A stretch of 64,000 bases of DNA from Winogradskyella sp. J14-2 (GCF_001971725.1 NZ_CP019388.1:992001-1056000); one strand, 5' to 3'. Positions 1 to 64,000 are shown, counted from the stretch's first letter. Numbers and translations are program-made. Notes: a model not told the origin generated them from the sequence alone.

Positions 1-1931
1 GCTATTTCATTAATAATAGCTGTACCGATACTTAAGGGAGCAACCGTCCAATTAACTCCACCATCTGTGGTGTATCTTAAAACTCCATTAATTGCACAAT
101 ACATTACTTGGTTATTACTTGGCGCTACCTTAAAGTGGTCTATATCTGCGTTAAAGTTCGGTGAAATAGACACCCAAGTAACACCACTATCATCTGACTT
201 GTATACTTCGTCAAAAGCTACGTATATTGTATTTTGAGTTATTGGATCTTGCTCAAAGGGCACAACCCAATTCCAGTTACTTTGGCCGCCTTTACCTTCA
301 GGTTGTGTTAATCCTGTTACATTACTACCAAAAACATTATATTGGGTTCTGTAGAGTGATCCGAACTGGGTTGTTCCGTACATAATAGAGGCATCATTCT
401 TATCTACAAATCCCTCCATTCCATCAGCACCTAACCAATCGGTCCAGAGGCCATCTTCTCTTAATGTTGATGTACCATTATCTTGAGATCCACCAGTAAC
501 TATAACAGGATCTGTTTGGCTCACACCTATTTTATAGAATTGTCTTATTCCTAAACCTGGTGTTAAATCAGTGTAATAATTAGCATTTACATTGGTTGGG
601 TCTTCTGCTCGGAAAATTCCGCCATCGGTACCAACAAATAACTTAGCGTCTGCACCTGTACCAGCAAAATGGAGTATGTCTACATCTGCATGGCAATATC
701 CTATTCCTAAGCTATTTGCATTGCTTGGCACCCATTGAGAGGTTATGCTAAAACTGACTCCGCCATTTGTTGATCTCCAAGTATTGATACCTGCTATATG
801 TACGTCATTGGCATCATTAGGGTTAACAGTAATATCCATATCTCTTGGTGCCTGACCAAGTGCATCGTTACCATTGGTATCGTAACCAAAAAAGTTTTGA
901 GTTAAATTTCGTTTTAAAAAAGAGTTTCCGCTATTATTAGACACGTATAGTCCACCAAAAACTCCGCCATTAGCCTCAACAACATAGACAGTATTAGAGT
1001 TGGCTGCCGACACTCCAATCATTTTTGGTCCGCCCGAGAATTGATTAACACCAGTCCCTGTTATTTGCGTAAAACTATTTCCTCCATCGGTAGAAACATA
1101 AAACTCATTCCCAGAAGCATAAACTGTGTTAGAGTTTCCTGGTTTAAACTCAAAATCATAACCTGTGTTTGGTGGTATAAAGTATATTGAACTCCAAGTT
1201 ATTCCACCGTCTGTAGATTTATATAATCCGTTACCTTGCACGCTAGCATAGATTTTCGAAGCATTTGTTGGGTCTATCAATATTTTGTTTACGATACCAC
1301 CACCGAGATCGGCTAATAGTGACCATGTAGAACCGCCATTTGTCGATTTAAAAATTGTACCGCTTGTTGAGCCCCAAAAATAAGTATTACTATTTGTTGG
1401 TTCTATTGCTAAAGCATAGACATCAATATTAGATAAATTATCGGAAAGCACTGTCCAAGTTGCACCACCATCAGTACTTTTCCATACACCACCGGTTTCA
1501 CTACCTGCAATAATATGGTTTAAATTAGACTCTTCTATTGCCATAGACGTAATTCTGCCTACACCTGGATTCCATCCCGACGTAGCATCCCAGTAGGTTG
1601 GCCCCATTTCTTCCCAGGTACCTACGGTTGTTTTAGCAGCTATGCCTTCAGCATTGGTATTAGCATTGTAGTTTTTTAATTCTTGATAATAAAATTGAGG
1701 TGATTTTAATCTCCCTGTTTCATCCATGGCACGTTCTGCAAAATACTGCCATCTTTTAAAAATCTTAAAACCAGTGCCTCTTCCTCTCCCTACAGAATCG
1801 AAATGTTGTTCTGCAACTTCAGAGATATATTGCACAGTATGATTTCCCTCTTCAATAAGCTTGCGGTAATCTTGAGCTGATACATTGAAGATAAAAAATA
1901 CCAACGCAACGTTTAAAAATATCTTTTTCAT
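1..1931 (-). CDS. Secreted BNR-repeat / sortilin-like beta-propeller protein (partial, 3' end outside window)
   Basis: The frame is open from an ATG at 1931 to the window edge, giving about 643 residues without a stop, so the C-terminus lies outside. The first residues (MKKIFLNVALVFFIFNVSAQ) form a signal peptide with a flavobacterial A-Q end. The body has at least seven Asp-box/BNR motifs such as KSTDGGATW, KSTNGGSTW, KSTDGGITW, VSTDGGNSF and YTTDGGVNW. These are typical of sialidase/VPS10-sortilin-type propellers found on many secreted Flavobacteriia proteins, often with a C-terminal T9SS sorting domain. That domain cannot be seen here. A good Bacteroidetes promoter lies just upstream. The substrate or ligand is unknown; this is a fold-level call, not an enzymatic one. 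Confidence 0.85.
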   Translation of the reverse strand, partial: MKKIFLNVALVFFIFNVSAQDYRKLIEEGNHTVQYISEVAEQHFDSVGRGRGTGFKIFKRWQYFAERAMDETGRLKSPQFYYQELKNYNANTNAEGIAAKTTVGTWEEMGPTYWDATSGWNPGVGRITSMAIEESNLNHIIAGSETGGVWKSTDGGATWTVLSDNLSNIDVYALAIEPTNSNTYFWGSTSGTIFKSTNGGSTWSLLADLGGGIVNKILIDPTNASKIYASVQGNGLYKSTDGGITWSSIYFIPPNTGYDFEFKPGNSNTVYASGNEFYVSTDGGNSFTQITGTGVNQFSGGPKMIGVSAANSNTVYVVEANGGVFGGLYVSNNSGNSFLKRNLTQNFFGYDTNGNDALGQAPRDMDITVNPNDANDVHIAGINTWRSTNGGVSFSITSQWVPSNANSLGIGYCHADVDILHFAGTGADAKLFVGTDGGIFRAEDPTNVNANYYTDLTPGLGIRQFYKIGVSQTDPVIVTGGSQDNGTSTLREDGLWTDWLGADGMEGFVDKNDASIMYGTTQFGSLYRTQYNVFGSNVTGLTQPEGKGGQSNWNWVVPFEQDPITQNTIYVAFDEVYKSDDSGVTWVSISPNFNADIDHFKVAPSNNQVMYCAINGVLRYTTDGGVNWTVAPLSIGTAIINEI

Positions 1932-1961
1932 AAAAACTTGATTTTAAATAGCTATTTTTTT

Positions 1962-1994
1962 CAAATGTACTATTTTTCATAAATTTTTCAGCAA
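1962..1994 (-). promoter_or_regulatory. Bacteroidetes-type promoter of the BNR-repeat gene
   Basis: On the minus strand, TTG (1994-1992) is followed after 22 bases by TACATTTG (1969-1962), matching the Bacteroidetes consensus TTG-N17-23-TAnnTTTG. It is about 30 bases upstream of the ATG at 1931. The divergent symporter gene starts only 75 bases away, so the two promoters must overlap. Confidence 0.6.
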
Positions 1995-2006
1995 AGAAAT
2001 TCATTT

Positions 2007-3458
2007 ATGAATCCAACTTCAATTTTAATTTTAATAGCTTGTTACTTTGCGGTTTTAGTATTGGTCTCTTATTTTACGGGAAAAGAAGACTCTAACGCTG
2101 CCTTTTTTAAGGCTAACAAATCTGCTCCTTGGTACCTCGTTGCTTTTGGCATGATTGGTGCTTCTTTGTCTGGTGTTACCTTTATATCTGTACCTGGAGC
2201 TGTAGAAACCAAACAGTTTGGTTATCTACAAGTAGTCTTTGGCTATTTTTTTGGATATTTAGTAATAGCATATATTTTACTACCGCTATATTACAGATTA
2301 AACTTAACTTCTATTTATACCTATCTTAGAGACCGATTTGGGAAAATAAGTTATAAAACTGGATCCGTAGCTTTTCTTATTTCAAGAACTGTTGGTGCAG
2401 CATTTAGGTTATTTTTAGTTGCAAAAGTTCTTCAACTTTTGGTTTTTGATTTATTTGATATTCCATTTGTTATTACCGTAGTTATTACCATCGCTTTAAT
2501 TTGGCTTTACACCTTTAAAGGTGGGATTAAAACTATAATTTTTACAGACACCTTACAGACTTTATTTATGCTAATTTCTGTTGTGGTAACTATCATTTTT
2601 TTAGCTTCTGCTCTAGACTTAAATAATATCACTGAAGTCATTAATTATACCAATAATAGTAGTCTAAGTAAGGTTTTCTTTTTTAATGAAAGTAACGATC
2701 CTCAATATTTTTGGAAAAGCTTCTTATCTGGAATATTTATTACCATTACCATGACAGGGTTAGACCAAGATATGATGCAAAAAAATTTAACGTGTAAGAG
2801 TTTAAAAGACGCTCAGAAAAACATGCTTTCCTTTAGCGTGGTACTGATATTTGTTAACCTATTATTTCTTGTTCTTGGCTTAATGCTTACAGATTATGCA
2901 ACTCAAAACGGAATTACAGCGAGTAAAGACGACCTATTTCCTACTATAGCAATGTTACCAGAAATAGGCATTGTTACATCTGCTTTCTTTCTATTGGGGT
3001 TAATTGCTGCTGCGTATTCTAGCGCAGACTCTGCCTTAACATCACTAACTACGGCTTTTTGTTTCGATATTTTAGATATAGAAAGTAAACCCGAAGCATC
3101 TAAAAAAGGCCTACGAAAAAAAGCGCATGTAGGCTTTAGCGTTATACTGGTTATTGTAATAATTCTTTTTGATTTAATTTTTAAAGATGTTTCTGTGATT
3201 TGGGAACTCTTTAAAGCAGCAGGTTATACCTATGGGCCATTATTAGGACTTTTTGCTTTTGGGTTGTTTACTAAATACAAAATAAAAGATAGGCTTGTTT
3301 GGGCGATTGCAATCTTAGCGCCTACATTATCCTACGTTTTAAATTTATATTCTAAAGAACTTTTTAACGGTTACGAAATTGGTTTCGAAATTTTAATCTT
3401 AAATGGTTTTTTAATGTTTTTAGGGTTATTACTAATTAAAGTAAAAACAAAACCTTAA
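2007..3458 (+). CDS. Sodium:solute symporter (SSS family)
   Basis: This 483-residue protein is almost entirely hydrophobic and shows about 13 membrane-spanning stretches, the usual length and topology of the SSS/SLC5 family, which couples Na+ entry to uptake of sugars, amino acids or vitamins. Visible family features include a short polar N-terminus before TM1, a Gly/Ser-rich stretch near residues 50-60 (GMIGASLSGVTF), TM segments containing GGIKTIIFTDTLQ, and the AAAYSSADSALTS segment around residues 335-347, which resembles the Na+-binding TM8 region. The ATG at 2007 follows a short divergent intergenic region. The substrate cannot be read from the sequence. It is followed by unrelated lipoprotein genes with their own promoter. 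Confidence 0.88.
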   Translation: MNPTSILILIACYFAVLVLVSYFTGKEDSNAAFFKANKSAPWYLVAFGMIGASLSGVTFISVPGAVETKQFGYLQVVFGYFFGYLVIAYILLPLYYRLNLTSIYTYLRDRFGKISYKTGSVAFLISRTVGAAFRLFLVAKVLQLLVFDLFDIPFVITVVITIALIWLYTFKGGIKTIIFTDTLQTLFMLISVVVTIIFLASALDLNNITEVINYTNNSSLSKVFFFNESNDPQYFWKSFLSGIFITITMTGLDQDMMQKNLTCKSLKDAQKNMLSFSVVLIFVNLLFLVLGLMLTDYATQNGITASKDDLFPTIAMLPEIGIVTSAFFLLGLIAAAYSSADSALTSLTTAFCFDILDIESKPEASKKGLRKKAHVGFSVILVIVIILFDLIFKDVSVIWELFKAAGYTYGPLLGLFAFGLFTKYKIKDRLVWAIAILAPTLSYVLNLYSKELFNGYEIGFEILILNGFLMFLGLLLIKVKTKP

Positions 3459-3523
3459 CCTACTGATATCCTGACATCTAGATCTCAAGCAAACAAACTG
3501 TTAATCAATTGTTAAATTATTCT

Positions 3524-3531
3524 TATTTTTG
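3524..3531 (+). promoter_or_regulatory. Putative -7 box (TATTTTTG)
   Basis: TATTTTTG matches TAnnTTTG exactly and lies 27 bases before the ATG at 3558. It argues for the ATG rather than a TTG at 3537, which would fall at about the transcription start. No well-spaced -33 TTG was found. Confidence 0.45.
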
Positions 3532-3557
3532 TTAAGTTGATTAACCATCTACGTTTA

Positions 3558-6500
3558 ATGAAAATCTTTTACATTGCTTTGTTGATGTTATTATTATGTA
3601 ATTGTAATGACGATTACAAGAACAACGCAAGCACTAATGTTTCATACCTACTTTCTAAGACTTCCGCACAAAAGTCGGGTATAGATTTCGTTAATTTGGT
3701 AAGCGAAGACCCAAAGCATAATATTATAAGCTATATTTATTATTATAACGGTGGTGGTATAGCTACAGGAGATATTAATAATGACGGTCTACCTGACCTC
3801 TATTTTGTTGCAAATACTGGAGATAACAAACTCTACCTAAATAAAGGCAACTTAAAATTCGAAGATATTTCAGAAAAAGCTAATATTTCTGGTAAAGCCA
3901 GTTGGCAAACAGGTGTATCTATGGTAGACATAAACAATGATGGCTTCTTAGACATTTATATTTGTGCAGTTTCTAAGTTATTGGACTTTGAGGGACATAA
4001 TGAACTTTACATTAATAACGGTGACAACACTTTTACAGAACGCTCTAAGGAATTTGGTTTGGATTTTGTAGGACACTCAACACAAGCCTATTTTTTTGAT
4101 TTTGACAAAGATGACGATCTGGATGTATACCTAGTGAATCATGCCGTACATACCGCACTCTCGCACGGAAGGGCAGATATGAGAAACAACCGCCAACCCT
4201 TAGTTGGTGACGTCTTGCTAAGAAATGATAATGGTAAATTTATTGATGTAAGCGAACAAGCTAATATCTACGGTGGCGGAAATGGTTATGGACTCAGTGC
4301 ATCTATAGCAGACTTTAACAACGATGGCTGGGAAGACATATACGTTTGTAACGATTTTCACGAAGACGATTATTTTTATGTTAACAACCAAAACGGAACA
4401 TTTACAGAGCAGCTAGCAAATTCTTTTACTACAATTAGTAGGTTTTCTATGGGAAGTGATGCGGCCGACATCAATGGAGACGGTTATCAAGACCTAATAA
4501 CCTTAGATATGTTGCCTTTTGATGAGCGTGTAATAAAGGAAACAGAAGGAGACGATTCTATGTTTAACCTACAAACACGTCTAAACAAATTAGGATACAA
4601 AGATCAGTATTCTAGAAATATGCTTCAACTAAACAATGCCGGCAACTATTTTACAGAAGCAGCATTTATAAACAACGTTGCAGATACCGACTGGAGCTGG
4701 TCTCCTCTATTTGCAGATTACAATAATGATGGTCATCAAGACCTTTTCATTTCTAATGGAATCTTAAGACGACCTAACGGCTTAGATTTTAAAAAATATA
4801 TTTCTAGTGCTTTTAAAGGTAGATCAGAGTCTGAAGGCATAGAGTGGTTATATAATTCTGTAAACGAAATGGGCAGTGGCAAGGTTTCTAACCAGATTTT
4901 TAAAGGAGATTCAAAAACTTTTGAAAACAAAACAGGTCTATGGATAGAAAACCAACCAACGTTGTCTAACGGCACTATTTATGCAGACCTAGACCTAGAT
5001 GGAGATCTAGATCTTGTTACAAACAACTTTGGAGAAACTGCCGGACTTTACGAAAATACAACCAACAATTCAAAAAACTACATTTCTTTTGATTTTGAAT
5101 ATAAAGGTTCTAATAAAGAAGGTATTGGTACAAAAGTCTTAGTGTTCAATAAAGGCACCCTTCAGTTTAAACAACTCTTTAAGTCAAGAGGGTTTTTATC
5201 TTCTGTAGATAGTAAATTGCACTTTGGCTTAGGGGATGCAGTCAAAGTAGACTCAATTAAGGTTATTTGGCCAAACAATGAATTTAAAACCATTAAAGAT
5301 TTAAATATTAATACCACCTTAAACATTATTTACTCATCTACAGGTCAATTTTATAATTATAAAGAAAATAAAACCAAATCATATTTTTTTAAGGAGGATC
5401 CAATACTAGACTATACTCATCAAGAGGATCGGTACAATGATTTTGCGGAAGAAAAACTCATCCCTTATAAAGTCTCCATGCAAGGACCAGCTTTAGCAAA
5501 AGGAGACATAGACGGTAATGGCTATGACGATATTTTTATCGGAAATGCTTCTGGTAAACCTGCAACACTATACCTTAATAACGGAACAGGGTTTAGTGAA
5601 TCTAAACAAACTGCCTTTGAAGAAGATTACAACTTTGAAGATAATGATGCTACTTTTTTTGATGCAGATAATGATGGTGACTTAGACTTGTATGTAGCAT
5701 CTGGCGTCAACGAATATAAAAACCTAAACTTACAAAATGATAGACTCTACCTCAACGAAGATGGTGTTTTTGTAAAATCAATAAACAAGATTCCTGAGAA
5801 TAGTCTAATAAGCTCTACCGTCATAGCTTATGATTACGATAATGATGGTGATGAAGACCTATTTGTAGGCAACTTAAGCGATGTTCAAGATTTTGGAAAA
5901 ACTATTGAGTCGTACATTCTAATTAATGACGGTAAAGGTAACTTTGCTAAAGATCAAAAATTCACTGTAAATTCTAAAGTAAACAAGGCCATTTGGCAAG
6001 ATATTGACAACGACAATATAAATGACTTGCTAATTGCTACAGATTGGCATACCGCTTTAATCTATCTAAACGATGGCAATGGTAATCTAAAACTTTTGGA
6101 TCTGCCAGAAAGCAGTCATGGTCTGTGGCAGACAATTACAACTTTCGATATTGATAGTGATGGCGATGAAGATATACTTCTAGGTAATTGGGGCACTAAT
6201 ACAAAATTTAGTCTCAACTTTGATGGTCCATTAATGATGTATCATAACGATTTTGATAAAAACAAAACCTTCGAAACACTTTTAACATACAATAAAAGCG
6301 GAAAGTACTACCCTCTAAATTCTAAGGACGAACTCGCTTCTCAAATGAATGTAGTAAACAAAGTGTATACTAACCACAAAAGTTTTGCAGGCGTAACCAT
6401 TGAAGAAATTGTAGGAGATGCATTTTTAAAAAATTCAACACAATACAAAGCAGACATTTTAGCCTCAGGATACTTACAAAATGATAATGGTCAATTTAAA

Positions 6501-6812
6501 GAGTTTATTCCTTTTCCAAATGATTTTCAACTAGCACCAATTAATACATTTTCTAAAGTTAAAATTAATGGCAGCACACACCTATTAGTTGGTGGTAACT
6601 CTTATAAAGTTAATACGTATCATGGCTCTTACATGGCTTTAAAAGGGCTCTTGGTTAAAGATTTATTTAACTTCAAAAATGTATTTGAGCTAGGCATAGC
6701 ACCTTTTAATGACCAAATTAAGCAAATTGAAACAGTTGAAATGCGAGATAAAAATGTTTTACTTATTGTTGCAAATAATAACAAGCTAAAAATATATTCC
6801 TATCCGAAATAA
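3558..6812 (+). CDS. FG-GAP/VCBS repeat lipoprotein with ASPIC/UnbV domain (CRTAC1-like)
   Basis: I chose the ATG at 3558 (1084 residues) over an upstream in-frame TTG at 3537 because it starts the signal sequence directly and a promoter box lies at 3524-3531. The N-terminus (MKIFYIALLMLLLCNCNDD) is a lipoprotein signal with Cys at 14 or 16. Calcium-binding FG-GAP motifs of the form D-x-[DN]-x-DG-x-x-D recur: DINNDGLPDLYF, DINNDGFLDIYI, DFNNDGWEDIYV, DLDLDGDLDLVT. A second set after about residue 640 includes DADNDGDLDLYV and DYDNDGDEDLFV. Between the sets, about residues 500-590, lies an ASPIC/UnbV-like segment (GIGTKVLV ... HFGLGDAV). The family forms cell-surface integrin-like propellers of unknown ligand. 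It is co-directional with, and 4 bases from, the haloperoxidase-like gene, so they are probably one operon. Confidence 0.87.
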   Translation: MKIFYIALLMLLLCNCNDDYKNNASTNVSYLLSKTSAQKSGIDFVNLVSEDPKHNIISYIYYYNGGGIATGDINNDGLPDLYFVANTGDNKLYLNKGNLKFEDISEKANISGKASWQTGVSMVDINNDGFLDIYICAVSKLLDFEGHNELYINNGDNTFTERSKEFGLDFVGHSTQAYFFDFDKDDDLDVYLVNHAVHTALSHGRADMRNNRQPLVGDVLLRNDNGKFIDVSEQANIYGGGNGYGLSASIADFNNDGWEDIYVCNDFHEDDYFYVNNQNGTFTEQLANSFTTISRFSMGSDAADINGDGYQDLITLDMLPFDERVIKETEGDDSMFNLQTRLNKLGYKDQYSRNMLQLNNAGNYFTEAAFINNVADTDWSWSPLFADYNNDGHQDLFISNGILRRPNGLDFKKYISSAFKGRSESEGIEWLYNSVNEMGSGKVSNQIFKGDSKTFENKTGLWIENQPTLSNGTIYADLDLDGDLDLVTNNFGETAGLYENTTNNSKNYISFDFEYKGSNKEGIGTKVLVFNKGTLQFKQLFKSRGFLSSVDSKLHFGLGDAVKVDSIKVIWPNNEFKTIKDLNINTTLNIIYSSTGQFYNYKENKTKSYFFKEDPILDYTHQEDRYNDFAEEKLIPYKVSMQGPALAKGDIDGNGYDDIFIGNASGKPATLYLNNGTGFSESKQTAFEEDYNFEDNDATFFDADNDGDLDLYVASGVNEYKNLNLQNDRLYLNEDGVFVKSINKIPENSLISSTVIAYDYDNDGDEDLFVGNLSDVQDFGKTIESYILINDGKGNFAKDQKFTVNSKVNKAIWQDIDNDNINDLLIATDWHTALIYLNDGNGNLKLLDLPESSHGLWQTITTFDIDSDGDEDILLGNWGTNTKFSLNFDGPLMMYHNDFDKNKTFETLLTYNKSGKYYPLNSKDELASQMNVVNKVYTNHKSFAGVTIEEIVGDAFLKNSTQYKADILASGYLQNDNGQFKEFIPFPNDFQLAPINTFSKVKINGSTHLLVGGNSYKVNTYHGSYMALKGLLVKDLFNFKNVFELGIAPFNDQIKQIETVEMRDKNVLLIVANNNKLKIYSYPK

Positions 6813-6816
6813 TAAA

Positions 6817-8145
6817 ATGAATCTAAAATCCCTTATATTTTCATCAATTTTATTTGCTTTCTTTTTTTCTTGCCAAAAACAAGACCAACCTATTATTATC
6901 ACTGCAGAAGATTACCACAATGCAGTAGATAGGTTAACAGAAGTAATGGTACATGATATTTTTTCACCTCCAGTGGCAAGCAGAATATATACGTATCCCA
7001 ATATCGCAGCATACGAAACCTTAAATCAAAACAGTAAAACGTATAAATCTTTAGCTAAACAATTAAAAGAATTAGATACTATACAAGGCACTGCCAATGC
7101 AAACACTAATTTAAGGCTATCTGCCATTATTGCCTACATTAATATAGCCAAAGAGCTTGTGTTTTCAAAAGAAAAAATCACCATCTACAGAGACAGTTTA
7201 TACACCGTTTGGAACACCAAAAACCCTAATGAGTTTAATGATTCAAAAGATTACGGCATAGCAATCTCTGACCAGATACTCACTTGGATGAATTCTGATA
7301 ATTATGCCAAAACACGCACAATGCCAGACTACAACATCTATACAAAAAATCCCTCACAATGGGAACCTACTCCTCCTGCCTACATGAAAGGTATAGAACC
7401 ACACTGGAACAAGCTTAGAACATTCGCACTAGACTCAGCAGCTCAATTTAAACCCACACCACATCCAGAATTTTCTCTAGAAGAAGGTTCAGCGTTTCAT
7501 AATGAGTTAATGGAAGTCTACAATATCACTAATGATATAAGAGAAAAAGGTGATGAAAGTGAAGAAATTCAAATTGCTCGTTTTTGGGACTGCAACCCTT
7601 TCGTTTCTGTAAACAAAGGTCATTTTATGTTTGCTGAAAAGAAAATAACACCAGGTGCACATTGGATAGGCATCTGCAAAATTGCTTGTAAAGAAACCAA
7701 CTCGGACTTCGAAAAAACAGTATATGCATACACCAAAACATCTATTGCTATCGCTGATGCTTTTATAAGTTGTTGGGACGAAAAATACAGAAGTAATCTT
7801 ATTAGACCCGAAACACTGATAAACAGATACATAGACACCGAATGGACACCTATTTTACAAACACCACCTTTTCCTGAATATACAAGCGGACATTCGGTAG
7901 TATCAGGTGCGTCTTCTGAAGTATTAACATCAATTTTTGGCGATGACTTTGCTTTTAATGATACGACAGAGCTTCCATATGGATTACCAATGCGTCAATT
8001 TCAGTCCTTTAGACTAGCAGCACAAGAAGCTGCTATGAGTAGAATGTACGGTAGTATTCACTACAGAGCAGCTGTAGAGGTCGGAATCGATCAAGGTATC
8101 AAAGTAGGCACATTAGTTAACGACAAAGTCAGCTTTATAAAATAA
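6817..8145 (+). CDS. Vanadium-dependent haloperoxidase / PAP2-type phosphatase-like lipoprotein
   Basis: The 442-residue protein begins with a lipoprotein signal (MNLKSLIFSSILFAFFFSC, Cys19). The three vanadate/phosphate-binding motifs of the haloperoxidase-PAP2 superfamily are visible. K323-x6-R330-P331 is the first. EYTSGHS, with H359, replaces the usual PSGH. SRMYGSIH (S408, R409, H415) is the third. The superfamily includes vanadate-using halide oxidases and acid phosphatases; sequence alone does not tell which activity this has. The ATG lies 4 bases after the FG-GAP lipoprotein stop, so the two are probably co-transcribed and both exported. Its stop directly abuts the stop of the convergent gene at 8146, with no intervening base and no obvious hairpin. 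Confidence 0.83.
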   Translation: MNLKSLIFSSILFAFFFSCQKQDQPIIITAEDYHNAVDRLTEVMVHDIFSPPVASRIYTYPNIAAYETLNQNSKTYKSLAKQLKELDTIQGTANANTNLRLSAIIAYINIAKELVFSKEKITIYRDSLYTVWNTKNPNEFNDSKDYGIAISDQILTWMNSDNYAKTRTMPDYNIYTKNPSQWEPTPPAYMKGIEPHWNKLRTFALDSAAQFKPTPHPEFSLEEGSAFHNELMEVYNITNDIREKGDESEEIQIARFWDCNPFVSVNKGHFMFAEKKITPGAHWIGICKIACKETNSDFEKTVYAYTKTSIAIADAFISCWDEKYRSNLIRPETLINRYIDTEWTPILQTPPFPEYTSGHSVVSGASSEVLTSIFGDDFAFNDTTELPYGLPMRQFQSFRLAAQEAAMSRMYGSIHYRAAVEVGIDQGIKVGTLVNDKVSFIK

Positions 8146-8508
8146 CTAGTACTGATTAGTAGCTAATAAAACCAAAGTACAAGCCACTTCAAATTCAATA
8201 TTATTCGCTCTTAGAATCTTATAAAGTTCTGGATTTTCTGTTCCCGGATTAAAAATTACGCGCTTAGGTCTTAGATCTAAAATATAGTCGTAATAAGCCT
8301 CTTGATGTTTAGGATTAAGATATAAGGTAATAGTATCTAAGTCTTCATAAGCTTTTAAACCCGTGTCTATCACAACATCATTTATCGCTCCTTGCTTTAA
8401 ACCAAAAGCCACAACGTCGTGGTTTTTCTGCCTCAACCTATTAACTGCAATATTAGAATATCGGTCTGCTTTTAAAGACGCACCAAGAACCAATGTTTTT
8501 TTACTCAT
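8146..8508 (-). CDS. CoA-binding domain protein (YccU-like)
   Basis: This 120-residue protein matches the small Rossmann-fold CoA-binding family. It has an N-terminal VLGASLKADRYSNIAV loop where the family binds the nucleotide and a conserved RVIFNPGTENPE segment near residues 83-94, followed by a terminal helix with Cys. The family resembles the CoA-binding half of succinyl-CoA synthetase alpha but has no catalytic domain. Its role is unknown, probably CoA or nucleotide sensing. It is convergent with the haloperoxidase-like gene, stop codon against stop codon, and divergent from the TonB receptor. Confidence 0.85.
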   Translation of the reverse strand: MSKKTLVLGASLKADRYSNIAVNRLRQKNHDVVAFGLKQGAINDVVIDTGLKAYEDLDTITLYLNPKHQEAYYDYILDLRPKRVIFNPGTENPELYKILRANNIEFEVACTLVLLATNQY

Positions 8509-8609
8509 ATGTTAAAAAGATGTTAAGTAGTGTTAATTAAAGTAACATGATGTAAAAATAGTCGTCTAGACATAAAGAAACTATCAATCAATCAAAATTC
8601 AATCAAAAA

Positions 8610-11069
8610 ATGAAGCAGTTCTTACTATTGCTTATTTTGGCCTCATCAGCCATTTTAAGCGCTCAACCCAATTCCAACAAAGATATTAAAAACGGTTCTA
8701 TATCTGGTCGTGTACTAGATGCTGGTCTTAACGAACCATTACCTTATGTAAATATTGTTATAAAAGATGCTACAAGTAAAGTTCTTACAGGTGGTATTAC
8801 CGATAATGAAGGAAACTTCACTATCGAGAAAATTCCGGAAGGTTCTATACAAGTAGAAATTACATTCATAGGATATAAAACCATCTTAAAAAATGAAACT
8901 ATCGGAAACGGTAACTACAATATTAAGATGGGAGACATTTTTTTAGAAGAAGATTCTGAAAGTCTAGATGAAGTTACAGTAGTTGCAGAAACCTCTACCA
9001 TTCAACAAAAAGTAGATAGAAAAGTAATTACCGTTGGCAAAGATCTAACAACCTCTGGACCAACAGCTAGTGACATTATGAACAACTTACCATCTGTTAA
9101 TGTAGATCAGCAAACAGGAGATATAAGCTTACGCGGTAACCAAAACGTGCAAGTTATGGTAGATGGCAAGCTCACTAACATATCGGCAGCACAATTGTTG
9201 CGCCAAATACCTTCTACTTCAATAAAACAAATTGAATTAATCACTAATCCATCAGCAAAATACAACCCTGATGGGTTAAGCGGCATCATCAATATTATTT
9301 TACACAAAAATGTTAATGTAGGTTTTAACGGTAATCTAACCTTTGGTTTAGCATATCAGGAAACACCAAAATTTAATAGTTCTATTGATATGAATTACAG
9401 AAATGGAAAACTTAACTTTTTTGGCAACTATGGTAATAATATTAACAGGAATGAAAACTACGGAAACGTTAACCGAACTAATGATGGCTCTATTCAACTA
9501 TTCAATTTTTTAAATCGAGGCACTTCTCATTTATACAAGGTAGGTTTTGATTATTATATTAATGAAAAAAATACGCTCTCCCTTTTTACAAATCAAAACA
9601 TCTTTGAAGGTGACACTTTTGGCACTACCGCTATACGTTTTGTTGATGCTAGCAGTAATGAGTTTCAGAATAATTTAAACGAAAACGAAAATGATTCGCA
9701 GCAATATAATTTTAACTATAAATTGGATTTTGATAAAGAAGGGCACAACATAGAGCTTGAGGTAGATCATAATATTTTTGATGGTGAATCCTTCAACGAC
9801 AATAATTTTGTTTTACAAACCGATTTTATTGAAGACAACCTTATTGAACGCACACGAACAACAATCAATTTAGATTACGTTAATCCGTTGTCTGAAAAAT
9901 CAAAGCTAGAATTTGGTTTACAAACACGCCTTTTTGATAATAAAATCGATTATTTTTCTGATGCCAGATTAAGAGATGAAAATGGTAACTCTTTTCCAGC
10001 AGACATTAACTTTGATTATTCCCGAAACATTTACTCTGCCTATGCTACTTATAGCAAATCTTTCGAAAAATGGTCCATGCAATTAGGTCTACGCGCCGAG
10101 ACTGTAAATGTAGAGTCTGAAGCCTTACAAACTAACCTAAGTGATAACTCAAGTTTATTTATTCCTTTTGAGAACGATTATACAGAGTTTTATCCTTCAG
10201 CCTTTATTACATATAATGCATCAGAAAAAAATACATTTCAGTTTAGTTACAGCAGACGTATTGACCGACCAGGCATTGGGCAAGTCAATCCCTTACCAGA
10301 GTGGAATACTCCGTTAATTTCTTCTTTTGGAAATCAAGAACTTTTACCTCAGTTTACCAATTCGTTTGAGCTAAATCATACCAGAAATCTAGAAAAAGGC
10401 AGTCTAACCGGAGGTGTATTTTATCGTATTATAAATGACGAAATAAACCGCGCTGTTTTTATAGATCCTGCCGATTTAAACCGTATTATTTTAACGTTCG
10501 ATAATTTTGATAATACCTCAGCTTACGGTATAGAAGTTAATGGAAATTACAAATTCTTTAAATGGTGGAGTGTTAATGGTAGTTTCGATTTATTTGGTCA
10601 AACTCAAAGAAGCATTTCTGAACGCTTAGACGTACCTACAGATATTGCAACGGTAAATGATATTATAAGAGAAGAAGTTAAAGTAGATAACGTCATTTGG
10701 AATTTTAGATTGTTCAACAATTTTAGAGTTAACGAATCGCTTTCATTTTCATTATTTGGTCTTTACAGAGGGCGAAATAAAGGAGTGCAGTTTACACAAG
10801 ATGTATTTGCCTTTGTCAATGTTGGGATGCGCTATAATTTCCTGGAAGACAACAGAGCAACCTTTAGTCTTAATTTTAATGATATTTTTAATACCATGCA
10901 GTTTAAGTTTGAAGGAGATAGACCATTCCCTCAGTTTGGAAACTTTAACTGGGAAAGCCGAACCGTTTTTGCAGGATTATCGTACCGCTTTGGTGGTGGC
11001 AAATACAGAGCAAAGTCTCGTAAACAAAGAGATAATGATGTAAAGTCTGATGGTGGAGGTTTTATATAA
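8610..11069 (+). CDS. TonB-dependent receptor, outer-membrane beta-barrel family with carboxypeptidase-like N-domain
   Basis: The 819-residue protein starts with a signal peptide (MKQFLLLLILASSAILSAQ). Residues about 30-115 form a carboxypeptidase-D regulatory-like beta-sandwich (SGRVLDAGLNEPLPYVNIVI ... GNFTIEKIPEG). Residues about 125-225 form a plug-like region with LRGNQNVQVMVDGK and INIILHKN. The rest is a beta-barrel of alternating aromatic strands, ending in a Lys/Arg-rich tail. This matches the flavobacterial outer-membrane receptor family with CarboxypepD_reg, plug and OMP_b-brl_3. Such proteins import ligands using TonB energy. No SusD partner is adjacent, so a glycan-uptake role is not indicated. 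A hairpin terminator follows. Confidence 0.88.
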   Translation: MKQFLLLLILASSAILSAQPNSNKDIKNGSISGRVLDAGLNEPLPYVNIVIKDATSKVLTGGITDNEGNFTIEKIPEGSIQVEITFIGYKTILKNETIGNGNYNIKMGDIFLEEDSESLDEVTVVAETSTIQQKVDRKVITVGKDLTTSGPTASDIMNNLPSVNVDQQTGDISLRGNQNVQVMVDGKLTNISAAQLLRQIPSTSIKQIELITNPSAKYNPDGLSGIINIILHKNVNVGFNGNLTFGLAYQETPKFNSSIDMNYRNGKLNFFGNYGNNINRNENYGNVNRTNDGSIQLFNFLNRGTSHLYKVGFDYYINEKNTLSLFTNQNIFEGDTFGTTAIRFVDASSNEFQNNLNENENDSQQYNFNYKLDFDKEGHNIELEVDHNIFDGESFNDNNFVLQTDFIEDNLIERTRTTINLDYVNPLSEKSKLEFGLQTRLFDNKIDYFSDARLRDENGNSFPADINFDYSRNIYSAYATYSKSFEKWSMQLGLRAETVNVESEALQTNLSDNSSLFIPFENDYTEFYPSAFITYNASEKNTFQFSYSRRIDRPGIGQVNPLPEWNTPLISSFGNQELLPQFTNSFELNHTRNLEKGSLTGGVFYRIINDEINRAVFIDPADLNRIILTFDNFDNTSAYGIEVNGNYKFFKWWSVNGSFDLFGQTQRSISERLDVPTDIATVNDIIREEVKVDNVIWNFRLFNNFRVNESLSFSLFGLYRGRNKGVQFTQDVFAFVNVGMRYNFLEDNRATFSLNFNDIFNTMQFKFEGDRPFPQFGNFNWESRTVFAGLSYRFGGGKYRAKSRKQRDNDVKSDGGGFI

Positions 11070-11192
11070 AAATTAACAATAATAGCTGTCACATATTGTA
11101 TTTTAAGACGTCTTTATAAACAGAAAACAACTTTACATTTAATAGTTGGCATAAATAGTTGATGGTTAGTGTTAATGTTTAACTGTTAAATG

Positions 11193-11230
11193 AAAAAGCC
11201 CTGACGGTTTTATACCGCTCAGGGTTTTTG
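11193..11230 (+). terminator. Rho-independent terminator after the TonB receptor
   Basis: CCCTGACGG and CCGCTCAGGG form a stem around a TTTTATA loop, with A-run before and T-run after. It is about 120 bases downstream of the receptor stop. Confidence 0.7.
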
Positions 11231-11373
11231 TTAAAAACACGTTAAATATGTTAATCTTTGAAATAAAACGAAGCGTTATACGTCTAAGTATGTGAGATAA
11301 GTTTTAAGTAATAGTTGTTATAAGATTTTTTTAAATTTTATAATTGAGTGTTAGTTAAATTGGTTAATAGCTG
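11231..11373. other. Non-coding stretch between two terminator hairpins
   Basis: No open frame of useful length is seen. The stretch lies between two hairpins with similar upstream context (both preceded by GTTA-rich sequence). It could hold a short RNA ended by the second hairpin, but no exact TAnnTTTG box was found; the nearest is TAATCTTTG, with one extra base. Confidence 0.3.
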
Positions 11374-11412
11374 AAAAGCCCAGACAATTTTAGGTTGTTT
11401 GGGCTTTTTTTA
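11374..11412. terminator. Bidirectional terminator hairpin
   Basis: AAAAGCCCAGACAA pairs with TTGTTTGGGCTTTTTTT. T-runs exist on both strands, so it can serve plus-strand transcripts and the minus-strand fabH-like gene ending at 11459. Confidence 0.7.
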
Positions 11413-11458
11413 TGATGACTCTATTGTAATAGTTTGATAAAAAGTCAAACTTTAAGTT

Positions 11459-12469
11459 TTACCATTTTATAATAGCGCTTCCCCAAGTAAAACCACTACC
11501 AAAGGCTGCTAAGACGACGTTATCACCTTCTTTTATTTTGCCTTCTTCCCATGCTTCAGTTAAAGCTATTGGTATGGAGGCTGCCGTGGTGTTTCCGTAG
11601 CGCATAATATTATTATAAACTCGGTCGTCACTAAGACCAAACTTCTTCTGTATAAACTGAGAGATACGTAAATTGGCTTGGTGCGGAATCAACATATCAA
11701 TATCTTCCTTTTGCAAATTATTAGCCGTTAAGCCTTCAATAATCGCTTCACTAAAACGTACCACTGCATGCTTAAATACAAATTGGCCATTCATATAAGG
11801 ATAATAAGACACATCGTCTGGGTCGTTTTCTTCCATAATAGCATCAACCCAACGGCCAGTACTGGGACCTTCTAAGGCAAGCTCTTTAGCATGTTTGCCT
11901 TCAGAATGTAAGTGTGTAGATAAAACACCTTTGCTGTTATCTTCTTCTCTACTTAGTACAACTGCACCTGCGCCATCTCCAAAAATAACCGTAACTCCTC
12001 TACCTCGTGTTGAACGCTCTAGACCACCAGAATGATTTTCACTACCAATGACCAGTATATTTTTATACATACCTGTTTTAATAAACTGATCTGCAACAGA
12101 CAAGCCATAAATAAAACCAGAACATTGATTACGGACATCTAAAGCACCTATAGTATCCATTTCTAACAATTCTTGTACACGTACTCCACCACCAGGAAAA
12201 TACATATCTGGACTTAAAGTTGCAAAAATGATAAAATCAATATCATCTTTAGTTAAACCTGCACGTTTTATAGCAATTTTGGCTGCTTTGGCTCCCATTA
12301 TTGATGTGGTATCATCACTTGTTTTTGGGTCTATCCATCGACGCTCTTTTATTCCAGTACGCTCTTGTATCCACTCGTCACTGGTATCCATCCATTGTTT
12401 TAAATCGTCATTGGTCACTACGTTTTCAGGGACGTACTTTCCTAAACCTGTTATTCTAGAATTATACAT
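11459..12469 (-). CDS. fabH: 3-oxoacyl-[acyl-carrier-protein] synthase III
   Basis: The 336-residue protein matches ketoacyl synthase III. Its catalytic triad is in the expected places: Cys116 in DVRNQCSGF, His263 in IPHQANLRI and Asn293 in YGNTTAAS. FabH condenses acetyl-CoA or branched acyl-CoA with malonyl-ACP to start fatty acid synthesis in the cytoplasm. The gene stands alone here, without plsX or rpmF, the common neighbours of the housekeeping copy in Bacteroidetes, so it may be a second paralogue. Specificity cannot be read. A -7 box (TAAATTTG) lies 24 bases upstream. Confidence 0.9.
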   Translation of the reverse strand: MYNSRITGLGKYVPENVVTNDDLKQWMDTSDEWIQERTGIKERRWIDPKTSDDTTSIMGAKAAKIAIKRAGLTKDDIDFIIFATLSPDMYFPGGGVRVQELLEMDTIGALDVRNQCSGFIYGLSVADQFIKTGMYKNILVIGSENHSGGLERSTRGRGVTVIFGDGAGAVVLSREEDNSKGVLSTHLHSEGKHAKELALEGPSTGRWVDAIMEENDPDDVSYYPYMNGQFVFKHAVVRFSEAIIEGLTANNLQKEDIDMLIPHQANLRISQFIQKKFGLSDDRVYNNIMRYGNTTAASIPIALTEAWEEGKIKEGDNVVLAAFGSGFTWGSAIIKW

Positions 12470-12492
12470 GTTAACATCATAAGTTTGAACGA

Positions 12493-12500
12493 CAAATTTA
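12493..12500 (-). promoter_or_regulatory. Putative -7 box of fabH (TAAATTTG)
   Basis: The minus strand reads TAAATTTG, an exact TAnnTTTG match, 24 bases upstream of the ATG at 12469. No -33 TTG at the expected spacing was seen. Confidence 0.4.
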
Positions 12501-12530
12501 ACCCATTTCTAAAGAAACTAACGTCTATTC

Positions 12531-12560
12531 GTTATGCATGCATAACAAACGAATCGATTC
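12531..12560. promoter_or_regulatory. Two adjacent palindromes in the fabH / S9 peptidase divergent region
   Basis: GTTATGCATGCATAAC (12531-12546) is a perfect 16-base palindrome, followed four bases later by the 10-base palindrome GAATCGATTC (12551-12560). They lie between divergent genes and look like dimeric regulator sites. The regulator is unknown. Confidence 0.35.
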
Positions 12561-12650
12561 GGTTACAATCCACTTAAATTTAACAGTCCTCTTACATTCA
12601 TCAAAATCGATTTTAAGTATCTTGAGAGCTCTAATCAATTATCAAAAAAC

Positions 12651-15092
12651 ATGAAATTTTTAATCAAAGTATTAGTATGCTGCTTTTTAGTAAGTGGTTA
12701 TGCACAACAAAGTCTTACCTACCAACAACCCTCAGAAGAAATTTTGGAATTAGCTGATGTAGAATTAGCACCAGGAGTACAAATAGACAGTAAAGGTGAA
12801 CGTATGGTTTTGCTTTATCGTAACCAATACAAATCAATAGAAGAATTGTCAGAAACCGAATTAAGACTTGCTGGTTTAAGGATTAATCCGGTAACTAATA
12901 TTGGTAGTAGAACTAACTATTATACCAATCTTAAGGTTAAAAAGATTAAGGACAAAGAAGCTACACAAGTTTCAGGATTACCAGAAAACGCGCGTCTTTC
13001 TGGTTTTAGCTGGTCACCAGACGAAACCATGATTGCCTGCCTTAATACCACAACCAAAGGTGTAGAGGTCTGGGTGCTTGATATAGCACAGGCTAAGGTT
13101 ACCAAACTAACAGACGCCAACGTTAATGCCAATATGAGAAGCACAATAAGCTGGTTTAAAGACAACAAACATCTTTTAGTTAAAATGTTGCCAAGTGACA
13201 GAAAAGATCTCATAGACACCGCAACTGCTGTACCAACAGGACCAACAGTTTCTGTAAGCGATGGCGCTAAAGCGCAAAACAGAACCTATCAAGATTTATT
13301 AAAAACTCCTAATGACGAGTTTAATTTTGAACAGTTAGCACGATCTGAAATTAAAAAGGTGTCCATTACAGGTACTGTAGAGGATTTTTTAGGAGCAGAT
13401 ATGTATCGTGGTGTAAGTTTTTCGCCAGATGGTAATTATATAATGGTTACTAAAGTAAAGCGTCCATTCTCTTATATTGTTACCTACACCAGGTTTCCTT
13501 ATGAAAGCATTATTTACGACGTTAATGGTAAAATGATAAAAAGTGTAAACGACGTTCCGTTAGACGAAGTAAGACCAAAAGGTTTTATGGCTACAAGAAT
13601 GGGTAAGCGGAGTATGCAATGGCGTGGAGATAAACCAGCAACTTTAGTTTGGGCAGAAGCACTAGATAATGGTGACCCTGAAGTAAAAGTAGATTACAGA
13701 GATGTGGTGTATCAGTTAGATGCACCATTTAATGGCAAACCAAAAGAAATTCTAAAGACTAAGCAGCGTTTTTCTGGTATACAATGGGGAAATGAAAATA
13801 ATGCAATTGCTTTTGATTATTGGTGGAATACAAGAAACTTAAAAACCTATTTATTTAATCCTTCTAATGGTGATTCAAAAATTATTTCAGATCGCAACTA
13901 TCAAGATGTTTACAGTGATCCAGGAAATTTTATCACTTCAAAAAATGAATATGGTCGTTACACCTTAACCATGAATGGTAATAAACTCTATTTAATGGGA
14001 GATGGTTATTCCGAAAAAGGTCAGTTTCCGTTTATTGATGAGTATAATATCAATTCAGGAAAAACAAATCGTCTTTACCAATCTGAATACACCGATAAAT
14101 TAGAAAGCTTGTATGATGCTATAGACATGAAAAAAGGAGAAATCCTTGTGCGCATTGAATCTAAAACTGAATACCCAAATTATTACATCAGAAACATTAA
14201 AAAGGACAATTTAACTCCAATCACAGCTTTTGAAAATCCGTTTAAGAGTCTCGAAAATGTTGATAAACGTGTTATTAGTTACAAACGCGATGATGGATTA
14301 GATTTAGAAGGAACGCTCTACTTACCTTTAGATTATAAAGAAGGTGAAAAATATCCTATGATTTTATGGGCTTATCCTCGTGAATATAAGGATAAAGCGA
14401 GTGCCTCGCAAAGCACTTCAAATCCAAATGAGTTTGTATATCCATATTGGGGCTCACCGATTTATTGGGTAACCAAAGGCTATGTTGTTTTAGATGATGC
14501 CGCTTTCCCTATTGTAGGCGAAGGAGACGAAGAGCCAAATGATTCCTTTAGAACACAATTAGTAGCAAACGGAAAAGCAGCAATCGATGCGGTAGACAAT
14601 CTAGGATATATAGATAGAGATAAAGTTGCCGTAGGTGGTCATAGTTATGGTGCTTTTATGACAGCTAATCTATTATCGCATTCTGATTTGTTTGCAGCAG
14701 GAATTGCCAGAAGTGGCGCATATAACAGAACCTTAACACCATTTGGCTTTCAAAGTGAAGAGCGAAGCTACTGGGAAGCACCAGAAATCTATTATAACAT
14801 GTCACCTTTTATGCATGCCGATAAAATGAAGACTCCGCTCCTATTGATTCATGGTGTAGCTGATAACAATTCTGGTACATACCCATTACAAAGTGAGCGT
14901 TACTTCAATGCCTTAAAAGGCTTAGGTGCACCAGTAAGATTGGTAATGTTACCAAAAGAAAGTCATGGATACAGAGCAAAAGAGTCTATAATGCATATGC
15001 TTTGGGAACAAGACCAATGGTTAGAAAAGCACGTAAAAAACAGAAAAAAGAAAGAAGAAAAAATTGAAAAAGCAGAAATGATTAAAGACTAA
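12651..15092 (+). CDS. Secreted S9 family serine peptidase (prolyl oligopeptidase superfamily)
   Basis: The 813-residue protein has a signal peptide (MKFLIKVLVCCFLVSGYAQ), a long N-terminal beta-propeller region with WSPDE- and FSPDG-type blade motifs, and a C-terminal alpha/beta hydrolase domain. The catalytic triad is Ser665 in GGHSYGAFM, Asp738 in HGVADNNS and His772 in KESHGY. GHSYGAFM with ESHGY resembles the glutamyl-endopeptidase-like branch of S9 more than the dipeptidyl peptidase 4 branch (GWSYGG). It probably digests peptides in the periplasm or outside the cell. The C-terminal tail is rich in Lys and Glu. A strong hairpin terminator follows 21 bases after the stop. Confidence 0.9.
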   Translation: MKFLIKVLVCCFLVSGYAQQSLTYQQPSEEILELADVELAPGVQIDSKGERMVLLYRNQYKSIEELSETELRLAGLRINPVTNIGSRTNYYTNLKVKKIKDKEATQVSGLPENARLSGFSWSPDETMIACLNTTTKGVEVWVLDIAQAKVTKLTDANVNANMRSTISWFKDNKHLLVKMLPSDRKDLIDTATAVPTGPTVSVSDGAKAQNRTYQDLLKTPNDEFNFEQLARSEIKKVSITGTVEDFLGADMYRGVSFSPDGNYIMVTKVKRPFSYIVTYTRFPYESIIYDVNGKMIKSVNDVPLDEVRPKGFMATRMGKRSMQWRGDKPATLVWAEALDNGDPEVKVDYRDVVYQLDAPFNGKPKEILKTKQRFSGIQWGNENNAIAFDYWWNTRNLKTYLFNPSNGDSKIISDRNYQDVYSDPGNFITSKNEYGRYTLTMNGNKLYLMGDGYSEKGQFPFIDEYNINSGKTNRLYQSEYTDKLESLYDAIDMKKGEILVRIESKTEYPNYYIRNIKKDNLTPITAFENPFKSLENVDKRVISYKRDDGLDLEGTLYLPLDYKEGEKYPMILWAYPREYKDKASASQSTSNPNEFVYPYWGSPIYWVTKGYVVLDDAAFPIVGEGDEEPNDSFRTQLVANGKAAIDAVDNLGYIDRDKVAVGGHSYGAFMTANLLSHSDLFAAGIARSGAYNRTLTPFGFQSEERSYWEAPEIYYNMSPFMHADKMKTPLLLIHGVADNNSGTYPLQSERYFNALKGLGAPVRLVMLPKESHGYRAKESIMHMLWEQDQWLEKHVKNRKKKEEKIEKAEMIKD

Positions 15093-15112
15093 AAATCTTC
15101 TTATAGCTACAT

Positions 15113-15144
15113 AAAAAGCCGTTCTAGATAGAACGGCTTTTTTT
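15113..15144 (+). terminator. Rho-independent terminator after the S9 peptidase
   Basis: AAAAGCCGTTCTA and TAGAACGGCTTTTTTT form a near-perfect stem with a two-base centre and a T-run. Confidence 0.85.
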
Positions 15145-15182
15145 ATACCTTAAAGAGTTTGCGTGAAAAACTCGATTTGTCG

Positions 15183-15258
15183 CGCTGAATGTATTTCAGC
15201 GTTTAATTATTATTTGAACGTCAATCATTAAAGATTCTTAAACAAGTTCAGAATGACA
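15183..15258. repeat. Dispersed palindromic intergenic repeat, two modules
   Basis: CGCTGAATGTATTTCAGCG (15183-15201) is an inverted repeat. The segment 15234-15258, read on the minus strand, begins TGTCATTCTGAACTTG. Both modules have relatives at 30222-30349 and 30380-30400, so they belong to a dispersed non-coding repeat family of this genome. Confidence 0.6.
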
Positions 15259-15363
15259 TAACGTTTTACTTCTCATGCAACATTTTTTTTATGCCATCTT
15301 GTCATAATTGTTCAATTGGTATTTTATTTGAACATTGCTGTTCAGAAATAAATTGACTAATAA

Positions 15364-15470
15364 CGTCATTTCGAGTGTTTCGAATATATTTTGAAATGTA
15401 TCGAGAAGTTCTCAATAGCTCTGCTAAGCTTGTCGAAGTGCTTCGACTTCGTCTCAACTCGAACTGACAT
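15364..15470. repeat. Inverted intergenic repeat upstream of htpG
   Basis: The left arm starts GTCATTTCGAGTG and the right arm, read on the minus strand, starts GTCAGTTCGAGTTG. Between them lies a perfect GTCGAAGTGCTTCGAC palindrome (tgtcgaagtgcttcgac). It ends about 15 bases before the htpG ATG, so the htpG promoter or leader must lie within or across it. The remainder of 15145-15363 shows nothing else recognisable. Confidence 0.5.
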
Positions 15471-15485
15471 TAAACTTAAAATACA

Positions 15486-17393
15486 ATGGCAAAAGGAAGT
15501 ATTAATGTATCGGTAGAAAATATCTTTCCGTTAATTAAAAAATTCTTGTACTCAGATCACGAAATCTTTTTACGTGAGCTCATCAGTAACGCAACTGATG
15601 CAACCTTAAAACTAAAGCACCTAACTAGTATTGGCGAATCTAAAGTTGATTACGGAGAGCCAAAAATCGAAGTTAAGATTGATAAGGAAGGTAAAAAGCT
15701 TCATATTATAGACCAAGGTTTGGGTATGACAGCCGAAGAGGTTAAAAAATACATTAACCAAGTCGCATTTTCTGGTGCCGAAGAATTCTTAAACAAATAT
15801 GAAGATTCGGCAAAAGATGCTGGTATTATTGGACATTTTGGTCTCGGGTTCTACTCTGCGTTTATGGTAGCAGACAAAGTAGAAATCATTACAAAATCCC
15901 ACACAGATGCACCTGCTGCGCATTGGACGTGTGACGGTTCTCCTGAATTTACTCTGGAAGAAGCGGATAAAACCGAAAGAGGTACAGAAATTATCCTTCA
16001 TATTGCTGAAGGTGAAGAAGAGTTTTTGGAAGACGGAAGAATTCGTGAGCTGTTGACCAAGTACAACAAGTTTATGCCAATTCCGATTAAATTTGGAACT
16101 AAGGAAATTAACGACCCAGATTTTACACCAAAAACAACCAAGGACAAAGACGGAAAAGAAACGACTGAGCCTCACAAAAAAATTACTGTAGACGATATTA
16201 TCAATAACCCTAATCCTGCATGGACAAAACAACCTGCAGACTTAGAGGACCAAGATTACAAAAACTTCTACAGAGAGCTGTACCCAATGCAGTTTGAAGA
16301 GCCGCTTTTCCACATTCATCTTAATGTAGATTATCCGTTTAACTTAACAGGAATCTTGTATTTCCCAAAGATGACGAATGATCTTAATATTCAAAAAGAT
16401 AAAATTCAACTGTATCAAAACCAAGTTTTTGTAACCGATAATGTAGAAGGTATCGTACCCGAATTCTTAACTATGTTGAGAGGTGTTATCGATTCGCCAG
16501 ACATTCCATTAAACGTTTCGCGCAGTTATTTACAGGCTGATGGTGCAGTAAAAAAGATTTCATCTTACATAACACGTAAGGTTGCTGATAAGTTAAAATC
16601 ATTGTTCAATAGTAACCGTGAAGATTTCGAAAAGAAATGGGACGACATTAAAATTGTTATTGAATACGGAATGCTTTCTGAAGAAAAGTTCTTTGAGAAA
16701 GCTGATGCTTTTGCTTTATATCCAACGGTTGATGGTAAATACTTCACCTTTGAAGAATTAACCAATGCTATTAAAGCTAAGCAGACTGATAAGGATGATA
16801 AAATGGTGATTCTTTACGCGTCTAATAAAGATGAGCAGCATGCTTACATACAAGCAGCTAAAGATAAAGATTACGAAGTATTATTATTAGATTCTCCAAT
16901 CGTAAGTCACTTAATGCAAAAGTTAGAAACCACAAAAGAAAATATTTCTTTTGCGCGTGTAGATGCAGATCATATTGATAACCTTATCAAAAAAGACGAT
17001 ACTACAATTTCTAAGTTATCTGACGATGAGAAAACAAAGCTAGATGAGCTTTTAAAAGAAGTTGTGCCATCAGAAAAGTTCATGGTACAATTAGAGGCTA
17101 TGGATAGCAATGCGTCTCCATTTATGATTACACAACCAGAGTTTATGCGCAGAATGAAAGAGATGCAACAAACTGGTGGTGGTATGTTTGGTATGGGCAA
17201 TATGCCAGAGATGTATAACTTAATCGTAAATACCAATCACGACTTAGTTAATGAAATTCTAAACACAAAGACCAAGAAAAAGCAAGAACGCTTAATTAAT
17301 CAGAGTTTGGACTTAGCACGTTTATCGCAAGGCTTACTTAAAGGTGAAGAGTTAACAAACTTCATTAAACGCAGCTACGAGATGATAAAATAA
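15486..17393 (+). CDS. htpG: Molecular chaperone HtpG (Hsp90)
   Basis: The 635-residue protein is a full-length bacterial Hsp90. The N-terminal GHKL ATPase region shows FLRELISNATDA (residues about 28-39), the DQGLGMT loop and the GHFGLGFYSAFMVA lid region. The middle domain contains YFPKM and the conserved NVSRSYLQ catalytic loop. The C-terminal dimerisation region carries a Met/Gly-rich stretch near 555-570 (QTGGGMFGMGNMPEM). It is a cytoplasmic ATP-driven chaperone for stress-labile clients. The upstream region is filled by an inverted repeat rather than a clear sigma-type promoter. A hairpin terminator follows. Confidence 0.97.
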   Translation: MAKGSINVSVENIFPLIKKFLYSDHEIFLRELISNATDATLKLKHLTSIGESKVDYGEPKIEVKIDKEGKKLHIIDQGLGMTAEEVKKYINQVAFSGAEEFLNKYEDSAKDAGIIGHFGLGFYSAFMVADKVEIITKSHTDAPAAHWTCDGSPEFTLEEADKTERGTEIILHIAEGEEEFLEDGRIRELLTKYNKFMPIPIKFGTKEINDPDFTPKTTKDKDGKETTEPHKKITVDDIINNPNPAWTKQPADLEDQDYKNFYRELYPMQFEEPLFHIHLNVDYPFNLTGILYFPKMTNDLNIQKDKIQLYQNQVFVTDNVEGIVPEFLTMLRGVIDSPDIPLNVSRSYLQADGAVKKISSYITRKVADKLKSLFNSNREDFEKKWDDIKIVIEYGMLSEEKFFEKADAFALYPTVDGKYFTFEELTNAIKAKQTDKDDKMVILYASNKDEQHAYIQAAKDKDYEVLLLDSPIVSHLMQKLETTKENISFARVDADHIDNLIKKDDTTISKLSDDEKTKLDELLKEVVPSEKFMVQLEAMDSNASPFMITQPEFMRRMKEMQQTGGGMFGMGNMPEMYNLIVNTNHDLVNEILNTKTKKKQERLINQSLDLARLSQGLLKGEELTNFIKRSYEMIK

Positions 17394-17454
17394 TTAATTG
17401 CATTAACAATTCCATATCTATATATCGTAACAACGTAAAATATAGCTGTAAAGA

Positions 17455-17486
17455 AAAAGACCATCAATAATGATGGTCTTTTTTAT
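17455..17486. terminator. Bidirectional terminator between htpG and the beta-helix protein gene
   Basis: AAAGACCATCA and TGATGGTCTTTTTT pair around ATAA. A-run and T-run flanks let it act for both convergent genes. Confidence 0.85.
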
Positions 17487-17513
17487 TTTAAAATTTGGGT
17501 TAATAAACTGCCA

Positions 17514-20500
17514 TTAATCAAGGATTAGTTTATATGTTTTAGTTGATCTCAGTGAACTTATCTTTATGAGATAAATACCTGAAGCTATCCCACCAATATC
17601 TATTTGGTTAATACCGTTTCCGATGGATAAAGCCCTAACCAATTTGCCAGTTGTAGATATTATCTCAACGTTTACCTCGTCAGTAAAGCTTTCATCAATT
17701 ACAATATTAAACTGTCCTTTAGTTGGATTAGGATAAATACTCAAAGCTGAAAGATTGTTAAATTCATCTATAGATAGTGCTATTTGCGACTCAAACGCAC
17801 CAATATCTCTAGAAGTGCCAAACAATGGCTGTCCTATTTGATCTAAAAAAGTATCCACAGGATCACCAGCATCAAAGGCTGGAGAACCATTTAATAATTG
17901 ATGTGTTAGAGTTGTACCTCCATTATCTTGTAATGGTCCAATAACCGGATCAGCACCTTCTATATCATTGGCTTGAGGTGTGAATACTCCTAAATCATCT
18001 GTTCCGATTAAATTATAATCGTTAGATGTTAAAGTACCAAATACATCATTTCCGTTTGCACCTGTGTTTAAAGCAACTATACTGTTTTTAAAAGCCACAT
18101 TGTTAGCAGCATAAACACCACCACCGTTTCCTAATGCGGTATTATTTACAATAGTTACTGCATTAAATTCTAATGTTGCACCATCGTTACGAGCTCCTCC
18201 ACCAGATCCACTAGATACGTTTCCTGAGATTGTACTCGTCATTACGGTAGTGATTGCTCCGGTATTGTTATAGATTCCCGCTCCACTACTAGCTGAATTA
18301 TTATCTATGGTTGTTTCTGAAACAGTCATCACTGTTCCGTTCTGATTCCATAAGCCGCCACCTTCGTTTGCAGCAGAATTTCCAGTTATTGTACTTGTTG
18401 AAATTGTAATTAAACCAGATGTTCCCGTCACATGAAATCCACCTCCGTTTCCAGGATTTGCAGTTCCTGCACCACCGTCAACATCATTATTAGACATTAT
18501 GGAATTCATAAACATTAAATTACCATCTATCAATTCAATAGCACCACCAGCTCTATTAGCTGAGTTGGCATCAAATGTGGAATCCGTAATTGTAACATCT
18601 CCAGTAGTACTTAATAGACCACCACCCGAAGCCGACGCACCCGAAGCAATATTATTAGATACAATTGTTCCGTTAGTAACATTTAGTGTTCCACCATTAT
18701 TAAAGATTCCAGCACCACCATCATCTGCACTTGACCCTAAAGCTGTATTTGAATCGATAATAACTGCATCTATTGTCATAACACCTGAACCATTCCATAA
18801 GCCACCACCTTCTCTAGAAGCATTATTCATAGACACAAGACCTCCTGTAATATTAGAATCACCAGGGCCAGTAATATGAAGTCCACCACCGTTTCCTGGT
18901 GCTGCACCTGTAGTGTTTCCAGAAAGTGTGGTATTTGTTAAAGTCAATAAACCACCCATAACTGAGTTATCTTCAATTCCACCACCAGCTCTCACAGCTG
19001 TGTTGTTGTTCACTTGAGAATTAATTACGGTTAAAGTTCCCATATCATTTAAGATTCCACCTCCTGAACCAGCAGCTCCATCAGCATTGTTATTTGTAAT
19101 TACACTGCCACCTTGAACGATGACAGTTCCTCCTGCATTAAAGATACCTCCACCACCTTCATTGGCAGCAGCTCCACTAGCTGTGTTATTATCTATTGTT
19201 GTGCCGTTAACTGTCATTGTACCAGAGCCATTCCATAAACCACCACCTTCTAGCGCAGCAATGTTTCCATTTACTGTACCTCCAGTAACTGTGGCATTAC
19301 CAGGACCTGTGATATGAAGTCCGCCACCATTTCCTGGTGTTGCACCTGTTGTATTGTTATCTAATACAACGTTGACCAAAGTAATCGTACCTATACCGTT
19401 GGTTGAATTGTCTTCAATTCCACCACCAGCTCTATTGGACGTATTTCCTGTTACCGATGAATCTGATACTGATACAGAACCACCATCAACATTTTGAATT
19501 CCACCACCAGAACCAGCAGCTCCATCAGCCAGATTACTTGTGATAATTGTTCCATTTTGAACTATGAGAGTGCCTCCATTATTGAAGATACCTCCACCAC
19601 CATTATCGGCAGTAGCTCCACTAGCTGTATTGTTTTCAATATTAACGCCATCTACAGTCATAATTCCTGAACCATTCCAAAGCCCTCCACCTTCTGAAGC
19701 AGCTGTATTTCCATTGACTGTTCCTCCAGTAATCATAGAATTATCACTACCTGTTATATGGAGTCCTCCACCATTTCCTGGCGCAGATCCTGTACTGTTT
19801 CCATTTAAAGTCACATTGGTTAAGGTATTCATACCTCCACCTGATGCTACCTCAATACCACCGCCAGCTCTCACAGCTGTGTTGTTGTTCACTTGAGAAT
19901 TAATTACGGTTAAAGTTCCCATATCATTTAAGATTCCACCACCAGAACCAGCAGCTCCATCAGCATTGTTATTTGTAATTACGGTGCCACCCTGAACTAT
20001 TACAGTTCCTCCTGCATTAAAGATACCTCCACCGCCTTGATCAGCAGATGCTCCACTAGCAGTGTTGTTGTCTATTATTGTTCCATCAACCGTCATCGTT
20101 CCAGTTCCGTTCCATAATCCACCACCTTCAGCAGCAGCAAAATTATTATTTACAGTACCTCCAGTAATTGCAGCATTTCCAGGGCCTGTAATATGGAACC
20201 CTCCACCATTTCCTGGCGCACTTCCTACTGAATTTTCATTCAAACTAACATTAGTCAATGTAATTGTACCAACAGCGTTGGTTGAATTGTCTTCAATTCC
20301 GCCACCAGCTCTGTTTGCTGTATTTAATATGATAAATGAATCTGAAACATTTACTATTCCACCATCAACATTTTGAATGCCTCCACCAGAACCAGCAGTT
20401 CCAGTAGCCGTATTTCCATTAATTGTTGTATTGTTTTGAACGATTAATATTCCACCGTTATTAAACAGAGCTCCACCACCATTATCAGCACCATCTCCCT

Positions 20501-23500
20501 GGGCATCATTTCCAACTAAAGTTGAAGAGTCGACCGTCATAGTCCCTGAGCCGTTCCATAATCCACCACCTTCGGAAGCGGCTGTATTTTCATTAATTGT
20601 ACTACCAGTAACATCTACTGTTCCACTTCCGCTAACGTGCAGTCCACCACCATTACCAGGAGCACCAGCACCAGTTACAACACCTGTATCGTTAGAATTT
20701 AAAACCACATTAGTTAAGGTCACTGAACCCGTCCCGTTTGTTTCAATTCCACCACCGGCTCTATTAGATTGGTTATCTACAATTGTAGTGCCATTGGCAG
20801 TTAACGCACCTGAAGCATTTAAAATACCACCACCTGTAGATTGTGCACCATCAGCAATATTATTTACGATTGCTGTAGTACCTGAAATATTTACAGTACC
20901 ACCTTCATTATAGATTCCACCACCACCAGCAGCGCCTGGCGTCATGGCATCATTACCTGAAGCCACATTACTATTAATAGAATGATCTATTATGGTCATA
21001 ACTCCAGAACCGTTCCAAAGCCCACCGCCTTCATTGGCAGCTATGTTACTATTTGTTGTTCCTCCTGTAATATTTGTTGTTGCAGAACCTGTAACATGCA
21101 GACCTCCACCAGAACCTGGTGAAGCTACAGCAGGTGCAACACCAGCGTTATTGGAATTTAATGTTGTATCCACCAAGTTTAAAGTGCCGCCAGCAAGTTC
21201 AATTCCACCACCAGCTCTATTTGCACGATTTACTACGATGGATGCACCTGTAACAGTTACAGTGCCTCCAATACTTAATAAACCACCCCCTGAACCAGCA
21301 GCTCCGTCAGCAACATTATTGCTTAACGTTGTACCAGTTTCTACATTTAATGTACCTCCGTTATTAAAAATACCTCCACCACCATCGTCAGCGCCAGCAC
21401 CACTTGCAATATTGCCATCAATCGTAGTTCCTGTTACAGTCATTGTTCCTAAACCATTCCATAATCCACCACCTTCTCTGGCAGCCGTATTAAGGTTTAC
21501 TGTTCCACCTGTAATCATGGCATCTGCATTTCCTGTAATATGAAGTCCACCACCATTTCCTGGTGATGCACCTGTAGTATTTACATTTAAAGTTACTCCT
21601 GTAATTGTAAGCGTACCATCGATGGCTTCAATACCACCACCAGCTCTTACTGCATCGTTATTTGTAATCGTAATACCATCTAAGGTTACAGCACCATCTG
21701 TACTAAAAACACCACCACCAGAACCAGCAGTACCTATTGCACTGTTATTAGTGATACTTGTGCTTCCATTTACGTTTAAAGTTCCTCCATTATTGAAGAT
21801 GCCTCCACCTCCAGTATCGGCAGCATCACCTTCAGCAACGTTAAGGTTTAAAATCGTTCCTGTAACGGTCATTGTTCCTAGGTTATTCCAAAGCCCACCT
21901 CCTTCTGAGGCTGCGGTATTAGAATCGATATTACTATTTTGTATGTTAGCATTTGTTGTTCCTGAAAGGTGAATTCCACCACCATTTCCTGGATTTGCCA
22001 TAGTGCCCAAACCAATGTCTGAACCTGCTGAGTTACCAGAAAGCGTTACATTGTCCAACGTTAAGGTTCCACCAGAAGCATCTTCAATAGCACCACCAGC
22101 TCTACTTGCATAGTTTCCTGATATACTCAATTCTGGTGCAAGATTTAGTGTTCCTCCAGTTGTATTAAAAATACCACCACCACGACCACCTGGTGTGGCA
22201 GCCATTGCTATGTTTCCTGTTAACGTTGTTGCAGCATCAACATTTAGTGTTCCTCCATTATTGAACAATCCTCCTCCACCTGTAGCATTACCATTTGCGG
22301 TATTTCCTGTTATCGTTGTTCCGTTTATAGACATATCGCCAACACTATTCCAAAGTCCACCACCTTCAAAAGCGACATTATTTGAAACGGTTCCACCATT
22401 GTAAACTACGTCTCCAGGACCCGTAATATGGAATCCACCACCATTTCCTGGTGCTGGTCCGTTTACTATGTTTCCTATTAAACTAACATTATTAAATGTG
22501 TAAGTTTCACCACTACTACTTGCTATTTCAATTCCACCTCCTGCTCTGTTAGCGGTATTGTTTTCTATTGTTAAACCATCAATACTTAAGGTACCTGGTG
22601 ATAATGAAAATATTCCACCGCCAGAACCTAAAGTTCCGGAAGCTGTATTGTTTATAATTGTTGTAGCTGCCGTGACAATTAAAGCACCTCCGTTGTTATA
22701 AATTCCACCGCCACCTGTATCGGCTTCATTACCTTGAGCGTCGTTATTGGATATAGTCATGCCATCAACAGTCATTGTCCCAAAGCCATTCCAAAGTGCG
22801 CCACCTTCAAGCGCTGCAATATTTCCTGTTGCGGTACCACCTGTGATATTTACAGAGCCATTGCTAGACACATGAATTCCACCACCATTTCCAGGTGCTG
22901 CGGTAGCTGGCATAACACCTGCATTGTTATTTATTAAATCTACATTGTTTAAAGTGGTTGCCAAGCCCGTACCTGTTTTATCTTCGATACCTCCTCCAGC
23001 TCTATTAGCTATGTTGTTTGAAATTTCAGAATTATTAATCACCAATACTCCACCAACGTCGTTAAAGATACCTCCACCTGATCCGGCAGGAGAGCCTATT
23101 CCGTTGGCAATATTATTGGTTATAACTGAATTATTGATTGTTACTGTTGCGTTGGTCATATAAATACCACCACCATCAAACGCTAAACCATTTGTAATTG
23201 TTAAATCATTTAGCGTAACATTACCTGCTGTGATATTTAAGGCTCTTCCATTATTATTTGCATCGATAGTTACGGTTGTAATGGCTGTTCCGTTTATTGT
23301 TAAATCTTTATCTATTAACAATTCGCTGTTTAAAGTTACTGTTAATACTGACGGTGCAAATGTAATTGTACCACCAGCGGGTGTATCTGCAATTTCATTT
23401 CGCAGTGTTCCGTCGGTTCCATCATCTGCGCCGCTAGTAACAAGTTGGGCAAATGATAAGGATGAATGAAGTATTGCTATGAATACAGCAATAAGAGTAA

Positions 23501-23513
23501 TTTTGTGTTTCAT
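17514..23513 (-). CDS. Giant beta-helix repeat surface protein with T9SS type A sorting domain
   Basis: This 1999-residue protein has an N-terminal signal peptide (MKHKITLIAVFIAILHSSLS, ending in FAQ). Its body is an array of Gly/Asn/Thr-rich beta-helix repeats. The longer unit of about 145-150 residues recurs about 11 times, each marked by a version of EGGGLWN and by GNGGGxHxxG and RAGGGIE motifs. This resembles parallel beta-helix and polymorphic outer-membrane protein repeats. Near the C-terminus, GTSRDIGAFES matches the choice-of-anchor Q pattern. The last 75 residues (LSIYPNPTKGQFNI ... GIYLIKI ... YKLILD) are a T9SS type A sorting domain, so the protein should be exported by T9SS and anchored or released at the surface. 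It has very few Lys, Arg or Cys in the repeats. An adhesin or polysaccharide-binding role is inferred only. Confidence 0.88.
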   Translation of the reverse strand: MKHKITLIAVFIAILHSSLSFAQLVTSGADDGTDGTLRNEIADTPAGGTITFAPSVLTVTLNSELLIDKDLTINGTAITTVTIDANNNGRALNITAGNVTLNDLTITNGLAFDGGGIYMTNATVTINNSVITNNIANGIGSPAGSGGGIFNDVGGVLVINNSEISNNIANRAGGGIEDKTGTGLATTLNNVDLINNNAGVMPATAAPGNGGGIHVSSNGSVNITGGTATGNIAALEGGALWNGFGTMTVDGMTISNNDAQGNEADTGGGGIYNNGGALIVTAATTIINNTASGTLGSGGGIFSLSPGTLSIDGLTIENNTANRAGGGIEIASSSGETYTFNNVSLIGNIVNGPAPGNGGGFHITGPGDVVYNGGTVSNNVAFEGGGLWNSVGDMSINGTTITGNTANGNATGGGGLFNNGGTLNVDAATTLTGNIAMAATPGGRGGGIFNTTGGTLNLAPELSISGNYASRAGGAIEDASGGTLTLDNVTLSGNSAGSDIGLGTMANPGNGGGIHLSGTTNANIQNSNIDSNTAASEGGGLWNNLGTMTVTGTILNLNVAEGDAADTGGGGIFNNGGTLNVNGSTSITNNSAIGTAGSGGGVFSTDGAVTLDGITITNNDAVRAGGGIEAIDGTLTITGVTLNVNTTGASPGNGGGLHITGNADAMITGGTVNLNTAAREGGGLWNGLGTMTVTGTTIDGNIASGAGADDGGGGIFNNGGTLNVETGTTLSNNVADGAAGSGGGLLSIGGTVTVTGASIVVNRANRAGGGIELAGGTLNLVDTTLNSNNAGVAPAVASPGSGGGLHVTGSATTNITGGTTNSNIAANEGGGLWNGSGVMTIIDHSINSNVASGNDAMTPGAAGGGGIYNEGGTVNISGTTAIVNNIADGAQSTGGGILNASGALTANGTTIVDNQSNRAGGGIETNGTGSVTLTNVVLNSNDTGVVTGAGAPGNGGGLHVSGSGTVDVTGSTINENTAASEGGGLWNGSGTMTVDSSTLVGNDAQGDGADNGGGALFNNGGILIVQNNTTINGNTATGTAGSGGGIQNVDGGIVNVSDSFIILNTANRAGGGIEDNSTNAVGTITLTNVSLNENSVGSAPGNGGGFHITGPGNAAITGGTVNNNFAAAEGGGLWNGTGTMTVDGTIIDNNTASGASADQGGGGIFNAGGTVIVQGGTVITNNNADGAAGSGGGILNDMGTLTVINSQVNNNTAVRAGGGIEVASGGGMNTLTNVTLNGNSTGSAPGNGGGLHITGSDNSMITGGTVNGNTAASEGGGLWNGSGIMTVDGVNIENNTASGATADNGGGGIFNNGGTLIVQNGTIITSNLADGAAGSGGGIQNVDGGSVSVSDSSVTGNTSNRAGGGIEDNSTNGIGTITLVNVVLDNNTTGATPGNGGGLHITGPGNATVTGGTVNGNIAALEGGGLWNGSGTMTVNGTTIDNNTASGAAANEGGGGIFNAGGTVIVQGGSVITNNNADGAAGSGGGILNDMGTLTVINSQVNNNTAVRAGGGIEDNSVMGGLLTLTNTTLSGNTTGAAPGNGGGLHITGPGDSNITGGLVSMNNASREGGGLWNGSGVMTIDAVIIDSNTALGSSADDGGAGIFNNGGTLNVTNGTIVSNNIASGASASGGGLLSTTGDVTITDSTFDANSANRAGGAIELIDGNLMFMNSIMSNNDVDGGAGTANPGNGGGFHVTGTSGLITISTSTITGNSAANEGGGLWNQNGTVMTVSETTIDNNSASSGAGIYNNTGAITTVMTSTISGNVSSGSGGGARNDGATLEFNAVTIVNNTALGNGGGVYAANNVAFKNSIVALNTGANGNDVFGTLTSNDYNLIGTDDLGVFTPQANDIEGADPVIGPLQDNGGTTLTHQLLNGSPAFDAGDPVDTFLDQIGQPLFGTSRDIGAFESQIALSIDEFNNLSALSIYPNPTKGQFNIVIDESFTDEVNVEIISTTGKLVRALSIGNGINQIDIGGIASGIYLIKISSLRSTKTYKLILD
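18340..22810 (-). repeat. Imperfect tandem repeat, about 435-457 bp unit, 11 units
   Basis: The codons for EGGGLWN recur at roughly 18346, 18795, 19230, 19672, 20113, 20556, 21012, 21458, 21889, 22346 and 22790, a period of about 435-457 bases. Copies are diverged, unlike the near-identical array at 48239-55933. Two non-adjacent stretches near 19000 and 19890 are almost identical over about 120 bases. Confidence 0.75.
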
Positions 23514-23881
23514 TTGATGGATTTTAGAATTGAACGATTAATGCTTGTTGTAAATAAAATGTGAGGCATAATCTTTACGATATTATGCATTAGCCGGTTT
23601 TATAAATTGATTGATTTTAACATATTTTTAACAAGCAGAAGGTCGATTTAATCGACAATGGATAGTTGATTTTTTTTTCGCAATTCTCGCGCATCTACAA
23701 TGCGATTAATTTTTCACCTTTAAATAAGACACAAGATGAAATATTCTTTGTGAGTGTTGCTTACTGACCTTAACTCGGTATTCCTAATAATACAAACCAT
23801 TTAGAAAATCCTAAGTTGTTTTTTTGTAACTTTAAATCTGAGACATCGTCTTATTAAAGTAACAATCAATCAAACTATTCA
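23514..23881. other. Divergent intergenic region with two inverted repeats
   Basis: No gene is seen in these 368 bases. GCATAAT (23566-23572) and ATTATGC (23582-23588) form an inverted repeat, and GTCGATTTAATCGAC (23642-23656) is a perfect palindrome. TAACTTTA at 23827-23834 resembles a -7 box for the plus-strand hydrolase gene at 23882. Confidence 0.4.
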
Positions 23882-25534
23882 ATGAAAACAAAGATTTCAC
23901 TCCTTATTGTTGTATGTAGCTTCCTTTTTACAACAGCCCAAGATCAAAATTTAACCCAAAAATTCGATGACATTGTAGCCCAATATTACAATGATTCTAA
24001 TGCACCTGGAGCAACGATTTTGGTTGCAAAAAACGGGAAACCGATTTACAGAAAAGCTGTTGGTAAATCTAACTTAGAATTAGGTGTAGATATGATTCCT
24101 GAAAATGTATTTATGCTGGCATCCATAACTAAGCAATTTACGGCAGTTGCTATTTTAATGTTAGAAGAACAGGGAAAGTTAAGTTTAAATGATCCTATTA
24201 CTAAGTTTATTCCAGATTATCCCACCCAAGGCAAAACTATAACAGTACATCATCTTCTTAACCACACCTCTGGTATTAAAAGCTACACGAGTATAGGAGA
24301 TCTAAGACAGGTCGCCAGACAAGACAAAACCTTAGATGAGCTTATAGATTATTTTAAAAACGAACCCATGGATTTTGATCCTGGTGACGCCTATAGTTAT
24401 AATAATTCTGGTTATGTGTTACTCGGTAAAATCATAGAGGTAGTATCTGGTAAAACCTATGCCGATTTTATAGACAACCATATTTTTCAACCCTTAGGCA
24501 TGACAGCATCACAGTATGGTAGTCACAGCAAACTTATTAAAAACAGAGCTATGCCTTATGAAGAAACAGACAACGGTTATATTAATGCAAGTTACCTTAG
24601 TATGTCTTTACCACATGCAGCAGGTGCACTTACTTCAACAATCGACGATATGCTAAAATGGCAAAATGCCTTAGCAAATAACACATTGATAAAAGCATCT
24701 TCATTACAAAAAGCAATTAATGGTTCTGAATTAAATAATGGCGAACACATTGATTACGGCTACGGATTAGGCGAACTAACACTTAAGGGTTCTAAAGGTT
24801 ATACGCATAGTGGTGGTATTTTTGGAACCTCAACAGACGGTATTTATTTGATAGACGAAGATGTTTATGTTATTGGATTAAGCAATTGTAGCTGCAATGA
24901 TATTGGCTCTGTAACTACACAATTGGCTGCTGCTGCCATTGGTAAACCATTCCCTACGATGAAGGATGTAGTACAATTAAACGAAGATCAACTAAAAAAA
25001 TGGGTTAGTGCTTATGAGTTTGAAGATGGTGCCATAAGACATATATTCTTTAAGGATGGAGCATTAAAAAGTATGAGAGAATCCGAAACCAATACCGTTT
25101 TTGACATCTATCCGTTGTCTGAAAACCGATTTATGTTTCCTGATGGAGCTATAGAATATAAATTCTCTTTAAATAAAAAGGGGAAAAAAGAAGTGATTTT
25201 TATAGCAGATGAAGAAATTAAAGGCATTGAAACAGACAAAGCAATGCCAAAAGAAAAAGAAGCAGTTACCTTATCCGTAGATATTTTAAACAAATATGTA
25301 GGCACTTACGAATTGGCACCAAACTTTAATGTTGTTATTACCGTAAAAGGAAATGACATTTATGCACAAGCCACAGGACAAGGCCAATTTCAGCTTTTTG
25401 CTGAAAATGAAACTACATTTTTTGCAAAAGTCACAGCCTTAAAGGTAGTGTTTAATAAAAATGCTTCGGAAAAAGTAGAAAGTTTTACACTGTATCAAGG
25501 AGGACAAGAAACGATCGCCAAAAAAATTGAATAG
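23882..25534 (+). CDS. Secreted beta-lactamase-like serine hydrolase
   Basis: The 550-residue protein has a signal peptide (MKTKISLLIVVCSFLFTTAQ). Its class C beta-lactamase/penicillin-binding fold shows all three motifs: Ser81-x-x-Lys84 in ASITKQF, Tyr173-x-Asn175 in YNNSGY, and His309-Ser-Gly311 in THSGGIFG. The C-terminal 150 residues form a separate lipocalin-like beta-rich region of the DUF3471 type, with LNKYVGTYEL. Relatives include D-aminopeptidases, esterases and D-Ala-D-Ala carboxypeptidases, so antibiotic resistance should not be assumed. It is followed by its own terminator and stands as a single gene. Confidence 0.88.
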   Translation: MKTKISLLIVVCSFLFTTAQDQNLTQKFDDIVAQYYNDSNAPGATILVAKNGKPIYRKAVGKSNLELGVDMIPENVFMLASITKQFTAVAILMLEEQGKLSLNDPITKFIPDYPTQGKTITVHHLLNHTSGIKSYTSIGDLRQVARQDKTLDELIDYFKNEPMDFDPGDAYSYNNSGYVLLGKIIEVVSGKTYADFIDNHIFQPLGMTASQYGSHSKLIKNRAMPYEETDNGYINASYLSMSLPHAAGALTSTIDDMLKWQNALANNTLIKASSLQKAINGSELNNGEHIDYGYGLGELTLKGSKGYTHSGGIFGTSTDGIYLIDEDVYVIGLSNCSCNDIGSVTTQLAAAAIGKPFPTMKDVVQLNEDQLKKWVSAYEFEDGAIRHIFFKDGALKSMRESETNTVFDIYPLSENRFMFPDGAIEYKFSLNKKGKKEVIFIADEEIKGIETDKAMPKEKEAVTLSVDILNKYVGTYELAPNFNVVITVKGNDIYAQATGQGQFQLFAENETTFFAKVTALKVVFNKNASEKVESFTLYQGGQETIAKKIE

Positions 25535-25556
25535 CAATAACGCTTCGTAAAAATAT

Positions 25557-25589
25557 AAACCACTTAGAAAACTTCTAAGTGGTTTTTTT
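25557..25589 (+). terminator. Rho-independent terminator after the serine hydrolase
   Basis: AAACCACTTAGAA and TTCTAAGTGGTTTTTTT pair around AAC, with a seven-base T-run. Confidence 0.85.
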
Positions 25590-25695
25590 CTTATAGAAAG
25601 AAACATTTTAACTTCCTTTATTTTTCAAATATCGAATTTTACAGTTTTTAGTTGTTCTTTTATTTAATTTCAAGCAATTATCTACTAAAAAAAAG

Positions 25696-26271
25696 GTGAA
25701 ATCATATCATTCTAAAATCAAAGAAATCTTCAAAGGTCTGACGTTTTCTGAAGACGAAATAAAACTCATAGAATCTGTTTTTCATAAAGTTATTGTTAAA
25801 AAGGGTGATATTCTTATTAGGCCTGGTAATAACGTGGAATCACAATATTACATTGTGGACGGCTGTTTAAGAGCCTTTCATACAGACAAGCAAGGGAAAG
25901 AATACACCATTCAATTTGGGATAAAAGATTGGTGGATGAGCGACTTTACAGCATTTTTTTCTGGTGAAAAAGCGATACTTACTGTTGAGGCTCTTGAAGA
26001 TTCGACCCTGTATAAGATAAGCAGAAGGGATAAGGAATATTTATACCAACAAATTCCTAAAATAGATCGCTTTTTTAGAGAAAAATTAGAGAAAGCTTTT
26101 GCTGCTTTTCAAAAAAGAATATTAGCAGGCATTTCTAAATCTGCTAAAGAACGCTACATTGATTTTATGGTGACTTATCCTAAAATAGAAAAATATCTAA
26201 AAAACTACCATATCGCGTCTTTTTTAGGAATTACTACTGAAAGCCTTAGCAGAATCAGAAAAGAAATCTAA
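25696..26271 (+). CDS. Crp/Fnr family transcriptional regulator
   Basis: The 191-residue protein has an N-terminal cyclic-nucleotide-binding-type beta-roll (KKGDILIRPGNNVESQYYIV, residues about 35-54) and a C-terminal helix-turn-helix (IASFLGITTESLSRIRKEI). The length and the compact C-terminal HTH are usual for the Bacteroidetes branch of this family, which generally lacks strict cAMP-binding residues. The start is GTG at 25696 after an A-rich stretch; no ATG gives a full N-terminus. It is a cytoplasmic DNA-binding regulator whose ligand and targets are unknown. It stands alone, between a terminator upstream and one downstream. Confidence 0.88.
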   Translation: MKSYHSKIKEIFKGLTFSEDEIKLIESVFHKVIVKKGDILIRPGNNVESQYYIVDGCLRAFHTDKQGKEYTIQFGIKDWWMSDFTAFFSGEKAILTVEALEDSTLYKISRRDKEYLYQQIPKIDRFFREKLEKAFAAFQKRILAGISKSAKERYIDFMVTYPKIEKYLKNYHIASFLGITTESLSRIRKEI

Positions 26272-26378
26272 TAAATCACCTCTAATATTTATTAACATAC
26301 ATCAATTTTTTATTGCTGTATTAATCTTAAATTAAGCAACCCTAACAATATCTTAATTATTCCCTAAGGATTAATAGC

Positions 26379-26416
26379 CAAAAAGCGCAGGTTAAAGAAA
26401 TCTGCGCTTTTTTTTA
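26379..26416. terminator. Bidirectional terminator between the Crp/Fnr regulator and the ECF operon
   Basis: AAAAAGCGCAG and CTGCGCTTTTTTTTT pair around a short loop. The right flank overlaps the stop codon of the minus-strand gene at 26414, so both convergent units can end here. Confidence 0.8.
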
Positions 26417-27571
26417 TTGATCTAAATCAATAAAATCCTCACCAAATCTTATGATACCGTTGGTTATATCAATTTTTATTTTGTTAGGATTTTTTTTGTC
26501 TCCGATCTCCATCATTTTAGAATGCTCTTTTTTACGGCTTGGCGGAATCTCCGTGATTAATTTTGCCCAATTATGCACAGTATTATAGCCAAACGTTTCG
26601 ATGAAGTATTCGGACTTTTCAGGAAAAAACAGATTGATTTCGGAATAATCTGATGCCATCTGGAACGCTTTAAAGTTTTGTGAAAAATTATGAAACCAAA
26701 ATTTACTATTGAAGTCAACAATCCTCACATTTTCAGCTATTTCACCAACTTTAACACTACTAAATTCAGTATCTATATCTACTTTTTTCAATTGCGCTAC
26801 TTGTACCTCATCAACATGTGTAAATTTGTAGTTTCCTCCTTCTAAAAAATTTGCTCTAAAACTCCCGTTTGCAACGTCTAGAATATTCAATGGGTTTTGG
26901 ATACTTTGAAACTTAAGTTTTGTAGTTCTGGTATTAAAAACCAATTGGTTTTTGATATCATCTTTAAAGATTAAATTAGAGTTTTCGGCCATTACTCGAA
27001 GCTTAATTTCTGGAGGTAGTTTTATAGAAAACTTTGTTCTTAAAATCTTTACATTTTTGGTGTTGATTTTTTTCTTGTTTCCTTTCTTATCTACTTCTCG
27101 TAAATTCTTTAAATACTCCTTAAGGCTTTTCCCTCTAGAACTACTATTTATTGCTAAAAAATACTGCTTAGATTTTCTAAACACTCGGTTAGATTTTTCT
27201 TTGAAATTTATAAAATCGCCTTCAAAAGTAATACCGTAAAGTGTCTCTAAACTGTAAGACACATCACTTTTTGCTTCACTTCCTCCTGTTTTAAACTCTA
27301 ACACACCATCTTTTATTGATGCCTCAGTTTTAATCTCATTAAGCTTACTTTCTACCTCTTTTTTTGAATAGTTTTCAAACTCAATTGTATAATCAAAATA
27401 GACTCTATCGTCTTCAGATAATGAAAACTCTACATAGGTTCCATTAAGCTGAAGGTTAATAGTTTTTAAATCTTCAGCATTATAACTTTTCTTAAAAATT
27501 TCCTTTACCTGAGTGTTACCTATTACTGAGGTGATGAGCATCAGTAACAAGATTTTAAATTGATTTTTCAT
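26414..27571 (-). CDS. Uncharacterised exported protein in an ECF sigma operon
   Basis: The 385-residue protein has a signal peptide (MKNQFKILLLMLITSVIGNT) and a beta-rich body with repeated short hydrophobic strands, such as LRVMAENSNLIF and VDIDTEFSSVKVGEIAENV. This loosely recalls the DUF4097-type beta-solenoid adhesin-like proteins often found beside ECF/anti-sigma genes, but I do not recognise it with certainty. It is rich in Lys. Its start overlaps the preceding membrane protein gene by 17 bases, so it is translationally linked to it and to the sigma factor. An envelope target or sensor of the sigma system is the natural inference. Confidence 0.72.
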   Translation of the reverse strand: MKNQFKILLLMLITSVIGNTQVKEIFKKSYNAEDLKTINLQLNGTYVEFSLSEDDRVYFDYTIEFENYSKKEVESKLNEIKTEASIKDGVLEFKTGGSEAKSDVSYSLETLYGITFEGDFINFKEKSNRVFRKSKQYFLAINSSSRGKSLKEYLKNLREVDKKGNKKKINTKNVKILRTKFSIKLPPEIKLRVMAENSNLIFKDDIKNQLVFNTRTTKLKFQSIQNPLNILDVANGSFRANFLEGGNYKFTHVDEVQVAQLKKVDIDTEFSSVKVGEIAENVRIVDFNSKFWFHNFSQNFKAFQMASDYSEINLFFPEKSEYFIETFGYNTVHNWAKLITEIPPSRKKEHSKMMEIGDKKNPNKIKIDITNGIIRFGEDFIDLDQ

Positions 27572-28067
27572 ACTGTTCGTTATTTTGATTTAAAATTTTG
27601 ATATGTTCTTGAATATCTTTAAGTATCTGAGATCGTGTTTGTAGATTGTCTATTAAAAGTTCTACGATTTCAAGGTTATTAGGATTGGCTCTAAATTGAA
27701 TTGAAATATTCTTATAATCTGCATCTAACTCATCTAGTTTTTTCTTAAAACGTTCTACCAAAACCTCATCTTCTGCTATGGCTACAAAGTTTTGCCACTC
27801 GGCATTAATTTCTTTTAAATACTCAGCTTCCACGGCTTCTACTTGTGCTACTATTGGTGCCACATTTTCTGTTGGCTGTCTGTAAAGTAATGTAAAACCT
27901 ACAGCTAATGTTATAATGACGACTGCCGCAATTTTTAACCATGTATAACCCACTTTTTTAGATTGGCTCTGTTTTTTCAACTTATCTAAAAACTCACTTC
28001 TATGATTTTCTGGAGGTGTTTTTAAGTCCTCTTCCTCCCTAAATAAATCTCTAATATCTTGCTTCAT
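27555..28067 (-). CDS. Single-pass membrane protein, probable anti-sigma factor
   Basis: The 170-residue protein has a charged cytoplasmic N-terminus (residues 1-40), one membrane span at about 43-62 (WLKIAAVVIITLAVGFTLLY), and a Glu/Lys-rich, coiled-coil-prone outer part. It overlaps the upstream ECF sigma gene by 17 bases and the downstream exported-protein gene by 17 bases. This is the usual layout of an anti-sigma factor that holds its sigma at the inner membrane. No zinc-binding HxxxCxxC motif is present. The function is inferred from position and topology. Confidence 0.72.
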   Translation of the reverse strand: MKQDIRDLFREEEDLKTPPENHRSEFLDKLKKQSQSKKVGYTWLKIAAVVIITLAVGFTLLYRQPTENVAPIVAQVEAVEAEYLKEINAEWQNFVAIAEDEVLVERFKKKLDELDADYKNISIQFRANPNNLEIVELLIDNLQTRSQILKDIQEHIKILNQNNEQYEKSI

Positions 28068-28599
28068 TGTACTTTGGTTTTAAGAGTTCTTGTAATTTTA
28101 ATTTACCCCTTCTAAGATGTGTTCTGGATGTTTTTACTGGTATATCTAATATTTCTGAAATTTCACCATGGTCATATCCATCAATGAGGTAAAGCTTTAT
28201 AACTATTTTATGTTTTTCGTTGAGTTGCTCTATGGCATTTAATATGTCTTTTTTACTGATGTTGCTATCAAAATCCCAATTATCTTCATTAGTTATTTGT
28301 AATTCTGAAACTATTACTTCTGAAAATTCAATCTTTCTTTGCCTTAAAACATCTAAGCACTGATTGATAACAATCCGCTTTAGCCATGCTCCAAAAGTGT
28401 ATTCTGGCTTATATTTATCTAAATTCGTAAATGCTTTTAAAAACCCTTCTTGCATAGCATCTTTGGCGTCTTCATCATTATTGAGATATCTACTTGCTAC
28501 TGTAAACATGGCATCGCAATATTGATCGTAAAGCCGCATTTGCGCAACTTGATTACCTTTTTTACATGCTCGTATTAATTTGTTTATTTGCTGATGCAT
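28051..28599 (-). CDS. ECF-type RNA polymerase sigma factor
   Basis: The 182-residue protein has a sigma-70 region 2 (YDQYCDAMFTVASRYL ... DAKDAMQEGFLKAFTNLDKY ... WLKRIVINQCLDVLR) and a region 4 helix-turn-helix (GYDHGEISEILDIPVKTSRTH). It lacks regions 1 and 3, as ECF factors do. It leads a three-gene overlapping operon with a probable anti-sigma factor and an exported protein. An ECF-like promoter at 28629-28653 suggests that it transcribes itself. It is a separate module from the sigma gene at 29135, whose operon ends in a hairpin before this one begins. Confidence 0.93.
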   Translation of the reverse strand: MHQQINKLIRACKKGNQVAQMRLYDQYCDAMFTVASRYLNNDEDAKDAMQEGFLKAFTNLDKYKPEYTFGAWLKRIVINQCLDVLRQRKIEFSEVIVSELQITNEDNWDFDSNISKKDILNAIEQLNEKHKIVIKLYLIDGYDHGEISEILDIPVKTSRTHLRRGKLKLQELLKPKYNEARY

Positions 28600-28628
28600 T
28601 ACTATTGGTTAGCGTCTTTGTATTTAAA

Positions 28629-28653
28629 AACGGAGAAAATTGATTAGGGTTTC
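28629..28653 (-). promoter_or_regulatory. Candidate ECF promoter of the 28599 sigma operon
   Basis: The minus strand reads GAAACC (28653-28648), 15 bases, then CGTT (28632-28629), 29 bases upstream of the sigma gene ATG. The form resembles the -35 AAC/-10 CGT pattern of ECF promoters and differs in detail from the pair at 29713-29798. Confidence 0.45.
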
Positions 28654-28663
28654 ATTCGTAAAC

Positions 28664-28703
28664 AAAAAAAGAACTCAATCTATTTTTTTGAATTCTCTTT
28701 TTC
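28664..28703 (-). terminator. Imperfect terminator hairpin between the two sigma operons
   Basis: On the minus strand, AAAAAGAGAATTCAA pairs, with a bulge, with TTGAGTTCTTTTTTT. It lies just after the stop of the gene at 28727 and before the next sigma operon's promoter. Confidence 0.55.
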
Positions 28704-28726
28704 GCATTTAATATGTAGTTATAATA

Positions 28727-29131
28727 CTAATATGATAGTTTCTGATCGCAATACTGTTTTAGCAATGGAATTTGAATCGCTACCATTACAGCCAGTAATA
28801 CTGTAGCGTACATTAACGTATTTGAAAAATCTACAGACAATTTATTGAGTAAATCAAAAGATACTTCTGGCAAATTATAACGGTCTGTAAGGCTTGAAGA
28901 ATCACTAGATTTATTTAAAACAATATTTACAATCAAAGCCACAAAACCGAAACCTAACAACCACCAAACATATTTAGGAATTAGTGGTTTATAAACAATA
29001 GTTTTAGTTTCAGAAAGTGCTTCAATTTTAGACATTACACCTTCAGTAAAGTTTGTTGGAGCAGTTTCTAAACTGTCATTAGCCATCAACTTATTGATTA
29101 AATCCTCTATTCTTTTATCTTCATTTTCCAT
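28727..29131 (-). CDS. Two-span membrane protein, probable anti-sigma partner
   Basis: The 134-residue protein has a soluble acidic N-terminal part (residues 1-50, with NFTEGVMSKIEAL), a membrane span at about 53-72 (YVWWLLGFGFVALIVNIVL) and a second at about 104-124 (NTLMYATVLLAVMVAIQIPL). It begins 3 bases after the sigma gene at 29135-29701 and is co-directional with it. A membrane-held anti-sigma role is inferred from gene order and topology; there is no recognisable zinc-finger anti-sigma motif. Confidence 0.7.
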   Translation of the reverse strand: MENEDKRIEDLINKLMANDSLETAPTNFTEGVMSKIEALSETKTIVYKPLIPKYVWWLLGFGFVALIVNIVLNKSSDSSSLTDRYNLPEVSFDLLNKLSVDFSNTLMYATVLLAVMVAIQIPLLKQYCDQKLSY

Positions 29132-29134
29132 CTT

Positions 29135-29701
29135 TCAAGCTGTTTTGGGTTGAAAATACTGTTCTAAAATTACGGCCAATTTTTTTCGGGCTCTAAAAAG
29201 CTTCACTTTTACCGTATTGGCTTCAATATTTATAATTTTTGATATTTCATCTAAAGATAATTCTTCAAAATAAAATAACGTTAATAAGGCACTACTGTCT
29301 TCCGGTAATTTGCTAATACATTTCTTTATCAAATCACATTTTTCCTCTTTAATAATATTGTCTAATGCATTATCTATAGTATCTAATTTATTATATGTAA
29401 ATTCATCTATAGCTACATTATTGAGATGCTTTTTATTCTTTTTAATTGTATCCAAGCATGTATTATAGGCAACTCTATATATCCAAGTAGAGAATTTTGA
29501 ATCTCCTTTAAACTTGTCTAAAGACTTAAACACCTTAATGAACGTATCTTGCGCCACTTCCTCTGCCTCTTCTCTATGCTTTAACATGCGCAAGGCTAAT
29601 GTATACACCAAATCCTTATAACGATCTACTAATTGTGCATATGCCTTAGTATCGCCATTTTTAATAGCAGTAATTAATATGTTTTCGTCGTTGGTGGTCA
29701 T
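29135..29701 (-). CDS. ECF-type RNA polymerase sigma factor
   Basis: The 188-residue protein shows sigma-70 region 2 (YAQLVDRYKDLVYTLALRML ... EEVAQDTFIKVFKSLDKF ... STWIYRVAYNTCLDTIKK) and region 4 (ELSLDEISKIINIEANTVKVKLFRARKKL) with the usual ECF spacing. The next gene encodes a membrane protein, the probable anti-sigma. A well-formed ECF promoter upstream (TGTAACC-N16-CGTC) faces this gene, and its mirror image faces the divergent DUF6249 gene, so the factor probably drives itself and that gene. The signal it responds to is unknown. Confidence 0.94.
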   Translation of the reverse strand: MTTNDENILITAIKNGDTKAYAQLVDRYKDLVYTLALRMLKHREEAEEVAQDTFIKVFKSLDKFKGDSKFSTWIYRVAYNTCLDTIKKNKKHLNNVAIDEFTYNKLDTIDNALDNIIKEEKCDLIKKCISKLPEDSSALLTLFYFEELSLDEISKIINIEANTVKVKLFRARKKLAVILEQYFQPKTA

Positions 29702-29712
29702 TTTGTAATTAA

Positions 29713-29739
29713 GACGACGCTTAGATACAATAGGTTACA
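29713..29739 (-). promoter_or_regulatory. ECF promoter driving the 29701 sigma gene
   Basis: The minus strand reads TGTAACC (29739-29733), 16 bases, then CGTC (29716-29713). This fits the -35 AAC / -10 CGT form of ECF promoters with canonical spacing. The CGTC is duplicated three bases earlier. Confidence 0.7.
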
Positions 29740-29771
29740 CTTATTTTTGAAAAAATTTTTTTTGCAAAAAC

Positions 29772-29798
29772 TGTAACCTAAATTAAAACCATGTCGTC
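29772..29798 (+). promoter_or_regulatory. ECF promoter driving the DUF6249 gene
   Basis: The plus strand reads TGTAACC (29772-29778), 16 bases, then CGTC (29795-29798). It mirrors the divergent promoter at 29713-29739 in both boxes and in spacer length. TAGGTTACA and TGTAACCTA form a perfect inverted repeat across the region. Confidence 0.7.
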
Positions 29799-29844
29799 AT
29801 AAGCTATGAAACAAATAAAATTAATCAATTAAAAAACAAACATC

Positions 29845-30192
29845 ATGGACGAAGAAATATTAATACCTATCAGTCTTTTTGCAGCTATTTTTGGAATGGT
29901 ATACCTATACTTTTCTACCAGAAACAAAGAACGTCTTGCACTTATAGAAAAAGGAGCAGATGCCAGTATATTTAATATTGGCAAGCGCTCTGGGTCTTCA
30001 TGGAAAGTTATAGTACTAAACTTAGCATTTCTATTAATGGGTATAGGTTTAGGCGTATTTATTGCCAACATTTTAGACACTTATACTGTACTAGATGATG
30101 ATGCAGTATATCCTTCAATGATATTCTTAATGGCTGGTATTGGTTTGTATGTGGGCTATACACAAACTAAGAAAGCTTTGGATTCAGAATAA
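29845..30192 (+). CDS. Small membrane protein, DUF6249-like
   Basis: The 115-residue protein has three membrane spans (about residues 5-23, 54-73 and 88-107). The polar loop after the first, RNKERLALIEKGADASIF, is the hallmark of the DUF6249 family found widely in Bacteroidetes. The function is unknown. It is divergent from an ECF sigma operon and has its own copy of the same ECF promoter, so it is very probably a member of that regulon. It may act in the inner membrane in the envelope response, which is inference. Confidence 0.8.
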   Translation: MDEEILIPISLFAAIFGMVYLYFSTRNKERLALIEKGADASIFNIGKRSGSSWKVIVLNLAFLLMGIGLGVFIANILDTYTVLDDDAVYPSMIFLMAGIGLYVGYTQTKKALDSE

Positions 30193-30221
30193 AATTCATC
30201 AATCAATCAACCAATCGATAG

Positions 30222-30349
30222 AGGCAGTCTAAAAAGTCTAAAATCTGTCATTCTGAATTTATTTCAGAATCTTAATAAGCAGATTTTTAGTTTGTTTTAG
30301 AATCTGAAACGAGTTCAGATTGACAAAACACTGACTTTTTAGACAGCCT
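30222..30349. repeat. MITE-like long imperfect inverted repeat, 128 bp
   Basis: The ends AGGCAGTCTAAAAAGTC and GACTTTTTAGACAGCCT are inverted copies with one mismatch. The arms stay similar for about 50 bases, each including a TGTCAxTCTGAA ... TTTCAGA module. There is no coding capacity. The same inner module occurs in opposite orientation at 15234-15258. No target-site duplication was confirmed. Confidence 0.6.
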
Positions 30350-30379
30350 ATTTTAATACAATTCATTTAATTATTTGTA

Positions 30380-30400
30380 GTGCTGAATTTATTTCAGCAT
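30380..30400. repeat. Short palindromic repeat
   Basis: GCTGAATTTATTTCAGC is a short inverted repeat that matches the one at 15183-15201 at all but one position. It lies 12 bases before the ATG at 30412. Confidence 0.5.
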
Positions 30401-30411
30401 CTTTATAATCT

Positions 30412-31398
30412 ATGAGTTCCAAATTTTATATAACCTTACTTTCTATCGTTTTTGGATGCTACGTAAGCTTTTCTCAAATCAAAGTCTTAGATAGTATTTC
30501 ACAAACTCCCGTTAGCTATGCAACCATATCATTTGGAAATGGCCAAGGTATTTTTGCAGATGATGATGGTATATTTTTTTTCAACAAAAAAATATATCCA
30601 GATGTAGACTCGCTATATATTTCTGCAATAGGTTTTAAAAACCTCAACATTGCTACAGAAAATTTATCTAACCAATTGTTATTACAGCCTCAAGCCGATG
30701 CCTTAGATGAAGTAGTACTTAGCACCAAACTAAATCGAAAATTTAAAGAAGAAACTTTAAAACCATATCTCGATGACGATTATTACAACTGTTGGCTACC
30801 AACTATAGCGTCTGAGATTGCAGTATATTTTTCTAAATCTTCAGAGCAAGACCAAAAATTAACCAGTGTTACATTTCCTATTGCTTTAGAGTCTAAAGAT
30901 TGGAAAAAGCGAAAACGCGCCAATAGTGATAAAAAGAAATTTTCAACCTTATTTAAGGTACAATTTTATGCCAATGACAATGGTAAACCTGGTAAAGTAC
31001 TTACTTATGAAACTATAGTTTTTAGAGCTACAGAAAAAAACGGAGATGCTTATGAGTTGAATGTTGAAGACTACGATATTTATATTCCAAAAGATGGTTT
31101 TTTTGTATCCATTCAAGTGATGGGCTACACCAATAAAGAAGGCAAACTTTTACCAAACAAGAAATACAAGGAAATAAAAACTAAAACTGGTACAGTAAAA
31201 ATTCCGACCAATTTTAGACCACTTCTACCCTTTACTGATGAGATTGAAAGTAAAAACACTTACATAAAACGTATTTTTATAAATGGTAATAATTGGGTAA
31301 AATTCGATAAAGGCAACGGTTTTAAATCTAGCTTACTCGACAAAAATCTTTTTAATTACGGCATTGGCATAACCTATAAAATATTTAAAGATGAATAA
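30412..31398 (+). CDS. Secreted carboxypeptidase-like regulatory domain protein
   Basis: The 328-residue protein has a signal peptide (MSSKFYITLLSIVFGCYVSF, then SQ) followed by a domain resembling the carboxypeptidase-D regulatory fold that opens TonB receptors: IKVLDSISQTPVSYATISF ... GIFADDDGIFFF ... DSLYISAIGFK. It has no barrel, so it is not a receptor itself. The remainder is beta-rich and Lys-rich and I do not recognise it. The last 8 bases overlap the DoxX-like gene, so the two are translationally coupled. It probably sits in the periplasm or outer membrane. Confidence 0.7.
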   Translation: MSSKFYITLLSIVFGCYVSFSQIKVLDSISQTPVSYATISFGNGQGIFADDDGIFFFNKKIYPDVDSLYISAIGFKNLNIATENLSNQLLLQPQADALDEVVLSTKLNRKFKEETLKPYLDDDYYNCWLPTIASEIAVYFSKSSEQDQKLTSVTFPIALESKDWKKRKRANSDKKKFSTLFKVQFYANDNGKPGKVLTYETIVFRATEKNGDAYELNVEDYDIYIPKDGFFVSIQVMGYTNKEGKLLPNKKYKEIKTKTGTVKIPTNFRPLLPFTDEIESKNTYIKRIFINGNNWVKFDKGNGFKSSLLDKNLFNYGIGITYKIFKDE

Positions 31399-31747
31399 CC
31401 CAATTGGACTATACATTATGGCTGGCATGTACATTCTGGCAGGCCTTATGCACTTTGTTAAACCCAAAATGTATATGCGTATCATGCCAAGATACTTACC
31501 AAACCACAAATTTCTTGTGCTGCTGAGTGGTATTGCCGAAATTGTTTTGGGAGTTGCTCTATTATTCTCAGAAACTAGAGCATTTGCTATTTATGGTATC
31601 ATAGCAATGCTAGTTGTATTTCTGTTAGTTCATTTTTATATGTTATCTAGTGAAAAAGCTTCTGCAGGCATACCAAATTGGATATTAATTTTAAGAATTC
31701 CACTTCAATTTTTATTGATGTATTGGGCTTGGGTTTATTTGAATTGA
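31391..31747 (+). CDS. DoxX-like four-span membrane protein
   Basis: The 118-residue protein has four hydrophobic spans and the DoxX-family features: an N-terminal LYIMAGMYILAGLMHFVKP span with conserved His, an RIMPRYLP loop, the LLSGIAEIVLGVALLF second span, and a final LQFLLMYWAWVY span. DoxX-like proteins are inner-membrane proteins linked to quinone- or thiol-related redox functions, but many are uncharacterised. It overlaps the preceding gene by 8 bases (ATGA-type overlap) and is 2 bases from the next ATG. Confidence 0.83.
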   Translation: MNNPIGLYIMAGMYILAGLMHFVKPKMYMRIMPRYLPNHKFLVLLSGIAEIVLGVALLFSETRAFAIYGIIAMLVVFLLVHFYMLSSEKASAGIPNWILILRIPLQFLLMYWAWVYLN

Positions 31748-31749
31748 AA

Positions 31750-32172
31750 ATGGACAATTTTGAAATTAAAGGATTTGGAGCCCATCTAAAAGTAGAGGTT
31801 TTTGAAGTTATTGGTTTTCCTAATAAGACTCACTTCGATGGTGGCTTTTATTGTAAATTAAATATTGAAATAAAAGTCGAAGATATTTCACTAAACTCAT
31901 TTTTCTATGCCACCACAGAAAATCTATTAGAATTTAGAAGTAGTCTTATAAAATGCTACGAGTTAATAAAGGGAAAAGTAGTTTTCTTCCATCGCGATTC
32001 CAATTTAAATTTAAATCTTATCTTTCTAAGGAATGGCGGCATTCATATTTTTGGGAATTTCCAAAAACATCTATCAACCGATAATACTCTGAACTTTGAA
32101 TTTTATAGTGACCAGACATATATAGCCCAAACTCTTAATCAAATGGATTTTTTAAACAAATACAAAATTTAG
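31750..32172 (+). CDS. Small cytosolic protein, WapI/DUF6228-like immunity candidate
   Basis: The ATG at 31750 (140 residues) is preferred over an in-frame upstream start at 31678, because the latter would lie inside the DoxX-like gene. There is no signal peptide or membrane span. The pattern NIEIKVEDISLN ... TTENLLEFRSSL ... NLIFLRNGGIHIFGNF resembles the small beta-rich immunity-type proteins of the WapI/DUF6228 group, which neutralise contact-dependent toxins. This is a weak visual similarity. No toxin gene is adjacent, so it would be an orphan. Its stop directly abuts the stop of the convergent VanX-like gene. Confidence 0.5.
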   Translation: MDNFEIKGFGAHLKVEVFEVIGFPNKTHFDGGFYCKLNIEIKVEDISLNSFFYATTENLLEFRSSLIKCYELIKGKVVFFHRDSNLNLNLIFLRNGGIHIFGNFQKHLSTDNTLNFEFYSDQTYIAQTLNQMDFLNKYKI

Positions 32173-32853
32173 TTACTCAACCTCAAAATCAAAATAAGTT
32201 TTCGGGTAAGGTTCCCAACGCAAGGTAAAATGCCACCATTCTTTTGGGTAATTTCTAAAATTGTGTTTTAACATGATGCGTTGCAATATCTGACGATTCT
32301 CTTTTTGTTGCTCTGTAATATTAGGATAGTCTACCCAAGATTGTTCACCAAAAAAGTCAAAAGGACTTCCCATATCTAAGGGTTTACCAGTATTGCCATC
32401 TATAATCGTAAGATCAACTGTGCTTCCTCTACTATGTCCAGATTTTGAGGCTATGTAACCAGCCTTAAATAAATTCCGCTTTTTTACATCAGGATAAAAA
32501 ACAGACTTATTCACTGTGTCATTCAATACTTTTGCCCAACGCACAAAATGGTTTACAGCACGCTGTGGTCTGTAACCATCATGAACCAACAAACATAAAT
32601 TTTGCTCTTGCAGTTCTTCTTGCACTAACTTCAGCTTTTCTGCTGCTGCTAGAGTTAAAATTAAACGATTAGATTTGTAACCATCAATGGTATCACCAAC
32701 AAAATTGTTTGTGGTATAATATTTTAACGCTACATCGAGATCTGGTATTACCGACTTAACGTACACAAATCCTTCAGGCAACTCTTTTTTCTGGTAAAAA
32801 CCAAAGCACAAAAGACCTAAAGCAATTATTGATATGAGAATTTTATTTTTCAT
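32173..32853 (-). CDS. D-alanyl-D-alanine dipeptidase (VanX/DdpX, M15D family)
   Basis: The 226-residue protein has an N-terminal signal or anchor (KILISIIALGLLCFGFY). The zinc ligands of M15D are present: His140 and Asp147 in SGHSRGSTVDL, and His208 with catalytic Glu205 in EWWHF. The conserved Arg of YRP (about residue 95) is also present. The family hydrolyses D-Ala-D-Ala, mostly for peptidoglycan turnover. There is no VanH/VanA neighbour, so vancomycin resistance is not suggested. Location is probably periplasmic. Confidence 0.9.
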   Translation of the reverse strand: MKNKILISIIALGLLCFGFYQKKELPEGFVYVKSVIPDLDVALKYYTTNNFVGDTIDGYKSNRLILTLAAAEKLKLVQEELQEQNLCLLVHDGYRPQRAVNHFVRWAKVLNDTVNKSVFYPDVKKRNLFKAGYIASKSGHSRGSTVDLTIIDGNTGKPLDMGSPFDFFGEQSWVDYPNITEQQKENRQILQRIMLKHNFRNYPKEWWHFTLRWEPYPKTYFDFEVE

Positions 32854-32885
32854 GACGATGCACTAATTTAGAGAAAAATTATGCT

Positions 32886-33491
32886 ATGAACTTGTTTTCG
32901 GAAGAGAAACAACATTTTATTTTACCAAATGCCGAGCTTATCTATGTACCTGAGTTTTTCAATTCTCAGGAATCCGACAACTATTATAGAATTATAAAAG
33001 ACGAAACGAACTGGCAACATGATGATATTACGGTTTTTGGAAAAACGTATAAACAGCCTAGGTTAACAGCACTTTTTGGAGAAACAAACCAAACCTACAG
33101 TTACTCTAACATCACAATGCATCCTGAAGCGTTTACGAAAGACTTATTGAATATTAAATCTAAAGTTGAAAAATTCTCAGATGAAACATTCAATACATTG
33201 TTAATCAATTTGTATCGCGATGGCAGTGATAGTAACGGTTGGCATGCAGATAACGAAAAAGAATTAGGAAAAAATCCAATTATCGCGTCAGTTAGTTTTG
33301 GTGAAGAACGACCATTTCATTTTAAACATAGAACCATCAAAGACGAACGTCACAAAATAATATTAGAACACGGCAGTTTACTACTAATGAAAGGCGAAAT
33401 GCAACATTATTGGTTGCATCAAATTGCCAAAACTAAACGACATATACAACCGAGAATAAACTTAACATTTAGAAGACTTGTACAAGTGTAA
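32886..33491 (+). CDS. AlkB-like 2-oxoglutarate/Fe(II)-dependent dioxygenase
   Basis: The 201-residue protein matches the AlkB family. The iron ligands are His120 and Asp122 (GWHAD) and His178 (YWLHQI). The 2-oxoglutarate-binding Arg pair lies in R190-INLTF-R196. The N-terminal nucleotide-recognition lid contains TVFGKTYKQPRLTALFG, typical of AlkB/ALKBH2-type proteins. It repairs alkylated bases in DNA or RNA by oxidative demethylation in the cytoplasm. It is divergent from the VanX-like gene, 32 bases apart, and ends in its own terminator. Confidence 0.9.
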   Translation: MNLFSEEKQHFILPNAELIYVPEFFNSQESDNYYRIIKDETNWQHDDITVFGKTYKQPRLTALFGETNQTYSYSNITMHPEAFTKDLLNIKSKVEKFSDETFNTLLINLYRDGSDSNGWHADNEKELGKNPIIASVSFGEERPFHFKHRTIKDERHKIILEHGSLLLMKGEMQHYWLHQIAKTKRHIQPRINLTFRRLVQV

Positions 33492-33494
33492 AAA

Positions 33495-33527
33495 CAAAAA
33501 ACCGGGTTCCCTCAAACCCGGTTTTTC
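33495..33527 (+). terminator. Rho-independent terminator after the AlkB-like gene
   Basis: AAAAACCGGGTTT-type stem: AAAAACCGGGTT pairs with AAACCCGGTTTTT around CCCTC. Confidence 0.85.
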
Positions 33528-33867
33528 TAATTTGCTTTTTTTATTATGTAAGTAGATTTAGGGTCTCTAAGTCAACATAACATAATGCAAATATTAATTA
33601 ATTAATCCATTGAACTAAAAACTAAATTTTAGTACACTTCAAATATATAATTAGGTTTTAGTTTTACCGCTAAAAAACATAATTAATCGATGAAATGCAT
33701 TTAATTTTAACATTTAAAGACAAAAACATGCCTTTCGTCGATAAAATGCATGCGCGTTTAAAATAAAATTGTATAGAAAATGATCATAAAATGATTGCAA
33801 AAAAATTGAAAAACTAAATTATTAAAAACATTATCCGTTAACTTTACAACACAAAACCTTGTTAACA
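33528..33867. other. Intergenic region with a repeated TCGAT(A/G)AAATGCAT motif
   Basis: No gene is seen in these 340 very AT-rich bases. TCGATGAAATGCAT (33687-33700) and TCGATAAAATGCAT (33738-33751) are direct copies 51 bases apart with one mismatch. TAACTTTA (33839-33846) could be a -7 box for the hydrolase gene. A regulator site is possible but unproven. Confidence 0.4.
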
Positions 33868-34791
33868 ATGAAGCATTATATAGCATTAGTTTTAATATTG
33901 ATTTTTTCCGTTTCTTTTAGTCAAGAAAAAACATTTACAGAAGAAGAAGTTTCAATTTCTAAATTTATTGATGGGACTTTACTAATCCCTAACGATGATC
34001 AAAAATCAGCTTTAGCTATTATTATAGCGGGTTCTGGTCCAACAGACAGAAACGGAAATCAGAACTTTTTAAAAAATAATTCGTTAAAAAAACTTGCTGA
34101 GAATTTAACTAACAGCGGTATAGCCTCTTTTAGATACGACAAGCGCGTGGTTAAGCAAATAAGGCAAGGTAATGTAGATAAAGATATGATGTTTGATGAT
34201 TTTGTTAATGATGCAAAAGATGTCATCAATTATTTTAAGGAGAAAGAAACATACTCAAAAATCTATGTTATTGGTCATAGTCAAGGAAGTCTAGTTGGCA
34301 TGCTAGCTTCAAAGGAAAATGTAGACGGTTTTATATCATTAGCTGGTGCAGGCCAAAACATTGGTGATGTTATCGTAGATCAGGTTACAAACATGGCACC
34401 CAAACTTGGTGAAGAAGCGCAAAAAGTGGTGGATAAACTAAAAAAAGGTGAAACTACAACTGATTATCCTCAGGCATTAGTTTCTGTTTTCAATGTAGAT
34501 ATTCAACCTTTTATGATGAATTGGATGCAATACAATCCTACCGAAGTTATTAACGAATTGAAGATTCCTGTACTTATTGTTAATGGTACTAAAGATCTTC
34601 AAGTATCAGAAGATGAGGCAAAACTACTTAAAGAAGCAAACGAAAAAGCTCAATTACAGATTATTGAAAACATGAATCATGTCTTCTTGGAAATTAAAGG
34701 TGATGATTTAGAAAATTCAAAATCTTACAATGAAGCTTTCAGAGAAATTTCAACTGAACTTGTTGATAGTATTGTAGAGTTTATAAATTGA
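33868..34791 (+). CDS. Secreted alpha/beta hydrolase
   Basis: I chose the ATG at 33868 (307 residues) because the in-frame TTG at 33859 only adds MLT before a complete signal peptide (MKHYIALVLILIFSVSFSQ). The fold shows the oxyanion-region motif GSGPTDRNGN, the nucleophile elbow GHSQGS with the catalytic Ser, an Asp in NGTKDLQV and a His in MNHVF. It is closest in pattern to the bacterial alpha/beta hydrolases with a GSGP.DR motif. The substrate is unknown. Two copies of a TCGAT(A/G)AAATGCAT motif lie upstream. Confidence 0.85.
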   Translation: MKHYIALVLILIFSVSFSQEKTFTEEEVSISKFIDGTLLIPNDDQKSALAIIIAGSGPTDRNGNQNFLKNNSLKKLAENLTNSGIASFRYDKRVVKQIRQGNVDKDMMFDDFVNDAKDVINYFKEKETYSKIYVIGHSQGSLVGMLASKENVDGFISLAGAGQNIGDVIVDQVTNMAPKLGEEAQKVVDKLKKGETTTDYPQALVSVFNVDIQPFMMNWMQYNPTEVINELKIPVLIVNGTKDLQVSEDEAKLLKEANEKAQLQIIENMNHVFLEIKGDDLENSKSYNEAFREISTELVDSIVEFIN

Positions 34792-34901
34792 TTACTTCTC
34801 GAAAAATACAAATTACTAAACAGTATACAGTATAAACTAATTCGAATTACCAACCCTTCATCAATTTATATATTTTGATATATAATTTAATTTGTAATGA
34901 T

Positions 34902-35672
34902 TTGAGAAATATAATTTTCAATATAGCACTACTACTTTTTCCAATCATTATTACTGCACAGGATTATAGCCTTAATGACTTTAAAGCAGACTCAATTCCA
35001 ACCCAAGAAAATGTTTGGAAATCTAACCATTCCAAGTTTAATTGGATTATCACCAAAATTAATGATTCTATTGTAATTAAAGAGAATGACTTCAATTATC
35101 GTAAAGGAGATTCTTTACCTTTTTCTGAATTTAAAGTTGCTGAAAAACTGAACAACCAATATGCTATAAGAGCAGTAAAAAAAGTAAATGATGGGTACTT
35201 GATAGGGATAAATAAAGGTGAATTTGGAGGTGGGCTTTGGTTTTTATCATTAGACTGTAAAACATCATATGAAATAATTCCATATAAGAGAATTCATGAG
35301 ATATTTGAGTTTAATAACAAAATTTATGTTTTAGAAGGTTTATCGCATATCACAATCAATAACGGAAGTTTGTTAGAAATAACAAAAAATGAAAAATGGG
35401 AAATTTCAAAAACATTTGATTTGCCTGATGCTCCTCGTTTTATATTAAAGGAAAAAGATAATATCTTAATTATATCATCTGAACATATTTTAAGTTTCAA
35501 TAAATATGATAAGCTAAATTTAATTTTGAGAGCTCCCTTTAATTGGGCATTACTATTTCCTTCTTCTGCTGTTGTTATTGATAACGATATTTATATTGCT
35601 ATGCGTGAAGGAATTCTTAAAATTTCAAGTTTTAAATATAATCGAAAATATACTTGGTACGTGATGGATTAA
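34902..35672 (+). CDS. Uncharacterised exported protein
   Basis: No ATG gives a full N-terminus. I place the start at TTG 34902 (256 residues) because it yields a compact signal peptide (MRNIIFNIALLLFPIIITAQ); a TTG at 34875 would add nine residues. The body has short beta-strand repeats such as DGYLIGINKGEFGGGLWFL and KIYVLEGLSHITINNGSL, suggesting a propeller-like fold, but I do not recognise a family. It is more AT-rich than its neighbours and rich in Ile and Asn. It is followed by a strong terminator and appears to be a single gene. Confidence 0.6.
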   Translation: MRNIIFNIALLLFPIIITAQDYSLNDFKADSIPTQENVWKSNHSKFNWIITKINDSIVIKENDFNYRKGDSLPFSEFKVAEKLNNQYAIRAVKKVNDGYLIGINKGEFGGGLWFLSLDCKTSYEIIPYKRIHEIFEFNNKIYVLEGLSHITINNGSLLEITKNEKWEISKTFDLPDAPRFILKEKDNILIISSEHILSFNKYDKLNLILRAPFNWALLFPSSAVVIDNDIYIAMREGILKISSFKYNRKYTWYVMD

Positions 35673-35734
35673 CTTTTAAGAACCTTTTCCAATATTCAAA
35701 AATCTGTAAAATAGAGTTTGTAAATAATTAAAAT

Positions 35735-35769
35735 TAAAAAAGCATCTCAAATTTGAGATGCTTTTTTAC
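35735..35769 (+). terminator. Rho-independent terminator
   Basis: AAAAAAGCATCTCAAA pairs with TTTGAGATGCTTTTTTA with a three-base centre. Confidence 0.85.
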
Positions 35770-35913
35770 TAACTAACCAACCAAAATGTAATGTCGCGAT
35801 TTTGTAGTGTTGTTACGCTTGTAACTCTCGCTTTATCCATTACACTTAATATATAACAAACTGCGTGCCAAACTCAAATTTTTAATTTTTTTCATAAAAA
35901 TTGTAACAAATAT

Positions 35914-35965
35914 TTGGTTTAACATACTAACATTGTATATCTTTATGATATCATTTTAATATCAT
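35914..35965 (+). promoter_or_regulatory. Promoter of the SPFH operon overlapped by an inverted repeat
   Basis: TTG (35914-35916), 21 bases, then TATCTTTA (35938-35945) fits the Bacteroidetes promoter except that the last base is A. ATGATAT (35945-35951) and ATATCAT (35959-35965) form a perfect inverted repeat that starts in the -7 box and covers the expected transcription start, so it is placed like an operator. The rest of 35770-36003 shows nothing recognisable. Confidence 0.5.
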
Positions 35966-36003
35966 ATTGAACTTTAAATGATTAACCAATTAAATTTTTT
36001 ATC

Positions 36004-36864
36004 ATGAAAGAAGAAAAAATCATCATCCCAGCAAATGGCTACTTTATGCTGTTTGTATTTTTAGTTGTATTCTTTGGCAGTATTGCAACTATAATTACTT
36101 TAAAAACACCATGGCCAATTATTACTATAGTTTTATCTCTTGTTATGGCTTTTGGGTTTGTAATGGTACAACCAAACGGATCTAGAGTACTGCTCTTGTT
36201 TGGTAAGTATGTAGGTACTATTAAAAAGAATGGTTTTTACTGGGTAAATCCATTTTTCACTAAAAAGAAAATCTCACTTAGAGCAAGTAACTTTGATAGT
36301 GAGCGTCTTAAAGTAAATGACAAACTTGGTAATCCCGTGATGATAAGTACCATTTTGGTATGGCGTGTGCAAGACACCTACAAAGCTGCTTTTGATGTAG
36401 ACAACTACGAAAACTTTGTGCGTGTGCAAACCGATGCTGCAGTGCGTAAATTGGCAAGTATGTATCCTTACGATAATTTTGCGGACGAAGGGCATGATGA
36501 AGACATTACACTTCGCTCTAGTGTAAACGAAGTTAGCGAGGCCTTAGAAAAAGAAATTGACGAGCGCTTATCTATTGCCGGAATTGAAGTTTTAGAAGCA
36601 CGAATTGGTTACTTAGCTTATGCTCAAGAAATCGCAAATGCTATGCTAAAGCGTCAGCAAGCTACTGCTATTGTTGCTGCGAGACATAAAATTGTTGAAG
36701 GTGCTGTAAGCATGGTAGAAATGGCTTTAGAAGAACTCAATAAAAACCAAGTTGTTGAACTAGACGAGGAACGTAAAGCAGCAATGGTAAGTAATCTTAT
36801 GGTTGTTCTTTGTGGAGATAAAGAAGCTGCACCAGTAGTTAATACCGGAACATTAAGTCATTAG
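36004..36864 (+). CDS. SPFH (band 7/stomatin-prohibitin) domain membrane protein
   Basis: The 286-residue protein has two N-terminal membrane spans (about residues 11-32 and 36-56), then a band-7 domain with FGKYVGTIKKNGFYWVNPF, the usual entry of the domain, and VSTILVWRVQDTYKAAFDV-like strands. The helical part contains ALEKEIDERLSIAGIEVLEARIG. SPFH proteins form large ring-shaped membrane oligomers that mark microdomains and guard proteases. It is the first gene of a tight five-gene operon (36004-37891). No NfeD-type partner is present; the small neighbours take its place here. Confidence 0.9.
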   Translation: MKEEKIIIPANGYFMLFVFLVVFFGSIATIITLKTPWPIITIVLSLVMAFGFVMVQPNGSRVLLLFGKYVGTIKKNGFYWVNPFFTKKKISLRASNFDSERLKVNDKLGNPVMISTILVWRVQDTYKAAFDVDNYENFVRVQTDAAVRKLASMYPYDNFADEGHDEDITLRSSVNEVSEALEKEIDERLSIAGIEVLEARIGYLAYAQEIANAMLKRQQATAIVAARHKIVEGAVSMVEMALEELNKNQVVELDEERKAAMVSNLMVVLCGDKEAAPVVNTGTLSH

Positions 36865-36866
36865 TC

Positions 36867-37046
36867 GTGAACAAAAATCAAACATATAGCATTGCTTTAG
36901 GTAGCGCTTTCGGAACAAGTATAGGAACGTCTATCGGAGCTGTTACTGGTACCGTAGCTATGGGCACTGTCTACGGTTCTGTAATAGGCCTTATAGTAGG
37001 TGTAGTATTAGCATTGGTTATATTCAAAGCAGATAAAGAAAAATGA
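36867..37046 (+). CDS. Small glycine-zipper membrane protein
   Basis: This 59-residue frame starts with GTG, 2 bases after the SPFH stop. It encodes MNKNQTYSIA followed by a Gly/Ala/Thr-rich hydrophobic stretch with repeated GxxxG spacing (GSAFGTSIGTSIGAVTG), then GLIVGVVLALVIF and a Lys-rich tail. Such glycine zippers form tightly packed membrane helices or pores. Its stop overlaps the next ATG (ATGA). Position between the SPFH and DUF4177 genes and the continuous coding overlaps support it as a real gene. Confidence 0.72.
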   Translation: MNKNQTYSIALGSAFGTSIGTSIGAVTGTVAMGTVYGSVIGLIVGVVLALVIFKADKEK

Positions 37047-37210
37047 AAGAATACAAAGTTATAAAGCCAAAACTAGGCTGGAAAAATCATACTGACAGAT
37101 TGGAAGACATTCTAAACAAGTATGCAAAAGAAGGTTGGCGATTGGCCGAAATAACACCAAACCAACATATGATATCGTTTATAGTTTTTGAACGTGATAA
37201 AAATAGATAA
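37043..37210 (+). CDS. DUF4177 family small protein
   Basis: This 55-residue frame starts at the ATG overlapping the previous stop and ends in TAATG shared with the next gene. MKEYKVIKPK ... LEDILNKYAKEGWRLAEI ... ISFIVFERD has the DUF4177 pattern: a beta strand, a helix ending in EGW, and a closing strand with F-x-x-ER. The function of the family is unknown. The overlaps on both sides imply translational coupling in the SPFH operon. Confidence 0.8.
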   Translation: MKEYKVIKPKLGWKNHTDRLEDILNKYAKEGWRLAEITPNQHMISFIVFERDKNR

Positions 37211-37719
37211 TGCGAATTTTTAAAGAAGAACAACGTTTTAACCAAACATGGATTATTGTGCTTTTAGTACTCAGCGCAATAATCCCTTTAGTCATAATTA
37301 CCAATAGGTATCTAGAAAATTCTGATTCATTATCTACAGCAGAATTTATTGGCACGCTATCTATTGTTTTAATTGCAACGGGATTAATTTTCTTCTTTAA
37401 ATTATCTACCAGAATTGATGAAAAAGGAATTTACTATAAATTCTTCCCGTTTCAATTTAAATCCAAGCTAATAGAATGGCAAGAGATCAATAAAGCCTAC
37501 GTTAGAAATTACGATGCTATTACAGAGTTTGGTGGTTGGGGACTAAAAGGTGGTGCGCTTTGGAATAAATCTAAAGGAAGAGCTATCAATGTATCAGGAG
37601 ATATAGGTATCCAACTCCAACTAAAAAATGGTAAAAAATTATTAATTGGCACTCAAAAAAAAGAAGAAGCCATGCGTGTTTTAGAAGCGTACAAAACAAA
37701 ATTAAATACTAATGTCTAA
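37210..37719 (+). CDS. Two-span membrane protein with PH-like domain
   Basis: The 169-residue protein has two membrane spans (about 16-32 and 44-63) and a soluble beta-rich C-terminal half: STRIDEKGIYYKFFPFQFK, IEWQEINKAYVRNY, INVSGDIGIQLQLKNGKKLL and a closing helix EEAMRVLEAYKT. This is the layout of bacterial membrane-anchored PH-like domains. It overlaps the genes on both sides (1 and 8 bases). The function is unknown, presumably at the membrane with the SPFH protein. Confidence 0.72.
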   Translation: MRIFKEEQRFNQTWIIVLLVLSAIIPLVIITNRYLENSDSLSTAEFIGTLSIVLIATGLIFFFKLSTRIDEKGIYYKFFPFQFKSKLIEWQEINKAYVRNYDAITEFGGWGLKGGALWNKSKGRAINVSGDIGIQLQLKNGKKLLIGTQKKEEAMRVLEAYKTKLNTNV

Positions 37720-37891
37720 GAAAAAAGCCTTTGCATTACGAATAAATGAAGATATGCTAAAAGCCATTGAAAAATGGGCAGCAGATGAGTTTCGTAGTAC
37801 CAACGGACAAATAGAATGGATGCTAATGCAACATCTAAAAGAACACAACAGACAACCCAAAAAGAAAGATAAACCAGATGAAGAAAAGTGA
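37712..37891 (+). CDS. Arc-like ribbon-helix-helix DNA-binding protein
   Basis: This 59-residue frame begins with the ATG at 37712, overlapping the previous gene by 8 bases. KKAFALRINEDMLKAIEKWAADEF and STNGQIEWMLMQHLKEH form a beta-strand plus two helices, as in the Arc/CopG ribbon-helix-helix fold; the strand AFALRI would contact DNA. A Lys-rich tail follows. As the last gene of the SPFH operon it may autoregulate the operon through the inverted repeat at 35945-35965. That is inference. A hairpin overlaps its stop. Confidence 0.8.
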   Translation: MSKKKAFALRINEDMLKAIEKWAADEFRSTNGQIEWMLMQHLKEHNRQPKKKDKPDEEK

Positions 37892-37914
37892 TTGGAAACA
37901 GTCACTTTTTTATT
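37884..37914 (+). terminator. Terminator of the SPFH operon
   Basis: AAAAGTGA and TCACTTTTTT pair around TTGGAAACAG. The stem includes the last codons of the ribbon-helix-helix gene. Confidence 0.65.
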
Positions 37915-37957
37915 GCCCTTTATTTTGGTATTTTGCGCATAACTAATAATCCTAACT

Positions 37958-39268
37958 ATGGACAACTCTCCTATTTTTACTAACGATACAATTGTATTTG
38001 GTCTCCTAATGCTCGCCTTAGGTTTAGTCTTTATTACAGAATCTATTAAAACTGGTTTTTGGGCAAAATTCTACAAAATAGTGCCAGGCTTATTTATGGC
38101 ATATATGTTACCGGCTGTTTTAACAACAACAGGACTTATTGCACCTGAATGGACAACAATTTCTGAAAATGGTGCAGAAACAGAACATAGCTCTAATCTA
38201 TATTACGTCGCCAGTCGTTATTTATTACCTGCAGCTTTAGTTTTAATGACACTTAGCATTGACTTAAAAGCTGTTTTTAATTTGGGCTGGAAGGCTCTTG
38301 CCATGTTTTTTACTGGTACAATTGGTATTGTAATTGGTGGTCCTATAGCAATCTTATTAATCTCGCTAGTTTCTCCAGAAACTGTTGGTGGTGTCGGTCC
38401 TGATGCTGTTTGGAGAGGGTTATCTACACTTGCTGGAAGCTGGATTGGTGGAGGTGCTAACCAAACAGCCATGCTAGAAATTTATGGTTATAACCAAAAA
38501 CTATATGGAGGTATGGTTTTCGTGGATATCGTTGTTGCAAACATCTGGATGGCCATCATTCTATTTGGCATTGGCAAACGCAACGGTATTAACAAGTGGT
38601 TAAAAGCCGATACATCTTCAATTGAAAGTTTAAAAGAAAAAGTGACTCAGTTTTCAGAGAAAGTAAAAAGAAATCCATCACTTACAGATCTTATGATTAT
38701 TGTTGCTATCGCTTTTGGAACCGTTAGTATTGCGCACTTATGCGCAGGATATTTGGCGCCATTTTTTAAAGATGTAGTAAATAATATTCGATCTGAAACA
38801 ACCAGAAACGTATTTACATTCCTCGATTCTTCATTCTTCTGGATGATTAGTATATCAACAATAATAGCAATTCTGTTATCCTTTACTAAAGCCAAAAATT
38901 ATGAAGGTGCAGGTGCTAGTAAATTTGGTAGTGTATTTATCTATATCCTTGTTGCTACCATTGGAATGAAAATGGATCTAACCCTAATATTTGACAATCT
39001 AGGACTGATTGCTATAGGTGTAGTTTGGATGACGATTCATGCCTTGTTATTAATTCTTGTGGCAAAGCTTATTAAAGCACCATACTTCTTCTTGGCTGTA
39101 GGAAGCCAAGCTAATGTTGGTGGTGCCGCTTCTGCTCCAATTGTGGCTTCTGCTTTTCATCCTTCCTTGGCAACGGTAGGTGTTTTACTTGCTGTTTTTG
39201 GTTATGCTGTAGGAACCATTGCGGCAATCGGTTGTACAATTTTAATGCAATTAGCAGCTGGTGGCTAG
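37958..39268 (+). CDS. DUF819 family membrane protein
   Basis: The 436-residue protein has about 11 membrane spans and matches the DUF819/YjcL-like family: the N-terminal FGLLMLALGLVFITESIKTG, the GTIGIVIGGPIAILLISL span, the glycine-rich TLAGSWIGGGANQTAML segment, and near the C-terminus VGSQANVGGAASAPIVASAF. The two-fold repeated inverted topology and the conserved GGGANQ and NVGGAASAP motifs suggest a transporter of the inner membrane, but no substrate is established. It has its own upstream AT-rich leader. It is probably separate from the SPFH operon because a hairpin lies between. Confidence 0.87.
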   Translation: MDNSPIFTNDTIVFGLLMLALGLVFITESIKTGFWAKFYKIVPGLFMAYMLPAVLTTTGLIAPEWTTISENGAETEHSSNLYYVASRYLLPAALVLMTLSIDLKAVFNLGWKALAMFFTGTIGIVIGGPIAILLISLVSPETVGGVGPDAVWRGLSTLAGSWIGGGANQTAMLEIYGYNQKLYGGMVFVDIVVANIWMAIILFGIGKRNGINKWLKADTSSIESLKEKVTQFSEKVKRNPSLTDLMIIVAIAFGTVSIAHLCAGYLAPFFKDVVNNIRSETTRNVFTFLDSSFFWMISISTIIAILLSFTKAKNYEGAGASKFGSVFIYILVATIGMKMDLTLIFDNLGLIAIGVVWMTIHALLLILVAKLIKAPYFFLAVGSQANVGGAASAPIVASAFHPSLATVGVLLAVFGYAVGTIAAIGCTILMQLAAGG

Positions 39269-39319
39269 TATTTTTAATTTCAAAATAAGATATTTGCGCT
39301 GCTAAATTTCTATCTATAT

Positions 39320-40030
39320 ATGACAAATTTCTATAAAACACTGAGCCTTTTAGCTTTACTATTAATGGTATGGTCTTGCGGAGAAGATAATGATACTAAC
39401 TTCACCTTAAAAGGTAGTATTAAGGACCTAAAAAAAGGCGTTGTATATCTTCAAAAAGAAGTTGACTCTACCATAGTACATTTAGATTCTATGGTTATTT
39501 CTGGTCAACCAGAATTTACGTTAAAAACAAATTTAGAAGAGCCAATGCTTTTATACCTTAAGCTCTTTAAAAATGATGGAGAAGAACATTACATTCCGTT
39601 TTTTGCTGATGAGGGCGTTACTGAAATAAAAACTACACTTAAGAACTTTAATTTTGATGCTGAAATAAAAGGTTCTAAACCACAAGATTTGCTTAATGAA
39701 TATACCAAAGTAATGTCAAAATTTAATAATCAGAATTTAGATATTATAGAAGCTAATTTCTTAGCTCAAAAGAATAATGACAGTATAGCAGCAGACTCAT
39801 TAAATAAAGCCTCAGAAGTATTATACAAACGTAAGTACTCGTATACAATTCAGTTTGCTTTAAATAATAGAGACAATATTATAGCGCCTTATTTGGCTTT
39901 GTATGAAGTTCCTTCTGCTAATCCTATTTATGTAGATTCTATCTATAATGGTTTAACTGAAAATGTTAAAAACTCATTTTACGGCAAAAAACTTGGAGAT
40001 TTCATTGCTGAAAGAAACTCTGAACAATAA
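39320..40030 (+). CDS. DUF4369-domain lipoprotein
   Basis: The 236-residue protein starts with a lipoprotein signal (MTNFYKTLSLLALLLMVWSC, Cys20). The next 90 residues have the DUF4369 pattern of four to five beta strands (FTLKGSIKDLKKGVVYLQKE ... PMLLYLKLF). In many Bacteroidetes this domain precedes a thioredoxin/AhpC domain; here there is none, and the C-terminal part is helical. It is presumably attached to the outer membrane on the periplasmic side. The function is unknown. Confidence 0.82.
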   Translation: MTNFYKTLSLLALLLMVWSCGEDNDTNFTLKGSIKDLKKGVVYLQKEVDSTIVHLDSMVISGQPEFTLKTNLEEPMLLYLKLFKNDGEEHYIPFFADEGVTEIKTTLKNFNFDAEIKGSKPQDLLNEYTKVMSKFNNQNLDIIEANFLAQKNNDSIAADSLNKASEVLYKRKYSYTIQFALNNRDNIIAPYLALYEVPSANPIYVDSIYNGLTENVKNSFYGKKLGDFIAERNSEQ

Positions 40031-40054
40031 GTGAACACTAATTTATTGAAAAAT

Positions 40055-40090
40055 AAAGCTCTAACTACAGATTGTAATTAGCGCTTTTTT
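40055..40090 (+). terminator. Terminator after the DUF4369 lipoprotein gene
   Basis: AAAGCTCTAACTAC pairs with GTAATTAGCGCTTTTTT around AGATT. The stem is related to the tRNA-Thr terminator stems in the next repeats, in the opposite sense. Confidence 0.7.
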
Positions 40091-40112
40091 ATTTAAAAGT
40101 AGACAGACGATT

Positions 40113-40455
40113 CCCTTCGGCTACGCTCAGGATAAACTTCTCGTCCTTTTAAATTAAAGTCAATAAAAAACCCTAACTACGTAAATTGTAATTAGAGTTT
40201 CAATTAGAGAGCCGATAGAGGGACTCCCTTCGGCTACGCTCAGGATAAACTTCTCGTCCTTTTAAATTAAAGTCAATAAAAAAAACCCTAACTACGTAAA
40301 TTGTAATTAGAGTTTCAATTAGAGAGCCGATAGAGGGACTCCCTTCGGCTACGCTCAGGATAAACTTCTCGTCCTTTTAAATTAAAGTCAATAAAAAAAA
40401 CCCTAACTACGTAAATTGTAATTAGAGTTTCAATTAGAGAGCCGATAGAGGGACT
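40113..40455. repeat. Tandem triplication, 113-116 bp unit, including the tRNA-Thr 3' end
   Basis: Three direct copies start at 40113, 40226 and 40341. Each contains a CCCTTCGGCTACGCTCAGG segment, a TAAATTAAAGTC stretch, the terminator-like hairpin, and then GCCGATAGAGGGACT, which is the 3' end of tRNA-Thr on the minus strand. Only the third copy continues into a complete tRNA gene (40441-40513). Copies differ mainly by the length of one A-run. Confidence 0.85.
40393..40430 (-). terminator. Terminator downstream of tRNA-Thr
   Basis: On the minus strand, CTCTAATTAC pairs with GTAGTTAGGG around a seven-base loop, followed by a run of eight T. It starts about 15 bases after the tRNA and is repeated in the other two tandem copies. 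Confidence 0.65.
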
Positions 40456-40513
40456 CGAACCCACGACCTGCTGATTACAAATCAGCTGCTCTAGCCAGCT
40501 GAGCTATATCGGC
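40441..40513 (-). tRNA. tRNA-Thr (anticodon TGT)
   Basis: The minus strand, 73 bases, folds as a cloverleaf. The acceptor arms are GCCGATA and TATCGGC. The D-arm includes AGCTCAGCTGGCTAGAGC. The anticodon arm CTGAT-TTGTAAT-CAG places TGT at the anticodon, and the T-arm has GTGGGTTCGAGTCCC. CCA is not encoded. Its 3' end is part of a tandem repeat running downstream. Confidence 0.93.
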
Positions 40514-40561
40514 AAAAAGCGGATGCAAAATTAAACCTTAAATTCAATTTTGCAAGTGCTT

Positions 40562-40831
40562 TTATTTTAATTTATTTATTCTTTCGATTAATGCTCTGCC
40601 TTTAGATTCAAGGTCATTGTTAATTGCTTTAAAATGTGATTTTGCATCGTCTACACTTCTATCGTTTACGCGAGCAATTAATTCATCAAAAGACGCAATG
40701 GCCTCGTCAATAATAGCATTACTCTCCTTAGTTGGTTTCTCGGTGTTTTCTAATTCCCAATAATAAACCGCCTCAATGATATCTCCAAAAACGTAATTAA
40801 TATCTTTTTTTAAATCTCTTTTATTTGCCAT
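40562..40831 (-). CDS. Small helical protein of unknown function
   Basis: The 89-residue protein is almost wholly alpha-helical and charged (DLKKDINYVFGDIIEAVYYW ... NAIIDEAIASFDELIARVN ... NDLESKGRALIERINKLK), with no signal or membrane span. It is of a type commonly seen as a conserved hypothetical in Flavobacteriia; I know no function. A TACATTTG promoter box lies 24 bases upstream, separating it from manA. Confidence 0.75.
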   Translation of the reverse strand: MANKRDLKKDINYVFGDIIEAVYYWELENTEKPTKESNAIIDEAIASFDELIARVNDRSVDDAKSHFKAINNDLESKGRALIERINKLK

Positions 40832-40854
40832 AATAATCTATGTTAATTTGGATA

Positions 40855-40862
40855 CAAATGTA
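40855..40862 (-). promoter_or_regulatory. Putative -7 box of the 40831 gene (TACATTTG)
   Basis: The minus strand reads TACATTTG, an exact TAnnTTTG match, 24 bases upstream of the ATG. No spaced TTG was seen. Confidence 0.4.
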
Positions 40863-40890
40863 CGGAATACTTGATATACTTTATTAATAT

Positions 40891-41862
40891 TTAAACGTAA
40901 ACTTCAAGTAGTTTTGCGCTGTTGGTAGACAATTTAAAATCTTTAATTACCGCTGGAATGAGAATAGTTTCACCTTTTGAGATTACCTCTCTTGTATTGT
41001 CTGCTACAACTTCCACTTCTCCATCTACACACATGTATATTAGAAATGAATCATGTGTGTTTTCTTTAACCAATTCACTATCTAATTCTAAATAATTAGT
41101 TGTAAAAAAAGGACAACTTACCATATTGTTTGCTGTGTTTTTTTCCTTTTTGTATTTAACTTTAAAATCATCTTTTAAATCAAATTTAAAGGCATCTATT
41201 GCAATGTCGTTATGTAACTCACGTTCATTGCCTTGGGCATCTTTTCTATCCCAATCATATACACGATAAGTAACGTCGCTCGTTTGCTGAATTTCTGCTA
41301 GTAAAACGCCTGCGCCAATAGCGTGCACACGACCTGCTTCTATAAAATAGGTGTCGCCTTCTTTTACTTTGTCAAAGTTTAGAATACTGGTAAGGCTTTT
41401 ATTGTTAAGATGCTTTAGATATGTCTCCCTATCGATTTTTTGATTAAAGCCAACTATTAAATTGGCATCCTTGTCTGCCTGCATAACATACCACATTTCG
41501 GTTTTTCCGAATGAGTTATGTCTAGCTTTTGCTAATTCATCATCTGGATGTAACTGAATACTTAAATCTTGTTTGGCATCTATAAACTTAATTAATAATG
41601 GAAAATCATGACCAAATCTATCATAGTTTTTCTCACCTATTAACTCTCCTTTATACAGCTCTAAAATATCTTGAAGGTTTTGAGAATTGAGATCTCCATT
41701 GACAACTTTTGAAATATCACCAGGTACTGTACTGATTTCCCAACTCTCACCTAATTCTTTAGAGCTTGAGGCCTTGTTGAATTGCGTTGCTAATTTGGTG
41801 CCTCCCCAAATTTTGTCTTTTAGTATTGGACGAAATTTTAGAGGATATAATTGTTGTTTCAT
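40891..41862 (-). CDS. manA: Mannose-6-phosphate isomerase, class I
   Basis: The 323-residue protein has the cupin metal site of type I phosphomannose isomerase: Gln103 and His105 in IQLHPDDE, Glu122 in KTEMWYV, and His180 in AGRVHAIG. Its length fits the short bacterial class I form. It interconverts mannose-6-phosphate and fructose-6-phosphate in the cytoplasm, feeding GDP-mannose and glycan synthesis. It lies 3 bases downstream of queD and co-directional, so it is probably in one unit with idi and queD, although the pathways are unrelated. Confidence 0.93.
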   Translation of the reverse strand: MKQQLYPLKFRPILKDKIWGGTKLATQFNKASSSKELGESWEISTVPGDISKVVNGDLNSQNLQDILELYKGELIGEKNYDRFGHDFPLLIKFIDAKQDLSIQLHPDDELAKARHNSFGKTEMWYVMQADKDANLIVGFNQKIDRETYLKHLNNKSLTSILNFDKVKEGDTYFIEAGRVHAIGAGVLLAEIQQTSDVTYRVYDWDRKDAQGNERELHNDIAIDAFKFDLKDDFKVKYKKEKNTANNMVSCPFFTTNYLELDSELVKENTHDSFLIYMCVDGEVEVVADNTREVISKGETILIPAVIKDFKLSTNSAKLLEVYV

Positions 41863-41865
41863 AAA

Positions 41866-42276
41866 TTATTGGCCTGAATAGGTTACAAAATTACGTGGAG
41901 TTTCGTATAATGTAATTTCTAAATGAAACTTATCATCTAGTTTTGCCTTTATTTTATTGTATATAACTACAGCAATATTTTCTGCAGTTGGGTTTAAATC
42001 TTGAAATTCTGGAACTTCAATATTAAGGTTCTTATGGTCAAAAGCATTTTCTACCTCAGACTTAATTATGTCCTTTAAAATCTTTACATCTATAACGTAA
42101 CCTGTTTCTGGGTCTATTTCTCCGGTTACACTAGCAATAAGTTCGTAATTATGACCATGAAAGTTAGGATTATTGCACAGTCCGAAAACTTCATCGTTTT
42201 TTTCAAAGCTCCAGTCTTTTCTGTAAAGTCTATGTGCGGCATTAAAATGTGCTTTTCTGTGTACAGTTACCTTCAT
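41866..42276 (-). CDS. queD: 6-carboxy-5,6,7,8-tetrahydropterin synthase
   Basis: The 136-residue protein is of the PTPS/QueD family. The zinc ligands are His15 (NAAHRL), His40 and His42 (NFHGHNYEL). The Cys34 in GLCNNPNFHGH and Asp80-His81 in FDHKNLN occupy the catalytic positions. It acts in queuosine (7-deazaguanine) biosynthesis, converting 7,8-dihydroneopterin triphosphate. A pyruvoyl-tetrahydropterin synthase role is the alternative. It overlaps idi by 4 bases (ATGA). Confidence 0.9.
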   Translation of the reverse strand: MKVTVHRKAHFNAAHRLYRKDWSFEKNDEVFGLCNNPNFHGHNYELIASVTGEIDPETGYVIDVKILKDIIKSEVENAFDHKNLNIEVPEFQDLNPTAENIAVVIYNKIKAKLDDKFHLEITLYETPRNFVTYSGQ

Positions 42277-42800
42277 GACTTATTAACGTTTATATGTTTA
42301 TAGAATTTTTCAAAAATGATTTTAAACCAAGCTGTATAATGTTCTGGATGTAAGGATACATCAGCCTTTACGTCTTCTAAAGGCATCCATTTCCAATCGG
42401 CAACTTCTTTGGGATTTATATTAGGTTTATCATTATACTTTCCTACCATTATATGGTCGTACTCGTGCTCGGTTAATCCGTTATCAAAGGGAGCTTTATA
42501 AATAAACGAAGTGGTTTCCTTTAATTCGGTTACAAAGCCCATTTCTTCTTGTAGTCTTCTTTTTCCTGCATCGAGATTAGATTCTCCGTTGCGTTGGTGG
42601 CTACAGCAGGTGTTTGTCCATAATCCTGGTGAATGATACTTATGTAATGCGCGTTGTTGAAGCATTAGCTCGTTTTTATCATTGAATACAAATACTGAAA
42701 ATGCACGATGAAGCAACGCTTTTTCGTGGGCTTCCATTTTTGGCATTAAGCCTATTTTATTGTCGTTTTCATCTACGAGGATGACCTGTTCTTCTATCAT
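42273..42800 (-). CDS. idi: Isopentenyl-diphosphate delta-isomerase, type I (Nudix)
   Basis: The 175-residue protein has the type I IDI signatures: the Cys motif TNTCCSH (residues 62-68) and the Nudix-like LDAGKRRLQEEMGF region with metal-binding Glu residues. The EHEYDHIMVG motif is also present. It interconverts IPP and DMAPP for isoprenoid synthesis in the cytoplasm. A -7 box at 42805-42812 lies just upstream. It is the first gene of the idi-queD-manA run. The ATG at 42800 gives the usual length. Confidence 0.94.
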   Translation of the reverse strand: MIEEQVILVDENDNKIGLMPKMEAHEKALLHRAFSVFVFNDKNELMLQQRALHKYHSPGLWTNTCCSHQRNGESNLDAGKRRLQEEMGFVTELKETTSFIYKAPFDNGLTEHEYDHIMVGKYNDKPNINPKEVADWKWMPLEDVKADVSLHPEHYTAWFKIIFEKFYKHINVNKS

Positions 42801-42804
42801 AAAG

Positions 42805-42812
42805 CAAAATTA
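42805..42812 (-). promoter_or_regulatory. Putative -7 box of idi (TAATTTTG)
   Basis: The minus strand reads TAATTTTG, an exact TAnnTTTG match, only 5 bases before the ATG. This implies a very short leader. No spaced TTG was seen. Confidence 0.35.
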
Positions 42813-42848
42813 ATATCTATAGTATAAAAAATGCTAAAGGAATTCATA

Positions 42849-42886
42849 AAAAATAGCCGTTTAAAGGCTTAAACGGCTATTTTTTT
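42849..42886 (-). terminator. Terminator of the giant-adhesin operon
   Basis: AAAAATAGCCGTTTA and TAAACGGCTATTTTTTT pair around AAGGCT. It lies 18 bases after the OmpA gene stop and before idi; the T/A flanks work in both directions. Confidence 0.85.
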
Positions 42887-42903
42887 ATTCTACATCTATA
42901 ATC

Positions 42904-44883
42904 TTATTCCTTATCGTCACAAGATTTACCATTTATACTTGTAATGATAAACTCACTACGTCTATTAAGTTGATGCTCTTCTTCAGAACAGCTAGACTCA
43001 TTTGTTGGTTCACAGCCACAATCGTTAACTAACTGTGACTCTCCGTAGCCTTTAGCTGTTAATCGCTCTGCTGCAATACCGTTATCTATTAAGTATTGAC
43101 GCGTAGATTTAGCTCTTCTATCAGATAATCTCTCATTATAGTCTGCTAGTCCTCTACAGTCTGTATGCGAACGAATATCTATATGCATTGTTGGATATTT
43201 ATTCAGTACAGCCAACACTTTTTGTAGCTCAATCTCGGCATCGTATCTAATATTAGACTTATCAAAATCAAAATAAATGATAGGAATGTCTAAAATCTTC
43301 GCTAAATCATCGCAAGGGTTGATTTCTTGTACATCCTTTTCTAAAAGCAATTGCAACTGCAATTCTTGCTTTTTCTTAGGTGTAGTAAAACGTTTTTCAT
43401 CAGAAATATAAGTGTCTTTTTCACCTCTAATTAGATATTCCATTTCACAATCTAGCTCAAATTCAAAAACTGCATCTTCGCCAACAGTTTTGCGCTCTAT
43501 TTCTTTTCCTTCACCATCAAATAGAATAACTGTTGCATTTGGTATAAGCTCGTCAGTTTTTTTGTCTTGAACTGTTCCAAAAACTAACTGCTCACATTCT
43601 GGTACTTCAAACGTGTAGATATCATCACTGCCTTTACCTCCTTCTCTATTAGAACTAAAATATACACGTTTTGTTACTAGGTTTTGGTAATATCCAAAAT
43701 CGTCTGCAGAACTATTTACAGGCATTCCAATATTTTCAATAGGAAAATTTCTATTAGAACCTGCTGCTACTTTTTGGTCTAATTCTTCGGATTTATAAAC
43801 ATCTAAGCCACCTAATCCTGGGAAACCTGTTGAAGAAAAGAATAAATTACCACTGGTATCCATAAATGGAAAAGATTCTTGTCCTTCGGTATTTACAGAA
43901 GGGCCAAGATTTTCTGGTTTTCCGAGCGTACCATCATCGTTGACATCTACCACAAAAATATCGGACTGACCGTATGTACCTGGCATATCTGAAGCAAAAT
44001 ATAGGCGTGTACCTGTTAAATTTAATGTAGGGTGCGCAACACTGTAATCTTCGCTATTAAAATGAACTTTGTGAATCTCATCCCAAGTACCGTCCTCACT
44101 TAATGTAGCTCTGTATAATTGTAATCTATTAATCCCTGTACCATCTTCTTTATACTTTAATCTATAGAAGTTATTTCTGGTAAAAAACATGTATTTACCA
44201 TTTGGTGAAAACACAGCACTAGATTCGTGATATTTTGTATTTACTTTTCCTTCAACTTCTTTTACTTCTCCAAAACCATTTTCAGTTTTTTCTGCTACAT
44301 ATAAATCTAAATATGGCTCTTCATTCCAACGGTATTTACGACCTCCTCCTCTGGCTGAAGCAAACACAATTCCATTTTCGTATTCTGTAGTACCAAAATC
44401 TGAAAGTTCTGTATTTATTTCTAAATTCTGAACCTCAATATCATCACGACTTTGTTCCTGAATATTAGTTCTATAATCTACTCTAGAAAGAAATGCTCTA
44501 CCTCTCATATCGTCTGGCTTAAGCTCATTGAACTTCTTCATCCACTTATCAGACTCTTCATAGTTTTCAATGCCTTTGAGTGCTAAGGCATACCTAAAAT
44601 AATATTCGGGATCAATAACTTCGTTCATTGTAAATAGCTCGCCATACCACTTGGCTGCATTTGCCATATCATTTCTAAAATAATATGAATTTGCCAACTT
44701 CTGAAATAGGTCTGCAGACTTATAACCTTTATTGGCGACTTCTAAAAGGACTTCACTTGTTTTTACGTAAGCAAAGTCTCTGTAGTCGTCTTCAACACTT
44801 TTTATTTTGCCGTTTTGAGTATAGGCAGATACAGCAAATATACCTGCACAAACTAAACTTATATATCTTGAAATTGTTCTCAT
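42904..44883 (-). CDS. OmpA-family protein with TPR and PD40 propeller regions
   Basis: The 659-residue protein has a signal peptide (MRTISRYISLVCAGIFAVSA). Residues about 40-130 are TPR-like. Residues about 150-420 are PD40-type beta-propeller blades (FSPNGKYMFFTRN, LTGTRLYFASDMPG, NLFFSSTGFPGLGG). About residues 430-510 form a carboxypeptidase-regulatory-like domain. The C-terminal OmpA domain (about 535-655) has the peptidoglycan-binding motif DYNERLSDRRAKSTRQYL. It follows PorP/SprF by 10 bases. This trio of giant cargo, SprF-like and OmpA/PD40 protein is typical of T9SS type B cargo loci in Bacteroidetes. It is inferred to link the export of the giant protein to the cell wall. Confidence 0.88.
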   Translation of the reverse strand: MRTISRYISLVCAGIFAVSAYTQNGKIKSVEDDYRDFAYVKTSEVLLEVANKGYKSADLFQKLANSYYFRNDMANAAKWYGELFTMNEVIDPEYYFRYALALKGIENYEESDKWMKKFNELKPDDMRGRAFLSRVDYRTNIQEQSRDDIEVQNLEINTELSDFGTTEYENGIVFASARGGGRKYRWNEEPYLDLYVAEKTENGFGEVKEVEGKVNTKYHESSAVFSPNGKYMFFTRNNFYRLKYKEDGTGINRLQLYRATLSEDGTWDEIHKVHFNSEDYSVAHPTLNLTGTRLYFASDMPGTYGQSDIFVVDVNDDGTLGKPENLGPSVNTEGQESFPFMDTSGNLFFSSTGFPGLGGLDVYKSEELDQKVAAGSNRNFPIENIGMPVNSSADDFGYYQNLVTKRVYFSSNREGGKGSDDIYTFEVPECEQLVFGTVQDKKTDELIPNATVILFDGEGKEIERKTVGEDAVFEFELDCEMEYLIRGEKDTYISDEKRFTTPKKKQELQLQLLLEKDVQEINPCDDLAKILDIPIIYFDFDKSNIRYDAEIELQKVLAVLNKYPTMHIDIRSHTDCRGLADYNERLSDRRAKSTRQYLIDNGIAAERLTAKGYGESQLVNDCGCEPTNESSCSEEEHQLNRRSEFIITSINGKSCDDKE

Positions 44884-44893
44884 AGTCTTATTT

Positions 44894-45820
44894 TTAGAAG
44901 AAACGTGGTGATAAAATTCTACCTAATCGCTTCACTTCAAATCTTAAAGTTATTTCGTGAGTTCCACCATTATAGTTATTTAAACCTGTTGTTGTTAAAT
45001 CATAACCGTAACCAATAAACATTCCTGGCGTTGCTTGAAAACCTACAAGAGCACTCACAGAATCATCCCATCGCCATGCCAAACCAGCTGTTAAATTCTT
45101 TTTATACCAGAAATTGGCGGACACATCAGCAATTAAGGGTGCACCAGAAACTCCTTTTACCAAAAATGCAGGTTTTAACTCTAAAGTTTCACTAAGGTTA
45201 AATACATAACCACCTATAGCGTAGAAGTGCATGCGCTCTGTAGCTCTAGATTCTTGAAAATCGTCATAGTGTTCCGTTTCTAAAAAGTTTGGCACAGCTA
45301 AACCTAAATACCATTTTCTGGTGTGCATGTATAATCCTGCTCCAACAGTTGGTGATATTAAATTTACATTTTCGTTAAACACATTATCTGGATCTTGGAA
45401 ACGACCTTTACTCCAATCTAAGTCTAACATATGCAATCCACCTTTTACACCAAATGATAATTTTAAATCATTGGCATTTAAAGGAATAGTATATGAAAAA
45501 TTAGCATCAATAAAATTTTCTCTCGCAGGCCCTAATGCATCACTTACAATATTTAGACCCAAACCTATACGCTCGTTGCGCAAAGGTGAGTGAATACCCA
45601 AGGATTGTGTTTGTGGTGCACCATCAATACCAACCCATTGTGATCTATGCAAACCTACAACACTCAGTGTTTCTCGTTGTCCGGCATAAGCTGGATTTAC
45701 ACTTAATGTATTATACATATAATGCGTGTATTGAGGATCTTGCTGGGCATTTAAATCCGTTGCTAATAGTGCAGTAAACACCATTAAAATTAAACTTGCT
45801 TTTGATAATATACGTATCAT
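44894..45820 (-). CDS. PorP/SprF family type IX secretion membrane protein
   Basis: The 308-residue protein has a signal peptide (MIRILSKASLILMVFTALLA, then TDLNAQ) and the PorP/SprF signature QDPQYTHYMYNTLSVNPAYAGQR just after cleavage, followed by a barrel-like series of beta strands with GLHRSQWVGIDGAPQTQ and a Phe-terminated C-end. The family forms small outer-membrane barrels required for secretion or attachment of a linked T9SS type B cargo (SprF for SprB). It lies 29 bases downstream of the 5318-residue cargo gene. sprF is not assigned, because orthology cannot be shown by eye. Confidence 0.92.
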   Translation of the reverse strand: MIRILSKASLILMVFTALLATDLNAQQDPQYTHYMYNTLSVNPAYAGQRETLSVVGLHRSQWVGIDGAPQTQSLGIHSPLRNERIGLGLNIVSDALGPARENFIDANFSYTIPLNANDLKLSFGVKGGLHMLDLDWSKGRFQDPDNVFNENVNLISPTVGAGLYMHTRKWYLGLAVPNFLETEHYDDFQESRATERMHFYAIGGYVFNLSETLELKPAFLVKGVSGAPLIADVSANFWYKKNLTAGLAWRWDDSVSALVGFQATPGMFIGYGYDLTTTGLNNYNGGTHEITLRFEVKRLGRILSPRFF

Positions 45821-45849
45821 CTTTCTGTCTTTTTTCTAAAGTTGTTTAC

Positions 45850-48800
45850 TTATCTATTTATATATAACCATCCTACTCTTGGCTCAGATCCATCGCCTAA
45901 ATCTAGAACATAATAATATGTCCCTACAGGTAACTGATCAGATTGATTAATTACTGCTCTACCATTAGAAGTGCCATCCCAATCGTTCAGATATCCATTT
46001 TTAGAATAAACAATGTTACCCCATCTATTATAAACTTCTAATTTGTTGTTTGAGAATCGCTCTATACAATCAATGACAAAGGTCTCATTAACTCCGTCAC
46101 CATTTGGTGAAAATTCATTATAGATTGTTAGACATATTGGATCTACCGTTGCTGTATCTTCATCATTTGAAGGATTAATGTCATTACCGCCATCTGCATT
46201 ATTTACAAATGCTGTGTTGGCATAATCACCAATGCCTAATACCTCTACAGTTATTTCAAGAATTTCTACCTGATCAGGATCTAACTGACCAACTGTCCAT
46301 TCGCCATCAAACTCTGAATATGTTCCTGCAGTCGTAATTGCAGAAACAAACATGTAACCCGTTGGAATTTCTTCACTTATAATGACGTTGGTAGCTGTTA
46401 CGTTACCAATGTTAGCTACTTCTATAGTAAATGTAACTTCGTCTCCTACTACTGGTCTTACTTCATCTACAACTTTAGTTACTTCTAAATCAAATATTGA
46501 ATTAACTGGTGTTACGGTTGGATCATCTGGTTCACCATCACCGTTATCATCATTATCATTAGCATCATTAGGATCATCACTAGTATCTCTTACATCATCT
46601 GTTGGATCACCTAAATCGCCACCTGGACTCTCAGCTGTTACGTTTGCAGAATTTATTACAAATCCTGTATCTAAATCAACTTGAGTAATCTCATAAGTCG
46701 CTGTAAATGTTGTACTGTCAACATCACCAGGAAGCAACTGTGCAATAGGTCCGCCAACTAAGTTTATACCTGGCAACAGGTCTTCAACTTCAATATTAGT
46801 TAATGTAACATTACCTGTATTCTCAACTATAAATACATATGAAATTTCGTCACCTAAACTTCCTTCAATACCATCGCCATTTGTATCTGCAAGTGGTAAG
46901 GTAGTTTTGATGAGACTTATCATAGGAACTTGGATAATCTCAGTATCGGTAGGATCATCCGTACCTGTTGGATCTGTTGGGTCATCACTATCATCAGCTA
47001 CTCCGCCACCTAATGGATCAGAACCATTGGCTAGAGCCTGATTTGTTACTATACCTGCATCAATATCTGCCTGTGTAAGTGCATATGTTGCCGTAAATAC
47101 AATTGGATTCTGAGGTGAAACAGCAAGATCATCTATTTGTGAATCTCCATCTTCGTCACTACCTCCACTTTGATAGACTGGTATTGGTAATATTCCTGTT
47201 CCAGTAAAGTCAGCTGCATCCTCAGTAACACTAACATCAAATACTGTTGTATTTCCTGTATTGGTAACTGTATAAGTATATGTTATTATATCACCAACAG
47301 TTGCTATACCATCTGCACCTAAGTCTAAGCTACTAGTCTTCTCAATAGCCAAACTAGGATCTTGTGGAATCGTCGTATCTGTTGGATCATCTGTACTAGT
47401 AGGATCTGCTGGATCATCACTATCATCAGTTACTCCTCCACCTAATGGATCAGTTCCATTGGTGCTAGCCTGGTTTGTTACTATACCTGCATCAATATCT
47501 GCCTGGGTGATTGCGTAGGTTGCAGTATAAACTATAGTTCCTGAACCAACAACCATATCTTCTAAGTCAGATTCACCATCTTCATCACTACCACCACTTT
47601 GATATACTGGTGTTGGTAATGTTCCTGTTCCAGTAAAGTCAGCTGCATCCTCAGTGACATTAACATCAAATACTGTTGTATTTCCTGTATTGGTCACTGT
47701 ATAAGTATATGTTATTATATCACCAACAGTTGCAATTCCATCTGCACCTAAGTCTAAACTACTAGTTTTCTCAATTGCTAAACTAGGATCTTGTGGAATC
47801 GTCGTATCTGTTGGATCATCTGTACTAGTAGGATCTGTTGGATCATCACTATCATCAGTTACTCCTCCACCTAATGGATCGGTTCCATTAGCTATCGCCT
47901 GATTTGTTACGATGCCGGCATCAATATCTGCTTGTGTGATAGCGTAGGTTGCTGTATAAACTATTGTTCCTGAACCTACAATCATGTCTTCTAAGTCAGA
48001 CTCACCATCTTCATCACTACCACCACTTTGATAAACTGGTGTTGGTAATGTTCCTGTTCCAGTAAAGTCAGCTGCATCCTCAGTAACATTAACATCAAAT
48101 ACTGTTGTATTTCCTGTATTTGTAACTGTATAAGTATATGTTATTATATCACCAACAGTTGCAATTCCATCTGCACCTAAGTCTAAACTACTAGTTTTCT
48201 CAATTGCTAAACTAGGAGCTTGAATAATAATGGTTTCCGTCGGATCGTCTTCCGTGTTGCCATCCGTGTCATCTCCATCATCACTCGTGTCATCGACATT
48301 GGTATCCGCAGGACTGTCTCCATCAGCTAATACACTGTTGCTAAAGCCTCCGGCATCTACGGCCGCCTGCTCGATAACATAGGTCGCTGTATACGTCGCT
48401 GTCTCGCCGACTAATAAGTCGCCTTCTAAACTGCCGGCATCTGCACTCACGAACGTTGGGCCGGTTAATAAGGTCAGTGGGTTGCCGTTGGCATCCTCGA
48501 ACGTGTCCACAATACCGACTCCATCTAAGGTCACATTTCCTGTGTTGGTTACCGTGATCGTATATTCTACCGTATCTCCTAAACTTGCTCCTGCTGGTGC
48601 TACATCATTGGTGATCGCTACGGTCTTGACCGCCTCGATACTTGGGGCTTCCGCGATGGTCGTCTCTGTCGGATCGTCTTCCGTGTTCCCATCCGTGTCA
48701 TCACCATCATCACTCGTGTCATCGACATTGGTATCCGCAGGACTGTCTCCATCGGCTAATACACTGTTGCTAAAGCCTCCGGCATCTACGGCCGCCTGCT

Positions 48801-51800
48801 CGATAACATAGGTCGCTGTATACGTCGCTGTCTCGCCGACTAATAAGTCGCCTTCTAAACTGCCGGCATCTGCACTCACGAACGTTGGGCCGGTTAATAA
48901 GGTCAGTGGGTTGCCGTTGGCATCCTCGAACGTGTCCACAATACCGACTCCATCTAAGGTCACATTTCCTGTGTTCGTTACCGTGATCGTATATTCTACC
49001 GTATCTCCTAAACTTGCTCCTGCTGGTGCTACATCATTGGTGATCGCTACGGTCTTGACCGCCTCGATACTTGGGGCTTCCGCGATGGTCGTCTCTGTCG
49101 GATCGTCTTCCGTGTTCCCATCCGTGTCATCACCATCATCACTCGTGTCATCGACATTGGTATCCGCAGGACTGTCTCCATCGGCTAATACACTGTTGCT
49201 AAAGCCTCCGGCATCTACGGCCGCCTGCTCGATAACATAGGTCGCTGTATACGTCGCTGTCTCGCCGACTAATAAGTCGCCTTCTAAACTGCCGGCATCT
49301 GCACTCACGAACGTTGGGCCGGTTAATAAGGTCAGTGGGTTGCCGTTGGCATCCTCGAACGTGTCCACAATACCGACTCCATCTAAGGTCACATTTCCTG
49401 TGTTGGTTACCGTGATCGTATATTCTACCGTATCTCCTAAACTTGCTCCTGCTGGTGCTACATCATTGGTGATCGCTACGGTCTTGACCGCCTCGATACT
49501 TGGGGCTTCCGCGATGGTCGTCTCTGTCGGATCGTCTTCCGTGTTCCCATCCGTGTCATCACCATCATCACTCGTGTCATCGACATTGGTATCCGCAGGA
49601 CTGTCTCCATCGGCTAATACACTGTTGCTAAAGCCTCCGGCATCTACGGCCGCCTGCTCGATAACATAGGTCGCTGTATACGTCGCCGTCTCGCCGACTA
49701 ATAAGTCGCCTTCTAAACTGCCGGCATCTGCACTCACGAACGTTGGGCCGGTTAATAAGGTCAGTGGGTTGCCGTTGGCATCCTCGAACGTGTCCACAAT
49801 ACCGACTCCATCTAAGGTCACATTTCCTGTGTTGGTTACCGTGATCGTATATTCTACCGTATCTCCTAAACTTGCTCCTGCTGGTGCTACATCATTGGTG
49901 ATCGCTACGGTCTTGACCGCCTCGATACTTGGGGCTTCCGCGATGGTCGTCTCTGTCGGATCGTCTTCCGTGTTCCCATCCGTGTCATCACCATCATCAC
50001 TCGTGTCATCGACATTGGTATCCGCAGGACTGTCTCCATCGGCTAATACACTGTTGCTAAAGCCTCCGGCATCTACGGCCGCCTGCTCGATAACATAGGT
50101 CGCTGTATACGTCGCTGTCTCGCCGACTAATAAGTCGCCTTCTAAACTGCCGGCATCTGCACTCACGAACGTTGGGCCGGTTAATAAGGTCAGTGGGTTG
50201 CCGTTGGCATCCTCGAACGTGTCCACAATACCGACTCCATCTAAGGTCACATTTCCTGTGTTGGTTACCGTGATCGTATATTCTACCGTATCTCCTAAAC
50301 TTGCTCCTGCTGGTGCTACATCATTGGTGATCGCTACGGTCTTGACCGCCTCGATACTTGGGGCTTCCGCGATGGTCGTCTCTGTCGGATCGTCTTCCGT
50401 GTTCCCATCCGTGTCATCACCATCATCACTCGTGTCATCGACATTGGTATCCGCAGGACTGTCTCCATCGGCTAATACACTGTTGCTAAAGCCTCCGGCA
50501 TCTACGGCCGCCTGCTCGATAACATAGGTCGCTGTATACGTCGCTGTCTCGCCGACTAATAAGTCGCCTTCTAAACTGCCGGCATCTGCACTCACGAACG
50601 TTGGGCCGGTTAATAAGGTCAGTGGGTTGCCGTTGGCATCCTCGAACGTGTCCACAATACCGACTCCATCTAAGGTCACATTTCCTGTGTTCGTTACCGT
50701 GATCGTATATTCTACCGTATCTCCTAAACTTGCTCCTGCTGGTGCTACATCATTGGTGATCGCTACGGTCTTGACCGCCTCGATACTTGGGGCTTCCGCG
50801 ATGGTCGTCTCTGTCGGATCGTCTTCCGTGTTCCCATCCGTGTCATCACCATCATCACTCGTGTCATCGACATTGGTATCCGCAGGACTGTCTCCATCGG
50901 CTAATACACTGTTGCTAAAGCCTCCGGCATCTACGGCCGCCTGCTCGATAACATAGGTCGCTGTATACGTCGCTGTCTCGCCGACTAATAAGTCGCCTTC
51001 TAAACTGCCGGCATCTGCACTCACGAACGTTGGGCCGGTTAATAAGGTCAGTGGGTTGCCGTTGGCATCCTCGAACGTGTCCACAATACCGACTCCATCT
51101 AAGGTCACATTTCCTGTGTTCGTTACCGTGATCGTATATTCTACCGTATCTCCTAAACTTGCTCCTGCTGGTGCTACATCATTGGTGATCGCTACGGTCT
51201 TGACCGCCTCGATACTTGGGGCTTCCGCGATGGTCGTCTCTGTCGGATCGTCTTCCGTGTTCCCATCCGTGTCATCACCATCATCACTCGTGTCATCGAC
51301 ATTGGTATCCGCAGGACTGTCTCCATCGGCTAATACACTGTTGCTAAAGCCTCCGGCATCTACGGCCGCCTGCTCGATAACATAGGTCGCTGTATACGTC
51401 GCCGTCTCGCCGACTAATAAGTCGCCTTCTAAACTGCCGGCATCTGCACTCACGAACGTTGGGCCGGTTAATAAGGTCAGTGGGTTGCCGTTGGCATCCT
51501 CGAACGTGTCCACAATACCGACTCCATCTAAGGTCACATTTCCTGTGTTGGTTACCGTGATCGTATATTCTACCGTATCTCCTAAACTTGCTCCTGCTGG
51601 TGCTACATCATTGGTGATCGCTACGGTCTTGACCGCCTCGATACTTGGGGCTTCCGCGATGGTCGTCTCTGTCGGATCGTCTTCCGTGTTCCCATCCGTG
51701 TCATCACCATCATCACTCGTGTCATCGACATTGGTATCCGCAGGACTGTCTCCATCGGCTAATACACTGTTGCTAAAGCCTCCGGCATCTACGGCCGCCT

Positions 51801-54800
51801 GCTCGATAACATAGGTCGCTGTATACGTCGCCGTCTCGCCGACTAATAAGTCGCCTTCTAAACTGCCGGCATCTGCACTCACGAACGTTGGGCCGGTTAA
51901 TAAGGTCAGTGGGTTGCCGTTGGCATCCTCGAACGTGTCCACAATACCGACTCCATCTAAGGTCACATTTCCTGTGTTGGTTACCGTGATCGTATATTCT
52001 ACCGTATCTCCTAAACTTGCTCCTGCTGGTGCTACATCATTGGTGATCGCTACGGTCTTGACCGCCTCGATACTTGGGGCTTCCGCGATGGTCGTCTCTG
52101 TCGGATCGTCTTCCGTGTTCCCATCCGTGTCATCACCATCATCACTCGTGTCATCGACATTGGTATCCGCAGGACTGTCTCCATCGGCTAATACACTGTT
52201 GCTAAAGCCTCCGGCATCTACGGCCGCCTGCTCGATAACATAGGTCGCTGTATACGTCGCTGTCTCGCCGACTAATAAGTCGCCTTCTAAACTGCCGGCA
52301 TCTGCACTCACGAACGTTGGGCCGGTTAATAAGGTCAGTGGGTTGCCGTTGGCATCCTCGAACGTGTCCACAATACCGACTCCATCTAAGGTCACATTTC
52401 CTGTGTTCGTTACCGTGATCGTATATTCTACCGTATCTCCTAAACTTGCTCCTGCTGGTGCTACATCATTGGTGATCGCTACGGTCTTGACCGCCTCGAT
52501 ACTTGGGGCTTCCGCGATGGTCGTCTCTGTCGGATCGTCTTCCGTGTTCCCATCCGTGTCATCACCATCATCACTCGTGTCATCGACATTGGTATCCGCA
52601 GGACTGTCTCCATCGGCTAATACACTGTTGCTAAAGCCTCCGGCATCTACGGCCGCCTGCTCGATAACATAGGTCGCTGTATACGTCGCCGTCTCGCCGA
52701 CTAATAAGTCGCCTTCTAAACTGCCGGCATCTGCACTCACGAACGTTGGGCCGGTTAATAAGGTCAGTGGGTTGCCGTTGGCATCCTCGAACGTGTCCAC
52801 AATACCGACTCCATCTAAGGTCACATTTCCTGTGTTGGTTACCGTGATCGTATATTCTACCGTATCTCCTAAACTTGCTCCTGCTGGTGCTACATCATTG
52901 GTGATCGCTACGGTCTTGACCGCCTCGATACTTGGGGCTTCCGCGATGGTCGTCTCTGTCGGATCGTCTTCCGTGTTCCCATCCGTGTCATCACCATCAT
53001 CACTCGTGTCATCGACATTGGTATCCGCAGGACTGTCTCCATCGGCTAATACACTGTTGCTAAAGCCTCCGGCATCTACGGCCGCCTGCTCGATAACATA
53101 GGTCGCTGTATACGTCGCTGTCTCGCCGACTAATAAGTCGCCTTCTAAACTGCCGGCATCTGCACTCACGAACGTTGGGCCGGTTAATAAGGTCAGTGGG
53201 TTGCCGTTGGCATCCTCGAACGTGTCCACAATACCGACTCCATCTAAGGTCACATTTCCTGTGTTCGTTACCGTGATCGTATATTCTACCGTATCTCCTA
53301 AACTTGCTCCTGCTGGTGCTACATCATTGGTGATCGCTACGGTCTTGACCGCCTCGATACTTGGGGCTTCCGCGATGGTCGTCTCTGTCGGATCGTCTTC
53401 CGTGTTCCCATCCGTGTCATCACCATCATCACTCGTGTCATCGACATTGGTATCCGCAGGACTGTCTCCATCGGCTAATACACTGTTGCTAAAGCCTCCG
53501 GCATCTACGGCCGCCTGCTCGATAACATAGGTCGCTGTATACGTCGCCGTCTCGCCGACTAATAAGTCGCCTTCTAAACTGCCGGCATCTGCACTCACGA
53601 ACGTTGGGCCGGTTAATAAGGTCAGTGGGTTGCCGTTGGCATCCTCGAACGTGTCCACAATACCGACTCCATCTAAGGTCACATTTCCTGTGTTGGTTAC
53701 CGTGATCGTATATTCTACCGTATCTCCTAAACTTGCTCCTGCTGGTGCTACATCATTGGTGATCGCTACGGTCTTGACCGCCTCGATACTTGGGGCTTCC
53801 GCGATGGTCGTCTCTGTCGGATCGTCTTCCGTGTTCCCATCCGTGTCATCACCATCATCACTCGTGTCATCGACATTGGTATCCGCAGGACTGTCTCCAT
53901 CGGCTAATACACTGTTGCTAAAGCCTCCGGCATCTACGGCCGCCTGCTCGATAACATAGGTCGCTGTATACGTCGCCGTCTCGCCGACTAATAAGTCGCC
54001 TTCTAAACTGCCGGCATCTGCACTCACGAACGTTGGGCCGGTTAATAAGGTCAGTGGGTTGCCGTTGGCATCCTCGAACGTGTCCACAATACCGACTCCA
54101 TCTAAGGTCACATTTCCTGTGTTGGTTACCGTGATCGTATATTCTACCGTATCTCCTAAACTTGCTCCTGCTGGTGCTACATCATTGGTGATCGCTACGG
54201 TCTTGACCGCCTCGATACTTGGGGCTTCCGCGATGGTCGTCTCTGTCGGATCGTCTTCCGTGTTCCCATCCGTGTCATCACCATCATCACTCGTGTCATC
54301 GACATTGGTATCCGCAGGACTGTCTCCATCGGCTAATACACTGTTGCTAAAGCCTCCGGCATCTACGGCCGCCTGCTCGATAACATAGGTCGCTGTATAC
54401 GTCGCCGTCTCGCCGACTAATAAGTCGCCTTCTAAACTGCCGGCATCTGCACTCACGAACGTTGGGCCGGTTAATAAGGTCAGTGGGTTGCCGTTGGCAT
54501 CCTCGAACGTGTCCACAATACCGACTCCATCTAAGGTCACATTTCCTGTGTTCGTTACCGTGATCGTATATTCTACCGTATCTCCTAAACTTGCTCCTGC
54601 TGGTGCTACATCATTGGTGATCGCTACGGTCTTGACCGCCTCGATACTTGGGGCTTCCGCGATGGTCGTCTCTGTCGGATCGTCTTCCGTGTTCCCATCC
54701 GTGTCATCACCATCATCACTCGTGTCATCGACATTGGTATCCGCAGGACTGTCTCCATCGGCTAATACACTGTTGCTAAAGCCTCCGGCATCTACGGCCG

Positions 54801-57800
54801 CCTGCTCGATAACATAGGTCGCTGTATACGTCGCTGTCTCGCCGACTAATAAGTCGCCTTCTAAACTGCCGGCATCTGCACTCACGAACGTTGGGCCGGT
54901 TAATAAGGTCAGTGGGTTGCCGTTGGCATCCTCGAACGTGTCCACAATACCGACTCCATCTAAGGTCACATTTCCTGTGTTGGTTACCGTGATCGTATAT
55001 TCTACCGTATCTCCTAAACTTGCTCCTGCTGGTGCTACATCATTGGTGATCGCTACGGTCTTGACCGCCTCGATACTTGGGGCTTCCGCGATGGTCGTCT
55101 CTGTCGGATCGTCTTCCGTGTTCCCATCCGTGTCATCACCATCATCACTCGTGTCATCGACATTGGTATCCGCAGGACTGTCTCCATCGGCTAATACACT
55201 GTTGCTAAAGCCTCCGGCATCTACGGCCGCCTGCTCGATAACATAGGTCGCTGTATACGTCGCCGTCTCGCCGACTAATAAGTCGCCTTCTAAACTGCCG
55301 GCATCTGCACTCACGAACGTTGGGCCGGTTAATAAGGTCAGTGGGTTGCCGTTGGCATCCTCGAACGTGTCCACAATACCGACTCCATCTAAGGTCACAT
55401 TTCCTGTGTTGGTTACCGTGATCGTATATTCTACCGTATCTCCTAAACTTGCTCCTGCTGGTGCTACATCATTGGTGATCGCTACGGTCTTGACCGCCTC
55501 GATACTTGGGGCTTCCGCGATGGTCGTCTCTGTCGGATCGTCTTCCGTGTTCCCATCCGTGTCATCACCATCATCACTCGTGTCATCGACATTGGTATCC
55601 GCAGGACTGTCTCCATCGGCTAATACACTGTTGCTAAAGCCTCCGGCATCTACGGCCGCCTGCTCGATAACATAGGTCGCTGTATACGTCGCTGTCTCGC
55701 CGACTAATAAGTCGCCTTCTAAACTGCCGGCATCTGCACTCACGAACGTTGGGCCGGTTAATAAGGTCAGTGGGTTGCCGTTGGCATCCTCGAACGTGTC
55801 CACAATACCGACTCCATCTAAGGTCACATTTCCTGTGTTGGTTACCGTGATCGTATATTCTACCGTATCTCCTAAACTTGCTCCTGCTGGTGCTACATCA
55901 TTGGTGATCGCTACGGTCTTGACCGCCTCGATAGCTGGCATCTCAATACCATTAACCGTTTCAATATCATCACTATCTACCGGTGTATCACCAGAAGCGT
56001 CATTTGTTGTATCTGCAGAACCATCAGCTTCAGCAGTATTAGTATAAGAGCCATTATCTAAATCTATTTGTGTAACCGTGTGAGAAACAGTGTATGTCCA
56101 TACCTCATCTACTTCTAGAACTGCATCGTCATTACCTGGTGCATCAGCTCCTCTAACTGGCGCTGTATCTGCAGTGGTATCTACCATTGTTGGATTATAG
56201 ACGTCAACATTTCCAGAGTTGGTTAATGTGATTGTGTAATTGATAACCTGATTAAGAGCACTGTACTCTGTAATTAAAGGATCACCATTTATATTTAGAA
56301 ATGTTTTTACGGTAGTTATGCTAGGATTAATAACACAACTTGTTGCAACACTTGGATCAGTGACAGCTGCGTTGGTTCCTGTAGAGTAGTCCACACCTGT
56401 TTCTGTAACTAGACCTGTATTAGGATCAACTAATGCGGGATCTGGCTCCCCAAATTGTCCACCATCAGAACCTGAGACAAAAGGATTATCGTAGGCCTCA
56501 TTTGCGTCTGGACAACTATCACCATCACTATCAGTATTTTGAAAATCGAAACTACCGTCACTACCTGTATCTATTGGTGTTGTTGCTTCTGCTGTATCAT
56601 CTGCACCATTTCCATTTCCATCATTAAAAGTTGTGTCATTAGAATCCAAGACTCCATCATCGTTGGTATCTAAAGTGCCATTTCCTGCTTCATCAACATC
56701 ATAAATACCATCATTATCGGAGTCTAAATCAAAAATATCATCAACTCCATCACCATCAGTATCTAATCCAAGACAATATTCGAATTCATAGAATTGTAAT
56801 TCAACATTTCCTGCATTACCATTTTGTTTTCCGACCGTGACCACAATGTCAGTAACTGGTCCTAATATTTCTATTTGTATACTATTAAAAGGAGCGTTAG
56901 CGTTAGCCGAAGAACCGGTTACTGCACTTTGCCCATTGATAGTTAAATTAGCACCTACATTTATATCGGAAATATTTACTGGTATATTTTGTAAGCCATT
57001 TGTTGCCGTAAAATCTGCTCTATCAGAGTCGTCTAACCCACCAACTTTAAAGTTTACGTTGTAAACAGGTTCAGTAAATGTAAAATAATAGTTTACAACT
57101 TCACCATTTGGAAAATCTGTTCCGTCTGGTATTGTATTGATAAACGCACCATCCGGTAAAATTGCCCCATTATTTTGACTTGAAACTCCACCGTTCCAAG
57201 CAACACCTCCTCTTAACTCGTACCCAAAAGTAACACTAGCACCATTATAGGGGAACAAGTTTGGAATAAATTCTGGATTAAAGTTTGAACCTGTAGCGTC
57301 GGCAAAAGTCTGCCCTAAAGCTATTGGGCCTGCAGAACAATCTAGCTCATTAATGTCTAGAATACCATCATTATCATCATCTACATCACAAATATCTGAA
57401 ACATTATCACCATCATTATCATCATTACCTGAAATCGTAGCATCACATGGGTTACATGCTGGAGAAAGCAATGGGTTTACAACTGCGGTATTTGTGCCAA
57501 TACTATAATTAACATCTCCATCTATGACTAGGCCATTAGCATCGACATTGGCAGGGTCGGGTTCTCCAAACTGACCGTTGTCTGTACCTGCCGCATTTAC
57601 GTTACCGTAGGCTTCGTTTGCATCGGCACATCCATCACCGTCACTATCTGTATTTTGATAATCGAAACTACCATCGTTTAACGTATCTATTGGTGTTATT
57701 CCAGTTCCGGCAGTTGATGGTATCCCTGTTACAGGATCTACAGCTCCATCTGCCATGCCATCGTTATTTACATCTATGCCACCTACTTCATCTACATCAA

Positions 57801-60800
57801 AAATACCATCATTATCTGAGTCTAGATCGACGATATCGTTAATACCATCTCCATCTGTATCTATTGCGACACAGTACTGCATTTCATAGAATTGTAATTC
57901 TACATTAGCAGTTTCATCCCCATTTTGTTTACCAACAGTAATAACGATTTCTGTTACAGGCCCTACAACTTGTATGGCTATACTATTTGCAGGTGCATTT
58001 GCGCTTGCAGACGCACCAGTGACTGCGCTCTGACCATTTATAGTGAGATTTGCACCTATATTTATATCTGATAAATTTACTGGTACATTATCTGAACCAT
58101 TGGTTGCAAAAAAATCAGCTCTATCAAAATCATCAAGACCACCTAATTTGAAATTGACATTATAAACTGGCTCTGTAAAGGTAAAATAATACCTAACAAC
58201 TTCATTTTCAGGAAAAGTTGTACCATCTGCTATTGTATTGATATATTCCCCATCTGGTAATATACCAGCGGTGTTTTGGTTGGAAACACCACCATTCCAC
58301 GCTGACCCGCCAAATAACTCGTATCCAAATGTTGCGCTTACACCGTTATAAGCATAAACGTTTGTTATAAACTCAGCATTAAAATTGGATCCTGTATTAT
58401 CAGAGAAAGTTTGACCTAGTGCTAATGGTCCAGAAGAACAGTCTATATCATTGACATCTAAAATACCGTCATTATCATCGTCTTGGTCACAATAATCGGT
58501 TATACCATCACCATCAGTATCTAAACCTCCAGAGGCCAAGGCATCACATGGGTCTATATTTGCTACAACAATAGTCGCAACTGCAGTATCACAAACTGTA
58601 TTGTCTGCTTGTAAGCATATTGTGTATTCCACGAAATATGTACCATTTGGGGTATTTGGTGGTATAACTATAGTACCATTGTTATTAATAACAACACCTG
58701 TCATACCTCCATCATTACTTATACTAATATTATTTGAGATATTACCATTAGTAGCTGCAACACCGTTTGCTAAATCTGTACCACTGCTATTATCTGCAAA
58801 CACACTAGCTGTTGTTGATCCAGGTATTAAACTATTTATTGGTGTCGCAGAGAAGTCATCATCGTTAGCAGTAATTGTAAGACAACCTCCATCTAAAAGT
58901 GTAAAAGCATCTGAACTAATATTTTGACATGAAGGAGAACCAATATATCTTACTGCAGCGTTGTATGTTCCAGGACCAACATTGTTAAACACATTGGAAG
59001 CTTGCCATGGACCTGCGGCTCCATTAATACTATATTCTAATGGACCACCACCATTATCTGTTGCATCTATGGTAATTGTACCTTCATTTGCTGGACACAC
59101 TGGTTGTGTAAAAGACGTGGACAAAGAAATAGTAGGCGGAGGTGTTAAGAAAAATGGATCGTATACTATAAATACTTTACCATCACCACCATCACCACCA
59201 CTAGCACCAGATTGGGTTAAACGTACACCATTGATTGGTACATTAGGACCCACAAAAGCCGTTAGAGGATATATAGTTGCAAAAACCTGCTGTCCGTTGT
59301 TATTATTAACTCCAGTACCAATATATGTAGTTGGCCCATCTGCTCCGCTAACCTGATTGATTGGTTGTGGCGTACCGATTACGTTTCCTGTTGCATCAAT
59401 TGCCTGAACTTCCATAGTGTTATTACCACCACGCTCTGTAATAATAACATACCTATTAGAAGCAGCATTAATATCATAGTTAAACTCGAAATTCACATAA
59501 TCTGTTGCAAAAATATTACCATCATTTCTGAAATAATGGTTTAAATTTCTATCTGTATTTGCTGCAATTAGAGCAGGATCGAAAATGGCTGATCCATCTG
59601 TAATATCGGCTCCATCTACACCATTTTCTATAATACTTTGGTTTGTTGCTGTGGGCGTAGAGTAAGAATACGAAATATTGTCTGGTACTAATAAATCCGT
59701 AAAAGGATTTGGTTCACCAGCGATTGATATAGAATTAAATATTTTTGGAGAGCTATTGCCCGCAGGATTAGTGATATTAAACGAAACATTACCCGCTACC
59801 AAAGGGGCCGCAGGGCTACCAGGTGGAATAACATCTGGACACTCATCGTCACTACACTCAAAAGGTGCATTAACAACCGAATTATTAGTTAGCGTACAAG
59901 CACCATCATTAGAAAACGTTGCTGTTAATGAAATTGCACTACCATTAGCAGGCAGAGTCACACCTGTAAATGTATGTGGTGAGGTTAAACCTACCACAGA
60001 AACAGAAGCAGTACCATCACCAGATAAATCTAGAGTACCGACTCCAGGTGCATTAGTAAAAGTTACTGTTATATCTGCCGTAAAGGTATCATCACTAATA
60101 TTATCTGGTGTTAGGTTATCATTACAAACAGATTCATTAGAAGAACTTATTGCTGTGATATCACAATTTGCTACTAATTCGATGATTACATTTGCTGTAG
60201 TACATATAGTTTCATTTGGAGCATTTAAACAAATCTCATACGTTACTGTATAAGTTCCTGCAGTTGCGCCTGCTGGCACATCTATTGTTCCGTCTGTATT
60301 AATAGAAACACCTGTTAAGCCTCCATTGTTACTAATATTTATATTATCATTAATATTTGCGTCTGTTGCTGGTGAACCATCCGATTCATCAATACCATTC
60401 CCGTTGTCTGCAAAAACACTAGCGGTAGTACCGCCAGTAATCGCATCAAATGGTGAACCACTAAAATCATCATCTAAAGCTAAAATTGTTGGTTGAGATC
60501 CGCAAAGCTCTACTGTTGCAGGTATAACACATTCAAACACATTTCCAGATCCTGTGGTTAAACCACCGGTACTTCCACTTGTAATATGTCCCACAAAACA
60601 AATTGAACCACCACCAGCTCTATTGAAAAATGTCATTGCATGACCACCCACGCTCACGTAAACTGGATCGTCTACACCGACATTGAATGACGGAGGAATA
60701 GTTGGATTTTGAATAACAGCATTGCCACCTTGACCGATAGAGTTTTGATTATTCCAACCCCAACTATATATGATATAAGGATCAGAGGGTAACGCTGGTT

Positions 60801-61806
60801 CAACAAGTACTGCAGCTGCAGCCCATTCTTCCGAAGTATGTGTGGTTGATAATTGGATAACTCCTATAAGATCACTCATGCCCGAATTATCTTGTATTGC
60901 CGTCCATGAAGTAACAACACCAGAACCCGTAGTTATTAATTCTCCAAGTGTATTATCTCCTACACCATAAACTTTTGTATCAGTTGCCAACAATAATAGA
61001 CCTGTATCACCATCATTGTGTGTAAACGAAGATATTTCTTTCACTGGTGCTGGTGGAGTAGCCATTAAAGTTGCAAAGTCTAGGTTTTGAGCGGGACTAC
61101 CATCACCAATTACCACATTATCTCCCCATGTATAAATATCACCATTAGACAAAAGTGCATAACCAGCATATTTATTACCAGTTATATTGATTACTCCAGT
61201 AAGAGGAACTCCAGCAGATGTCTGTACCTGTTGCCAAATATTTCCATTGGTACTGTTATTACCACTTGGTGCTGTCGTGCCTGTTGTAGCAACCCAAACT
61301 TCTCCTGCAGCAATTACAAAAAGCACATCTGAACTGGCATGCATTTGTGTAATGTCAGCTGAATTAAAAGGTAGAGTCTGAGTAGCATCCATATCATTAA
61401 ACCCTATTCCAGAGACAAAGTCACCATCAACAACTTCGCCAACACCACCCCAAGCATACAAACTAACAGTAGTAGCTAAGAAACCTTGCCCATCTGAATT
61501 ACCAGAGAGTGCAAAGTGCAAGGGAGTTCCCGAGTAATTGTAACCATTTGCTGGTGTAACTTCCGTAATGACATTGGCATTACCTCCGTTTGCAGCCATA
61601 TCTTCACCCCAAGCCACAATACCAGTAGTGGTTTTAGCCATCGATTGATGATAAGAGGTCATCAGTACATCTGTTTCAGGATTAAATATACCGTCTTCAT
61701 TAATAGTTGGACAGCCTTGGGCTTTAATTGTAATAGAATGGAAAAAGACAAATCCTAAACATATGTAGGCTAAGCTTAAATTAGAGAATCGAGTAGAGAT
61801 TTTCAT
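45850..61806 (-). CDS. Giant T9SS type B repeat adhesin-like protein (5318 residues)
   Basis: The N-terminus ([20 protein letters not shown] ... KAQG) is a signal peptide. Residues about 40-430 hold RCC1-like propeller repeats ([37 protein letters not shown]). Residues about 440-1130 are beta-sandwich and anchor-type domains. About 1100-1780 contain two related modules joined by TSP3-like calcium motifs ([20 protein letters not shown]). Residues about 1957-4523 are 18 copies of a 143-residue DUF11/DUF7507-like domain ([18 protein letters not shown]) with Asp-rich linkers. Three related repeats and two further DUF11-like domains follow. The last 95 residues ([17 protein letters not shown] ... 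[12 protein letters not shown]) are the gliding-motility-associated T9SS type B tail. It is co-transcribed with PorP/SprF and OmpA genes. An adhesin or motility role is inferred. Confidence 0.93.
46926..48222 (-). repeat. Three diverged 429-432 bp repeats next to the main array
   Basis: Three copies of a DUF11-like unit (beginning [20 protein letters not shown]) differ mainly in linker and a few residues. The period is close to that of the main array, about 143-144 residues, but base composition is AT-rich like the rest of the genome. Confidence 0.8.
48239..55933 (-). repeat. Tandem array of 18 near-identical 429-bp units
   Basis: Eighteen in-frame 429-base units (143 residues) are almost identical. 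Most differences are two synonymous Thr-codon sites. The lowest unit has a few more changes and is about 27 bases short. GC is about 53% (224 of 420 bases counted at 48901-49320) against about 40% in one adjacent non-array line. Units begin [16 protein letters not shown] and end in an Asp/Thr-rich linker. Confidence 0.95.
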
Positions 61807-61872
61807 ATTATTATGTAGTTGATGTGTAATTCAAATTTTATTAAATCAATGTTTTGATTTGTCGATAAAATG

Positions 61873-61902
61873 CAAATATATCCGACAAAGTGTAAAAAAC
61901 AA
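61873..61902 (-). promoter_or_regulatory. Promoter of the giant-adhesin operon
   Basis: The minus strand reads TTG (61902-61900), 19 bases, then TATATTTG (61880-61873), a full match to TTG-N17-23-TAnnTTTG. It predicts a leader of about 60 bases to the ATG at 61806. A TCGATAAAATGCA motif (61862-61874, plus-strand reading) overlaps the downstream edge of the -7 box. Confidence 0.65.
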
Positions 61903-62225
61903 ATTTTTTTTGTAAGATTTTTACATAAAAAACCTTTGAGTTATTCTTTTATATCTTTTAAGACACTAAAAATTGTCTTGATGTCACTAATAAAAACTAA
62001 ATAAATCTAGGTGAAGAGATTCGCTATTAATCAACTTCGAAGCTTACTTAGTAAGAAAACTAATCTTAAAATTTTCTTAATGTAAAAGTACAAAAAGAAA
62101 CCATTGTTTTTATGTCCGAAAGATAATTACAAAAATTACGAATTAATATACTTCCATTTCTCTTTTAGTTGAACGACAATTATTTAAGTTAAATGGAAAC
62201 CGTATATCGATGAACTCACTTTTAT
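61903..62225. other. Intergenic stretch without recognisable gene
   Basis: Between the giant-adhesin promoter and the prfC promoter, about 320 very AT-rich bases show stops in all frames, no hairpin terminator and no RNA gene that I recognise. Confidence 0.4.
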
Positions 62226-62257
62226 TTGTTGCAGATCTCTTGTAATTATTATTTTTG
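62226..62257 (+). promoter_or_regulatory. Promoter of prfC
   Basis: TTG occurs at 62226-62228 and again at 62229-62231, followed after 21 or 18 bases by TATTTTTG (62250-62257), an exact Bacteroidetes -7 box. The leader to the ATG at 62274 would be about 10 bases. Confidence 0.6.
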
Positions 62258-62273
62258 CAACTGATAATTATTT

Positions 62274-63863
62274 ATGAGTTTTAAAGAAGAAATAAATAGA
62301 AGACGAACATTTGGAATTATATCGCATCCAGATGCTGGTAAAACTACATTAACAGAAAAGCTATTACTTTTTGGTGGTGCTATACAAGAAGCCGGAGCCG
62401 TAAAAAGTAATAAAATAAAAAAAGGTGCTACGAGTGACTTTATGGAAATAGAGCGCCAACGTGGTATCTCTGTGGCTACCTCTGTCTTGGCTTTTGAATA
62501 TAATGGTATTAAAATCAATATTTTAGATACTCCTGGGCACAAGGATTTTGCCGAGGATACTTTTAGAACCTTAACCGCTGTGGATAGCGTAATTGTAGTT
62601 ATTGATGTAGCCAAAGGTGTCGAGGAACAAACCGAAAAACTGGTTGAAGTTTGTAGAATGCGTAACATCCCAATGATTGTTTTTATTAACAAACTAGACC
62701 GTGAGGGTAAGGACGCTTTTGACCTTTTGGATGAAGTTGAACAAAAACTTGGCCTAAAAGTTACACCTTTAAGTTTCCCTATTGGTATGGGTTACGAATT
62801 TAAAGGCATTTATAACATTTGGGAAAAGAACGTTAATCTTTTTAAAGGAGATAGTAAGCAGCATATTAACGATACTGTTGAAATTTCTGATTTAAATTCT
62901 AAAGAGTTAGATAAACTTGTTGGTGAAAAAGCAGCGCAAACTCTAAGAGATGAGATAGAATTGGTAGAGGGTATCTACCCTGATTTTGATAAAGAAGCCT
63001 ATTTAAATGGTCATTTACAACCTGTATTTTTTGGTTCTGCATTGAATAATTTTGGTGTGCGTGAATTATTAGATTGTTTTGTTGAAATAGCGCCTAAGCC
63101 TAGAGCTAAAAAAAGTGAAGAACGTTTAGTACAACCCGAAGAAAAGGAATTTTCTGGTTTTGTTTTTAAAATTCATGCCAATATGGACCCAAACCACAGA
63201 AACAGATTGGCTTTTGTGAAGATTGTTTCTGGAGAGTTTAAACGAAATACTCCTTATTTACATGTAAGGCACGATAAAAAACTTAAATTCTCTAGTCCTA
63301 ATGCTTTTTTTGCTGAAAAGAAAGAAATTGTAGACATTTCATATCCCGGTGATATTGTTGGTTTACAGGACTCTGGAAACTTTAAAATTGGAGATACTCT
63401 TACAGAAGGTGAGGTACTCAATTATAAGGGAATTCCAAGTTTTTCACCTGAACATTTTAGGTATATTAATAATGCAGACCCAATGAAAGCTAAGCAACTT
63501 TATAAGGGTATTGATCAATTAATGGACGAAGGTGTTGCTCAGTTGTTTACCTTAGATTATAACGGTCGTAAGGTCATTGGCACTGTTGGAGCGCTTCAAT
63601 ATGAAGTTATTCAATACAGATTAGAGCACGAATATGGTGCAAAATGTACTTACGAAAATCTTAATGTGCATAAAGCTTGTTGGGTACAAACTGATAATGA
63701 TAAAAGTGATGAATTTAAAGATTTTTTAAGGGTGAAACAACGTTATTTAGCTAGAGATAAGCAAAATCAACTGGTTTTTTTAGCCGACTCAATGTTTACC
63801 CTACAAATGACACAACAAAAATATCCTAGTATAACATTTCATATGACGTCTGAGTTTGAATAA
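62274..63863 (+). CDS. prfC: Peptide chain release factor 3
   Basis: The 529-residue protein is a full-length translational GTPase of the RF3 class. The GTPase motifs are G1 SHPDAGKTTL (residues 17-26), the RGISVATSV switch, G3 DTPGHKDFAED and G4 NKLDRE. The RF3-typical C-terminal domains include EVIQYRLEHEYG. RF3 recycles RF1 and RF2 from the ribosome after termination. It stands alone in the window with its own promoter and is divergent from the giant adhesin gene. Confidence 0.97.
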   Translation: MSFKEEINRRRTFGIISHPDAGKTTLTEKLLLFGGAIQEAGAVKSNKIKKGATSDFMEIERQRGISVATSVLAFEYNGIKINILDTPGHKDFAEDTFRTLTAVDSVIVVIDVAKGVEEQTEKLVEVCRMRNIPMIVFINKLDREGKDAFDLLDEVEQKLGLKVTPLSFPIGMGYEFKGIYNIWEKNVNLFKGDSKQHINDTVEISDLNSKELDKLVGEKAAQTLRDEIELVEGIYPDFDKEAYLNGHLQPVFFGSALNNFGVRELLDCFVEIAPKPRAKKSEERLVQPEEKEFSGFVFKIHANMDPNHRNRLAFVKIVSGEFKRNTPYLHVRHDKKLKFSSPNAFFAEKKEIVDISYPGDIVGLQDSGNFKIGDTLTEGEVLNYKGIPSFSPEHFRYINNADPMKAKQLYKGIDQLMDEGVAQLFTLDYNGRKVIGTVGALQYEVIQYRLEHEYGAKCTYENLNVHKACWVQTDNDKSDEFKDFLRVKQRYLARDKQNQLVFLADSMFTLQMTQQKYPSITFHMTSEFE

Positions 63864-64000
63864 AACCATAGCTTTCATCGATTTTATTAAAAATTAAATG
63901 TGTTTTGTCGATGTTATTTGCTTTTTAACGGTATTTTAGTTATTCTTGATCATCACTATTTAATTAATAATAAGATTAACCCCAAACTAATCTGCTTATT

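Follow-up and report, generated by a model that had tools for sequence, protein, structure and literature searches.

What raises the GC content of a long run of near-identical repeats inside a single gene of an AT-rich chromosome: descent from a foreign, GC-richer donor, or a process acting on the repeats where they stand? The question arises from a locus in the closed 3.35-Mb genome of Winogradskyella sp. J14-2 (G000 below), of which we analysed a window of 64,000 nucleotides (NZ_CP019388.1:992001-1056000), the whole stretch to which coordinates refer unless another locus is named. A first-pass annotation had described 18 near-identical 429-bp units of foreign-looking composition there, and had suggested a GC-richer source for the founding unit, followed by amplification.

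Eighteen units with a composition of their own

The units lie on the minus strand within a 5318-aa ORF (45850-61806). TRF reports 17.9 copies of 429 bp at 48239-55933 (99% match), and an in-frame count gives 18 units at 48211-55932, in agreement with the annotation. Seventeen of them encode the same 143 aa and form the homogeneous array proper (48640-55932, minus strand, GC3 0.52), while the end part of the 18th (48211-48639) is a junction with the next, AT-rich repeat type and carries 15 nucleotide differences. Outside this tail, the units vary just at positions 93 (C/G) and 240 (A/G), both synonymously, and all four combinations (CA, CG, GA and GG) occur intermingled from one end of the array to the other, a four-gamete pattern that indicates recombination between units.

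Array GC is 52.7% and GC3 0.517, compared to 38-39% with GC3 of 0.20 and 0.16 in the flanks of the same gene, and to 35% and 0.26 in coding DNA sampled from the chromosome, much as first estimated by hand (~53% in the units, ~40% in a flank, the chromosome lower). The composition edges are sharp at the array borders, and none of 5809 windows of 143 codons from 250 kb of the same genome equals the array, the highest GC3 being 0.434. Codon choice had also been called odd, but the detail given was wrong: on the coding strand the units are not of the CTC and CCG types, CTC being absent, Leu encoded by TTA in 8 of 9 cases, Pro mostly by CCA and Ser by AGT, and it is ACG, ACC, GCG, GCC, ATC, AAC, GGC and GTC that carry the GC3 excess. 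Elsewhere in the window, the gene for a 1999-aa Gly/Asn-rich parallel beta-helix protein with diverged repeats and a Por_Secre_tail (17514-23513) has a native GC3 of 0.20, and its raised GC is due to amino acid composition only.

The protein that carries the array

Judged by its domains, the giant ORF is a type IX secretion system (T9SS) surface protein of the CHU_C kind with Ig-like DUF7507 modules, for which secretion and display are predicted. The DUF7507 profile (PF24346) matched three units in three stretches with 202.9 bits, and the C-terminal CHU_C domain (PF13585, 45859-46128) scored 102.7 bits, the cut-off being 27 bits for each. From a lone diverged DUF7507 domain upstream of the array (55969-56265, GC3 0.21), the order runs through the DUF7507 units to three older, AT-rich DUF7507 repeats of 143-144 aa (46924-48210, GC3 0.12-0.14), which serve as an internal control, then to a DUF11 domain (PF01345, 46144-46491) and CHU_C, all on the minus strand. 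Next on this strand come genes for a PorP/SprF-family outer-membrane protein (44894-45820, ~30 bp downstream) and an OmpA-family protein with PD40 and TPR (42904-44883). We take CHU_C cargo followed by PorP/SprF and OmpA to be the usual arrangement for a T9SS-secreted surface protein.

AlphaFold models the units as Ig-like beta-sandwich modules (mean pLDDT 77.6) joined by an Asp-rich linker with pLDDT below 50. A PDB sequence search gave nothing convincing, while comparison of folds yielded weak matches to integrin alpha and transglutaminase beta domains. We infer a stalk or adhesin built of repeats; on the model, a putative stiffening of such a stalk by calcium at the Asp-rich linkers is plausible.

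The array is native to the genus

The foreign-founder explanation, in which one unit was taken from a GC-richer organism and then amplified, would account for the outlying composition and its sharp edges, and alphaproteobacterial plasmids do carry distant DUF11/DUF7507 relatives. However, plasmid relatives outside Flavobacteriaceae are less than 50% identical, and the protein search proposed earlier for finding the closest relatives of a unit led instead to congeners, up to 90% identical in amino acids and located at the syntenic locus, AT-rich ones among them. Relatives of the unit were found in 41 of 60 congeneric genomes, and the orthologous locus in 18, this one included, with PorP/SprF 30-38 bp downstream wherever read and a unit GC3 ranging from 0.07 to 0.62. 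Nor is the codon use, with its preference for TTA, that of a GC-rich donor, and the rise in GC recurs in dozens of unrelated arrays (below). Genus distribution, synteny and codon make-up led us to reject a foreign donor of the unit, and the claimed origin of the array is accordingly very improbable.

Within the genus, single-copy forms of the unit make up an AT-rich clade (GC3 0.07-0.15). Long arrays reach a GC3 of 0.52 in this genome, 0.50 in G011 and 0.47 in G026, but of just 0.20 in G046 and 0.17 in G016. In the unit tree the GC-rich units (these first three and those of G023, 0.62) form no clade, which rules out a single ancestral GC-rich clade as their source, and the units closest to those of G000 are from G046, the nearest, and from G015 (0.34). 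G033, close to G011 by PorP, has amplified another DUF7507 domain into 23 near-identical units with a GC3 of 0.30; its single copy of the G000-type unit has 0.12.

Concerted evolution of the units, with greater likeness within a genome than between orthologues, and with recombination, is supported on several counts, and homogenisation as first proposed thus holds: besides the two shuffled polymorphisms, adjacent units are 99.5% identical in nucleotides, as against 67-87% amino acid identity to units of congeners, and orthologous arrays in other species are near-identical inside and different between species. Distances between units do not correlate with those between the PorP neighbours (rho 0.04); either units have therefore passed from one lineage to another, or lineages have kept different units of an older, diverse array. 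G023 and G000 are an example, their PorP being 98% identical and their array units just 77%, which suggests that array units were replaced wholesale or sorted between these lineages. In many draft genomes of congeners, contig ends fall inside the array, suggesting that homogeneous arrays are common in congeners but unassembled.

GC rises with homogenisation in giant repeat genes

We surveyed 69 giant ORFs from 39 genomes, mostly CHU_C or DUF7507 ORFs of Flavobacteriaceae, picked regardless of GC; the larger part came from complete genomes and were CHU_C ORFs of ~2480 aa or more, and the L181 array, masked with N, was left out. Each codon was scored by the highest identity between the 240 nt around it and any other place in the same ORF. 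Relative to the non-repetitive codons of the same ORF, GC3 was unchanged (~0) up to 75% local identity and then rose by 0.036 (bin to 85%), 0.052 (92%), 0.104 (97%) and 0.123 (100%), the excess in the top bin being positive in 45 of 47 ORFs. Amino acid composition is ruled out as the cause by an amino acid-matched expectation, over which near-identical copies still showed a GC3 excess of 0.122 (positive in 44 of 46 ORFs, Wilcoxon p=7e-13). C3 and G3 were both up in homogeneous arrays, and GC at positions 1 and 2 was higher in homogeneous than in diverged repeats in 28 of 36 ORFs. With Winogradskyella left out, 40 of 44 ORFs from 33 genomes remained positive, and a validation set defined in advance was positive in 11 of 13 cases (mean +0.064, p=0.003). 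The rise is thus strongly tied to homogenisation.

It was seen with DUF7507, Ig_7, HYR, Big_9/cadherin, TSP3 and Calx-beta repeats, and the strongest GC3 contrasts between array and rest were 0.60/0.11 (L172), 0.61/0.25 (L217) and 0.57/0.21 (L221). L172 (genome G126), the strongest case, is an 8565-aa open frame with ~20 units of 357 bp. An unrelated 1883-aa protein of the Winogradskyella genome analysed here (L143:5946-11595) contains four units of 654 bp with GC3 of 0.34 as against 0.18. In L183 (G117), codons ~1600-1800 form an isolated patch of GC3 0.79 on cadherin/Big-like domains with no matching array, which may be a former or collapsed array. Among strictly non-coding arrays, the sole clear case is in the window at 40112-40456, where three 115-bp copies, 99% identical, overlap or abut a tRNA-Thr (UGU) at ~40440-40513 and have a GC of 0.37, compared to 0.29 in neighbouring intergenic DNA. 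GC-rich hosts with suitable arrays were very few (0.93 to 0.96 in one).

Homogeneity is not sufficient for the rise, as three genomes show: the 30 units of L213 (G104) are 99% identical with a GC3 of 0.09 as against 0.11, both very homogeneous arrays of G325 (L202 and L203) gain just 0.01, and the array of the congener G046 (18 units, 97% identical) just 0.03. The flat arrays L213, L202 and L203 may be of recent origin, or their hosts may be without the bias. The size of the effect is clustered by genome (p=0.013), as a trans-acting property of repair would give.

Because GC-rich units might recombine or amplify more readily, causality could in principle run the other way, with arrays GC-rich from birth, and correlation alone does not fix the direction. 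Yet 19 of 45 ORFs, the present one among them, have an array whose GC3 exceeds that of all non-homogeneous 120-codon windows in the ORF, so that no native founder is visible in them, and the present array also exceeds every window sampled from its own genome. We therefore consider selection of GC-rich founders improbable.

Direction of change and codon tests

On the branch leading to the G000 array, the polarised third-position changes comprise 42 W>S, two S>W and five within-class substitutions. Branch changes were counted by parsimony on overlapping trios, and these counts set the GC-rich branches apart from the rest both at third positions (p=3e-9) and at positions 1 and 2 (58:40 as against 56:70, p=0.03). 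Rare-variant spectra within arrays were balanced, without clear bias.

Within one and the same protein, diverged repeats of a domain show no such rise, which excludes domain identity and amino acid demand as causes. Translational selection was likewise rejected, the GC rise being uncorrelated with ribosomal-protein codon preference (Spearman -0.05). A broader form of selection, for GC or for particular codons through mRNA stability, spurious promoters or translation, could be amplified by copy number, a change in 18 copies having 18 times the effect. Like biased conversion, it would scale with the number of homogenised copies, and selection made efficient by recombination is what Bobay and Ochman prefer, as cited in PMC6867656. 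Codon families also differ, some shifting and others (Tyr, Cys, Pro CCG and Ser TCN) not, which implies context dependence. This selection would, however, have to act without regard to ribosomal-protein codon preference and to favour ACG and GCG, for which no cognate CGT or CGC anticodon occurs among the tRNAs read (30 of 39 tRNA loci); first and second positions shift too, and the effect depends weakly on the number of copies (rho 0.21, p=0.13). Copy-number-amplified selection is thus unlikely, though it deserves some weight.

Recombination might also introduce the bias through mutation, if error-prone repair synthesis made A/T to G/C changes. Its predictions are nearly those of biased conversion, from which the within-array spectrum does not set it apart. 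Against it, we know of no W>S repair mutagenesis in this group. Spontaneous mutation, moreover, is generally AT-biased according to PMC8153448, and we hold a mutational origin of the rise to be improbable as well.

A model of biased conversion

Long-term concerted evolution with GC-biased gene conversion is probably the best explanation of the GC-rich array. The DUF7507 module would have existed in the genus as a tandem array for a long time, with gene conversion and unequal crossing over between units keeping them identical. If the repair step of recombination favoured G/C over A/T at mismatches, homogenised units would drift to high GC over time, and single-copy and diverged repeats would stay AT-rich. 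The link of GC to homogenisation is observed; that biased conversion, and not another recombination-linked GC bias, causes it is what we infer. More generally, and with slightly less assurance, near-identical intragenic tandem arrays may on balance be gauges of GC-biased gene conversion whose strength depends on the genome, synonymous and partly non-synonymous sites climbing, in the strongest cases, from ~10-20% to 50-60% GC.

GC-biased gene conversion is a matter of dispute in bacteria. Lassalle et al. 2015 (PMC4450053) make a case for it, Bobay and Ochman 2017 reject it according to the summary in PMC6867656, and Ely 2021 (PMC8153448) states that bacteria have not been observed to show it. 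Arrays of the present kind could help settle the dispute: their gene's own flanks and diverged repeats serve as a built-in control, and their GC3 shifts by up to 0.5, which makes bacterial GC-biased conversion directly testable. If the model is true, they give direct evidence that bacterial conversion is biased, and they would account for many of the GC islands in giant genes that look foreign. They are also a warning against taking an odd composition of repeat genes for horizontal transfer.

Comparison with known systems

The protein belongs to a known type, and its composition is apparently a new, seemingly general form of a known but disputed process. With the SprB-like T9SS type B giant surface proteins of Flavobacteriaceae it shares the CHU_C end, the adjacent PorP/SprF and repeated Ig-like modules, to which it adds an extended array of near-identical DUF7507 units whose GC3 is far higher than the genome's. 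As in concerted evolution of the rDNA type, units are more alike within a genome than between species, but the present array sits inside one protein-coding gene. We found no earlier report of GC-enriched homogenised intragenic arrays in bacteria in the open literature, from which papers that are not open may differ. In the system of Lassalle et al. 2015 (PMC4450053), GC is likewise higher under intense recombination and independent of codon optimality, but that study compares core genes between strains and makes no mention of tandem arrays or repeats, whereas here the arrays are intragenic and tandem, the flanks provide an internal control and the shift is much larger. The closest analogue is found in the palindromes of mammalian sex chromosomes (X), whose copies are kept more than 99% identical by conversion and are enriched in GC (PMC8981503); those are eukaryotic, and the repeats described here are bacterial, tandem and coding.
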